A DNA stretch of 46,487 bases from a virus: positions 1-46,487 of IMG/VR virus record IMGVR_UViG_3300017697_002774, one strand, 5' to 3'. How positions within the stretch are numbered: position 1 is the stretch's first letter; every line of letters starts with the position of its first letter. A program made the translations under genes and the position numbers. A model generated the notes under the pieces. That model searched no databases and was not told where the DNA came from. It saw only the letters and a program-made list of their open reading frames with translations. This document shows positions 1-46,487 of the stretch, piece by piece.

Positions 1-1
1 C

Positions 2-46
2 ATTGCTGGTAATCAAACATACTCAGTTAATATTACATCAATTTAA
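2..46 (+). CDS. C-terminal end of a truncated gene, product unknown
   Basis: An open frame enters from the left edge and ends at TAA 44-46, leaving the residues IAGNQTYSVNITSI. The alternation of small and hydrophobic residues is what one sees at the end of a beta-rich structural protein, but 14 residues cannot identify it. A ribosome binding site (AAGGA at about 49-53) for the next gene follows directly, so this gene probably shares its transcript with the small-protein cluster. Only the edge position and the stop codon are seen; the rest is inference. Confidence 0.35.
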   Translation: MAGNQTYSVNITSI

Positions 47-61
47 TTAAGGAATAAGAAA

Positions 62-202
62 ATGAATAACGAACAATTTGAACAGTTAATGACATTAGGT
101 AACAACGTAGTTGACTCTATGTTTGCTTTCGGTTTAACCTATGTATTAGTAGGTGCGGTAGTAAGCATTATTTCTATTATAGCTGCTGTCGGTAGGCGTT
201 GA
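62..202 (+). CDS. 46-residue single-span membrane protein
   Basis: ATG at 62 is preceded by an AAGGA-type ribosome binding site about 8 nt upstream, and the frame closes at TGA 200-202. The product has a polar N-terminus (MNNEQFEQLMTLGNN) and then one hydrophobic stretch from about residue 20 to 43, ending in two arginines, so a single inner-membrane span with a short basic tail is likely. The stop codon overlaps the next start (TTGA), which suggests translational coupling. Small one-span phage proteins include holin accessories and host-takeover factors, but nothing here chooses between them. Too short for database naming by eye. Confidence 0.6.
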   Translation: MNNEQFEQLMTLGNNVVDSMFAFGLTYVLVGAVVSIISIIAAVGRR

Positions 203-426
203 GCAAAGTGACAGAAGTATCACCATCAATGGTTAACCCTATACATGTAGTGCCTATGTTAGCACCACGTAAGACAGGACCAGTGGTGATACAACCAGGA
301 CAGTTGTACACAGTAGAGCGCAATGGTGTTGAATATAAGTTACAAGACTATATGACAGTACGCCCAGGTTCAGCACCATACGCATCAACTAAAGAACTAT
401 ACAGTAAGAGGTTATGGATAGTATGA
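199..426 (+). CDS. Hypothetical 75-residue phage protein
   Basis: The frame begins at TTG 199, overlapping the TGA of the preceding gene, and ends at TGA 424-426, which overlaps the next ATG (ATGA). A GTG at 208 is an alternative start. The product is soluble-looking, proline-rich in its first half (VVPMLAPRKTGPVVIQPGQL) and basic near the end. No catalytic motif or membrane segment is visible. Overlap with both neighbours argues that it is a real, coupled member of the cluster. I do not recognise a family. Confidence 0.55.
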   Translation: MSKVTEVSPSMVNPIHVVPMLAPRKTGPVVIQPGQLYTVERNGVEYKLQDYMTVRPGSAPYASTKELYSKRLWIV

Positions 427-536
427 CAGTCATACCACTAGACAAAGATAACCGTATGCTTCGTATAGGATTCGGTAAGAACAAAGGATCATGGTTCGCT
501 AGAATAGACTTATGGTGTATAGGTATACGACTATGA
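423..536 (+). CDS. 37-residue basic small protein
   Basis: ATG at 423 overlaps the previous stop codon and TGA at 534-536 overlaps the next ATG, so it lies in a chain of ATGA-coupled genes. The product is short and basic, with the core RMLRIGFGKNKGSWFARIDLW. It resembles, from memory, very small conserved proteins with an LRxGFGxNxGxWFxRIDLW pattern found near membrane-protein genes in aquatic phages; this recollection is not verified. Function unknown. Confidence 0.5.
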   Translation: MTVIPLDKDNRMLRIGFGKNKGSWFARIDLWCIGIRL

Positions 537-628
537 AGATGCACGATAGATTCCTATTCCTTCTCATAACCATCTATGGTGTTATCGTACTAACTACGAT
601 GTACTACCATGAATCAGGCTTATTATAA
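533..628 (+). CDS. 31-residue single-span membrane peptide
   Basis: ATG at 533 overlaps the previous stop (ATGA) and the frame ends at TAA 626-628. After MKMHDR the peptide is almost wholly hydrophobic (FLFLLITIYGVIVLTTMYY), which gives one membrane span with a basic N-terminus. With the 46-residue gene upstream this makes two tiny membrane proteins in the same coupled string. The arrangement would suit a lysis accessory or an envelope-modifying pair, but no lipobox, spanin feature or endolysin gene is seen nearby. Function unknown. Confidence 0.5.
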   Translation: MKMHDRFLFLLITIYGVIVLTTMYYHESGLL

Positions 629-646
629 ACTAAACGAGGTATCAAC

Positions 647-1153
647 ATGCAACGATATAGAATTACTCCGCAATTTAAGAAGAGCGTAGTAGAAACAGAA
701 GTCTACAGTAAGAAAGGCATTGATGGTAAGTATATCTATGCTGGTAAAGAACTAGGCTGGCGTACTGGTGAATTCATTATTACTGTACCCGAAACCGATG
801 AAGAGATTACCCAATGGGTAGAGACTATGAATAATAATGGTTGTCATTGGACACGACCACAGGTAACACAAATGTTACTAGATGGTCTTAACCCTTTCCT
901 ACCATCGGAAGACGATACCTTTGTAGAGTTAGACGACTATGACTACGAAATGGAATCAACGTGGGACGGATGTTGGGAAGATTGGAACATTGAAGGTATC
1001 AACGATGATGCTAAGTGTGAACTACTCATTGAACAGATTACCGAAGGCTATAACGAATCGTATGAAGATTGGATGGAAGAGAATGATTGGGAGTTCGTAT
1101 CACACACTACTGAGTTACATTGTAACCCATATATAGAAGAAATAGTAGAATGA
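647..1153 (+). CDS. Acidic hypothetical protein, 168 residues
   Basis: ATG 647 follows an ACGAGG-like ribosome binding site and the frame ends at TGA 1151-1153, one base before the next ATG. The N-terminal 50 residues look folded (MQRYRITPQFKKSVVETEVY, then GWRTGEFIITVPETDEE). The second half is extremely acidic and tryptophan-rich, with repeated WEDWNIE and YEDWMEENDW-like segments. Acidic phage proteins of this kind sometimes mimic DNA or block host nucleic-acid enzymes, but no such function can be assigned here. No catalytic motif is visible. Confidence 0.6.
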   Translation: MQRYRITPQFKKSVVETEVYSKKGIDGKYIYAGKELGWRTGEFIITVPETDEEITQWVETMNNNGCHWTRPQVTQMLLDGLNPFLPSEDDTFVELDDYDYEMESTWDGCWEDWNIEGINDDAKCELLIEQITEGYNESYEDWMEENDWEFVSHTTELHCNPYIEEIVE

Positions 1154-1375
1154 ATGCCTCATAAACTAACCGATGCGCAGAAAGAAGAAGATCGTAGAAC
1201 GAGGATTCAACATCCTCATATGATTAAGTCTAAAGCGCATTGGGATTGGGAATCTGGTTATGGTGATATGCAAGTACCACCTACTGTAATACCTAACCCT
1301 AAATCTAATCATACAACAAAGATTGTAGTATGTACTATTATCATTGTCTTAGCGGCACTGTATGTATTACTTTAG
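1154..1375 (+). CDS. 73-residue tail-anchored membrane protein
   Basis: The ATG directly abuts the stop of the acidic gene. The first 55 residues are polar and charged, with a basic-acidic start (MPHKLTDAQKEEDRRTRIQ), and the last 17 (IVVCTIIIVLAALYVLL) form a membrane span at the extreme C-terminus. This predicts a tail-anchored protein with its soluble part in the cytoplasm. It is the last full-length gene before the terminator region. Family unknown. Confidence 0.55.
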   Translation: MPHKLTDAQKEEDRRTRIQHPHMIKSKAHWDWESGYGDMQVPPTVIPNPKSNHTTKIVVCTIIIVLAALYVLL

Positions 1376-1384
1376 GAGACTACT

Positions 1385-1423
1385 GTGAGTTTACTTATGT
1401 GGGATTGTTTAATAACATCGTAG
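1385..1423 (+). CDS. Possible 12-codon peptide behind a strong ribosome site
   Basis: A GTG at 1385 lies 6 nt after AGGAG (1374-1378), a better ribosome binding site than most genes here have, and the frame VSLLMWDCLITS ends at TAG 1421-1423. It sits just before the terminator hairpins. It could be a true micro-peptide, or the remains of a decayed gene. Evidence is only the spacing of the site and start. Confidence 0.2.
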   Translation: MSLLMWDCLITS

Positions 1424-1432
1424 TTAATCTAT

Positions 1433-1460
1433 AAAAAAAATCGCAGCGACATTAGTCGCT
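1433..1460 (-). terminator. Hairpin terminator for the leftward operon (distal)
   Basis: AGCGAC (1445-1450) pairs with GTCGCT (1455-1460) around a 4-nt loop. On the minus strand the hairpin is followed, after a few bases, by a run of eight T (forward A-run 1433-1440). This fits a rho-independent terminator that backs up the one at 1527-1555. The stem is only 6 bp, so efficiency is uncertain. Confidence 0.5.
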
Positions 1461-1526
1461 AGTAATAATTATGCGCCGCTGTGTAAAACTTAAAGAATAA
1501 TTATACAAGCGTTTTAAAAAAATTAC

Positions 1527-1555
1527 AAAAAAAAAATAGCAGCGACTTTGTCGCT
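1527..1555 (-). terminator. Hairpin terminator for the leftward operon (proximal)
   Basis: AGCGAC (1541-1546) and GTCGCT (1550-1555) form the same 6-bp stem as the hairpin 90 bp to the left. On the minus strand a run of ten T follows after a 4-nt gap (forward A-run 1527-1536). It lies 36 bp beyond the stop codon of the last leftward gene, the right place to end that operon. Confidence 0.6.
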
Positions 1556-1584
1556 AATAGTTTCGCTGGCGAAACTATTTTGCT
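1556..1584 (+). terminator. Strong hairpin terminator, mainly for the rightward cluster
   Basis: AATAGTTTCG (1556-1565) is perfectly complementary to 1570-1579, with at most an 11-bp stem, and on the plus strand it is followed by TTTGCTTTT. This fits termination of rightward transcription from the small-protein cluster. On the minus strand the same hairpin opens the terminator stack of the converging operon. Confidence 0.6.
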
Positions 1585-1590
1585 TTTCCC

Positions 1591-2142
1591 TTAGCGCACT
1601 AACAAGTCTGGCGACTCTATATAACACGATTGTTCTACTGACTTGAAGATAGATGCTTTTACAAACACGAGATCCACCTGTATAAGCATCATGCTTCTTC
1701 TGTAAATTGGTTCTATTACGTCCATTAGTGCCCAGTCATTCTCTCTCATCCAATTACATATGTTTAAAAACTTACCATCGTCTAATACACACTCAATCAT
1801 GATCGCACTAGTATTTAATAATATATTAGTTGAACCTTTTAGTATCGCTATCTCGGGTCCATCTACATCTATTTTATAGAATGCGTTATTGAATAATGTG
1901 TTACTTAATATATCATCTAAGTGTAGGTCTTCTCCTAACTCTACAATATTAGAATGATCACTAAACTTAGGATCCTTGTCGTAATTATAATGTGGTAAAT
2001 CTGGGAACACTGCATCTAAGAAGTAGGTAGGCTCACCAGTAACGTCACCACTGCCTATATCTATAATAGCGTCAAATTTAATACGTTCCCTCAACCATGT
2101 GAGTCGTTCAATAGGACATGGTCTGTCTTTAATCCAACTCAT
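1591..2142 (-). CDS. FkbM-family SAM-dependent methyltransferase
   Basis: The 183-residue product has a glycine-rich SAM-binding segment (IDIGSGDVTGEP, residues 27-38) and the signature FYKIDVDGPEIAILKGS (about 88-104), which corresponds to the K(I/L)DVEGxExxxLKG block of FkbM methyltransferases. Members of that family typically O-methylate sugars or related metabolites. It is shorter than many FkbM proteins but carries the core. Its start overlaps the stop of the SDR gene by 4 nt, so the two are co-translated. That supports a role in methylating a sugar made or transferred by its neighbours, though the acceptor is unknown. It is the last gene before the leftward terminators. Confidence 0.8.
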   Translation of the reverse strand: MSWIKDRPCPIERLTWLRERIKFDAIIDIGSGDVTGEPTYFLDAVFPDLPHYNYDKDPKFSDHSNIVELGEDLHLDDILSNTLFNNAFYKIDVDGPEIAILKGSTNILLNTSAIMIECVLDDGKFLNICNWMRENDWALMDVIEPIYRRSMMLIQVDLVFVKASIFKSVEQSCYIESPDLLVR

Positions 2143-3068
2143 ATGTTGCGTCCAGTTCTTGTTTTAAATGAATCAATGGTCAGTGATAAACCATCATGTC
2201 TAGATACGATGGGGTTCCATTGTAACATGTCTATTGCTTTGGTTATGTCAGGACATCGTCTAGATGGGTCGTCTGCGACACGAGACTCATATATTATATT
2301 GCTTGAACTATCAGATATTTCAATGATATCATTTACTAGTTCTAACAACGTCACCTCGTCAGGATTGCCTATGTTCACGGGAGTGGACACCTTGCTATTA
2401 GCCAGATATATTAATCCTAATACGGTATCACTAACGTAACAAAAACTTCTTGTTTGCAATCCATCTCCGTGAATGGTAATGTCATCTCCGCTTAATGCTT
2501 GGCATATAAAATTGCTTACTGCTCTTCCGTCATTGAATTCCATTGTGGGACCATATGTATTAAAAATTCGTGCGATACGTGTGTGAGCAGAACTTAGCAT
2601 ACACATAGTTTCTGCTACCCTCTTACCCTCATCGTAACATGCTCTGGGACCTAATGCATTTACATTGCCCCAATAACTTTCGCGCTGTGGGTGTTCAAGT
2701 GGGTCGCCATATGTTTCACTCGTGCTTGCTTGTATTAATATTGCGTCACTTGTTTCAGCCAACACAAGCATATTCCTGACACCGTTTATATTTGTATCTA
2801 ATGTATATTGTGGGTCACGTTGATAATGCACAGGACTTGCTGGACATGCTAGATTATATATTTGATCGTAATCAGTATCCCACATGCGAGTCTGCTGTAT
2901 GTCCCATTCAATAAAATGATAAGATGTATTATCTGCCCAACAATCTATATTATGTGGGTCACTAGTATAAAAGTTATCTACGCCATGTACTTCATGACCA
3001 CCATCTAATAGTTGACGTGTTAATTCTATTCCTAGTAATCCAGCAGCGCCAGTTATTAATATTTTCAT
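2139..3068 (-). CDS. UDP-glucuronate decarboxylase-like SDR (UDP-xylose synthase type)
   Basis: An extended short-chain dehydrogenase of about 309 residues. Numbering from the chosen start, it has an NAD-binding GAAGLLG (7-13), NLACPASPVHYQ in the region typical of UDP-glucuronate decarboxylases, STSETYGDP (115-123), and the catalytic YDEGK (Y145, K149) within GPRACYDEGKRVAET. These blocks closely match enzymes that convert UDP-glucuronate to UDP-xylose in the cytoplasm. I chose the ATG at 3068 because MKILITG is the usual start and its ATGA overlaps the stop of the upstream glycosyltransferase gene; an ATG at 3077 is possible. A dTDP-glucose dehydratase-like activity is less likely. The product should feed a sugar-transfer step in the same island. 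Confidence 0.85.
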   Translation of the reverse strand: MKILITGAAGLLGIELTRQLLDGGHEVHGVDNFYTSDPHNIDCWADNTSYHFIEWDIQQTRMWDTDYDQIYNLACPASPVHYQRDPQYTLDTNINGVRNMLVLAETSDAILIQASTSETYGDPLEHPQRESYWGNVNALGPRACYDEGKRVAETMCMLSSAHTRIARIFNTYGPTMEFNDGRAVSNFICQALSGDDITIHGDGLQTRSFCYVSDTVLGLIYLANSKVSTPVNIGNPDEVTLLELVNDIIEISDSSSNIIYESRVADDPSRRCPDITKAIDMLQWNPIVSRHDGLSLTIDSFKTRTGRNI

Positions 3069-3808
3069 ATATGCCATAATCCTAACTTTTTTAAACTTGC
3101 AATCTTTGCTGTATCGCCAAGATATTCTTTAGTGTTATCCCAATCTTCATATGCATACTTCCCAGTGATGTGAAATATACTCCACTCTGCTGTTTGATTA
3201 AAGTTATGTCCAGTAGGGTATTTATATGGTGACAATAGAGCGATACGAGTATCTTGTCTATGCTTTATGGTGGTATTGACAAATTTCTGACATGTACCAT
3301 CTTGTCGGTATCCGTTGTCATATAGATAAGAAATGTTGCATATATCAATATTGGTTTGTGTATTGCGCATACCGAACAATCCAGTACCGCAATTATATTC
3401 ATTGTGTGTCGGTAATGGATTTCCTAGCCACCCATATTGCTTTACGCTCTGACATATGATGTCGTTGTCTTCTAGTAATCTTTCTACATCATGAGTATAG
3501 TTTGTTTGTGTGACACAGTCTACATCAGTATAGAACCAATTCTTGCCAGCGTTCATTATCTGTTGTCCTATAATAAATTTGTATACGAACACATGGTGAT
3601 CTTCTTTTAATACTAATACAGTTGGATTGATGTCTTTTATTGCTTCGTACATTTCGGTATCTAGTGCTACAAACAAGATAGGTATACCAAGTAACTTACA
3701 ACTCTGTAGCCAGTTCAGTGTTAAAGACAGTACGCCTATATCTCCCATGCACCAGTATACGGTGTCGGTGTCTATGGTATTACAGTAATCATTTATTGAC
3801 TGTGGCAT
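3065..3808 (-). CDS. GT-A-like nucleotide-sugar transferase
   Basis: The 247-residue protein has a GT-A-type layout: a Rossmann-like N-terminal half (GIPILFVALDTEMYEAI), then WFYTDVDCV with a DxD motif at residues 95-97, which in this fold holds the metal and sugar-nucleotide. It later carries NCGTGLFGMR and a C-terminal HITGKYAYEDW. This fits the broad nucleotide-diphospho-sugar transferase group. A clear AGGAG ribosome site precedes the ATG, and the start overlaps the fusion gene by 20 nt. Placed between a UDP-xylose synthase-like gene and a dehydrogenase fusion, it may use the sugar they make. Donor and acceptor are unknown. Confidence 0.7.
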   Translation of the reverse strand: MPQSINDYCNTIDTDTVYWCMGDIGVLSLTLNWLQSCKLLGIPILFVALDTEMYEAIKDINPTVLVLKEDHHVFVYKFIIGQQIMNAGKNWFYTDVDCVTQTNYTHDVERLLEDNDIICQSVKQYGWLGNPLPTHNEYNCGTGLFGMRNTQTNIDICNISYLYDNGYRQDGTCQKFVNTTIKHRQDTRIALLSPYKYPTGHNFNQTAEWSIFHITGKYAYEDWDNTKEYLGDTAKIASLKKLGLWHI

Positions 3809-6086
3809 TAGTATCTCCTTGGTAGAATGCTTGTATGCTTGGTGTGCTGACTGTGGTCATTTTTGACTGAATAGGTCCGAGTGATTCATCAATGCCGAAT
3901 TGTTTATCTGCTTTGCTTTGTCTAACTAGAAGACTCACTATGTGTTCATAACTATCTAAGAATTTAGTATCGCCCGGTTGTACATCAATGGGTTCTCCAT
4001 GTTGTATCCAATCGTCTACCACTTGTTCTAGACTATTTTCTCTATTGACTTGTCCGATAATATATCTATCGTTGCCGGGTCTGTCTAAGAATCCAGCTTC
4101 TCTGCATAGATACACGTGTCCGTATGCGTCTACGACTACATCTATTTGTGGGAATCCTTTAGGTAGCATCTGTGCATCTGTGATACAATGCATTGTTGGT
4201 GAGTCTATATCTTGTTGTAATGCATTAAGTGCGTATCCATAATCAATATGTAATTTATTCAGATGTGTACTAGTCCTGCGTTGTTCCACTATCTTGAATA
4301 CTTCTTTTAATTTTTCTCTATTACCGAATGAATCTACTTCGTTTGGTTGTTGGAAATTTTCTCGCAGTGTTATGAAATCAATTTGATCATTTGCTTTTGA
4401 ATTTACTTCTTCTATTAAATCTAATACTTTAAGTAGATCATTTTCAAATCCAGGGAGTATTATATAATTGAATCCAAATCTCAAAGTTTTATTATGCTTC
4501 TTTCTATATTTAAGAAAGTCAATGGTGTTTTGTTTTACACGAGTGAATCCCTGTGCATGTTTAGTTACATGGGTATATACTTCATTGTTACTTCCGTAAA
4601 GACTTATTCGCAATACTTCTAGATCCCAAATGCCTGGGTTGTTATCTAGATACTTTTCAGTTAACAAAAATCCATTGGTATATAGACTGAATTTGAATCC
4701 TCTATCGTATCCAGCTTTTATCAATTTCATTAAGTCTGGGTTCGTCAGTGTTTCTAGTCCTCCACTAAGATAGAATCTATAAGGGTCATTATTAGGTGCG
4801 GTCTGTAATAGATTAATCAGATCAGGGGTGGTTGCTCTTAGTTGTGGTTTTTTATATGATGCATTGGTGTCCATATTACGTCCACAAAAGTGACACCAGA
4901 ACATACAACTCTGTCCTATGTGTAATCCTATTCTTAAAGGATATCCATATTCATTATTTAATACATTATTAATCGTACCGCTTTGTGATAATGGTATGAT
5001 TGTGCTATTCCAATACTGTGTATTTCGTATATCACCGACAATACATTCTTGAATAAAACTTATTTGTTGTAGAACAATGTTTAATTGTATCAATTGTTGT
5101 GTATTAATATTAATTGTTTCACTGATATATTGCTGTGTTACGAATGGATTATGTTTATAGCAGTCAATAATACCAACAGTATATTTTAAATAATCTATTA
5201 GTGTGGTGTCATACCTACTCGTTACCAATCCAGCATCTATTAATGGTTTGCTAATATACAAACCGATGATATCTGTTATGTTATTAAGTTTATTAAATCT
5301 AACGATATCAAGATGTTGCTCTCTTAATGAAGTCACACCATTGATGATAAATTCGTCTACCCATCTATGGTCACTTGCTAGATTTATATTATCATTGTGT
5401 GACAAGAAATCCAATAACTGCTTGTCTAGGGTCGTAGTATCCATATTAAAATCATATGCGATACCATCTATTTTCATATGCCTATCTTCTAATACATTAC
5501 GTTGAAGATCAACACTTATATGAGTTACACCAGACTGCATAGTATACCTAACACCATTTTCGGTTTGTGTGATATCAGTTAGTATATATTCATTACTAGA
5601 CAGAAACTTACTTAGTATGATTAATATATGTGATCCCACGTCTTCAAAGACTGATATGGTTGGGTCACTTATATATAGTTCATTGTGTTTGATCGTATTG
5701 TTATTGCTATGCCAAACTATATCAATTATATTTGGAGTTGTGAGAAGTTCATTGATGCTATCACTGTATGCAAACTCGTACCCTACTTTCAATATGCAAC
5801 CTTGATCATTTGCCAATTGTACTAATTCTTCATACTGTTCTAAGTTTTGTACAAACGGTTTTTCTATTAATACATTTTTTGAATTCAATAGTAACTGCTT
5901 AACAGTTTTATAATGATCGTCTGGTAAATTTGCGACCCAGACATAGTCACTGCTTATGTCATTTATACTTTTCACATTACACAATGCAGCGTTGTTCGTG
6001 TACATCTCTGTTTGTATATTGTTGTTGTGTGCGACTTGTTGTATTACTTTAGCCCAGCGCCCGCCACCTACTATCCCTAATTTCAA
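3789..6086 (-). CDS. Fusion of Gfo/Idh/MocA-type oxidoreductase and radical SAM enzyme
   Basis: One 765-residue frame joins two enzymes. Residues 1 to about 260 look like a Gfo/Idh/MocA NAD(P) oxidoreductase: MKLGIVGGGRWAK at the start, VWVANLPDDHY, the conserved EKP (75-77), and a GYEF segment. Members of that family oxidise or reduce sugars. After a helical linker (about 260-370) comes a radical SAM domain with the CxxxCxxC cluster motif (C394, C398, C401), followed by LSGGLETL and LYTNGFLL. A C-terminal part with DAYGHVYLCREAG recalls SPASM-like auxiliary regions. Each half is recognisable; the joined protein is not one I know. It starts on an ATGA overlap with another radical SAM gene. 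A frameshift artefact is unlikely because the frame is continuous. Confidence 0.75.
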   Translation of the reverse strand: MKLGIVGGGRWAKVIQQVAHNNNIQTEMYTNNAALCNVKSINDISSDYVWVANLPDDHYKTVKQLLLNSKNVLIEKPFVQNLEQYEELVQLANDQGCILKVGYEFAYSDSINELLTTPNIIDIVWHSNNNTIKHNELYISDPTISVFEDVGSHILIILSKFLSSNEYILTDITQTENGVRYTMQSGVTHISVDLQRNVLEDRHMKIDGIAYDFNMDTTTLDKQLLDFLSHNDNINLASDHRWVDEFIINGVTSLREQHLDIVRFNKLNNITDIIGLYISKPLIDAGLVTSRYDTTLIDYLKYTVGIIDCYKHNPFVTQQYISETININTQQLIQLNIVLQQISFIQECIVGDIRNTQYWNSTIIPLSQSGTINNVLNNEYGYPLRIGLHIGQSCMFWCHFCGRNMDTNASYKKPQLRATTPDLINLLQTAPNNDPYRFYLSGGLETLTNPDLMKLIKAGYDRGFKFSLYTNGFLLTEKYLDNNPGIWDLEVLRISLYGSNNEVYTHVTKHAQGFTRVKQNTIDFLKYRKKHNKTLRFGFNYIILPGFENDLLKVLDLIEEVNSKANDQIDFITLRENFQQPNEVDSFGNREKLKEVFKIVEQRRTSTHLNKLHIDYGYALNALQQDIDSPTMHCITDAQMLPKGFPQIDVVVDAYGHVYLCREAGFLDRPGNDRYIIGQVNRENSLEQVVDDWIQHGEPIDVQPGDTKFLDSYEHIVSLLVRQSKADKQFGIDESLGPIQSKMTTVSTPSIQAFYQGDTNATVNK

Positions 6087-6871
6087 AATACGGCACTACA
6101 TCTGCTACACAGATCAATGTCACATCGTTTACCAGCATCAAGTAGTTGTCGGTACTCGCTATACTTTTCATTGTACCATATATCAACAGCACTTGTGTTG
6201 TAGTCAATTTGACCAACGGGGTTACGTTTTCCAAAATCCCAAGGACAAAGATACATAGTTCCATCAATGAATACAAATGCTTCATCGGTTACTTTCTTAC
6301 AAGATGCTTGTAGACTTTCAGTTTGTGTTTCCCACGGATGATCATATAGTTCGGTTATCTGAGCGCAGCCTGGTCTTATGTTATTCCAATAATTTATGAA
6401 ATCTACTTGTTCTAATTCTGTCCCAGGCAAGTTTATCATTCGTACTTGTATATCAATGTTAGGATTATTTTTAATGAAGCGAGTAACGTTATCATATGTA
6501 TTTTTGAATTTTATACCCCTTACTTCATTGAATGTTTTTTCAGTGAAACCATCTACACTGAATCTAACAATGTCAACATATGGTGCAATATTCAATTCCA
6601 TCTTCGCGGTCATGGGTTCCCCGTTGCTATGTATTTCTACAATGGCAGTGGGATCTTGTTTAATGTATCTACATATTTCAGGCATACGAGTATCGACTAA
6701 TGGTTCACCTAACCCAAATGGTCTATATGTAATACCTCTGTTTCTGGTGTCATTGATTATCTTGTAGATCAAATCTATGTCCATGTGTTCTTTTGGAACT
6801 AGGTGATTTGGGCAGAACCAACAAGTAGCATTACAGAATGTGGTTGTTTCTATTTGTATGTATTTGAACAT
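6083..6871 (-). CDS. Radical SAM/SPASM protein
   Basis: This 262-residue protein begins MFKYIQIETTTFCNATCWFC, giving CxxxCxxC at C13, C17 and C20 for the 4Fe-4S cluster that cleaves S-adenosylmethionine. FGLGEPLVD (52-60) corresponds to the GGE-type SAM-binding block. The C-terminal cysteines C191, C209, C250, C255 and C258 fit a SPASM-type auxiliary cluster. SPASM enzymes modify peptides, sugars or alcohols by radical chemistry. The start lies 22 nt inside the aminotransferase gene and the stop overlaps the fusion gene. The neighbours favour a sugar or small-molecule substrate, but this is inference. Confidence 0.8.
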   Translation of the reverse strand: MFKYIQIETTTFCNATCWFCPNHLVPKEHMDIDLIYKIINDTRNRGITYRPFGLGEPLVDTRMPEICRYIKQDPTAIVEIHSNGEPMTAKMELNIAPYVDIVRFSVDGFTEKTFNEVRGIKFKNTYDNVTRFIKNNPNIDIQVRMINLPGTELEQVDFINYWNNIRPGCAQITELYDHPWETQTESLQASCKKVTDEAFVFIDGTMYLCPWDFGKRNPVGQIDYNTSAVDIWYNEKYSEYRQLLDAGKRCDIDLCSRCSAVF

Positions 6872-7875
6872 AAAAGTTTCTCAAACTGTTCTATTGGCAA
6901 GGTAGTCAACCGAATAGCAGTCTCGCTAAAATCATTTGCTTTTCCATATAGTATATTACATGAATCTAAATTATTAATAATTTCATCAGTAGGTTCAAAT
7001 ACAATATGATTCAATGTAGGCTCACTGTATATTTTACAATGACTAAAATATTTATGGGCGTGGTGTATTCCTTCCATATTTCTACGAATGCTTTTTTCTA
7101 CTATGTAATAATGTGTGTGCAAGTATTCAGCGAGTCGTAATGTTATCGCACTGACACTCATGATAGGTCTTATTTTAGTTATCTGTCTCATCGTATCTTC
7201 GTGACCGAATAATAAGCCAAGTCGTGCACCAGCCAATCCCCAACTCTTACTATAACTAAAACCTATTACACAATTTTTATATTCTATCAATGAAAAATAA
7301 TCAGTGTCACAAAAATCCTTATATGTGTTATCTAGAAATATCATAGTCTCAGGGTTATTAATACATAGGTCTTCTATGAATTTTTTAGTAAACACTTTAC
7401 CTGTAGGGTTATTAGGCGAACATATGTAAAAGACATCAGGACTATGCTCATGTAAGTTATCTAATATAGATTGCTCATCTTGATCACACTCTATAATGTT
7501 ATCACATAGATCAATAGAGTTAGTTATACTTCCACGATATGTAGGTGCTATAGTGAGAAATGTACTAGACGATTCAAGCGTTGATTCAAATGCTAACCTA
7601 ATTGCTTCATCACATCCAGCAGTTATTAAAATATTATCATGGCTACATTTGTAGTGATCTGCGAACATATCATAGTACCGTAAAAGATCCTCATAATACA
7701 TCGCGCTAGTCAGGGGGATGAAATGTTTGATTGCTGTTTGTATGTGATCTTTTAATACATCATCATGGTTTTCATTTCTATCAAGGTTTACATACCCTTC
7801 TTCTATTTTTTCTACACGATCTAGTAGTCCGCTCCAGTGCGGGCGCTGTAGTTGCTGTATATTCTTTTTTATCAT
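6850..7875 (-). CDS. PLP-dependent class I/II aminotransferase (HisC-like)
   Basis: The 341-residue product shows the fold-type I aminotransferase motifs in order: an N-terminal NLDRNEN segment, SPNNPTGK (153-160), FLDNTY with Asp182, and FSYSKSWGLAGARLG, where Lys210 should form the Schiff base with pyridoxal phosphate and Arg218 would bind the carboxylate. The overall pattern is closest to histidinol-phosphate-type aminotransferases. Such enzymes move amino groups between small acids or onto activated intermediates. Its ATGA overlaps the preceding small MORN-like gene. It may supply an aminated building block to the radical SAM and transferase genes that follow; sugar aminotransferases usually belong to another subgroup, so the substrate is open. 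Confidence 0.8.
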   Translation of the reverse strand: MIKKNIQQLQRPHWSGLLDRVEKIEEGYVNLDRNENHDDVLKDHIQTAIKHFIPLTSAMYYEDLLRYYDMFADHYKCSHDNILITAGCDEAIRLAFESTLESSSTFLTIAPTYRGSITNSIDLCDNIIECDQDEQSILDNLHEHSPDVFYICSPNNPTGKVFTKKFIEDLCINNPETMIFLDNTYKDFCDTDYFSLIEYKNCVIGFSYSKSWGLAGARLGLLFGHEDTMRQITKIRPIMSVSAITLRLAEYLHTHYYIVEKSIRRNMEGIHHAHKYFSHCKIYSEPTLNHIVFEPTDEIINNLDSCNILYGKANDFSETAIRLTTLPIEQFEKLLCSNTYK

Positions 7876-8210
7876 TTGGAATCCATTGTAGTATTTATTA
7901 TAAGTATTCTATGTCCCGTGACGGTAGTTCCATCTGTCTTAACTAGTATACCAAAGTCATCACCAATCCAAGTATCACCATTGTCTAATATAGTAATTAA
8001 CTTGGTGCTGATATCGTTATCATTGGTATGTGTAATCTCATTTTTATCATTGATAGTATAACCACACGGCTTGTCGTTTTTAAACTGTCCAGTTTGTGTA
8101 TGGGAAGTGACTAAGCCATTGAGTTTACCATCAACATATTCACCAACTATATTAGCACTCTCTCCTAAACCAGTGAACTTATTTCGTAGCATTATCTTAG
8201 TTACTAACAT
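7872..8210 (-). CDS. Small MORN-like repeat protein
   Basis: The 112-residue product contains MORN-like units (GEYVDGKLNGLV and GQFKNDKPCGY, about residues 23-52) and then an irregular beta-rich tail. The ATG at 8210 has a good GAGG site 6 nt upstream and overlaps the end of the MORN-methyltransferase gene; an ATG at 8192 is possible. It may be a detached piece of the larger MORN gene or a partner of it. MORN repeats usually form an extended beta meander that binds proteins or lipids. No enzymatic motif is seen. Confidence 0.6.
   Translation of the reverse strand: MLVTKIMLRNKFTGLGESANIVGEYVDGKLNGLVTSHTQTGQFKNDKPCGYTINDKNEITHTNDNDISTKLITILDNGDTWIGDDFGILVKTDGTTVTGHRILIINTTMDSK
7891..7898 (-). 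promoter_or_regulatory. Late-promoter-like motif ATAAATAC before the aminotransferase
   Basis: The minus-strand sequence is ATAATAAATACTACA, 16 nt before the ATG at 7875. It lies inside the end of the small MORN-like gene, so it may be just coding sequence, but it matches the motif before the baseplate and fibre units. Confidence 0.35.
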
Positions 8211-9579
8211 CTGTTACCTCAAACATATTTAAATCACTGCCATTGAATGGGCTTTGGGTGTATACTCCAATTAGACTATTATATTGTTTAAATATATTTG
8301 CTGGTCTAACATCCCATACTCTCCAACCATCGTTAATCGCTAACTCTATCTGTGTCCAATCTACACTGAGTTCATCTTTGTCATCATTATTACAACCTAT
8401 CTCTTCGGTAATTAATACACCATGTCCAGCGGTCAGTACTTCTTTGATAGTATCTAATTGACTCCATGCAGTAGTGGTGTGCATTGCATCATGTATTGCA
8501 AAATCAAAATCACCATGCGCTGTTACTATATCGTATATAGATTGTTTATCATAACAATCAGTGTTAAAGTAAAACTCAATTCCTGTTATCTGCGCTGCTA
8601 TTTTTAAATCTCGTATCTGTTGCGCCTCTAATTCGGTGTCTGGTATACTGGTAGGACTCAATCTATCAACTGCTATAATGACAGCATCAGGAAATAATAG
8701 TCGTAAGTGAACTAAGTGATCACCTCGTCCTATCCCAAATTCAACTATAACGGGCACATGGTTTACAAACTGATGATGATGTGCTATCATCATATCATAT
8801 ACCATACAATAATTTCTATCTAGTCTACGTTCTGTGCTGCGAGTTTTTGGATTGGTTGTTGCAATCCCAGTGTATGTTGAATGCAATACTTCGTGACCAA
8901 ATGCAAACACCCCACTATGTGACCAACCGTTATGATATTCAAGTCGTCCATTTCCGTGATAACGACCATTACGAAACCCACCCCAATATCGTTTAATCCA
9001 ATCACCATAATAATATGTTGAACGCTCACCATTGTATTCATCATGCATGGTAGTTATAAGATTCTTTTCTTCGGTGGTGATGCCGCGATCATCTACTGTA
9101 ATAGTTTCACCAACTGCGTTTATACTAACCCCATGTTCTGGATGCACACAACCATGCTCGTCTATACCAACACTGCTCGGATCTATTTCTATGTTATCTG
9201 ATGTATACCAATTACCAATTTGTGGCTCTGCGTGCATACCATGTACACTACCTATGAATTTAACCCCATTGTGTACTGTCGTTAGTATTCCAAATCCATT
9301 AGGTTGATTGTTTGAGAATTGTCCTACATAACTTGCGCCACTAGCCCATGTATGTACGCCATTGCCATTTTTAATATTAGATGTGTATTGACCAACATAT
9401 GTTTCGCCTTGAATCCAAGTCTTCACTGCTCTTCCACTAACTACATTATTATCAAAGTTACCAGCGCACTTACCTTGTAGGGTCACTTCGTAATAACCAA
9501 GACCATGTTCTTGATCTGCGTCATTGCGATGACCTGCATAGGTTCGCTGTGATGCATAATAATTACTATGTGTTTTCAT
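8197..9579 (-). CDS. MORN-repeat protein fused to a SAM-dependent methyltransferase
   Basis: Residues 1 to about 230 carry roughly six MORN-like repeats, for example TYVGQYTSNIKNGNG (60-74), SYVGQFSNNQPNGFG (83-97) and GGFRNGRYHGNG (200-211). From about residue 255 a class I methyltransferase domain follows, with the SAM-binding VEFGIGRGD (279-287), an acidic end of strand 2 (IIAVDR), and DFAIHDAMH plus GVLITEEI further on. The order suggests a repeat-based docking part and a catalytic part. The substrate is unknown. Its start overlaps the stop of the upstream sulfotransferase gene (ATGA), so it is co-translated with it. Both halves are recognisable, but the combination in a phage is unusual. 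Confidence 0.75.
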   Translation of the reverse strand: MKTHSNYYASQRTYAGHRNDADQEHGLGYYEVTLQGKCAGNFDNNVVSGRAVKTWIQGETYVGQYTSNIKNGNGVHTWASGASYVGQFSNNQPNGFGILTTVHNGVKFIGSVHGMHAEPQIGNWYTSDNIEIDPSSVGIDEHGCVHPEHGVSINAVGETITVDDRGITTEEKNLITTMHDEYNGERSTYYYGDWIKRYWGGFRNGRYHGNGRLEYHNGWSHSGVFAFGHEVLHSTYTGIATTNPKTRSTERRLDRNYCMVYDMMIAHHHQFVNHVPVIVEFGIGRGDHLVHLRLLFPDAVIIAVDRLSPTSIPDTELEAQQIRDLKIAAQITGIEFYFNTDCYDKQSIYDIVTAHGDFDFAIHDAMHTTTAWSQLDTIKEVLTAGHGVLITEEIGCNNDDKDELSVDWTQIELAINDGWRVWDVRPANIFKQYNSLIGVYTQSPFNGSDLNMFEVTDVSN

Positions 9580-10301
9580 TTAAATTTATTCCTAAGATAA
9601 TCGTAGAATTGTTGTTCATAATATATATGATCATCTATTAATTGTGACTCGCTATCAGTTAATTCATTGTAATATTCTTGTTGATAAATTGTTAATTCAT
9701 CACTGGTATTGTTGGAATGAACAGAATCTAGATTGACATTCAATCCACATCTAGTTACCAGTTGATCTACTTTAGTGACATAATCGTTATCCATGAACAT
9801 CACGTGATCGATTGAAGACATTGTCTCTAGTGATTGGTGTAATAAATCTTGTTGCAATGAATCATCGCTACCTCTTCCAAAATCTATTCCGAGACTGCAT
9901 TCATTACTGAAATGTTGGTATTGCCAATAAGTGGGAGTAGGTAATAATCTGTCTCTATTCATGAACCATGTGCTGAAATCTATGGTGGTTGTAATTTTGT
10001 TTATGTGTTCACACTCTAGTCTGTAGTAATTGTATGCACTAATTATTCTACTGCGTGGTTCGCGTAACACAGTAGCATACTCCACATCGAATGCCATTCC
10101 AGTACGTACTCCGTGTCCTAGAATCACACCGAACTTGTCTTGTGTTAGTTCATCTATTGGATGCACTTTTTGCTCATTACCATGATAATTTGTTACGAAC
10201 TCATTAGTCACTCGTTGGTATATGAAATCACTGTTGTGCTTATAGCGATCAACAAGCGTGGTGCCTCCATTTTTAAATACGTGAAGGAATGCTAGTCGCA
10301 T
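9576..10301 (-). CDS. Sulfotransferase-like protein (first of two)
   Basis: The 241-residue product starts MRLAFLHVFKNGGTTLVDRY. HVFKNGGTTL (7-16) matches the 5'-phosphosulfate-binding loop of PAPS-dependent sulfotransferases (usual form HIPKTGGTTL). VLREPRSRIISAYNYYR fits the 3'-phosphate-binding RxxxxRxxSxY block. GHG after VIL matches a conserved region of the carbohydrate sulfotransferase group. These enzymes move a sulfo group from PAPS to a sugar hydroxyl or other acceptor. No PAPS-making enzyme is seen in the window, so PAPS would come from the host. It has a GGAG ribosome site and overlaps the other sulfotransferase gene by 29 nt. Confidence 0.75.
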   Translation of the reverse strand: MRLAFLHVFKNGGTTLVDRYKHNSDFIYQRVTNEFVTNYHGNEQKVHPIDELTQDKFGVILGHGVRTGMAFDVEYATVLREPRSRIISAYNYYRLECEHINKITTTIDFSTWFMNRDRLLPTPTYWQYQHFSNECSLGIDFGRGSDDSLQQDLLHQSLETMSSIDHVMFMDNDYVTKVDQLVTRCGLNVNLDSVHSNNTSDELTIYQQEYYNELTDSESQLIDDHIYYEQQFYDYLRNKFK

Positions 10302-11061
10302 TATATAACTCCATATCGTATTTTACATCATCTAATACAAGTTGTTGGTTGGTAGTTGATAAGTCATTAAATTGTATCATCTCGCTTCCTTGAAATTTTA
10401 ATGTATCACTTGTTACATTGGTACGATGTATATCTCTGATCTCATTAAACACAATACCATGTATATCACAAATACTTTCAAACTCTTGCACAATGTCATT
10501 ATTTGTATTTATATAGTGTGTGATACGCTGCTGTGTATTTTGCTGAAACCATGTATAGTTACGTTGATCATTTGCACGCTTTATCTCAGTATAATTCTGG
10601 TATGCAACTTGATTGATGCTAGTTTTTTCTCCATCCCAGTGTAGTATCTGATTGCTGTACATGGTGTCGTACTCGTGTATATCATGTCTCCAATGTCCAT
10701 TGCATTGATTTAAGAAGTCGATCATACTAGTGTAAGGCATTGGTCGCATCTGATCTTTGTTTATGAACCATGTATAGAAGTCCAACCCTACTTGGTTATT
10801 AGGGTTCATGTATGTTAATTGAGTGAGTGTAAAGTTATACTGACTCATAATACGTTCTACAGGATTTCTCAATGCTGTAACGTATACAACGGGTCGTACA
10901 TCATCCCATTTATCAAATTTCGCAGTATGTCCAAATATCACATCATGATCGTTCACAGTCTCACGATCACATGCACAGAAGTTATCATTGTGCCAGTATC
11001 GTTCAATTAGAGTTGTCCCAGCGGTCTTGGGTATATGTAAGAATACTATCCTAGGCTTCAT
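10273..11061 (-). CDS. Sulfotransferase-like protein (second of two)
   Basis: From the ATG at 11061 the protein begins MKPRIVFLHIPKTAGTTLIE, with a textbook 5'-phosphosulfate-binding loop (residues 9-18). ALRNPVERIMSQYNF supplies the 3'-phosphate-binding Arg and Ser, and GHTAKF aligns with the conserved GH block. I chose 11061 because it gives an ATGA overlap with the upstream radical SAM gene and the usual start; a frame-compatible ATG at 11103 would add 14 unlike residues. It resembles the downstream sulfotransferase in length and layout, which suggests an old duplication, although the two are far from identical. The acceptor is unknown; a sugar is the best guess from the neighbours. Confidence 0.8.
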   Translation of the reverse strand: MKPRIVFLHIPKTAGTTLIERYWHNDNFCACDRETVNDHDVIFGHTAKFDKWDDVRPVVYVTALRNPVERIMSQYNFTLTQLTYMNPNNQVGLDFYTWFINKDQMRPMPYTSMIDFLNQCNGHWRHDIHEYDTMYSNQILHWDGEKTSINQVAYQNYTEIKRANDQRNYTWFQQNTQQRITHYINTNNDIVQEFESICDIHGIVFNEIRDIHRTNVTSDTLKFQGSEMIQFNDLSTTNQQLVLDDVKYDMELYNATSIPSRI

Positions 11062-12086
11062 GGTCTTGATTTGCCCATTATGATGTCGGTAATGCAATAG
11101 CACGCATCTTTATTACATACAATTGCCTTCGTAGGCATTTCAAAGTTTTCTATATCGTCAATTCTACCAAGCCAATTTACATCAACACTGCCCTCTACTC
11201 TTTCTGGTAGACATGCGGCACGACTAATATATCCGCGTTCGTTGATAAACAATCCATCAATACCAGCCATGCATGTCCAACCACGGAAACTTATACGATC
11301 ACTAGTGTAAAGGTTGTTAGCAGATAACGGAAACTCATCATAATACCTACCATCTACTGTCTTAAATGTTGCTGCTACATCTAGTGGCATAGGGTATTTT
11401 TCAAAGTCAGTGACGGTCGGTGCATGAAATCGTATAGTAGAATCAGTGTCTATGTATTCCTGTTGTGGTATTGTATAGATGTGCTTGTGTTCGTTATCGG
11501 TCAACCACTCGTCAACCACTGGAACTTTCTCTACATGTAGACACTGTGGAGTTTTGTTTTGCTTTATACCTTCAAAGAACTCAATACACTTTTCAAAGTA
11601 CTGCTGTCTTGTGTGCATCATAACCCTGACACCAAGCATTGTATAGGGCCATAATGTTTCTACTACATTCAAGCAATGTTTTACATTACTCTTCTCGCTG
11701 TGGAAACTAAAACTTACCCAGCGATACATGTGTCTTGTACGTTCCCAAAACTTAATGTTCTTACTGCCGTTGGTGGTTAGACCTATCGCTACATCTTGTT
11801 CATATAACCATATAACCAAATCCTCAAACAGATCAAGTGCAGTGGGTTCGCCACCAGTGAAACTAATAACCAATTGTTCATCTGGATCTAAACTTTTCTT
11901 AATCTTCGTAACAGTATCTTTGTAATGTTGCAAGTCAAAGTCAGGACTGCTACCAGCATAGTTGTATGGATGACAATACTCACAACTAAAGTTGCACGTG
12001 TTTGTTAAATTCCAATTGATGTGAAAGTATTTGTTATAGTGTTGATATATTTCAATCAATCGTGTGTTTTTGCTATTTGACAACAT
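11058..12086 (-). CDS. Radical SAM protein
   Basis: Numbered from ATG 12086, the radical SAM motif is C31, C35, C38 within NTCNFSCEYC. It is followed by ISFTGGEPT, the GGEP SAM-binding block, and GLTTNGS. The C-terminal part has FRGWTCMAGIDGLFINERG and a late cysteine group (VCNKDACYC), suggesting an extra cluster. I preferred ATG 12086 over the TTG at 12104 because it has an AGG site at fair spacing; it overlaps the preceding gene by 14 nt. Such proteins modify peptides or small molecules. It lies between a gene of unknown function and a sulfotransferase. Substrate unknown. Confidence 0.8.
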   Translation of the reverse strand: MLSNSKNTRLIEIYQHYNKYFHINWNLTNTCNFSCEYCHPYNYAGSSPDFDLQHYKDTVTKIKKSLDPDEQLVISFTGGEPTALDLFEDLVIWLYEQDVAIGLTTNGSKNIKFWERTRHMYRWVSFSFHSEKSNVKHCLNVVETLWPYTMLGVRVMMHTRQQYFEKCIEFFEGIKQNKTPQCLHVEKVPVVDEWLTDNEHKHIYTIPQQEYIDTDSTIRFHAPTVTDFEKYPMPLDVAATFKTVDGRYYDEFPLSANNLYTSDRISFRGWTCMAGIDGLFINERGYISRAACLPERVEGSVDVNWLGRIDDIENFEMPTKAIVCNKDACYCITDIIMGKSRP

Positions 12087-12915
12087 AGTTTGTAATACCT
12101 GCAATTTTTCTATTTATTAAAGATTTGTCACAATGCCAACGACCAATCTTTAGATACCCATAATTAAAATCAGATGCATTGATGTTCCATTTACTAAACT
12201 GCCTTGGCTGTTTCATTTCTTTCAATGATTGACTGTGTTGATAGGTGATGTCTTCGCAATACAATGTTATAGCATTATCGTAATATGTCATGGACGTTGC
12301 TATATTCGTTTCAAACGTATCATCTTCTTCAAGACTATAATAGTCGAGATTTTCGCCAAGTGTAAATCCCAATGTAGGATCAGACAATATAATATCTCCA
12401 TAGCATAAGTCTAGATTAAATCTAGATTGATGATCTTCTGATAATAGTCTGAAATCACTTTCAAATTGTAAATCAAAACTGTGATTACACAAGTAACGCT
12501 CGTTAAGTCGTTTTACATATGAAAGAGCATCCGCAAACAAACGAGCGTCTAAGTTACCTTGTTGTATTAGATATTGATACTGTATGAACAAATGTATATG
12601 TAAATTTTGTATTTGCGTTCTATCATGTACATCAACGAGGTTGTGTTGAAAATTTACCGAGTCATTAATCAAAGGACTAGCAACAAACCCGTATACGTCA
12701 AAATATGTTGCGCTAGACTCTGGCCACTGTCTACTGCGTATCGCATTCAATAAACGATCTAGTTCGACTTGTTGTGCATCTTTGTCAATAGTTAGTGTAT
12801 TGTTTTTTAACGATGGATACGTACTTACATCAATGTTAAGATCAATATCAATATCAAGAATCACTTCTGTAGTCTGACCATAATCTAGTTCAACTTCAAG
12901 TTTTGTTAATCCCAT
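12073..12915 (-). CDS. Protein of unknown function between two radical SAM genes
   Basis: The 280-residue product has no motif I recognise. The N-terminal third is rich in Asp and beta-forming residues (KLEVELDYGQTTEVILDIDI), the middle is helical with many His, Gln and Tyr (IQNLHIHLFIQYQYLIQQGN), and the C-terminal region has paired aromatic and His residues (NYGYLKIGRWHCDK). It lies 3 nt downstream of one radical SAM gene and overlaps another, so it is very probably co-expressed with both. It could be a substrate, a partner or a separate enzyme; the middle part vaguely recalls an iron or oxygenase-type His-rich segment, but I cannot support that. Confidence 0.6.
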   Translation of the reverse strand: MGLTKLEVELDYGQTTEVILDIDIDLNIDVSTYPSLKNNTLTIDKDAQQVELDRLLNAIRSRQWPESSATYFDVYGFVASPLINDSVNFQHNLVDVHDRTQIQNLHIHLFIQYQYLIQQGNLDARLFADALSYVKRLNERYLCNHSFDLQFESDFRLLSEDHQSRFNLDLCYGDIILSDPTLGFTLGENLDYYSLEEDDTFETNIATSMTYYDNAITLYCEDITYQHSQSLKEMKQPRQFSKWNINASDFNYGYLKIGRWHCDKSLINRKIAGITNYVVK

Positions 12916-12918
12916 ACG

Positions 12919-14205
12919 TTACTTTACCGCATCCTTAATTATCTTCATCTCTGGTATGATTGCGTATGTGTCTTCTCCCCGTATTTCATCTAATTGCTCT
13001 GTTATCTTAACAAATTTCTTAGCACCTTCTTTATCCCACGGCTTTTCCAATTCACTTAATATATGATTCATGATACCTTGAATACTTGTGTTATGCTCTT
13101 TTCCGTAATCCACAATCCATTCTTTTAGATGATCTATAATGATTTGTCTCTGTTTATCAGGCCATATACTTACATGGTAATGTTCAGGAGTTTCCAATAA
13201 ATTAATAAACCAGTTATTGTGCTTAATGTACTCATACTTTTTGATTGCACCAAGTGCGATTAACTCTTCCACTATCTCTGGGATTCTGAAAACATTCCAT
13301 GCTCCAATCGTCAATCCAGGTCGCATTATGATATTAGGATACTGTGCTACTTCTTTTATATTTTTCGCAACAGTCTCCCATACAGTACCAGCGCGAATCA
13401 ATTCTCCTCGCTCACCTATCTCGTCAATACTAGGCCACACTTCTATCATTCCAAATTCCCATTGCTGCCAATAGTCTAGAACTTTCTTCTTTTTGTATCC
13501 CAATATACTCATGTTAGTATTGTACTGTATCTTGACATCAAATCGCTTTTTTTCAACAAGCATATCTAGTATTTCCCAGTGTTCAGGCATCATCAATGGT
13601 TCGCCACCAGCGAAATAAATACTTTCAACTTTATCAACACTCGACTTTAAGAAGTCTACATTTGTTGTTTTTTCAGTCTGCTTGATGAATGAAACTTTTT
13701 CTTGTTCGGTAATCCAATTCAACTTCTTAGCATCAGGGACCCAAGCACTGCTGTATCTAGGACCGCAACTGCGACATTTAAAATTACATAAATTACTAAA
13801 ACGAAAATCCCAATACCTAAGATCCATGGTTGTACACGCGCCATCTTCTTCGGTGATTGTTGGTATCAATTCTAATACCTGTGGGAAATTTTTATTGTGA
13901 TGTGTGCGACCACTTGTTCCCGCTACCTTTTCTCTATCAAAGCATTTATTGCAGATCGCAGGTTCTTTACCATCTATCATTTCTTTTCGTAGCGTTTTCA
14001 TGTTGTTGCTATTCCAAATTTCTTCAATGGAATCTTCATTCAAATCACCAGCGAAATAATCATGTGCACTGGTCAAACAACAAGGTACAACTTTTCCATT
14101 TGGTTCAAAATTCAAATGCATCCACGGCACTGCACATATGGTGTCACTTACCATCACTTCTTCTACGACTTGTTCTTTTTTAATTTCATCCACTTGTTTA
14201 TTCAT
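12919..14205 (-). CDS. Radical SAM protein with N-terminal SPASM/twitch-like domain
   Basis: In this 428-residue protein the cysteine-rich auxiliary part comes first: C24 in TICAVPWMHLNFEPNGKVVP, then C42, C43, C85 and C88 (CNKCFDRE). The catalytic CxxxCxxC follows at C140, C144 and C147 (FSNLCNFKCRSC), then YFAGGEPLM, a GGEP-type SAM-binding block. This reversed order is found in the twitch-domain radical SAM proteins known from T4-like phages of aquatic hosts, whose function is not settled. It begins at the stop of thyA with a 1-base overlap. The TATA-less junction suggests it is transcribed with folA-thyA. Confidence 0.85.
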   Translation of the reverse strand: MNKQVDEIKKEQVVEEVMVSDTICAVPWMHLNFEPNGKVVPCCLTSAHDYFAGDLNEDSIEEIWNSNNMKTLRKEMIDGKEPAICNKCFDREKVAGTSGRTHHNKNFPQVLELIPTITEEDGACTTMDLRYWDFRFSNLCNFKCRSCGPRYSSAWVPDAKKLNWITEQEKVSFIKQTEKTTNVDFLKSSVDKVESIYFAGGEPLMMPEHWEILDMLVEKKRFDVKIQYNTNMSILGYKKKKVLDYWQQWEFGMIEVWPSIDEIGERGELIRAGTVWETVAKNIKEVAQYPNIIMRPGLTIGAWNVFRIPEIVEELIALGAIKKYEYIKHNNWFINLLETPEHYHVSIWPDKQRQIIIDHLKEWIVDYGKEHNTSIQGIMNHILSELEKPWDKEGAKKFVKITEQLDEIRGEDTYAIIPEMKIIKDAVK

Positions 14206-15053
14206 TATACCGCCATTGGTGCTTTGATGAAAGGCATTGGATAGTAATTTGCCAATTGATAATCTTCTACAGAAGATGCTAACACATCAGATAACGATGT
14301 GAATTGCTTACTGATATTTAGTGTTGGTAACTCCATTGGTGGGCGCTTCAATTGCTCTTGTACTTGTGTGGTATGGTTCTGATAGATATGAGCATCACCA
14401 ATCGTATGCACAAACGTACCTACTTCCAAGTCGCAAATATTTGCTATGATGTGAACCAACAACGAATAACTTGCAATATTGAATGGTACACCAAGAAACA
14501 TATCAGCACTACGCTGATACATCTGGCAACTTAATTTTCCATTCATCACATAGAATTGAAACATTGTATGACATGGCGGCAACGCCATTTTATCAATCAA
14601 TGGTGGGTTCCATGCGCTTACTATGATACGTCTACTATCGGGATTAGTCTTGATCTCGTTGATCGCCCATTCAATCTGGTTGACCCCACCAAAATCTACC
14701 CACTGCTTACCATACACAGGTCCAAGTTCTTTGACTTCATCTGTATTGGTGTATCCTAATGCAGCACCTTGATTGTCTGCATTAGCCGTCCATATAGTTT
14801 TATTTTTGATATCACGAGTACCATGAAGTATATACGACAATCTTCTCTCGTCTGTGCTACCTTCAAGGAACCAAAGTAGTTCACTTACTACTGCGTTCCA
14901 TGCTAATCTTTTTGTAGTGACTGCTGGGAAACCATCTTGTAGATTGTATCTTGACTGATGACCGAATAAACTACGAGTACCAGTTCCAGTACGATCAGTT
15001 CTATCTTCGCCATGCTCTGTCACGTCACTCAACGATTGTAAATATTGTTTCAT
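14205..15053 (-). CDS. thyA: Thymidylate synthase
   Basis: The enzyme makes dTMP from dUMP using methylenetetrahydrofolate. From ATG 15053 the product has 282 residues, close to the usual 264-290. Visible blocks are an N-terminal DRTGTGTRSLFG, TIWTANADNQ, GPVYGKQW, the RRIIVSAWNP phosphate-binding region, the catalytic Cys161 in LPPCHTMFQF, and the FLGVPFNIASY fold core. I chose 15053 because its ATG overlaps the folA stop (TAATG), it has GGTGAAG at good spacing, and MKQYL is the typical start. Paired with the folA product, which regenerates tetrahydrofolate, it boosts dTTP supply for phage DNA synthesis. Confidence 0.97.
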   Translation of the reverse strand: MKQYLQSLSDVTEHGEDRTDRTGTGTRSLFGHQSRYNLQDGFPAVTTKRLAWNAVVSELLWFLEGSTDERRLSYILHGTRDIKNKTIWTANADNQGAALGYTNTDEVKELGPVYGKQWVDFGGVNQIEWAINEIKTNPDSRRIIVSAWNPPLIDKMALPPCHTMFQFYVMNGKLSCQMYQRSADMFLGVPFNIASYSLLVHIIANICDLEVGTFVHTIGDAHIYQNHTTQVQEQLKRPPMELPTLNISKQFTSLSDVLASSVEDYQLANYYPMPFIKAPMAV

Positions 15054-15544
15054 TAAATCTTCACCCATTTCTCTATTGTTAGTGTATCGTGATCTACATT
15101 AGTACATCTGAACAATTTTTTAATCGATTGCTCTGGTAAAAATGTATCACATGCATATACCTCGTCAATACGACTAATCCATATTTCATCTATGAAGGGT
15201 ATCATTGTTTCTAACAGTTGTGCACCACCTATCAGCCAAATATCCTCTAAATTATCGTATTGTGACAATTCTTCAAAAGTATTTCCAATATGTGTTAATG
15301 TATCAATACTCATTATAGCACAGTTATAGTATGTGTCAACATTTAAAGTTCTTGATATTATAATATTCTGTCGATCAGGCAATGGCTTGAAGGGCAATGA
15401 ATCCCACGTCTTTCTTCCCATGATCACAGTAGAATCTATAGTACATTCTTTAAACCATTTAAGATCATCTGAGTTATGAGGCCATGGCATTGTACCATCT
15501 TTGCCAATGCCCCAATTGGCATCTGCTGCTAGTATTGCTTTCAT
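15053..15544 (-). CDS. folA: Dihydrofolate reductase
   Basis: At 163 residues this has normal DHFR length. It begins MKAILAADANWGIGKDGTMPW, with the substrate-binding WGIG and MPW loop, then SDDLKWFKECT, VIMGRKTWDSLP (NADPH-binding) and IWLIGGAQLLE (the GG motif). It reduces dihydrofolate, the by-product of thymidylate synthase, to tetrahydrofolate. A GGAG ribosome site precedes the ATG, and the stop overlaps thyA, so the pair is translationally coupled. A host-type promoter sequence lies inside this gene (15312-15339), which could give thyA extra expression. Finding this pair inside a late-oriented decoration island is unusual for T4 relatives, where such genes are early. Confidence 0.96.
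   Translation of the reverse strand: MKAILAADANWGIGKDGTMPWPHNSDDLKWFKECTIDSTVIMGRKTWDSLPFKPLPDRQNIIISRTLNVDTYYNCAIMSIDTLTHIGNTFEELSQYDNLEDIWLIGGAQLLETMIPFIDEIWISRIDEVYACDTFLPEQSIKKLFRCTNVDHDTLTIEKWVKI
15312..15339 (-). promoter_or_regulatory. Possible internal sigma70 promoter inside folA
   Basis: On the minus strand TTGACA (15334-15339) is followed after 16 nt by TATAAT (15312-15317), both perfect matches. It would point towards thyA and the genes beyond. The codons there are ordinary, so the match could be chance in AT-rich DNA. Confidence 0.4.
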
Positions 15545-15550
15545 TATATA

Positions 15551-16534
15551 TTACTCCAGTGTGTCAATTACTTGATCTTCTCTTACTTGCGCACCTAATC
15601 TACTAGGATTAATCTGCACTGTCTTAAAGAACTTTGAACCATTTGCATCTAAGTCAGCGATTTCTAATTGCAATTCTCGCTGTAACTCAATGCCTAGTCT
15701 AATTGTTTCATCTTTTAATTTACCTAGATCCCACTTACCACCTGTACGAATACATAACTGATCACCACCTTCAAACTGTGGGAAAATCTCAGTATTGAAA
15801 TAATTAGTCAACCAATCAAAGTCACGTACATTTTTCCAATCCCAATCTTTCCTGAGTACGTTAGTCATATGACAACCTAATCGTGCACCATAAACTGCCC
15901 ACAATCCATTCAGTGAGTCTTCGCCAACCGACATCCATGTAAGTAATCGTTGATAGTTTTTCTTATGTACTACCTCTTTCAACTTTGACGGATCTACAAT
16001 GTCACCATCAACTAGTCCCATCTTAACACCTTCTCGAAACCCTGCACGCCATGCTTGAAGCGGACTTGCATTGTTCATTACATTACAATATACATTATTC
16101 ATTTGCACATAATTGATGTTCCAACAGAAGTCTACTTGTGCACGCTTATCACCTTCTGGTGCTAATTCATGTGTGCGCATATTTTCTACAACTGTCTTAG
16201 GCCAACACTTGATTCCACCGTTACCATAAATCAGGCCATTTATTTCGTTCTTACCAGCCCAACTAACAACATCAGAGTCACCTATATTATCCATATCTAA
16301 TTCTACATTGAAGAATGATGGGTCTACAATATTGTCAGCATCTATAGTGACGAATCTTGAAGTCTCGGATAATGCTGCTGCTGCTTTGTGCGCTGCGTCA
16401 CTTCCCCACACACCATGACTGCGTTTAGCCCAAGGGGCTTTATCTAGTAGGTCTGCAAAGTTTTCGTCTGCATTTGGTTCATCATAACTTATGTAAATAA
16501 TATCAAAATCGTTCACGCTTACCATATTAGTCAT
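15551..16534 (-). CDS. Glycosyltransferase-like protein with a DxD motif
   Basis: The 327-residue product opens with FDIIYISYDEPNADENFADL and HGVWGSDAAHKAAA, followed by FVTIDADNIVDPSFF, where DAD (about 75-77) looks like the metal-binding DxD of a GT-A glycosyltransferase. NGLIYGNGGIKCW further on resembles the acceptor-side loop of family 2-like enzymes. I recall close relatives among T4-like phages of aquatic bacteria, usually named glycosyltransferase or hypothetical. It starts with a strong AGGAG site on a TAATG overlap. It probably transfers a sugar to a phage or host target; donor unknown. Confidence 0.6.
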   Translation of the reverse strand: MTNMVSVNDFDIIYISYDEPNADENFADLLDKAPWAKRSHGVWGSDAAHKAAAALSETSRFVTIDADNIVDPSFFNVELDMDNIGDSDVVSWAGKNEINGLIYGNGGIKCWPKTVVENMRTHELAPEGDKRAQVDFCWNINYVQMNNVYCNVMNNASPLQAWRAGFREGVKMGLVDGDIVDPSKLKEVVHKKNYQRLLTWMSVGEDSLNGLWAVYGARLGCHMTNVLRKDWDWKNVRDFDWLTNYFNTEIFPQFEGGDQLCIRTGGKWDLGKLKDETIRLGIELQRELQLEIADLDANGSKFFKTVQINPSRLGAQVREDQVIDTLE

Positions 16535-17508
16535 TAATATCTCCTTGTAAAATTAACTGCTATCTGTTTGTTCTTAAAAATGAATAATGGATTTAATGGT
16601 ATATTAAAATCTACATCAATACTTATGTCATCTTCGTTTATTATATCGTGTGCTGGTATTTCAAATGCACCCACAAAGTTATCTATTTCACCATCACATA
16701 CTAAAAATTGTAATGTAGAGTCAATAACTCTATGTGTTTTTATATCTAATAAGTACTCTTGGTTTTTATCTATGTTACTATGTATATTAATTGTATTACT
16801 GTTTGTGGAAATATGCAGATGAGCATTTCTGTCACTGGTAATAGCGTACTGCAATAATGTATACTTGTTCTCATCCAGTCTTGTTGGTATGTATCTTTCA
16901 AATATTTCAAGACTATAATTTTTAAATATCTGTCTTGTGAATAATGATACATCATCCCAATCTAATAGTAATCTAAATTGAGCAGACTTTCGTCTGAACA
17001 ATAATAATGGATCAACTTCTATAGATTGCATAAGATAATCAGGATCATTCTTCTTTGTGAAATATAAATTCAGTAATGTATTTTCTTTATTTGCGATCTC
17101 ATTAATAGCCGTTAAGTTCATTGACTTCTTTATGTTTTCAATATTAACTGATACTTCAACTATATGTTCATTCTTGTATACACGAATAAACACGTCAGCG
17201 TCAGTTGCAGGTTGTTCTTTTATGTTAAATAAGAAATTTGAATTAACATGATTAATTGATACCACGTCTGTCTTTAGATCAATGTCCCATATTTCATTTT
17301 CTACATCCCATACAACGCTACAAGCCTTTAAGGCGAGTGTACCTTTTATCAATTTACGACACAATGCATTCTGCGTAGTGGTGATAGAATGTTTCTTATT
17401 TTTAGATGTGATTATACTAGATGATAACCCTAGTATTTTACCATTATCTGCGTGGTATTTAACCCACCAAGTTGGCTTGTATTGTGTATTGCTTTCGGTG
17501 TTCGTCAT
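16534..17508 (-). CDS. Protein of unknown function, 324 residues
   Basis: No known motif is visible. The protein is beta-rich and polar. It begins MTNTESNTQYKPTWWVKYHA and later has repeated short strands such as VSINHVNSNFLFNI and HIVEVSVNIENIKK, ending DVDFNIPLNPLFIFKNKQ. It lies between glycosyltransferase-like genes and overlaps the upstream one by 50 nt in another frame, a long overlap even for this packed island. It might be a virion component that is modified by its neighbours, or an accessory of the transferases, but this is only position-based inference. The overlap region still reads as normal protein in both frames. Confidence 0.6.
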   Translation of the reverse strand: MTNTESNTQYKPTWWVKYHADNGKILGLSSSIITSKNKKHSITTTQNALCRKLIKGTLALKACSVVWDVENEIWDIDLKTDVVSINHVNSNFLFNIKEQPATDADVFIRVYKNEHIVEVSVNIENIKKSMNLTAINEIANKENTLLNLYFTKKNDPDYLMQSIEVDPLLLFRRKSAQFRLLLDWDDVSLFTRQIFKNYSLEIFERYIPTRLDENKYTLLQYAITSDRNAHLHISTNSNTINIHSNIDKNQEYLLDIKTHRVIDSTLQFLVCDGEIDNFVGAFEIPAHDIINEDDISIDVDFNIPLNPLFIFKNKQIAVNFTRRY

Positions 17509-18310
17509 ATATCTCGTCTGTTATGAATGTTTTATCTTTGTAAACAATAGTATTATTGATTGCATAATTTTGTATCTTCAACTTTGTGTCTGTACTTGTC
17601 CATACATTAATATAGTCTGACCAATTCTTTTCTATTCTATCATTATCTTTTAAATATTTAGTAATAGAATTCATGTCGATTATCTCTAAGATAGTGTCAT
17701 GATGTGGCGTTACTTCTTGGTAGATATCAAGATGTGAAATAATAAATGCATGCATTAAATTTGAGTCATATTCAGTTGGTATGTATTGAAACTCTATAAA
17801 TTCCTTCAATGCAACTGTCCATTGTTGCATATAAAATTTTGATAATAAAACGAATTGCTTTGTGATTTCAGAATCTTTTTTAAAATAAAACAAGTCAGAA
17901 GATAAATTTTTTATATTATATGTATCATACCAATCTGGCACAGCATCATACATAACAGTCCTGAAGTTCATTGTTCTAATACTATAACACATTTCATAAT
18001 TAGAAAGATACTCCCATAACTCATCGTGCTTTTCTTTTACAAGAGAGTAACAATCAATCGCGATAGTATCATCATATGGCGTTACGTAGTTTAATTGCCA
18101 GTCATTTGCACGAATATCTTCTACAGCATCAAATGGTAATTCAATAATATTATCAAATGGTTCTTCATACTTATCTAATAAATTATTCAGTGAATTTATT
18201 ACCATACTCACACTTGCATGTGGATTCTGAATTTTTATACTATACGCACAAGCAGATGCGGCTTTTTGTTCTTGTGCATTGAATGCTAATATTACATATC
18301 CGTTACTCAT
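17459..18310 (-). CDS. GT-A-like glycosyltransferase-related protein
   Basis: From ATG 18310 the protein starts MSNGYVILAFNAQEQKAA, a typical first strand and helix of GT-A-like phage transferases, then NIIELPFDAVED and a segment near the expected DxD position (IAIDCYSLV), where only one Asp is in place. I chose 18310 because that ATG overlaps the upstream stop and the N-terminus then matches the neighbouring paralogue's length; an upstream ATG at 18337 is possible. About 283 residues. Because the metal-binding motif is weak, it may be inactive or use another mechanism. Fold assignment is moderately supported; activity is not. Confidence 0.55.
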   Translation of the reverse strand: MSNGYVILAFNAQEQKAASACAYSIKIQNPHASVSMVINSLNNLLDKYEEPFDNIIELPFDAVEDIRANDWQLNYVTPYDDTIAIDCYSLVKEKHDELWEYLSNYEMCYSIRTMNFRTVMYDAVPDWYDTYNIKNLSSDLFYFKKDSEITKQFVLLSKFYMQQWTVALKEFIEFQYIPTEYDSNLMHAFIISHLDIYQEVTPHHDTILEIIDMNSITKYLKDNDRIEKNWSDYINVWTSTDTKLKIQNYAINNTIVYKDKTFITDEIYDEHRKQYTIQANLVG

Positions 18311-19181
18311 ACAATAATCCCAGTAATCTATCACCAAATCTTTCTAATGATCGTTTGTTCATGACATGAACATCATTATTGCTATGTCTTACTGCAATAT
18401 TATTCCAATTTTCAACTGTGTCATTCGCCAAACATATCCATTCATTTAAGTTTTTTACTTCTATAATATCATCATACTGCGACATGTTTTGCATAGGTAG
18501 TCCACAGAAGTCATGTACTATATTGCCAGAGATCATACCATTCATAATATGAATTGCAATACTTGTGCAATAATCCGTTCTGAATAACTTGCCAGGGAAG
18601 TTATAAAGATATTGGTAGAACTCATAATTATCTGCGACATGTTCCCAACTATCAAAAAATATTTTACTTTCTTCTGATCTATCAAAGTAGACTACAGTAG
18701 ACCACCACATGGGTATTCCAACATCATATAAGTATTGTTCAAATAAATGGGGCTTATCATTACGTAGATTTATTGCATTGCTATACATTGCAACTCCTTC
18801 GTAATTGAATGCCATATTTAGAAAATCAGTCTTGAGTATATAATCGATATCAAGTAAAATAGTTTTGTCAAAGGGGGAGTATTCGAAAACTTTATGCTTA
18901 TTGCTATTGTTGAATTGAGCGTGGAATGCTGTCCAAGGACTATCATTATGTGTCCTCATATTTTTCTTCATGTCATCATCAGTCAATACAATATGATCAA
19001 AGCATGAATCTATGATATGTTTAGGTTGTGATTCTTTTAACCAAGACATTGATCCAGCGTCTGTTATTAAGCATACAGGCTTACCTAATTGTCGCTTTGC
19101 ATATGATGCAGCAATAGTGGCTAACTTAACGTAATCTATCTGATCATTGTTGTAAGCGAAAAAACAAATTCCTTCTGTCAT
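18303..19181 (-). CDS. GT-A-like glycosyltransferase
   Basis: The 292-residue product begins MTEGICFFAYNNDQIDYVK, with AKRQLGKPVCLITDAG next, as in GT-A transferases, and has a convincing DxD-type motif in FDKTILLDIDYILKTDF (about residues 104-120). The C-terminal half includes FRTDYCTSIAIHIM, where an acceptor-side region would lie. It resembles the following gene in layout, so the two may be paralogues, with this copy keeping the motif. The start overlaps the preceding gene by 1 nt. Likely role is sugar transfer, with unknown substrate. Confidence 0.6.
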   Translation of the reverse strand: MTEGICFFAYNNDQIDYVKLATIAASYAKRQLGKPVCLITDAGSMSWLKESQPKHIIDSCFDHIVLTDDDMKKNMRTHNDSPWTAFHAQFNNSNKHKVFEYSPFDKTILLDIDYILKTDFLNMAFNYEGVAMYSNAINLRNDKPHLFEQYLYDVGIPMWWSTVVYFDRSEESKIFFDSWEHVADNYEFYQYLYNFPGKLFRTDYCTSIAIHIMNGMISGNIVHDFCGLPMQNMSQYDDIIEVKNLNEWICLANDTVENWNNIAVRHSNNDVHVMNKRSLERFGDRLLGLLYE

Positions 19182-19525
19182 TAATCTTCCATCAATTTAT
19201 TAAGGTTACGAAGTTTTTTAATTTTATTAAATTCTACTTCGTATACAAGCATAGCATCGGTATATGCAGTTTCCAATTTGGTTTTGAATGCAATTAGATC
19301 ATTCACTCTGATAGGATTTTCTTTTGTATCTAAAAATACCGCAGTAGATCCTGATTGTGAAAGACTACCTACAAAATTGATAGTAGTAGGATCGGCAACG
19401 AATACGCCATTGTCATGATGCACCAATAGCATTTGGTTTAATCGGTTCTTTAGGTTTTTCTTTTGATTTGATATTGTGAGTGAATAATTAGAAAAGTCTA
19501 ATGCTTTCTTCAAACGTTCATCCAT
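19181..19525 (-). CDS. Conserved-looking small protein, possibly structural
   Basis: A 114-residue protein with helical ends (MDERLKKALDFSNY and KLETAYTDAMLVYEVEFNKIKKL) and a beta middle (VFVADPTTINFVGSL). This layout recurs in small proteins of T4-like aquatic phages from memory, without an assigned function. It is the first gene after the composite promoter at 19554-19589, with an AAGGAG ribosome site (reverse strand, about 19532-19537), so it should be strongly expressed. No catalytic motif is visible. Confidence 0.6.
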   Translation of the reverse strand: MDERLKKALDFSNYSLTISNQKKNLKNRLNQMLLVHHDNGVFVADPTTINFVGSLSQSGSTAVFLDTKENPIRVNDLIAFKTKLETAYTDAMLVYEVEFNKIKKLRNLNKLMED

Positions 19526-19553
19526 TATAGTATAACTCCTTATTAGTTAAAGT

Positions 19554-19589
19554 TATTTATATTATACTATATTGTCTAGGATGTGTCAA
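19554..19589 (-). promoter_or_regulatory. Composite promoter: sigma70-type plus late-type box
   Basis: On the minus strand TTGACA (19584-19589) is followed after exactly 17 nt by TATAAT (19561-19566). Overlapping its end is TATAAATA (19554-19561), identical to the T4 late-promoter consensus. This would let host RNA polymerase and the gp55-programmed enzyme both start transcription of the accessory island. An inverted repeat (19573-19579 and 19599-19605) surrounds the -35 box. Confidence 0.75.
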
Positions 19590-19598
19590 CTGTTATTT

Positions 19599-20648
19599 CT
19601 AGACAGCATCATGCCATGATTGGGGGATTGTAATTGTTGGTAATTGTCTTCCAATAAATTTATAAACATGTGTGTCTTGAGTGTCAACTGCGGTAAATGG
19701 TGCGCCATTACTACCAGCGTCTATATATGCTTGCGTAGGTGTAGTATTCTGATTTACATATCCATAGTCAGCTCGCAATTCTGTGTTAATTATTCCTGAT
19801 GTAACATCATCGGTTAATGTTACTTTAATGTAAACATTAAATGTGCCACCAATTACCAATTCTTCTGCTCTCAAAAATACCTTAATATTTCTGTTAGCAT
19901 ATGCGCTACCATAATAATCTCCTGCTGATACATATCCAGTGACAGTATACAACTGTTTATATGAACCATCTGGGTTAATACCATAGAATCCGCCTGGGAA
20001 GGTATATGTGTTTTGACCACTATTTATAATATCAAGTGCTGATATTCTAATCTCGCCGGTATTTGTAAATATATCATTCCAACTTCTAGCATCTCCATTA
20101 GCACCATCTTGCTCTAAGTTGATAGACAATTTGCCACCAGAGTTGAAAAAATATCTTGCTTCATCATAATTGGTGAATGATACTTTTGCTTCTGAACTAA
20201 TATTAGTTTCCCATGTGGGTGTGGCAATGTCAGATGACATGGCGGTGAGTATTGTATCAATATCAGCATCAACATCGTTAGAGTTAAATCTATTCGCAAG
20301 TAAACTCATATTTGTAATTTTATTTTCGATTGTTTCAGTAATGATACTAGCATTAATTATGTAAGTACTAAAATGTGAAATCAATGCAGATTCATCATCG
20401 TAATGATACAGTCCAGCATTCATCTGTGCTAACAGTCGATTGACATGACCAGATTCTATTATGGTATCAGGTGCTACGGTTGGTTCAGCACTTGCTTGTC
20501 CCCAGCCATATGAATGCTCTTCGAAATTAGTTGTGATATCTGCAAATATTGCAGAAGTCGCGTTGTCGCCCCATAATTTATTATATGAAGTTACCAGTTC
20601 ATTAAATTGAACTGCTGTGATCAAATCGCCAGTTGCAATAGGTGGCAT
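19599..20648 (-). CDS. Virion structural protein, probably fibre-associated
   Basis: The 349-residue protein has an N-terminal helical region starting MPPIATGDLITAVQFNELV, then beta-rich sequence with SYGWGQ and a DEARYFFNSGGKLSIN block (about residues 162-177). FFNSGG-type blocks recur in tail-fibre and other virion proteins of T4-like aquatic phages. It lies directly downstream of two other fibre-type genes and is separated from the accessory island by a promoter. No enzyme motif is seen. A role at the host-contact end of the particle is inferred. Confidence 0.65.
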   Translation of the reverse strand: MPPIATGDLITAVQFNELVTSYNKLWGDNATSAIFADITTNFEEHSYGWGQASAEPTVAPDTIIESGHVNRLLAQMNAGLYHYDDESALISHFSTYIINASIITETIENKITNMSLLANRFNSNDVDADIDTILTAMSSDIATPTWETNISSEAKVSFTNYDEARYFFNSGGKLSINLEQDGANGDARSWNDIFTNTGEIRISALDIINSGQNTYTFPGGFYGINPDGSYKQLYTVTGYVSAGDYYGSAYANRNIKVFLRAEELVIGGTFNVYIKVTLTDDVTSGIINTELRADYGYVNQNTTPTQAYIDAGSNGAPFTAVDTQDTHVYKFIGRQLPTITIPQSWHDAV

Positions 20649-20650
20649 TG

Positions 20651-21535
20651 TTACTTAGACCCTACAACTACTTCTACTAAGCCTATGCCTTCTGTAGTCT
20701 TATTTTCCAATGCTCTTCCAACAATACTATACCAATTAACATTGCTCAATTCATCGTCAGTAGGCACACGAGCAACGCCTGGTACTTCACTTGCTAAGAT
20801 ACGGTCGCCTTTTTTAACTTGACCTATAACCTTACAAGGAACACGACCTGCTAGTGCTACCGCAACTGTGGTTCCTTCACACATACTATTCATTAAATAT
20901 GCTGGATCAGTAGATACTATACCAAATACATTTGAACAGAATAATTCAGTTGTTTGTGTAACTTCTGCTTCACCACCGATTTTAACAACAGTACCGGGTT
21001 CATATGAAGCATCGCTTGTGTATAACTCAGCCAAGTCAGCATATTGTGCTGTTGTTGCTGTACCATGAAACTTATAACCAGTACCACTATTCATTGTGAT
21101 ACCTTTGTTTATGGATGGGAATGCAGTAACTAATGCTTCAGTCCCTTTCACAACAAAATCTTCATCTGCACTAACAACAGAAACTGCGGTTGCATCATCG
21201 TACATTACCGTGACTATATGAGTATTATCACCAATATCTAATACAGATTCAACTCTTGTAGTTGAACCAGTCATCAGCGACCATGCTGTACCATCAAATT
21301 TATAGAATCTATCTTCTGCTGTATTATAAAATAATTGACCTGCTATTGATTTAGATTCTAGTGGTTTATTTTCATCCGCAAAATTTTCCATTAAGTGTAC
21401 TAAATTTGCTGCCATCTGTTCACCATAACCGTAATAGTTTTTTCCTATTAATCGCAGGTGCGTGTCATCATTTACAGTGCCATCATTTACTTGTATTCTA
21501 TTTGTCTTACTAAAGTTGTTTACTGGATATGCCAT
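20651..21535 (-). CDS. Virion structural or tail-fibre protein
   Basis: The 294-residue product has an N-terminus typical of phage structural proteins (MAYPVNNFSKTNRIQVNDGT), then GQLFYNTAEDRFYKFDGTAW, a short domain frequent in fibre proteins, and a C-terminal ADLAELYTSDASYEPGTVV followed by VALAGRVPCKVIG. That last region resembles the C-terminal domains of fibre proteins related to the peptidase G2-type autoprocessing module. Whether it cleaves itself cannot be judged. It is followed 2 nt later by another fibre-type gene. Confidence 0.7.
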   Translation of the reverse strand: MAYPVNNFSKTNRIQVNDGTVNDDTHLRLIGKNYYGYGEQMAANLVHLMENFADENKPLESKSIAGQLFYNTAEDRFYKFDGTAWSLMTGSTTRVESVLDIGDNTHIVTVMYDDATAVSVVSADEDFVVKGTEALVTAFPSINKGITMNSGTGYKFHGTATTAQYADLAELYTSDASYEPGTVVKIGGEAEVTQTTELFCSNVFGIVSTDPAYLMNSMCEGTTVAVALAGRVPCKVIGQVKKGDRILASEVPGVARVPTDDELSNVNWYSIVGRALENKTTEGIGLVEVVVGSK

Positions 21536-21537
21536 GA

Positions 21538-22155
21538 TTAAGCCCCTGCCGTTATGCGAATTGTGTATATTACTTCTAACTTTCTATTTGCTGATTTCTC
21601 AATTGGATGGAATATCAAATGTGTTAAAAACTTACCAGATGCAGTCTTTAAACCAATTTCATCAAACACATATGGACTAGTTGATGTTGTAGGTGTTCCG
21701 TAATTATCAACTGCATTTTGATCACCATTTGGACCACCATCAAGTGGTTCTGCATAATCCAATGTTGCGGTTACAACCGTATCACTATATACTTGTCCAG
21801 GATGTGTAACCAAATCGACTTGATTTGTGGGGTCGGCTACTACGGGTTGTACATTTTTAGCATAAGTTTCTGCATACATTACACTATTTACATTTCCAAC
21901 ATTTGGTGATTTGTAAGATACATTACCACTTCCGTCTATAACTGTTCCACCATTTCCTAGTGCCAACGTTGCGATATTGAAAGCACCCAATAAATCATCT
22001 TCTTTCTTTGCTAATAAACTTGCCAATGCAATTGACATATTATAAAAGTTAATCGCGTTGTGCTTGTTCAATAATACTTCGCCTGTATCAATGTCTCTAA
22101 TCAGAACGTGTCCGTCCATTCCTAACATTGAGTTGTCATCAACAATTTGTTTCAT
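21538..22155 (-). CDS. Virion structural protein
   Basis: The 205-residue protein includes GHVLIRDIDTGEVLLNKHNAI near the start, a motif common in baseplate or fibre attachment proteins of T4-like phages, then a Gly and Asn-rich beta domain, and FDEIGLKTASGKFLTHLIFHP near the end. The start has a GGAG ribosome site and, 17 nt upstream, a CTAAATAC late-promoter-like motif. It heads the three-gene fibre unit. It may connect the fibre to the baseplate, but that is inferred. Confidence 0.65.
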   Translation of the reverse strand: MKQIVDDNSMLGMDGHVLIRDIDTGEVLLNKHNAINFYNMSIALASLLAKKEDDLLGAFNIATLALGNGGTVIDGSGNVSYKSPNVGNVNSVMYAETYAKNVQPVVADPTNQVDLVTHPGQVYSDTVVTATLDYAEPLDGGPNGDQNAVDNYGTPTTSTSPYVFDEIGLKTASGKFLTHLIFHPIEKSANRKLEVIYTIRITAGA

Positions 22156-22172
22156 TAAAATTCTCCGTTACT

Positions 22173-22180
22173 GTATTTAG
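22173..22180 (-). promoter_or_regulatory. Late-promoter-like motif CTAAATAC before fibre genes
   Basis: The minus-strand sequence is TGCTAAATACAG, almost the same as the motif at 41818-41825. It lies in the gap between the giant protein gene and the fibre genes, 17 nt before the ATG at 22155. T4 late promoters have TATAAATA, and aquatic relatives a shorter ATAAATA-like form. Confidence 0.55.
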
Positions 22181-22185
22181 CATAA

Positions 22186-25100
22186 TTAACTTACGCCCTT
22201 TTCGCTTGCTTGTAGTTCTTGTGATGCACTATTCTCGACAGTAACATCTAGTATACTCTTTCCAGAACTGAAATCAAATTGTGGCACAGTTCTATATTGT
22301 CCATTGACTACATAAGTCTTCAATGATTTGAATATGCTCAACTCTTCGTCAGTTACATCTATAATTACTGTAGTAGCACTATGCTTTCTATTTATAGTTC
22401 CAAACATAGCGCGTGTGATATTATTTAAGGTGTCACCATTAACTTGAGTGTATTGAATAATTTCACCATCTATATATGCAAAACCACCTAGCGTGTTAAA
22501 TTTAACACCATGACCAGTTGCAAGTGTGATAATAGTATCAGTGTATTCCATATCAGTAGTAATAGTAGATTCACGATCTTCTCTTAAACTAAATGCTGAT
22601 GTGTTCAACCAATTATCTTGTATATACGCATAAGTACGTGTATCTGCATCAACCACACTACCTGCTGTATTTGTCACAACTTTAAAAGATACTAGTTCAT
22701 TATATGTTCGATTTATGTTAGAACGACGATACTCATTATGTACGTTATTTAAATTAGTAGGACTAATGAATTCAATACTTTCTATCACATCAGTTAGTAC
22801 ATCGGTGAAACCACCACTATCAATTATATCAGTAGGTGTCTCATTAAAACCAGAAGTAATAATCGGATTTTCATAATCATACTGATTATGATCTAACAAA
22901 TTATTAGTTCCAATTGTGATTTTCATAGTTCTGCTAAGTTCTTCCATTTTAGCAGAAAACTTATCGTTCACGTGGTATGATTCTAGAACACTCTTAATTT
23001 TTGTGTGATATGGCTTAACAGTATTTATATAACCAGAAATTTCATTAAGTATTGAACGATTGTATTTTGTAGGCTTTGCTGAGCCAGTTTCTACCTCTGT
23101 AATGATATTAAGATGAACATATGTCGTCTTATAAACCCAATCAACTTGGTCATGCTCTGATACAGCATATTTTACTAAAGCAAAAAATAGTTTATTAAAG
23201 TTTTTAATATGCTCATCTATAAACAAATCATAGCGACAAGCATATATTACATACTGCATGTATGCCGCAGGACTAGTATCCCAATTTTCACCATCCCAAC
23301 CACATGCTGGATTATCCCATCCATTAGACAAATTCTTATTATATAAAAAGTCGTTAAATTCTATTGTTGCATTTTTCTTTTCAACAAGAATCCATTCGTT
23401 TGACGTAGTATTCCATTCGAATATTTCACTTTTGTCTAATTGAGTTATACTACCTTCAATATTAAACAATACAATTGTATGTACCTCGTTATCAACTTGT
23501 GCAAGTTCTTCATAAGATGATACTTCAATAGTAGGCAGATTTCCTTCTGTCCGGTCTACATGTACAAAGTCTGTAAAATCCCAAAGAATATTCATATCCA
23601 AGTTGGTCGTATCTATAACTGAACCAATAGTTCTATCCCAAATACCATCCAATTCTTGTACCAGATTTTGTCTTTTTAATAATGCATTGATAGTGTAGAT
23701 TGCTTCTCTACGAGCATTCCATGCATCCTTAAACCAACCCTGTGAGTATATCTTATTATCAAATTTCAATTCACGATCATCGCCATAACGATTATATTCA
23801 TGTAAACTCTCAGATGGTAGTTCCTGTCCAACTGTTGATTCATTTGCTGGTAGTGTACCTGTAAAGTATGCTGTTTCAATTACTTGTTCACTCAAGTTAT
23901 CGCGTAAGCCAGTATACCAATAATCTGGGATAAGGTCAATGTTTTCTTTGATCGCTGTCCAGTTGCTATGTGCTGATTCACTATGAGTAGCATCTATGGT
24001 GTCAGATTTCATATTAATTTGTAATACGCTACTTGTATCATTGACAATATATTTTACGTTGTTAACAATCATTGCATCGCTGTCTATCGCGGCACACCAC
24101 ATGATACCATTATCTGTTGGATTAGATATGATACTTGCAATCTGTTTCACCGATAATAAGCGATTGTCTTCTGTATTTGTTTTGTTCTTAACCCAGAAAT
24201 AATATACTACATCGTATTTTTTAAGTTTATCATTCCATTCATCCAATGTAACATAGTAATATAAATTTTCATTGATTGATTTGTCGAACACACTATATAC
24301 TTCACCAGTTGCTACTAAGCCATATTGCTCTGTACTATTCGCTACTGCATCTATCCATTCTTCTGGGTGCACTGAACTCTTTGTCCATTCATACACATCA
24401 ATGCTAGAAGAAGGAAATTGCTTGCCCCATGTTTTAGCACGATATGCATTATCACCTTGTTCATAGTCATAATATCTTACCTTACTAGTATCCCACCAAG
24501 TTCTGCCTATCTCTGCTTTACCCCATGAGTTATGTTCATCTATATTGTATTCTAAATCAGTAGATGTGTTATATACTGCAAAATCCACTGATGATTTGAA
24601 ATCAAGTTCTCTATCTGCTACGCCGGGTATAATTCCTCGCAACGGATCGAAAACTTCCATTTCAGTTATCGTCTGTTCTGTGTCACCATCATAAATTAAT
24701 ATATTAGCAATCTTTGCATTAGTTACACGTGTACTATTTTCTCTAGTTAATACGAATGCAGATCCATTATATTTGTATACTTGTGTTGCTGCGTCACCAC
24801 TTACACTATCAGTAGTAGACCAAACTAAATCACCTGTGTTCCAGTTATATAAAGTGCCCGCAGATGCTGATGTATTAATATCAGCAAGACTATTAAATCT
24901 CGCTGAACGTAATACAAATACAGATTCACTCGTACCATCAGATTCAATGAATTTATCAATGTAGAATGTTGCGGGTTGCGCCAAATTGCCCAACTTAGTA
25001 ACACGATGAATACCATCAACATTAGGCGTTGTAGTCGTGTTGACCAACATAACATAGTCACCAACTTTAACATTGTGTGCTGCATTCAATGTAACCTTTG

Positions 25101-28100
25101 CATCATTCCCGTCATCAGTCTCAGTACCAGCAACTATGCTAGTCGCGTAATATGTGAACTGCTGTACTTGTAAGACATTCCAACTAAAGAATTTACTTGT
25201 GATAGATCCCGTAGTATTATTAACTAGTTCGTTGTCATCACTCATCCATATATTAAACAATGCTTCATCAATTGTTGAACTATCAGTCCAATCATTTTGA
25301 TCAAATATATTGACAACACTTTCTGTCGATGAAGTCTGTATGCCAGTTTCAAGACCAGCCAGTGTATTGAATTCTCTGTTGCCTAAATTAATTTGTAAAT
25401 TAGTCGATGAAATATTTATTCTATTTGCGACAACAGATACAGTTACATTATTTATTGGTGCTGCTAATAGTGCTGCGTTTATAAAATCAACAGCGTCAGT
25501 CGCATTGCTATTCACATTTGTAAGTGCACCAGTTGCATTAGTTGTTGCTGGGAATGCTAAAACAGAATTCGCTGTACCACTTATTTCCAATGTAGTAAAT
25601 TGAGTGAATTCAGTAGTTGCTACTTTTTCTATTCTCACTTTATTTGCAACAACAGATACGTTATACGCAGTAGTTAGTGCAGTGTCAATTGCTGCTGCTA
25701 TGAATACTTCATCCATCAATTGACTTTGAAGTTCTTGCGTAGTAACAGTATTATATGTACCAGTTGCAATACCGAATTCAGTTGAACCATTAGTGAATTG
25801 AATTGTCAATTGTGCATTGATATTTCCGTTTGCATCCAATACAACTGCAACTCTGGTAGTATCTTGTTCGTTGTTGACACCAGTTACATTTGCTACCGAA
25901 CTGATCGCAGTTTTTAACTGTTCTTTGTCCATTGTTATAACAGATGAAAAACCTAATAGATTAACTGTTATATCTACAACACCATTAGCATCATCACCAT
26001 CTACGATAGGAGTGTTAAATGTAATTATTTGGGTATTTTCATCATATGTATAATCAGATGCGATAAGTGTATATGCTGCGGTGTTTCCACCGGGCACAAC
26101 ATCAATCGTACCTACTGTAAATGATGCCATATTAGTTGTTATCGTCACACTAGTAACAGGTGCTGCTTCTGCTAAGAATACCTCAGTCGTATCGGTTCCT
26201 GGTGTAGGTGTTATAACAGTAGTACCATAAGGTTCTAAATCAACAACGGTAGAATTTATATTTAAAGTCATGCCAGTAACATCAGATGACGAAGGATTCA
26301 CATTAGTTACTGTGTAAGGATTTCCATCATGCGGTGCAGATACATCAATAACAGTAACAAGTGCATTACTTACTAGATCAATTGAGTTACCATCAACAAT
26401 AATGTTATTTGGTGATAACACTGATGGACTTGTTATACTTTCGATAATTATAGAATTATAAACAAACTGTTCTTTATCAAACCAAATATCAACTCCGTCG
26501 ATAGACGCAGAGGGCTCAAGCGGGTCATCGGTTACATTACGATGTGGGAATGTAGGATCAGTCGCAGTGCCCAAAAATACCAAGTCTGAGGGTGCAGTGT
26601 TATATCCTATATAGTCTACATTACAACTCTGTAATTTTCCTTCAAGTCTTACCTTGTCGCCAAATCTATATGATGTTGTGCTACTCCATGTGTTTATATT
26701 GGCGTAACCACTTGTTGCATCAAATAAAGTTTCCAAATCATCTATATTAAATATAACATTATCTGCTTCGGTGTCAAGTAAATCACCTGCTGTTAGCAAT
26801 GTAGTTTTGTTCTGTTCATAAGATAGTGTTTCAAATACTTGTGGATTTTCTTTATTGACAAACACAATATCAGGACTACTAAAATCAATAACAGATGGAT
26901 TCACTGTAACATCAGATGGAGTAATCTCAATTTCAGTTGATTTGGTTATTAAAGTATCGCCAAAATTACTCTGTCTAAACATGAATTCTTCATCTATATC
27001 AATGGTACTATTACCATCATTTATAAGTTTACTTCGCCCGATACGCTGTATTACAGACTTTGTACCCTTTGATTTAATAACTCCTTGAAAGAATTTACTG
27101 ACTGCTGTATCTGATAAATTTAACTTAGAAACCCAATCTCTGCTAACATTATTAATCATTAAGTTTTCTGCTTTGGTAATTTGCTTATTAAATTTTTCTA
27201 CGTTAAAGTCGTATAAATTAGAAATTTCCTCAACAGTTGAATCGAAGTTCTGAATTATTGTATTTTCTCTAACCAAGAATCCGGGTGCTTGCTTTGCGCC
27301 AGTCCAGTTACGAGTTCGCTGTCCAATCAATTTTAATCTCTGTTGTCTGATATTAGTTACATCATCAAAAATAATTTCATTGAATTGCGTTAAATTATTT
27401 AACAAAATAGCATGTTCATGTGTTACCATCGCAGTGCCGATACTAGCCATAGCATTCACGCCGGGCTTTGTTTCAACTGTCAATGAATTGGTATCACGAG
27501 TTATAAGTAGATTAGATGCTTCAATTGTGCTACGACTATCGTCTGATATTGAATTTAACTTTTCTGGTAATGTGTTATATTCTAACACAACATGTGCTGT
27601 ATTAGCAAATGATATTTTTTCATCAAGTGGTATAACAAATGTATCATTTACATCTGCGCTGATAGCCCATTGTGCAAAACTATATGCCTTAGCATCTCCT
27701 GTTGTTCCAAATTGATAACCGACACTATCTAAGTATGCATAATTTCCACGGATAAAATTATATACATCTTGTACGCGAGAAAACTGGGCTTCATATTCTG
27801 CAATAGATACTGCATCTGAATATTGTTTATATTTCTTGATAGTCACATCATCATTCAAATTAATATTGACATGATTATTGACATTTGACATTAGTGGTTC
27901 AAGAAATTTAAATTGTTGTTTATGATTACTAATTCCATCTACTGTAAAACTTGTTGTATTTTTTGTAACAATAATATTACACGCAACGTGAATATCTGAT
28001 GGTGAACTAGTATACATTATTAATGGTGCATCTATTTGGTTTAATGAAAACTTTCCATTACCACCAGATTCAGTTTCAACGTTCAGTAAATGGGGTGCAG

Positions 28101-31100
28101 TAAATCCACCCAATTGTTGTATTAATCTTGTATCACTAAGAGTATAATTAGTAATGATATTTTCTGCAATAAAATTTCTCTGAATATATGTTGTTTGTGC
28201 TTGGTTAATTCCAGCACGATACTGTAGTCCTTCACGGTTTATATTAATATCAAATGTTGCTAATGGAAGATCATCAGGCAAAACAGTTGCTGAACGTAAT
28301 TCAATTGTTGGTGTAGTTGTGTACTTACTACCTCGTGACGTTAATGTAACACCGATTATTTTACCTGTGGAATCTAAATCCAATGTGGCAGTTGCTTCGT
28401 TTGTAAAATTATCACCACTAATATATATTTCAATATCAGATGGAAAACCAATCTCACTTGATGCAACAGTTATTGCGTCTACATATGCATTTGATATTTC
28501 AGATGTATTATCATAGACCATATCAGTATTGATGAGATCATTAGTGAATCGGTTAATAGTCATACCAGTGATATTTGTAAATGAATCGTAAACATTTGTC
28601 TGGAAGAAATCGGTCCATGCTTTAGTTGGATTTAATTTAACGACTGCGTCTACCATTGCTGCATGTCCACGTGAACTATTGCGCCACTCAAACTCAACTG
28701 GTCCCCAATCGCCAAATACGAATGGCTTTGCTCTATCAACGGATGCAGGTGTACCTAACACAACTGATGGATCTTCTAATGCACCAACATCGGTCACTGG
28801 ACTCTTTGTTGAGAAATCCCAGTAATATCTTGCGTAATATAAATCTTGCTTGATTGGTGTGCCTGGTTCGCTAACTAGGCCATCAGTAAATGCATTTAAC
28901 ATCGCGGTTCGTTGCGCACCCGCTAACCAACTGTAGTGATTATCCCACCATGTAGGCTTATCAGTATACCCAAGCATATGCCAAGGTGTGATATGCGGTG
29001 TTGCTGTACCAAATAATAAACTGTACGCACCTTTCCAATGACCCGGAAGATTAGATTCCAAATGACCTTTTGCTATTGAAATAGATGAATAATTCCAAGT
29101 AGTGGAGTCAAGTGCATCAAAATAATTTGCGGGATTTAATGTAGTATGTGCTGACTTTGTGTACCAATCTTTAAAATATTTGTCTACATAGTTGTCTATT
29201 TTATTTAATGTATACCAAGTACCGCGATGCTGTGATGGTAGATATTTCATGAAACTGTTCACATAACGTGTATCTTGTTTCTTCATTCCATTATACACAC
29301 GAGTCTCTATATCGTATAATACTGCTGCAACTGGATCAAAGTTAATGTCATTAACTTTTTCTAAATCAGCATTCGCTTTTAATGGATACACACTTCCATC
29401 ATGTCCAATTAATTCATTAGAAATAACTTGAGGAACATATGTATGTGATAATCCAAGTTTAGTCATACTTGCTGGAACATTGCTATCACTATCCATTTGA
29501 TAATAATATGCTCTCATAGAAGTGACTTGACTGTCTGTGAATTCCACTGGAATAGTAGTCAATTGTATCTTACTTCCGTCTAATGTATAATCTTTACCTA
29601 ATGTTAATAGACGAGTGACTGCTACATTATCGCTATCTCTGTTATCAGTGATATACAAATACATGTGATCTTTTCTGAAATCATCATTGTTGATTGTTAA
29701 TCCCAAATGATAGTCTATAGTACCAGCAACATACGCTACTTCTACATACTGTGACTTTCTAGAATATAACATATTTGATTGTTTATGTACCTGAGTTCCT
29801 TTGCGGGATTGTGTAATCGCTTCTATCACATCTAACGTAAGTGTACGAACATCACTATATGATTTTGTTTTATATAAACGCTTTGTCTGAGACATGACTA
29901 ATTGCTTGAATGACCACCAATCTCTTCCTTGCTCGGATAATGATGCTGCGACATTCATCCCATCAATACCATAACACAAATCATGCATAATACTAATGTC
30001 ATCATGCATAAATATTTCACCAGCATATGAGTTGACAATAATGCTCTTATGGTAGTTATTATCACCGAATGCATCACCTGAGAATCCAGGCGTACTTTCA
30101 ATAATACTCAACCAATGAGACAGTGTTTCTTGTATTGTAAATTCTTTTATGAATTCGTTATTTGCATTGTGTTGATGTACATCTGGTATCTGTATACGTT
30201 CAGCATTTCCAAGAACTGTACTATTACGATAATATTCCACATCTACTGTAGAGATATTATCTTCTTGGGATGCGACTTCAATATCTGATATAACTATGCT
30301 GTTTTCATTTATAGTATATTCGGATATTGGTAATTTTCTTCCATCAACATGCACAGTATGAAAAAACTCATCCTGTGATATATTCGTTACAATACGACCT
30401 CTATTAGTCGCTGGATCAGATAATGATCCGAATTCAAGTACAAATGATATCGTATCTGGTAATGTTATTGTAATTTCTTCACCAACAACTGAAGTAGGTG
30501 TGAATATACTTCCATCAGTGTTGTAGAATGTTAAATCCTTTGTCGATGTGATATCATGAAATACATATGATGCATTCTTGCCTAATATTAATTGTGGTTG
30601 ATTCGCTCTGCTTCTGTTATATACGCCTTCAGATAAAATTTCTGTGGTTGTTATATTTCCATCTCGTTCAAATACCAAGAACTCTTTATCAACTCTCCAG
30701 TCAGAATATCCAACTGGAATAGTAATATCGGAAGAATCTGCAAAAAGTTGAACACTATCCTTCGCACCTAATGAATACGCACTTGGTATATATGTACTTA
30801 CATTATTGATTCCCTTAACAAAGAAATAATATCCTGGGATTTCAACCACTGGGTGTCCAAAATCTCTTGAGTAAGCATAACGTTCTGTAAATAGATTATT
30901 CTCGAATAAAATATTGGCGCCCGTTACAGTATCTTTGTATGATAATGCGAAATTTAATTCACCGTCAACTGCACCTGTACCTACTTTGTACGAAAACACC
31001 TTACTGCTTACAAACGTAGTTCCATTGTAACTACTCAATGATGTACCTTGGTTATCGAATAATTTAAACAATGGTGCTGCGTTTGGTAATGTCTTATTCT

Positions 31101-32334
31101 GTGCTATTTTTATTATACCATCGTAATACATGTCACTCTTTGCATATGCACTAGTTCCTGATAATTCATCATTTAAGACAACAAATGTATCACCATCGGT
31201 GAATGTATCGGTGCGTTCTAATTCAGTTAATGTATCAGATACGCCTTTAATGTATATGCCATTTCCTGTTGCAATACGTGAGCCAGTTGCGGCTATAGTA
31301 GCGTCTAGTGATGATAATACATAATCTACTTGTCCTTTAAATACAATGTCAGTTGCATAATTTGCATGACCATGATCAGACATATGCATCAATGAATCGA
31401 ATTGTATAATAGGACGCTTGGCTCTATTTGCTGTTACAATAACAGTGCTTGGATCAAACGAAGTAATCAATGTTTCCAAATACAAAAGACTTTCTTTGTG
31501 TATCCAGTGATTTGCACGCGACCATGAACTTGAAATATTATCAGATGCATCAATTACAATATAATCTTTAATAGTATGTGGTTGTGCGACTGACTCTATA
31601 GAATAACTATAAGGTGTAGTATCAGTGAAAAACTTTCGTCCCGATGCATCTGTTAATAATTTAAAACTAATACGAGTACCAACGCCAGTTACTAAGTATG
31701 TGCTGTCTGCAATGGCTGCATCGTAACCTAAGAATTTTATTTTCAATCCATTGAATAACTCTACTGAATTTACACTGTCTGTAATTGTTCCTAATGGTGA
31801 ACCAGTAATGGTTGTTATCGGATTAGTATCTCCGGCAACTAAAAAGGTTGATTCATATACTGGTAGATCAGATGCCCAATAGTAAGAAACAAAATTTACA
31901 AACATATCTACATTGATAGGCGGTGAATATACATATGCATTAGAATTATATGCTGCATTATACCCATATTCGTCAAAATTCATTGCAACGCTATTTGCAA
32001 TATCATCTACTGAAATTGTATGCATAACATTACCCAATGCGTCAGTCGTTATAATACCTGGCTCTAATTGAGGTGCTGTGCTATTTGTGTTTAGGTAATC
32101 ATCATTATATCTAGTTAATGATTTACCAGACATATCTCCTACAAATGCATCAACATTTTCCATGTCACCTTTTGATATCATCTGATCAAATGTAGCATCT
32201 AACCATTTCTTATTAATGTCTGTCTTAAATGGAGTAGGTAACTTATTTACAGATTTGATTTCATTTACTGGGTAATCACCAGATCGCTTCGTAGGGTCTG
32301 TTTTCTCTTGTTTTGTAGATTTATAATTTTCCAT
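22186..32334 (-). CDS. Giant baseplate/virion structural protein (gp7 position)
   Basis: A single uninterrupted frame of 3,382 residues fills over a fifth of the window. The N-terminal part has YSPPINVDMFVNFVSYYW, a block seen in very large baseplate proteins of T4-like aquatic phages. A middle region has many beta domains. C-terminal sequences such as NEISGYINTVKPYHTKIKS are also typical of those proteins. It follows gp25 and gp6 exactly where T4 has the wedge proteins gp7 and gp8, so it probably replaces one or both in the baseplate. About residues 2210-2320 contain two copies of a short VSVVAN module. No enzymatic domain was recognised. Function is inferred from position and size. Confidence 0.75.
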   Translation of the reverse strand: MENYKSTKQEKTDPTKRSGDYPVNEIKSVNKLPTPFKTDINKKWLDATFDQMISKGDMENVDAFVGDMSGKSLTRYNDDYLNTNSTAPQLEPGIITTDALGNVMHTISVDDIANSVAMNFDEYGYNAAYNSNAYVYSPPINVDMFVNFVSYYWASDLPVYESTFLVAGDTNPITTITGSPLGTITDSVNSVELFNGLKIKFLGYDAAIADSTYLVTGVGTRISFKLLTDASGRKFFTDTTPYSYSIESVAQPHTIKDYIVIDASDNISSSWSRANHWIHKESLLYLETLITSFDPSTVIVTANRAKRPIIQFDSLMHMSDHGHANYATDIVFKGQVDYVLSSLDATIAATGSRIATGNGIYIKGVSDTLTELERTDTFTDGDTFVVLNDELSGTSAYAKSDMYYDGIIKIAQNKTLPNAAPLFKLFDNQGTSLSSYNGTTFVSSKVFSYKVGTGAVDGELNFALSYKDTVTGANILFENNLFTERYAYSRDFGHPVVEIPGYYFFVKGINNVSTYIPSAYSLGAKDSVQLFADSSDITIPVGYSDWRVDKEFLVFERDGNITTTEILSEGVYNRSRANQPQLILGKNASYVFHDITSTKDLTFYNTDGSIFTPTSVVGEEITITLPDTISFVLEFGSLSDPATNRGRIVTNISQDEFFHTVHVDGRKLPISEYTINENSIVISDIEVASQEDNISTVDVEYYRNSTVLGNAERIQIPDVHQHNANNEFIKEFTIQETLSHWLSIIESTPGFSGDAFGDNNYHKSIIVNSYAGEIFMHDDISIMHDLCYGIDGMNVAASLSEQGRDWWSFKQLVMSQTKRLYKTKSYSDVRTLTLDVIEAITQSRKGTQVHKQSNMLYSRKSQYVEVAYVAGTIDYHLGLTINNDDFRKDHMYLYITDNRDSDNVAVTRLLTLGKDYTLDGSKIQLTTIPVEFTDSQVTSMRAYYYQMDSDSNVPASMTKLGLSHTYVPQVISNELIGHDGSVYPLKANADLEKVNDINFDPVAAVLYDIETRVYNGMKKQDTRYVNSFMKYLPSQHRGTWYTLNKIDNYVDKYFKDWYTKSAHTTLNPANYFDALDSTTWNYSSISIAKGHLESNLPGHWKGAYSLLFGTATPHITPWHMLGYTDKPTWWDNHYSWLAGAQRTAMLNAFTDGLVSEPGTPIKQDLYYARYYWDFSTKSPVTDVGALEDPSVVLGTPASVDRAKPFVFGDWGPVEFEWRNSSRGHAAMVDAVVKLNPTKAWTDFFQTNVYDSFTNITGMTINRFTNDLINTDMVYDNTSEISNAYVDAITVASSEIGFPSDIEIYISGDNFTNEATATLDLDSTGKIIGVTLTSRGSKYTTTPTIELRSATVLPDDLPLATFDININREGLQYRAGINQAQTTYIQRNFIAENIITNYTLSDTRLIQQLGGFTAPHLLNVETESGGNGKFSLNQIDAPLIMYTSSPSDIHVACNIIVTKNTTSFTVDGISNHKQQFKFLEPLMSNVNNHVNINLNDDVTIKKYKQYSDAVSIAEYEAQFSRVQDVYNFIRGNYAYLDSVGYQFGTTGDAKAYSFAQWAISADVNDTFVIPLDEKISFANTAHVVLEYNTLPEKLNSISDDSRSTIEASNLLITRDTNSLTVETKPGVNAMASIGTAMVTHEHAILLNNLTQFNEIIFDDVTNIRQQRLKLIGQRTRNWTGAKQAPGFLVRENTIIQNFDSTVEEISNLYDFNVEKFNKQITKAENLMINNVSRDWVSKLNLSDTAVSKFFQGVIKSKGTKSVIQRIGRSKLINDGNSTIDIDEEFMFRQSNFGDTLITKSTEIEITPSDVTVNPSVIDFSSPDIVFVNKENPQVFETLSYEQNKTTLLTAGDLLDTEADNVIFNIDDLETLFDATSGYANINTWSSTTSYRFGDKVRLEGKLQSCNVDYIGYNTAPSDLVFLGTATDPTFPHRNVTDDPLEPSASIDGVDIWFDKEQFVYNSIIIESITSPSVLSPNNIIVDGNSIDLVSNALVTVIDVSAPHDGNPYTVTNVNPSSSDVTGMTLNINSTVVDLEPYGTTVITPTPGTDTTEVFLAEAAPVTSVTITTNMASFTVGTIDVVPGGNTAAYTLIASDYTYDENTQIITFNTPIVDGDDANGVVDITVNLLGFSSVITMDKEQLKTAISSVANVTGVNNEQDTTRVAVVLDANGNINAQLTIQFTNGSTEFGIATGTYNTVTTQELQSQLMDEVFIAAAIDTALTTAYNVSVVANKVRIEKVATTEFTQFTTLEISGTANSVLAFPATTNATGALTNVNSNATDAVDFINAALLAAPINNVTVSVVANRINISSTNLQINLGNREFNTLAGLETGIQTSSTESVVNIFDQNDWTDSSTIDEALFNIWMSDDNELVNNTTGSITSKFFSWNVLQVQQFTYYATSIVAGTETDDGNDAKVTLNAAHNVKVGDYVMLVNTTTTPNVDGIHRVTKLGNLAQPATFYIDKFIESDGTSESVFVLRSARFNSLADINTSASAGTLYNWNTGDLVWSTTDSVSGDAATQVYKYNGSAFVLTRENSTRVTNAKIANILIYDGDTEQTITEMEVFDPLRGIIPGVADRELDFKSSVDFAVYNTSTDLEYNIDEHNSWGKAEIGRTWWDTSKVRYYDYEQGDNAYRAKTWGKQFPSSSIDVYEWTKSSVHPEEWIDAVANSTEQYGLVATGEVYSVFDKSINENLYYYVTLDEWNDKLKKYDVVYYFWVKNKTNTEDNRLLSVKQIASIISNPTDNGIMWCAAIDSDAMIVNNVKYIVNDTSSVLQINMKSDTIDATHSESAHSNWTAIKENIDLIPDYWYTGLRDNLSEQVIETAYFTGTLPANESTVGQELPSESLHEYNRYGDDRELKFDNKIYSQGWFKDAWNARREAIYTINALLKRQNLVQELDGIWDRTIGSVIDTTNLDMNILWDFTDFVHVDRTEGNLPTIEVSSYEELAQVDNEVHTIVLFNIEGSITQLDKSEIFEWNTTSNEWILVEKKNATIEFNDFLYNKNLSNGWDNPACGWDGENWDTSPAAYMQYVIYACRYDLFIDEHIKNFNKLFFALVKYAVSEHDQVDWVYKTTYVHLNIITEVETGSAKPTKYNRSILNEISGYINTVKPYHTKIKSVLESYHVNDKFSAKMEELSRTMKITIGTNNLLDHNQYDYENPIITSGFNETPTDIIDSGGFTDVLTDVIESIEFISPTNLNNVHNEYRRSNINRTYNELVSFKVVTNTAGSVVDADTRTYAYIQDNWLNTSAFSLREDRESTITTDMEYTDTIITLATGHGVKFNTLGGFAYIDGEIIQYTQVNGDTLNNITRAMFGTINRKHSATTVIIDVTDEELSIFKSLKTYVVNGQYRTVPQFDFSSGKSILDVTVENSASQELQASEKGVS

Positions 32335-32342
32335 ATGTTACC

Positions 32343-35300
32343 TTAATTTGCCTTAATGTTTGTTTTTGTAATACTAGTTACGATATCAATATCTTTGACA
32401 GTTGCGTCAGGAATAAATAACTCATCTGTCAATGGTGTTATTTGAAATAATGAACCAAATACACTTGTAGAACTTTCTGGTACTATTACGAATGAACTTA
32501 TAACACCAATCAATTCGTTATGTACATATGCTGCCAATTCAGTGAAATAAAACGTTTCTCCAAAATCCCAAAGACTTATATCAAAGAAGTTATTGATTGA
32601 TGTAATAACCAATGCCTTTATATCGTTATCTGTTAAATTGATACCTGGGACTTTTATTACATTAAATCTTGATCTCAACTCTGGATCTGCTGCTGAACCA
32701 AATAATACCTTATATTTAACTGGGCGATAGATGATAGTATCGCTCATTGCTTTCTTTTTATTGACTACACTAGATTGATTGAATTGTCTGTTTAATTCAT
32801 CTATAGTTGGTGGATTTGGCTTATTCGCCAATACACGTGATTCTAATAACCAAGCCTTGAATGTATTATTATAATCTCTTGTTAACGTAAATATATCAAT
32901 AATGTTTGACAAACTAGGATCTACAATTTCATTTTCTGCTGGTACGTGAGTCCACTCAAATCTCAAATCTGACGTTGTTAGATTCGTCCCTGCAATATTA
33001 AAATATGCATCTGGATTATCTGCACGAGAACCAATTGAACTATCCAACAATGCAACAATAACTTTGTTTGATTGATATAAACCATTTGAATCTATATTAT
33101 ATCCCCATACATAAAATCTAATAAATTTTTCGGTAACAGTATCATATAGTTCAATGATGTCGCGATTTTTCTTTTTAGTGAATTCATTAATGTTATATTC
33201 ATTTGTTAAATTTGTAAATTCAATTTGGTCAGTTGCTATTTCATATCTAGATATACGTGTGGTTATATCATAACTATTATTTATTACACCAGTTCCTATG
33301 ATAGTAGGATCTACTTTAATCAACCATTCCAATGGACTAGTAGGTTCTGGTACTATTGCTGGTATTACATCCCAGTATGGATTAGTGGGAGTAGGATCAT
33401 CAGCAGCATTGTAAACATATTTCAAATAAAATTCTTGTCCACCAGATAGTGCGGCTAAAATATTCGTTTTTTCCAATGTTGTAAATTGCGTTGCAAATGC
33501 AGGATAGATCATATCTAATGAAGCATTGTTTGGTATCTCAATATCAAATGCAATCGCTCCGAGTCCAGTAATAGTTAATCCAGATGGTTCGCCTTGTGCA
33601 TCATCTATTCCTCTGCCATTTGCAAAAATACTTGATACTTTTGCCCAATATGTAGTTCCACTTAATGAGAATTTAACTAATGCACCTACTGTAATATACT
33701 TCAAGTAATGAGTTTGAGATATGCCTACACCCTTTATCGCGAGCAATGAATCAACAAAATAACCAGTTGTATTATCATTCGTCTGCCAATTAAATACTAC
33801 ATCAGCAGGATCTACCGCGACCATATCGCTTCTTAATAATTCAAATGCATCTTTAAATCCAGAATAATACAAGTTCAACAACTCATGATTTTGTATTGCT
33901 GTTTTTATATAATTTTCAAATACACTTTCGATGACAATATCATCAGTATGTTCTACTTGCAGTGCCGTGCTATCTTGTGTAAGTGTACCATCAGTACCAA
34001 ACAAATGTAGATTAGAGTATGTACCAGTTGGGTCGTATAATTTAGCATAACGACTATGACCACTGTGCGTTCTATTAACACTTTTTATTTTTAAAATATT
34101 CTCGCTTTGATTTAATAAAAAATTATTATAATCGTCGGCGGTAATCATTCTGTCCTGTGTTACGTAATTTCTTGGAGCATTTGTTTTTATTGTATCCAAT
34201 GTTTCTGCGCTACTTGCATTAACTACTGGTGATTTTAACTGTAATCCAACTATCATATTGTATGTGTTGCCATCTGCGCCACTGTAATTAATATTAATAG
34301 TTTTATTTGATATATCGTCTGGTCGCAATGTGTAAGATAGATTCTCACTTGTTCGATACCACACACGTATAATATTCTTTGGTATCTTTCCGAAATTCTC
34401 ATCAGTGAACATAATGCTGATCTGATTATTTTCTCGTGTCTTTACTGCAAATATTTCATCGGTTCCTGCTTTGATATCATTAAATATTTCATTTTGACCA
34501 AATACACTATCAACTTTAGTCCACTGAGTAATTACATTACCATCTGCATCAATTGATTGTACCCAGACATCTGAGTTATTAATGTTGGGCACATCTACAT
34601 CAAGTGAAAGATTGCTGATTGGACTGTCTATTATAAAATCCTTATACTGCAATGATCCTTGTTTAAATCCACAAAAGAAGCCAGATGTATTACTACCAAC
34701 ACCTTTGCCGTCATTTTTATATATCATTGTAAATGCAGATGTAGGATTGGGCGTTGATTCAATGATGCTACGATATTGACTATCGTAATCCAATGCGATA
34801 ACATCGAATGATGCACTTGAACCTGCTGCGCTTCCTTGTATTGAGAACTTAATTTGATCATTCAATGTGTTCAAATTATAATATTCAACTACTTGTCCGC
34901 CAATATTAATATTAATTCTTGGTGTACCAAATTGATTTCCACTAGAAAAAGCAGCATTAATAACTGTAATAAAGTCATCTATGTTATTGATATTAGAAGC
35001 ACTTTCATATCTAATTTCTTTACCAGCCAACGTAGTACCATCACTGCCAATTACTGTTTCATTAGTTTTCACACTAACTACTTTTAATTCACCAAATGCT
35101 GTTACATTTCGTCTTGGTTGATAACCTAAGAATTCTGCCAATTTAAATACGGCATCTTGTCGTACTGCTGTACTCAAGAAGTTGTTACGAGTATTTAAAT
35201 CTGCACGAAATGCTAAGTTATGACCAAACTGTGCGATAAGATCCAGTAGTGCTACGAATTCACTTGATTCAATCCAGTCATTATAATTCTCTGGATATTT

Positions 35301-35438
35301 TTCTCGTACATAATCGACCATTGTACTACGTATAGTAGCATAGTCATACGCTTGGAAATTCGCATTAATATACGAATCATATACTGCGGTAAAATCTTCC
35401 GCTGCAAATAACTTTGATTGTCTTACTGATTGTGTCAT
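32343..35438 (-). CDS. Baseplate wedge protein, gp6-like
   Basis: The 1,031-residue protein begins MTQSVRQSKLFAAEDFTAVY and soon shows DWIESSEFVALLDLIAQFGH and NNFLSTAVRQDAVFKLAEFL, the N-terminal signature of T4 gp6 and the related baseplate J family. T4 gp6 has about 660 residues, so this copy is longer, with extra beta-rich material in the middle. The C-terminal part has FGETFYFTELAAYVHNELIG, a region that in this family mediates ring contacts. In the baseplate gp6 dimers build the iris ring that opens during contraction. It follows gp25 by 3 nt. Confidence 0.9.
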   Translation of the reverse strand: MTQSVRQSKLFAAEDFTAVYDSYINANFQAYDYATIRSTMVDYVREKYPENYNDWIESSEFVALLDLIAQFGHNLAFRADLNTRNNFLSTAVRQDAVFKLAEFLGYQPRRNVTAFGELKVVSVKTNETVIGSDGTTLAGKEIRYESASNINNIDDFITVINAAFSSGNQFGTPRININIGGQVVEYYNLNTLNDQIKFSIQGSAAGSSASFDVIALDYDSQYRSIIESTPNPTSAFTMIYKNDGKGVGSNTSGFFCGFKQGSLQYKDFIIDSPISNLSLDVDVPNINNSDVWVQSIDADGNVITQWTKVDSVFGQNEIFNDIKAGTDEIFAVKTRENNQISIMFTDENFGKIPKNIIRVWYRTSENLSYTLRPDDISNKTININYSGADGNTYNMIVGLQLKSPVVNASSAETLDTIKTNAPRNYVTQDRMITADDYNNFLLNQSENILKIKSVNRTHSGHSRYAKLYDPTGTYSNLHLFGTDGTLTQDSTALQVEHTDDIVIESVFENYIKTAIQNHELLNLYYSGFKDAFELLRSDMVAVDPADVVFNWQTNDNTTGYFVDSLLAIKGVGISQTHYLKYITVGALVKFSLSGTTYWAKVSSIFANGRGIDDAQGEPSGLTITGLGAIAFDIEIPNNASLDMIYPAFATQFTTLEKTNILAALSGGQEFYLKYVYNAADDPTPTNPYWDVIPAIVPEPTSPLEWLIKVDPTIIGTGVINNSYDITTRISRYEIATDQIEFTNLTNEYNINEFTKKKNRDIIELYDTVTEKFIRFYVWGYNIDSNGLYQSNKVIVALLDSSIGSRADNPDAYFNIAGTNLTTSDLRFEWTHVPAENEIVDPSLSNIIDIFTLTRDYNNTFKAWLLESRVLANKPNPPTIDELNRQFNQSSVVNKKKAMSDTIIYRPVKYKVLFGSAADPELRSRFNVIKVPGINLTDNDIKALVITSINNFFDISLWDFGETFYFTELAAYVHNELIGVISSFVIVPESSTSVFGSLFQITPLTDELFIPDATVKDIDIVTSITKTNIKAN

Positions 35439-35441
35439 AAT

Positions 35442-35816
35442 TTATAACTCGCCTGATTCACGGTCAAACTTTAATTCAAGTTCAGTTGCCGTCGTTGTCG
35501 GTATATACAATAATTCTATTCTTATTGTCACCATATGTTTATCTTCTTCAACCCTAACGAATTCACTTGCTAAATTGAAACGCGGGTCATAATTAACAAT
35601 ATTCGATACTTCCTGTTGAATCAAATCAACTGTAATATCATCTAGTGGTTGAAATACATAGTATGGCAAATTACTACCAAACTCTGGGTTCGTCCATTTC
35701 TCTCCCTTACGGATTAAAAAATGATTACTCAAGTCCTGTTTAGCAAGTTCTAGATCAGATAGTTGTTTACTTGTATTTTTTTCACCAATCGTGGTGTAAC
35801 CGATTATTTTATTCAT
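35442..35816 (-). CDS. Baseplate wedge protein gp25
   Basis: This 124-residue protein has the gp25 fold features: an N-terminal KIIGYTTIG, a KQDLSNHFLIRKGEKWTNPE segment that nucleates the wedge and sheath, and a C-terminal beta region (HMVTIRIELLYIPTTT). T4 gp25 has 132 residues. It interacts with gp6 and the first sheath disc. No Shine-Dalgarno sequence precedes the ATG; instead a late-promoter-like motif ends 4 nt before it, so the transcript might begin at or near the start codon. Confidence 0.9.
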   Translation of the reverse strand: MNKIIGYTTIGEKNTSKQLSDLELAKQDLSNHFLIRKGEKWTNPEFGSNLPYYVFQPLDDITVDLIQQEVSNIVNYDPRFNLASEFVRVEEDKHMVTIRIELLYIPTTTATELELKFDRESGEL

Positions 35817-35820
35817 ACAA

Positions 35821-35828
35821 GTATTTAT
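35821..35828 (-). promoter_or_regulatory. Late-promoter-like motif ATAAATAC before gp25
   Basis: The minus-strand sequence is TGCATAAATACTTGT followed immediately by the gp25 ATG. It lies just past the terminator at 35864-35888, so it would begin a new unit for gp25, gp6 and the giant protein. Confidence 0.6.
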
Positions 35829-35861
35829 GCAAAAATTAACTACTACTATAATGACAGATAT

Positions 35862-35889
35862 AAAAAAACCGTCTATGTGACGGTTTTTA
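35862..35889 (-). terminator. Hairpin terminator between HNH gene and gp25
   Basis: AAAAACCGTC (35864-35873) and GACGGTTTTT (35879-35888) form a perfect 10-bp stem with a 5-nt loop. On the minus strand the hairpin ends in a run of T, as expected for a rho-independent terminator of the leftward unit that ends with the HNH gene. The symmetry lets it work in both directions. Confidence 0.85.
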
Positions 35890-35908
35890 TTAGTATATTC
35901 TAATTTTA

Positions 35909-36460
35909 TTAATACATTTCAATTTCTGTTATTCTAACATGCTCTTCTGGCCAGTTTATATACTCTAACCATTCAACACGCGGTACTGTGATACCAAATG
36001 TTTTTGATGAATATGCGAGTGCATGCCATGTAGGCTTCACGGGTTCTCGGATAGGCTTCATTAATTTACTACCTTTCATACCATTGCACTTTTTACATGA
36101 TGCTACGCAGTTAGTCCAACTTGTACCACCATCAAGAGATTTTGGAATAACGTGATCAATAGTCAGTTTATCATTGGCAAATTGTTTAGAGCAATATTGA
36201 CACTCATGTTGATCTCGTAAAAATAAATTCTTGCGAGTGAACTTAGCCACTTTTGGTAATCGATGATAACGATTTAACATGACAACTGACGGCATCAACA
36301 TTTCAAAATTAGCTGAATGCAATACAGTATTGTAACTATCTAATATTACTATTTTATTTTGGAAATGTGCCTTTACTGCATTCTGCCAACTGATAGTACT
36401 CAGTGGCAGCATAGACAATGGTTGGGCGTCTGCATTCAGTAGCAGTACTCGGTTATTCAT
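35909..36460 (-). CDS. HNH endonuclease
   Basis: The 183-residue protein has a complete HNH nuclease core: C87 and C90 of a zinc-binding pair, the catalytic DH at 102-103 (LTIDHVIPKS), N117 in SWTNCV, and a second zinc pair C122 and C125 with NGMKG after it. The N-terminal half is the beta-rich part seen in phage and bacterial HNH proteins of this size. It lies within the baseplate module yet is not part of the tail, as for free-standing homing nucleases that sit between T4-type genes. It is the last gene before the terminator. It could also aid DNA packaging, but no terminase is close. Confidence 0.9.
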   Translation of the reverse strand: MNNRVLLLNADAQPLSMLPLSTISWQNAVKAHFQNKIVILDSYNTVLHSANFEMLMPSVVMLNRYHRLPKVAKFTRKNLFLRDQHECQYCSKQFANDKLTIDHVIPKSLDGGTSWTNCVASCKKCNGMKGSKLMKPIREPVKPTWHALAYSSKTFGITVPRVEWLEYINWPEEHVRITEIEMY

Positions 36461-36487
36461 TGTATGTTTCCGTTTACGTTCTGTAAG

Positions 36488-37210
36488 TTATGTTTGATTG
36501 GCAGTGTTAACTATCTGTCGTTGCCTTGTTTGTGTTAAATTTGGTAAAAATCTTCTTGTTTCAACATAGTAGATATATTCTGCTTGCTGACGTGCCAGTT
36601 TATCTGTTAATAATGCATATTCTTTTCGTAATATCTGTAGACCACGTTCTCTCAATAATGTTCGTTCTGTTCGACTACCATAATCGCCTAACATCATTAT
36701 CGTTGCAAGTGGCTGAGTCAATAATCTATTGTAGCCACTTTCGATAAGTGCAGATGCTATATAATCCCATTTCTTATCGACAATCCATTGGGATAAATTA
36801 AATGTTCTTGCTGGCGTTCCTACTTTAGTGAAGTCTCCAGTGAAGTAGTATAAACATAGTAGTGCATCATATTGTGATTGACTCAATGTTTTAATTGCAA
36901 TCAGTCTTTTAAACTTTCGTTCTTTTGTTTTAAAATCAGATAACCATTCACTATACGCTTCGCTTTCAAGTAAACCATCACCATTAATTTTATCGTTAAT
37001 AGTATTGTAACCTATTTGTGTATTATTGTCAAGCGTTGTTTTGTAACATCTCCATTCAAATCTTCTTAATGAAAAATTAATAATATCACTACTTGCTTCA
37101 AGCACACGCAGTTCTTGCTCTGTTTCTACAACGGCGGTGTCATCGATTGTCCAACGAGAATAATCTATTAAGTTAGATGGTGTGATGGTATTAGGTAATA
37201 TAGTAGACAT
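36488..37210 (-). CDS. Divergent GH24 lysozyme-like protein, probably split from gp5
   Basis: This 240-residue protein sits immediately after the gp5 spike gene. Its middle resembles phage lysozymes of the GH24 (T4) type: RRFEWRCYKTTLDNNTQIGY (49-68) recalls the E..Y.D...TIG region, SQSQYDALLCLYYFTG the QFDALVSFAFNxG block, and WDYIASALIESGYNR the helix after it. The catalytic residues are poor: the Asp position after YK is Thr58, and Glu52 is out of register, so it may be inactive or use other residues. In T4, the lysozyme is inside gp5; the gp5 here lacks it. The identity is a family-level guess from pattern; a hub protein without enzymatic activity is the alternative. Confidence 0.5.
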   Translation of the reverse strand: MSTILPNTITPSNLIDYSRWTIDDTAVVETEQELRVLEASSDIINFSLRRFEWRCYKTTLDNNTQIGYNTINDKINGDGLLESEAYSEWLSDFKTKERKFKRLIAIKTLSQSQYDALLCLYYFTGDFTKVGTPARTFNLSQWIVDKKWDYIASALIESGYNRLLTQPLATIMMLGDYGSRTERTLLRERGLQILRKEYALLTDKLARQQAEYIYYVETRRFLPNLTQTRQRQIVNTANQT

Positions 37211-38403
37211 TATGTTTTACCCTTCGCTGTCTTAATTGTTTCTTGTATCTTACTCGCCCCTTTCCACGGATGATGTTCTGGTACTCTAGCAGACACACTT
37301 TCTGTGACATTTTCATTCATATCTAATTTATTTACTTTAGGCTTTGGTGCTGCGGCAGCAGTCGTTGAACTATTCATGTATATCTTAGGCGCGGTTTCTA
37401 TATGATTACTACCTGATTTGTTATGAATATCATTTAATGCTTGTATTATTACATCATTGCCACTTTTCAAATAATAGTCAGTCGTTGATTCCAAACTCAT
37501 GATATCAGATTTCATATTGATATTCTTCTTTGCTTCCATATTGATGTTACCATCTGCATGAAAATTTAAATCTTCTTCCGAATGTATATTTACGCTCTTT
37601 TTACTATACACATCTATGTTTCCTGCTTCGTCCATTTCTATCCAAGCATTGCCGTTGTGGTTTGTAATATAAACAAATTTATTAGTATCATCTAATAATA
37701 TTTGTGCACCACCCCTGCTTCGCAAGCGTATGTTATTGCTGTCATTTTTTTTATCTCCCGGACTGTCTCCATCATCCATTGTGAACACATGTCCATTTAA
37801 TGTAGTTATTCCGAATACATTACTTGGTGATTCTCGTCTTGCACTAGACAAACTATGACCACGTGAATAATCATCTTGTAGTCCTTGTTCTTTTAACCAT
37901 GACTGTGCGATAGGATCAACAGGTTTCTTTACATCGTCATCAGTGTCAGTTGGATTCTTTTCACCAACTGGCTGAATAGTACCATCATGTGATTCTGCAC
38001 TTGCACGTCCACCCATCATATGGTTTCTAGCGCGAGACATTAGAGAACCAACAATTATACCTTGATCTAATAATTCAACAAATACGACCAATACAGATGT
38101 ACCAACTGCTGGTGGCTGGGGCCACATACCATAACTTTTTGGTGTTCCACTTTCACTCGTACCATCTTTGCCATATTCCTTTTTGTCACTAGTTACTTTG
38201 TCAACCGATGTACTGGTAATACCGCCATATGGCGTACATAACAAACAAATGTGATCAACTTCACTACCAACTATCGAACCAAATTCACCAAATCTAACTG
38301 ATACACGACCAGTATACATGCTATCGGTGATATCAGTCACTACACCCACATATTGACCAGCAGGTAATTCTTTTCCCCTTACTGTCTTAATATTAATTCC
38401 CAT
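37210..38403 (-). CDS. Baseplate hub/spike protein gp5-like, without lysozyme domain
   Basis: The 397-residue protein has an N-terminal OB-fold region (QYVGVVTDITDSMYTGRVSV, then GTSVLVVFVELLDQGIIVG), with the loop pattern of gp5 and VgrG hubs. From about residue 215 short beta repeats (IRLRSRGGAQILLDD, NGNAWIEMDEAGNIDVYS, VNIHSEEDLNFHADGNINM) fit the triple-stranded spike. The lysozyme domain between OB and spike in T4 gp5 is absent. The trimer should form the tip that punctures the outer membrane. The gene starts inside the end of the hub gene and ends with a 1-base overlap with the lysozyme-like gene. Confidence 0.85.
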   Translation of the reverse strand: MGINIKTVRGKELPAGQYVGVVTDITDSMYTGRVSVRFGEFGSIVGSEVDHICLLCTPYGGITSTSVDKVTSDKKEYGKDGTSESGTPKSYGMWPQPPAVGTSVLVVFVELLDQGIIVGSLMSRARNHMMGGRASAESHDGTIQPVGEKNPTDTDDDVKKPVDPIAQSWLKEQGLQDDYSRGHSLSSARRESPSNVFGITTLNGHVFTMDDGDSPGDKKNDSNNIRLRSRGGAQILLDDTNKFVYITNHNGNAWIEMDEAGNIDVYSKKSVNIHSEEDLNFHADGNINMEAKKNINMKSDIMSLESTTDYYLKSGNDVIIQALNDIHNKSGSNHIETAPKIYMNSSTTAAAAPKPKVNKLDMNENVTESVSARVPEHHPWKGASKIQETIKTAKGKT

Positions 38404-40219
38404 TCTGTAACCCTATTTTTATTAATTGTTTTTGAATCAAATCAGTAGACGAATTCCTATCACGCATGCCCTTTAACGTTTGTGTAAACTTACCTAATTG
38501 AAATTTACTCTCTACTTCTATTATTTTATATACACCACTAGATGCAATATCAAGTTTACGTCCGCCTTGTGTCTTTCCATTATCTGGGAGATAATTAATG
38601 AATATGATCAAAGAATCTTCGTCTAAATTATCTATCAGTGTGGATCTATTTTTTGAAGTTACGTATGATCCTGGTGTTCCTAGCCAATAAGGATCACCTT
38701 TGATAGTAACATCGAATGAAATAAAATCCATACTTGCTCCGTGTAACTCAGCCTTATCAATTGCGTTAGATGCATTTTGTTCTTCACTATTCGCTTGATC
38801 TTTTGAGGATGTTGATTTTATCTCAGTTGTTATGCTTTCAATTTGAGTATTCGGAGATTGATTGTTTATGGATAATTCACTTAGATAAGTGGGTATACGC
38901 TGTGTTACCTTTGATGGCTCTAAACTTCCTAACTCTTTTGTTATTTTTGTATATCCCGCACTGTTAGATGGATCACGAGTTAAATAAAACATATGATTAA
39001 AATTTAAATTGAAATCTAACACCTCTGAATTATCTCCAGAAAATAGAAAACTATAAGCCTTATTGATAGGCAATAATTCAAGTCTTCTAGATTGATATGA
39101 TGCATCTATGGTAGCACTCTGCTGATTATACGGCTCAGATTGAGGAACTGTATGTGATGTGTACAAACTAATGGTTAATTCAATTAGTTCTTGTTCTGAG
39201 TTTGTATATATATCTTTCTTATCAGTGGTTTTGATTGTCGGTGTGACTTTTATGAAATCGTTTACGTATATATCTTGTCTACCCGCGTGTGCACGTCCGC
39301 GATCAAATTTTATCGCATCTTGTTTCATCTTATTATTTTCAGTTGTGTTTTCTGCAAACGTATTATAATAATCAGGAACTTGCTTAGTCAACGTACTGAC
39401 TAAGTACTCTACTACATTTTTTGCCTTTGGTAAAGTATAATATGCTGCGACTGGATTTTTCATATCATTATCATGTCCAGATCCTTTTACTGGCTCCATG
39501 GGAGATTTTAAATATTTTTCAAAACTCTTATCAATTTTTATGTTCCATTGTTTCGCGTTTACAGCAGTATCTTTGATTTGTAATTTTCTTATATTTTGCT
39601 CATGATTATTTAACTCAATCTGTAATTGATCTAAAAATATCTCGACATTTGTTACGCCTGTTACTTTTATATCAGTTACAATTTTTGATGCTGCTACTGC
39701 TATTTTATGTTGATTTGCTGCTACAATGTTATATTGTGAACCATCTGGTCCTGCACTTGCATTTATTGAAGATAACATCATTGGGTAATAAAATACTCCA
39801 GGGAATGATTCCGGCGCGGATGTTACTACGTTTCTACCAATAAATTCAACTTTTAGTACATATTTTGCTGACTGTATATTGGTGAATTTGAATGAATGAC
39901 TAAGTTGTAATATTCTATTCATTAACTGAAATCCACCTGGCTCGTATACATCAAATTGAAATGCACCAGTTGTGGTATTACCAGTATCGGTTCCGGGAGA
40001 AATCCTAGACTGTAGTATTAAATTTTCTACTGAATATTCTGACGTTTCTCCAGACGAAGCAATAATTGTAGCCTTTTTATTTCCAACTGCTGCATTATTA
40101 TCTAATAGTAGAGGATTGTTAAATACTTCATGATTAACAATATACCATGTAAGTTTATATGTTGGACTATCAACCTCTGAACACCAGTTCATTGATGTTT
40201 CTATATTACCTGTAGACAT
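38393..40219 (-). CDS. Baseplate hub protein (gp27-like position)
   Basis: The 608-residue protein lies just upstream of the gp5 spike gene. It has N-terminal beta domains with GAFQFDVYEPGGFQLMNRIL and a C-terminal DVTIKGDPYWLGTPG and GVYKIIEVESKFQLGKFTQ, patterns seen in hub proteins that make the ring on which the spike sits (gp27 and VgrG N-terminal type). T4 gp27 has 391 residues, so this one is larger. Adjacent gp53-like and gp5-like genes support the assignment. Exact T4 equivalence is uncertain, since it could combine hub and tape-attachment roles. Confidence 0.7.
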   Translation of the reverse strand: MSTGNIETSMNWCSEVDSPTYKLTWYIVNHEVFNNPLLLDNNAAVGNKKATIIASSGETSEYSVENLILQSRISPGTDTGNTTTGAFQFDVYEPGGFQLMNRILQLSHSFKFTNIQSAKYVLKVEFIGRNVVTSAPESFPGVFYYPMMLSSINASAGPDGSQYNIVAANQHKIAVAASKIVTDIKVTGVTNVEIFLDQLQIELNNHEQNIRKLQIKDTAVNAKQWNIKIDKSFEKYLKSPMEPVKGSGHDNDMKNPVAAYYTLPKAKNVVEYLVSTLTKQVPDYYNTFAENTTENNKMKQDAIKFDRGRAHAGRQDIYVNDFIKVTPTIKTTDKKDIYTNSEQELIELTISLYTSHTVPQSEPYNQQSATIDASYQSRRLELLPINKAYSFLFSGDNSEVLDFNLNFNHMFYLTRDPSNSAGYTKITKELGSLEPSKVTQRIPTYLSELSINNQSPNTQIESITTEIKSTSSKDQANSEEQNASNAIDKAELHGASMDFISFDVTIKGDPYWLGTPGSYVTSKNRSTLIDNLDEDSLIIFINYLPDNGKTQGGRKLDIASSGVYKIIEVESKFQLGKFTQTLKGMRDRNSSTDLIQKQLIKIGLQNGN

Positions 40220-40228
40220 GAATTTACC

Positions 40229-40516
40229 TTATATAAAATTGTATGGGACTTGTATGGTTAGTCCGGACTTAAAATCCATTATCGGATCTTTTAATAAATC
40301 TTGATTAAATTCTGCGAATATCCACCATAAATTAGAATTTGAAAATAAATCATACGCTAACACATCTGGTCTTTCGTTGTACTTTGCTAACAATGTCAAT
40401 GAATATAAATCATATACTGATATATCACTAATAACAGATTCCATTACATCAAGATATTTATTATCCACAATTTCTGTATTCTTGTATACACTATCTGCAT
40501 CATATTGTACTGTCAT
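40229..40516 (-). CDS. Baseplate wedge protein gp53
   Basis: The 95-residue protein has the gp53 signature: KYLDVME near the start, then KYNERPDVLAYDLFSNSNLW (about 54-73) followed by WIFAEFN, and DPIMDFKSGLTIQVP. T4 gp53 is about 196 residues; the shorter form, lacking the C-terminal LysM-like part, is usual in aquatic relatives. It joins wedges into a ring. A 1-base gap follows the tube-cap-like gene. Confidence 0.85.
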   Translation of the reverse strand: MTVQYDADSVYKNTEIVDNKYLDVMESVISDISVYDLYSLTLLAKYNERPDVLAYDLFSNSNLWWIFAEFNQDLLKDPIMDFKSGLTIQVPYNFI

Positions 40517-40517
40517 A

Positions 40518-41186
40518 TTATATCATCCCATTTCTTAATGTACTACCATTTGCATAATTAGCAAATGAGAATTCGTTACTAACCCTTTCTTGATTTTGTT
40601 GCATTAGCATTGTGATAGATACTGCAAAACTTGCTGGTATTGATATCAGTGTTGTATCTTCTGAACCGCCCACGCTCGCTGTGCTAAAATATCTGCCTAC
40701 ATCTGCTTCAACTGTTATCAAGTCTACCTCTTCAGCAAACGTATAATCAACTGATGATACTACTACAGGAACATTTTTATAATTATATTCTCCATATGCA
40801 CTAAAATGCAAAATTGGAGGTGGTGTACCTGCTCTATTTGCATTTTTTCCATAATCCATTTTGGTCATTGTTTTTAAAAAATGCAAACATGCGATATTAT
40901 ACTTTGCTTCTGCTATTGTATTTGATACAAAATTAGCAGTTATACTAATCGTTGGATTAGGCGTATTCACATAGTACTGTTGCTGATAAACACTGTGCGT
41001 TGTATCATATGTATTATAATTAGCAGCAAATGCCGATTGAAACATTGCAGGCGTGTACGAAAATATAATGCCATTGATGTCTGCTAATTCTTTTAGAATA
41101 CCAGAACTGAATAGATTTTTTGCCCACGTTGCATTTGCATCGCGCAATACCAATTTTGGTTTATTTTTACTTGGAATACCAGCCAT
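40518..41186 (-). CDS. Baseplate tail-tube cap/initiator protein (gp48/gp54-like)
   Basis: The 222-residue product has a set of blocks typical of the tube-cap proteins of T4-like phages: NGIIFSYTPAMFQSAFAANY, YDTTHSVYQQQYY, ISITANFVSNTIAEAKY, HFLKTMTKMDYG and GTPPPILHFSAYGEYNYK. Such proteins are related to the tube protein and start tail-tube assembly on the hub. Whether it equals gp48 or gp54 cannot be told. The first codon overlaps the nucleotidyltransferase stop. Confidence 0.75.
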   Translation of the reverse strand: MAGIPSKNKPKLVLRDANATWAKNLFSSGILKELADINGIIFSYTPAMFQSAFAANYNTYDTTHSVYQQQYYVNTPNPTISITANFVSNTIAEAKYNIACLHFLKTMTKMDYGKNANRAGTPPPILHFSAYGEYNYKNVPVVVSSVDYTFAEEVDLITVEADVGRYFSTASVGGSEDTTLISIPASFAVSITMLMQQNQERVSNEFSFANYANGSTLRNGMI

Positions 41187-41794
41187 TATCGCACTCTGCC
41201 TTCAATGAAATCAAAAATACCTTGATCGAATTTACCAAAAAATTTCATAAATATTTTTTTCTTTTCTTCAAACTCTGCGTCACTACTCATAACTTCTCTG
41301 AAATCACTAGCACTCATACCACCCTGCTCAATTGGCATCGCAATATAATATACACGATTTTCATCTTCTGTCTGTAAATTATCCATATCATCTGGCATCG
41401 GTGCTAATACACCGCCAGGCTTTAATCTACCAGCGTCTTTTTCACTGAATACTAATACTGTTGCTGTATTACTCTTATCTCTGCCTACCAATGAAACATC
41501 TGGCTTATATGGTTGTGTATTAACAATATGATTTACGGGCACACCAAACATCTTAGACATGATAGATGCCTTTTCTTCAAATGTGAATGGGTCGGTTGAG
41601 TAATCATCTGCCATATGCATTGATTGCTGTTTCTTGCCAAATGTAGTAGCGATAAATACATTATCAGCACCAAATCTGTTAACTAATTTTTTATACAACG
41701 CAAAGTGTCCTGAGTGCATGGGTTGGAAACGACCCCCATACCAGACTGTTATTTGCTTTGCTATACTTTCTGTTATGATATCTGATATTCGCAT
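41186..41794 (-). CDS. Cytidylyltransferase-fold nucleotidyltransferase
   Basis: The 202-residue protein has the nucleotidyltransferase loop GGRFQPMHSGHF (20-31) with HSGH (27-30) in the HxGH position, and GGMSASDFREV near the end in place of the ISSTxxR motif. This fits the group that includes NMN/FMN adenylyltransferases (NadM, NadR and FAD synthetase). Substrate cannot be read from sequence. The N-terminal MRISDIITES is common to many phage proteins. It is the first gene of the leftward baseplate unit, with a GGAG site and an upstream late motif. Close homologues occur in T4-like phages of aquatic hosts. Confidence 0.8.
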   Translation of the reverse strand: MRISDIITESIAKQITVWYGGRFQPMHSGHFALYKKLVNRFGADNVFIATTFGKKQQSMHMADDYSTDPFTFEEKASIMSKMFGVPVNHIVNTQPYKPDVSLVGRDKSNTATVLVFSEKDAGRLKPGGVLAPMPDDMDNLQTEDENRVYYIAMPIEQGGMSASDFREVMSSDAEFEEKKKIFMKFFGKFDQGIFDFIEGRVR

Positions 41795-41817
41795 CTTAAT
41801 AATCTCCTACTTATCAT

Positions 41818-41825
41818 GTATTTAG
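41818..41825 (-). promoter_or_regulatory. Late-promoter-like motif CTAAATAC before the baseplate unit
   Basis: The minus-strand sequence is GGCTAAATACAT, 23 nt before the ATG at 41794 with a GGAG ribosome site between. It should drive the nucleotidyltransferase through the HNH gene. It lies back-to-back with the rightward early-type promoter about 50 bp away. Confidence 0.55.
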
Positions 41826-41875
41826 CCTATGATAAACTATGTACTTAATGATTCGAATAGATTAAAAAATAAAAC

Positions 41876-41904
41876 TTGACAAACTAGTAAATCTGATATA
41901 TAAT
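41876..41904 (+). promoter_or_regulatory. Perfect sigma70-type promoter for the gp55-gp47-gp46 unit
   Basis: TTGACA (41876-41881) is followed after 17 nt by TATAAT (41899-41904), perfect matches to the bacterial consensus. Transcription would start near 41911, giving a short leader with a GGAG site at 41921-41924 before the gp55 start at 41936. It should be used early by the host enzyme. Confidence 0.85.
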
Positions 41905-41935
41905 TGTAATAATATTAAATGGAGCAATAAACCTA

Positions 41936-42841
41936 ATGGCGAGAGATCCCTCTACACATTACTTAAAGAATAAAGAAATACTTAAAGAAATACATAAATC
42001 TAAAATGACATTCTGTTGGTTAAAAGATCAGAAATATTTCCTATTTGATCATATTGTTGAATCATTCGATGATATCAATGAAGAAACTATCTTGATTGCA
42101 AAGCAAGCACAAGCATCTAGATTACAAAAGATTGCACACGAAGCCGAAGTAGTACGTTGGCAGAATGGTGAATTAACGAAGAAAACTAAGCCCAAAGCAG
42201 CAGAGTTTTTAGTCAGTATAGATTCTATTAAGACGACTGACATAGTATTTCGCGTCATGGGATATGATCATGTTCCATTAGAAGCGCGTAAGAAGACACC
42301 TAAAACCGTAGCAGATCATCACTCTCGCTGTAATTTTCCAGCATACAAACATCGTTCTTTTATTAATGATGAATGGACAGAAGTTGCTCGTTCTCATTGG
42401 GATGGTGATTTAGAAACAGGAAAGTTCAGTGTTACATGTGGACATACAACAGAACGATTAGCGATGATGTATATGAAATTATGTGAACGATACTCTATGC
42501 GTGGTAACTGGCGTGGGTATACATATGTAGATGAAATGCGTGGTCAAGCAATTTTACAATTGACAATGATCGGTTTACAATTCAATGAACTTAAATCACA
42601 AAATCCATTTGCATACTTCACTACAGTAATCAATAACTCGTTTACACGTGTATTGAATTTAGAAAAACGTAATCAAAACATCCGTGATGATTTATTAGAA
42701 GAAGAAGGACTAGATCCAAGTAACACTCGCATATTCAACGCGGAATGGGAAGTACAGAAAACAAAATATCTACCAGATATTGAAGGAATAGAAGAAATAG
42801 AAGAAGAATCAACACCAGACGATATCACAACAGTAGAATAG
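41936..42841 (+). CDS. Late-transcription sigma factor, gp55-like
   Basis: The protein directs RNA polymerase to late promoters. It starts MARDPSTHYLKNKEILKEIH, matching the YVNNKELLQAI start of T4 gp55, and residues about 170-250 form a sigma-region-2-like block (TTERLAMMYMKLCERYSM, YTYVDEMRGQAILQL, NPFAYFTTVINNSFTRVL). T4 gp55 has 185 residues; this has 301, because about 130 residues are inserted between those parts. The C-terminus is acidic (EGIEEIEEESTPDD) and lacks the hydrophobic sliding-clamp-binding tail of T4 gp55. It starts the rightward unit downstream of a perfect promoter and a GGAG site. Late motifs on the other strand are its probable targets. Confidence 0.85.
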   Translation: MARDPSTHYLKNKEILKEIHKSKMTFCWLKDQKYFLFDHIVESFDDINEETILIAKQAQASRLQKIAHEAEVVRWQNGELTKKTKPKAAEFLVSIDSIKTTDIVFRVMGYDHVPLEARKKTPKTVADHHSRCNFPAYKHRSFINDEWTEVARSHWDGDLETGKFSVTCGHTTERLAMMYMKLCERYSMRGNWRGYTYVDEMRGQAILQLTMIGLQFNELKSQNPFAYFTTVINNSFTRVLNLEKRNQNIRDDLLEEEGLDPSNTRIFNAEWEVQKTKYLPDIEGIEEIEEESTPDDITTVE

Positions 42842-42856
42842 CAAAGGGAATAAACA

Positions 42857-43888
42857 GTGAGTAAATTTTTTGATGAAGCAGTAATTTTTACAGATATACA
42901 TTTCGGTCTTAAAAATAATTCTAAGATGCATAACAATGATTGTCTTAACTTTATTAAATGGATGATAGAAGAAGCACATAGTCGAAACATTAAAAAATGT
43001 TTCTTCTTAGGTGACTGGCATCATCACAGAGCAACTATTAATGTTGGTACTCTGAATTACACAGTTGATGCGCTACAGATATTGAATGATAATTTTGACG
43101 AAGTACATATGATCATGGGAAATCATGATCTATATTATCGTGAAAAAAGAGATATCAACTCACTTCCATTTGCAAATAAGTACCCTAACATTAACATCAT
43201 CAATGATGAAATATTTGAAGAAGATGGTGTTGCGTTTGTCCCATGGTTGGTTGATGATGAATGGAAGAGATTGAAGGAATTGAAGTCTAAGTTTATCTTC
43301 GGTCACTTTGAATTACCTGATTTTTATCTGAATGCTATGATTAAAATGCCAGATCACGGTGGGTTAAAAGCATCTGACTTATCGAAAGCAGATAAAGTAT
43401 TCTCTGGTCATTTTCACAAACGTCAGGAAAAAGGTAATATTATCTATCCAGGAAACTGTTTTCCACATAACTATTCTGACGCATGGGATGATAAACGTGG
43501 TATCACTTTCCTAAACTGGGATGGTACATATGATTTCAAAACTTGGCATGATGCACCAAAGTATCGTGTAGCAAACTTGAGTCAATTGTTAGATGATGCT
43601 GGTAGTATCTTGACAAACAACACACATTGTCGTATAATATTAGATATCAATATTTCATATGAAGAAGCGAATTATATTAAAGAAACATTTGCTAATGATT
43701 ATGATTTACGTGAGATATCTCTAATGCCTTCTAAGAAGGATAATGTATCTGGCGAAGACTGGGATACGGATGGTGATGTATCAGTAGAAAATGTTGACTC
43801 AATTGTTCTTAGTCAACTTGAAGCGATAACATCTAATTCTATTCGTAACGAAACTTTAATTTCAATATATAACGATTTACACATATAA
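42857..43888 (+). CDS. Recombination nuclease subunit gp47 (SbcD/Mre11-like)
   Basis: The 343-residue product has the metallophosphoesterase motifs in order: DIH (13-15), GDWHHHR (52-58), GNHD (88-91), GHF in FIFGHFELPD, and SGHFHKR (183-189), which bind two metals. With gp46 it forms the nuclease complex that trims DNA ends for recombination-dependent replication. The GTG start at 42857 has an AAAGGG site, and the ORF is separated by 3 bp from gp46. A perfect host-type promoter sequence lies within it at 43610-43638. T4 gp47 has 339 residues, nearly the same. Confidence 0.95.
   Translation: MSKFFDEAVIFTDIHFGLKNNSKMHNNDCLNFIKWMIEEAHSRNIKKCFFLGDWHHHRATINVGTLNYTVDALQILNDNFDEVHMIMGNHDLYYREKRDINSLPFANKYPNINIINDEIFEEDGVAFVPWLVDDEWKRLKELKSKFIFGHFELPDFYLNAMIKMPDHGGLKASDLSKADKVFSGHFHKRQEKGNIIYPGNCFPHNYSDAWDDKRGITFLNWDGTYDFKTWHDAPKYRVANLSQLLDDAGSILTNNTHCRIILDINISYEEANYIKETFANDYDLREISLMPSKKDNVSGEDWDTDGDVSVENVDSIVLSQLEAITSNSIRNETLISIYNDLHI
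43610..43638 (+). promoter_or_regulatory. Possible internal sigma70 promoter in gp47
   Basis: TTGACA (43610-43615) is followed after 17 nt by TATAAT (43633-43638), a perfect pair. It would begin transcription about 250 bp before gp46 and could raise gp46 relative to gp47. Coding constraint could also explain it. Confidence 0.45.
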
Positions 43889-43891
43889 ACT

Positions 43892-45664
43892 ATGCTCACA
43901 ATTAAGAATGTCACAATTAAAAACTTTTTATCAGTAGGTAACGTCACTCAGGCTGTTTCCATTAATGAAACAGGACTAACTCTCGTACTGGGCAATAATG
44001 TCGATATGGGCGGTGATGGTTCTCGTAATGGAGTTGGTAAGACTACTCTTATTAACGCAATCTCATATGCACTATTTGGTAGTGCATTATTTAATATTAA
44101 AAAATCAAATCTTATCAATAAGATCAACAATAAGCACATGACTGTCACAGTTGATTTTGAAAAGAATGGTTCTCAATATCGTATTGAACGCGGACGCAGT
44201 CCCAATGTTTTTAAATTCTATGTAAATGAAGTAGATAACAGTGATATGACTGATGAAGGTCAGGGCGAGGGTCGTTTAACACAGGTTGCGATTGAAAAAG
44301 TTATTGGTATGACTCACACAATGTTCAAGCATATTATTGCACTAAATACATACACTGAGCCATTCTTGAGTATGCGTGCAAATGATCAGCGGGAGTTGAT
44401 CGAACAACTGTTAGGTATCACTCAACTATCTGATAAAGCTGAATTACTAAAAGACCTTATCAAGATAGGCAAAGAACGTATTCAAGAAGAAAATTATCGT
44501 GTTCGTGCAGTCGAAGATGCGAATGAACGATTTAATACAAGTATCAAAGATTTAGAACGTAGACAACGTCTATGGCATAAAACTAATGAACAAACTATTA
44601 AAGAACTTGAGATAGACTTGGTAACGTTGTATGAAATCGATATAGAAGTTGAACTAGAAGCACATATTGCGTTTGAAGAATATACAACAAGAAGAAATAA
44701 ATTTAATTCATACACCAAAGATATTGCGAAATTAACAACAACCTTAGATCGTGAAAATAAACGACTCATTAAGGCAGTCGAAGATTTAGAAGCGTCTATG
44801 GAACATAAATGCTACGCATGTGGACAAGAGATTCATGATGAAAAACATGAACAAATTCTTGAAACAAAAACGGTAGCAGTCGCCGAGTATAAAGAACAGA
44901 TAGCGATAGATGTAAATACGATTGAAACATATACCATTGAACTAAACAACATAGGTGATTTAGGTGTTCCTCCTAGATTATTTTACGAAACAGTACAAGA
45001 AGCATATGAACATCAGAACAAGTTGTCTAATACAATCGCAGCAATTGAACGTACAACAAATGATTCAGATCCTTATCAAGAACAAATTGATACACTAAAA
45101 GATACTGGTTTACAAGCAGTTGATTGGGATGAACTTAATCGTTTAACCGATATCAAAGATCATCAGGATTTTTTATTAAAACTATTAACAAACAAGGACT
45201 CGTTTATTCGGAAGCGTATTATTGAACAAAATCTACAGTTCCTTAATGTTCGTCTAGATCATTATATTACACAACTAGGATTACCACATGAAGTTAAATT
45301 TCAGAGTGACTTGTCTGTTAGCATTGTGCAATTAGGACAAGATTTAGATTTTGACAATTTATCTAGGGGTGAACGTAATCGTTTAATTCTAGGATTAAGT
45401 TGGGCATTCAGAGATGTGTACGAGAGTATGAATTCTGCAATCAACTTAATGTGCATTGATGAATTAATTGATTCTGGCATGGATAGTGTAGGTGTTGAAA
45501 GTGCATTAACCGTTTTAAAGAAAATGGAGCGTGAACGAAATAAAGATATTCTACTTATTTCGCACAGAGATGAATTAATTGGTCGTGTCAATAGTGTATT
45601 GCAAGTTACAAAAGAGAATGGATTCACTACATTTAATACAGAGATGGAAATAATTGAGACATAA
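43892..45664 (+). CDS. Recombination nuclease subunit gp46 (SbcC/Rad50-like ATPase)
   Basis: The 590-residue protein has an N-terminal Walker A NGVGKTT (46-52), long coiled-coil arms (about 190-300 and 320-450), a CxxC zinc hook at C307 and C310 (CYACGQ), the ABC signature LSRGERN (490-496), and Walker B LMCIDE (519-524). ISHRDEL gives the switch histidine. It pairs with gp47 to process DNA ends. T4 gp46 has 560 residues. The start is 3 bp beyond gp47, and the last codons overlap the next small gene. Confidence 0.95.
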   Translation: MLTIKNVTIKNFLSVGNVTQAVSINETGLTLVLGNNVDMGGDGSRNGVGKTTLINAISYALFGSALFNIKKSNLINKINNKHMTVTVDFEKNGSQYRIERGRSPNVFKFYVNEVDNSDMTDEGQGEGRLTQVAIEKVIGMTHTMFKHIIALNTYTEPFLSMRANDQRELIEQLLGITQLSDKAELLKDLIKIGKERIQEENYRVRAVEDANERFNTSIKDLERRQRLWHKTNEQTIKELEIDLVTLYEIDIEVELEAHIAFEEYTTRRNKFNSYTKDIAKLTTTLDRENKRLIKAVEDLEASMEHKCYACGQEIHDEKHEQILETKTVAVAEYKEQIAIDVNTIETYTIELNNIGDLGVPPRLFYETVQEAYEHQNKLSNTIAAIERTTNDSDPYQEQIDTLKDTGLQAVDWDELNRLTDIKDHQDFLLKLLTNKDSFIRKRIIEQNLQFLNVRLDHYITQLGLPHEVKFQSDLSVSIVQLGQDLDFDNLSRGERNRLILGLSWAFRDVYESMNSAINLMCIDELIDSGMDSVGVESALTVLKKMERERNKDILLISHRDELIGRVNSVLQVTKENGFTTFNTEMEIIET

Positions 45665-45860
45665 ACAAAAGATTGGCATTGATAAAGAACCTGTAACAAC
45701 AGACAATGCAACTGACGTTAGTCAGATCGAGATCGATCTGACTGGCGATGAAACTGATACAATATGGATTTACGAATCAGATTTCAATAGTATAGAAATC
45801 ATGCAAAATGTTGGTGCTGATATTCTACAAAAAATAAGAGCAGTAAGTGGAAAAAAATAA
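45654..45860 (+). CDS. Hypothetical small acidic protein
   Basis: A 68-residue frame from TTG 45654 to TAA 45858-45860 overlaps the gp46 stop by 11 nt and the next start by 14 nt. After a basic first stretch (MRHKQKIG) the protein is acidic (IEIDLTGDETDTIWIYESDF). No family is recognised. A perfect palindrome of 22 bp or more (45721-45742) sits in its coding sequence. The TTG start is uncertain, since no ATG exists in the frame near the N-terminus. Confidence 0.5.
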   Translation: MRHKQKIGIDKEPVTTDNATDVSQIEIDLTGDETDTIWIYESDFNSIEIMQNVGADILQKIRAVSGKK

Positions 45861-46305
45861 TGTAACATATGAATGGACATATGAAGGTAATGTAGTAGAA
45901 AAGTTGCCGGAAGGATGCGAAGCATTTGTTTATGTAATAACAAATACAGTCAGTGGTATGTTGTATGTAGGTAAAAAACTAGCAAAGTTTAAAACTACTA
46001 AACCGCCACTGAAAGGAAAAAAGAATAAAAGACGTGGTACTAAAGAAAGTGATTGGAAAGAATATTTTGGTTCCAGTGATAGACTTAATGCAGACGTTGA
46101 AGAACTAGGCAAAGATAGTTTCACACGAGAAATTATTCATATGTGCCCAACAAGAGGCATTGCCAGTTATCTAGAAGCACGCGAACAGTTTGAACGCAGA
46201 GTACTTGAAACAGATGATTACTATAATGGAATCATCAATGTTAGAGTTGGCGGCTCAAAAGTTCTTAAAGAACACCTAAACGAAACTAAATCCTCAGGCA
46301 AATGA
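45847..46305 (+). CDS. SegE-like GIY-YIG endonuclease
   Basis: The 152-residue product has an N-terminal FVYVITNTVSGMLYVGKK (27-44), in which YVI and YVG stand for the GIY and YIG strands. KEYFGSSDRL follows with the conserved pattern of SegE-like nucleases, and YLEAREQFERRVL supplies the catalytic Glu and an Arg-rich helix. T4 SegE is a free-standing homing nuclease; relatives are widespread in T4-like phages. GTG start at 45847 overlaps the small upstream gene. It closes the gp55-gp46 unit. Confidence 0.75.
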   Translation: MEKNNVTYEWTYEGNVVEKLPEGCEAFVYVITNTVSGMLYVGKKLAKFKTTKPPLKGKKNKRRGTKESDWKEYFGSSDRLNADVEELGKDSFTREIIHMCPTRGIASYLEAREQFERRVLETDDYYNGIINVRVGGSKVLKEHLNETKSSGK

Positions 46306-46313
46306 AATTATAC

Positions 46314-46341
46314 TTGACAGGCACTAAAAATCATGTATACT
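46314..46341 (+). promoter_or_regulatory. Sigma70-type promoter near the right end
   Basis: TTGACA (46314-46319) with TATACT (46336-46341) after 16 nt. It sits just past the SegE-like gene and points rightwards into a G-poor leader, so it should drive the next early unit beyond the window. Confidence 0.7.
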
Positions 46342-46343
46342 TA

Positions 46344-46430
46344 TTAAACGAATAAACACTTAAACAAAAAACTTAAACAAAAAACTTAAACAAAAAACTT
46401 AAACAACCCTCTAAACAAGCACTTAAACAC
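46344..46430 (+). repeat. 13-bp tandem repeat in a nearly G-free leader
   Basis: The unit ACTTAAACAAAAA occurs three times perfectly (46358-46370, 46371-46383, 46384-46396), with a fourth, partly diverged copy from 46397. TTAAAC or a close variant occurs before and after at 46344, 46352, 46411 and 46423. Between 46351 and 46437 there is a single G (46419), so the transcript would be almost unstructured. The repeats lie downstream of the promoter at 46314-46341, in the presumed leader of the next gene. Confidence 0.85.
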
Positions 46431-46470
46431 CCCACATTGGCAACTCCCCTCAGAATCCTATAAAACTTAG

Positions 46471-46487
46471 ATGGATGATACTGATAC
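46471..46487 (+). CDS. Possible start of a gene cut by the right edge
   Basis: An ATG at 46471 opens a frame reading MDDTD to the edge. It is about 125 nt downstream of the promoter start. No clear ribosome site precedes it (only an AG-rich CTTAG), so the true start could be elsewhere. Very short evidence. Confidence 0.25.

Follow-up and report, generated by a model that had tools for sequence, protein, structure and literature searches.

The viral DNA analyzed here, a stretch of 46,487 nucleotides (IMG/VR record IMGVR_UViG_3300017697_002774; in the following referred to as the window), encodes a protein of 765 amino acids in which a domain of the Gfo/Idh/MocA oxidoreductase type is followed by a homolog of the radical SAM enzyme DesII. 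The domain architecture is new; both halves are known parts. The protein probably represents two neighboring steps of an unusual deoxysugar synthesis built into one molecule. In our preferred reading, to which we assign a probability of roughly one half, it is a bifunctional nucleotide-sugar enzyme of a large marine myovirus which acts as a DesII-type lyase and subsequently as a Gfo/Idh-type 3-ketoreductase. The relationship to DesII, which had been missed in the initial annotation of this DNA, tells us the most about this protein.

The fusion is encoded in a single frame in two phage lineages

The coordinates given for the open reading frame in the initial annotation (Table 1; stop codon included) are correct; the strand, which is the minus strand, was not stated there. 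The start codon is TTG and shares bases with the TGA stop codon of the upstream radical SAM gene, as read directly at positions 6083-6086. In the homolog of contig L002, an ATG is present at the residue matching this TTG. Full-length fusions in a single frame were found in six phage contigs with 58-100% identity, the values relative to the window being 70% for L002, 61% for L004, 59% for L005, and 58% for L035 and L037. A second, divergent fusion lineage is represented by L075, which is also full length and shows 42% identity. With a full-length frame in six independent contigs and in the divergent seventh, a frameshift between the halves, which the initial annotation had listed as a possible objection, was ruled out, as were a chimera and a wrong start codon. 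The fusion is thus real and full length in two lineages. Both halves are under purifying selection, with dN/dS values of about 0.22 and 0.12 for the closest pair, the remaining pairs being near synonymous saturation. L099 was considered as a further fusion and set aside because of its short contig and unrelated N-terminus.

The fusion was modeled with AlphaFold2 using 21 sequences (mean pLDDT 85.6, pTM 0.85). In the model, the Gfo/Idh and the DesII folds abut without a linker. A Rossmann/Gfo fold was obtained over residues 1-259, as had been anticipated for the first 260 residues, and the description of the protein as an EKP-containing oxidoreductase half joined in one frame to a CxxxCxxC radical SAM half agrees with the matches to PF01408 and PF04055, the EKP motif at residues 75-77, and the cysteines C394, C398, and C401.

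Table 1. Features of the fusion gene and its neighbors (positions in the window)
Feature	Position	Strand	Basis
Gfo/Idh-DesII fusion protein	3789..6086	-	ORF, families, model, full-length homologs
Gfo/Idh/MocA half, residues 1-~259	5310..6086	-	PF01408, Z 26.3 to GnnA, invariant motifs
EKP motif, residues 75-77, predicted catalytic lysine K76	5856..5864	-	K in 12/12 Gfo domains compared
D149-x-x-x-H153, predicted catalytic motif of Gfo/Idh enzymes	5628..5642	-	sequence comparison
DesII-like radical SAM half, residues ~260-765	3789..5309	-	TIGR04426, Z 41.1 to 8hzv
CX3CX2C [4Fe-4S] motif C394/C398/C401 = DesII C141/C145/C148	4884..4907	-	invariant in 36 DesII sequences
GGLE SAM-binding motif, residues 442-445 = DesII G187-E190	4752..4763	-	alignment mapping
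E663 = DesII E408	4098..4100	-	alignment mapping
D711 = DesII D456	3954..3956	-	alignment mapping
C-terminal tail, residues 740-765, aromatic-Tyr motif	3792..3869	-	alignment of DesII proteins
Radical SAM/SPASM protein, upstream, overlaps fusion start	6083..6871	-	ORF and Pfam
HisC-like fold-type I aminotransferase, same cassette	6850..7875	-	Pfam/NCBIfam
Glycosyltransferase PF03407 (Nucleotid_trans), overlaps fusion end	3065..3808	-	Pfam
UDP-glucuronate decarboxylase-like nucleotide-sugar enzyme	2139..3077	-	E 1e-94 to UXS1 structures

The C-terminal half is a homolog of DesII

The NCBIfam model TIGR04426 (DesII) matched residues 304-735 with an E-value of 4e-106, and Pfam detected a Radical_SAM domain (PF04055; E 3.4e-8, 34.3 bits, cut-off 29.5). 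A phmmer search yielded the crystal structure of DesII, 8hzv (E 3.7e-77), on which residues 254-743 of the model could be superimposed using VIA-align with a Z-score of 41.1, 476 residues, and an rmsd of 2.6 Å. Judged from sequence and model, the second half is a DesII homolog, related to dTDP-4-amino-4,6-dideoxyglucose ammonia-lyase; it is predicted to comprise a helical N-terminal domain, the radical SAM core, a C-terminal domain, and a phage-specific tail. Its TIGR04426 score of 355.6 bits is below the equivalog cut-off of 450, and the same holds true for phage DesII homologs encoded beside aminotransferases (340-348). Owing to this score, we describe the half as DesII-like and do not file it as DesII despite its DesII fold and residues, and its substrate may differ from that of DesII.

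The residues of the cluster, the SAM-binding site, and the active site are invariant across the 36 phage and actinobacterial DesII sequences compared. In addition to the motifs listed in Table 1, R493, S495, and Y497 of the fusion are identical to R238, S240, and Y242 of DesII. The roles of DesII residues were taken from the structure paper, according to which E408 is the proposed proton shuttle and the D456A variant is inactive (PMC11434129). Two conservative changes concern the adenine loop, where D323 and Y324 of DesII are replaced by N577 and F578. As in DesII (8hzv, 8hzy), Pfam finds no SPASM domain (PF13186) in the fusion, whereas it does so in the neighboring proteins encoded at 6083-6871 and 12919-14205; a SPASM-type radical SAM identity of the fusion was therefore ruled out. 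The fusion differs from DesII in its sequence (36% identity), its position behind a Gfo/Idh domain, an extra conserved C-terminal tail, the lack of an adjacent DesI gene, and its location in a phage. The tail with its aromatic-Tyr motif is shared by the compared DesII proteins that go with Gfo, both fused and split, and absent from those associated with aminotransferases and from the actinobacterial ones.

The N-terminal half is a predicted Gfo/Idh/MocA oxidoreductase

Pfam GFO_IDH_MocA (PF01408) matched the first half with an E-value of 7.5e-13 and 49.7 bits (cut-off 24). Using VIA-align, residues 1-259 were matched to Gfo/Idh enzymes, with Z-scores of 26.3 for GnnA (250 residues aligned) and 23.9 for KijD10. 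The nearest structures include the UDP-GlcNAc 3-dehydrogenase GnnA (7bvj/7bvk), GenD2/KanD2, the 3-ketoreductase KijD10 (3rc1), and WlbA; these enzymes act on sugars, for the most part at the C3 position. Many of these matches lie within a few Z units of one another and specify neither the position nor the direction of the predicted hydride transfer. The fusion shares with these proteins the GxGxxA motif of the Rossmann fold, the EKP lysine, the D-x-x-x-H motif, and, in the model, the open-faced C-terminal β-sheet. Based on the Pfam score, these folds, and these motifs, the first half is a predicted oxidoreductase of the Gfo/Idh/MocA family. It differs from the matched structures in being shorter (about 262 amino acids compared to 300-340), in having only 12-18% identity to them, and in being covalently tied to a radical SAM enzyme.

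GxGxxA, K76 of the EKP motif, D149, and H153 are invariant in all seven fusions (the six close ones and L075). In the split phage Gfo proteins, the motif aspartate corresponding to D149 is replaced by arginine and the histidine is kept; the canonical catalytic set is thus incomplete in some phage partners. The end of strand β2 carries no acidic residue in the six close fusions, which would be compatible with NADP(H) as cofactor.

The fusion gene is part of a sugar gene cassette in a putative large myovirus

The fusion gene sits between sugar genes. The order HisC-like aminotransferase, radical SAM/SPASM protein, fusion, PF03407 glycosyltransferase, and UXS-like enzyme is common to the six close relatives. 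In every one of them the glycosyltransferase and UXS genes lie downstream of the fusion, and the radical SAM/SPASM gene either adjoins the fusion or is located a few genes away. For the gene at 2139-3077, assignments as RmlB or GalE were dropped in favor of UXS. In L004, L005, L035, and L037, extra genes are inserted before the fusion, the last of which encodes a NodU/TobZ-type carbamoyltransferase whose end overlaps the fusion start (L004:8523-10010, L035:6529-8010). From this neighbor, the product sugar may be carbamoylated in these four relatives. A DegT 4-aminotransferase was detected neither in the seven window-type contigs searched (about 400 kb, all fragments) nor in the 169-kb contig of L100.

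The baseplate wedge protein of the window is about 41% identical to its counterpart in PA5oct-like jumbo phages and 37% identical to the one in SCTP-2; judging from these matches, the window most likely represents part of a large myovirus genome. Beside the baseplate genes, a single open frame of 3382 amino acids extends from 22186 to 32334. L005 (NZGL01000008.1) is a phage contig that seems to have ended up by binning in the GTDB MAG 'Gammaproteobacteria bacterium MED685'; a bacterial origin was ruled out, as its gene order is that of phage contig L004. Three more radical SAM proteins are encoded within the same 8 kb (6083-6871, 11058-12104, and 12919-14205), the last of which matches the twitch-domain family NF033640 above the cut-off. 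The gene at 8197-9579 encodes a MORN-repeat protein of 460 amino acids with a possible methyltransferase-like C-terminal part. Downstream of the cassette in L002, a DAHP/KDO8P synthase-family gene (PF00793; L002:9340-10122) suggests that acidic sugars are formed, too.

Phage DesII homologs occur in two genomic settings

Earlier viral scans with narrow patterns underestimated the family; a scan with a broader alignment including actinobacterial rows revealed 30 viral loci with DesII relatives, and a later scan added several. Phage DesII genes are found either with DegT/DnrJ aminotransferases or with Gfo/Idh. In the aminotransferase setting, DesII adjoins one or two DegT/DnrJ genes in a DesI-DesII-DesV-like order, and Gfo/Idh genes were not detected in these loci. 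This arrangement was observed in L076-L078, L080, L081, L085-L094, L096, and L097, including some contigs of more than 250 kb, and a phage-borne amino-deoxysugar pathway is possible in them.

The Gfo/Idh setting comprises the fusions (window type and L075), phages in which Gfo and DesII are overlapping or adjacent separate genes (L095, L106, L107), and phages in which a Gfo-DAO fusion overlaps or lies near DesII (L079, L082, L083, L098, L100, L120). The split-gene phages resemble the fusion in having both activities together and, in those compared, the DesII tail; they differ in that the halves are unfused, that Gfo is often fused to an FAD-dependent DAO, and that D149 is replaced. In four of the Gfo-linked phages (L079, L082, L106, L107), a DegT aminotransferase gene lies at a distance of 2.4-4.3 kb. 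The combination of a short Gfo/Idh domain with an FAD-dependent DAO-type oxidoreductase is itself a second unusual fusion, present in L079, L082, L083, L084, L098, L100, and L120; the Gfo motif aspartate is arginine in the Gfo-DAO proteins compared, and L095 carries Gfo and the DAO-type oxidoreductase as separate genes. In a tree, the aminotransferase-linked and the actinobacterial DesII proteins each form one clade and the Gfo-linked ones form two groups, which leaves room for a single origin of the latter. As there are few clades, the exclusivity of the two settings does not reflect many independent events.

Among bacteria, a Micromonospora trifolii operon (L006) contains Gfo/Idh, DesI, and DesII in a row. 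It resembles the fusion in combining Gfo/Idh and DesII activities in one operon and differs from it by separate genes and by a DesI aminotransferase above the curated cut-off (685 bits, cut-off 650). A Gfo/Idh gene was present within 10 kb of six of the 26 actinobacterial DesII genes, directly in an operon only in L006; this proximity carries little weight, as Gfo/Idh genes are frequent in these genomes. The fusion itself was not seen in bacteria: a pattern scan of GTDB, a type of search that misses distant relatives, yielded 26 stand-alone actinobacterial DesII loci and the fusion in the phage-like L005 only. Among 398 sampled Pseudomonadota genomes there was no DesII except that of L005, and of 396 sampled Actinomycetota genomes two had DesII, unfused in both. 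No match was found in 50,697 isolate phage records, and none spanning both halves in BFVD. The initial annotation had named no characterized enzyme with this arrangement and had proposed a search for fused or adjacent homologs. The search revealed the fused and the overlapping or adjacent genes described above, and a characterized Gfo/Idh-DesII fusion was found neither in the PDB by sequence, nor in family libraries, nor in the freely accessible papers searched.

Proposed reaction and alternatives

DesII abstracts the C3 hydrogen and eliminates the C4 amine directly, leaving a 3-keto product (PMC11434129). The radical rearrangement suggested in the initial annotation does not fit this chemistry, which is an elimination and not a migration. 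Starting from the two domains with their intact catalytic residues, the conserved fusion, and the recurrent pairing as separate genes, we infer the substrate, the order of steps, the cofactor, and a channeling of the intermediate as follows. The [4Fe-4S] cluster of the DesII-like half would cleave SAM to a 5'-deoxyadenosyl radical, which would abstract the C3 hydrogen of a nucleotide-bound sugar. The C4 substituent, an amine in the case of DesII, would be expelled to give a 3-keto-4-deoxy sugar. In a second step, the Gfo/Idh half would reduce the 3-ketone with NAD(P)H, as a 3-ketoreductase, and the resulting nucleotide-activated 4-deoxy sugar (4,6-dideoxyhexose type) would be handed to the neighboring glycosyltransferase. 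Of the earlier proposal that two steps on the same substrate are channeled, the assignment of both enzymatic halves to one sugar pathway is supported by the pairing in phages and by the Micromonospora operon.

The reverse order was the one put forward originally: Gfo/Idh would oxidize a sugar carbon, in the manner of GnnA and WlbA at C3, ahead of a rearrangement or elimination by the radical half. This order could draw on the C3 oxidases of nucleotide sugars among the nearest structures and on the NCBIfam UDP-GlcNAc 3-dehydrogenase family, which matches five of the six fusions (best E 1.1e-9). The DesII radical, however, requires the C3 carbinol hydrogen, so that the known chemistry would be blocked at a C3 ketone, and oxidation at other carbons, though possible, has no support. 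We therefore consider DesII-first, in which the DesII half makes the 3-ketone and Gfo/Idh more plausibly follows, to be chemically simpler and the reverse order to be the least probable of the readings discussed here. That the Gfo/Idh half is catalytically dead and serves the radical half in substrate binding, dimerization, or electron supply appears improbable as well, if slightly less so. Its shortness, its faster evolution (58-42% identity compared to 77-70% for the DesII half), and the split-phage partners lacking the motif aspartate would fit such a role, but K76, D149, H153, and GxGxxA are kept in all seven fusions and both halves are under purifying selection.

The main weakness of the proposed lyase-reductase mechanism is the substrate. 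With no DegT gene seen in the contigs, the source of a 4-amino substrate would need to be the host, genes in a part of the genome outside these fragments, or the HisC-like neighbor, and the conserved UXS-like neighbor, pointing at UDP-pentoses, counts against this reading. A serious rival, which we nevertheless rate as rather unlikely, is that the DesII half acts on a C4-hydroxyl sugar, e.g., UDP-xylose provided by the UXS-like enzyme, and that Gfo/Idh reduces the ketone formed. This could be a 3-ketone arising by radical dehydrogenation, which would make the pair a C3 epimerase, or a 4-deoxy-3-ketone arising by dehydration. DesII is indeed able to dehydrogenate TDP-quinovose and partly dehydrates TDP-fucose (PMC11434129), and both the UXS-like gene beside the fusion and the failure to see DegT in window-type contigs are in line with such a substrate. 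On the other hand, the equivalents of E408 and D456 and the whole active-site set are the same as in aminotransferase-linked DesII, and DegT-family genes do occur in the four Gfo-linked phages and in the Micromonospora operon. A specific amine-free route, in which the radical half generates a C3 ketone from a UDP-pentose by radical oxidation or dehydration and the Gfo/Idh half delivers hydride to the opposite face or yields a 4-deoxy sugar, is somewhat less likely still. If true, one polypeptide would edit the same carbon twice, uniting radical and hydride chemistry in a sugar epimerase or deoxygenase, a reaction pair that we found described in no single protein.

Significance

DesII is studied as a model of the choice among deamination, dehydration, and oxidation in radical catalysis, and the literature surveyed describes it from actinobacteria, as an enzyme of antibiotic sugars. 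In the present data it emerges as a recurrent phage enzyme with two genomic settings, one with sugar aminotransferases and one with a Gfo/Idh reductase, to which it is fused in some lineages of the latter setting. The fusion indicates how the 3-keto product of DesII chemistry is likely processed next and makes it possible to test, within one polypeptide, the transfer between the radical and the hydride sites. It further points to large marine phages as producers of deoxysugars for surface glycans.
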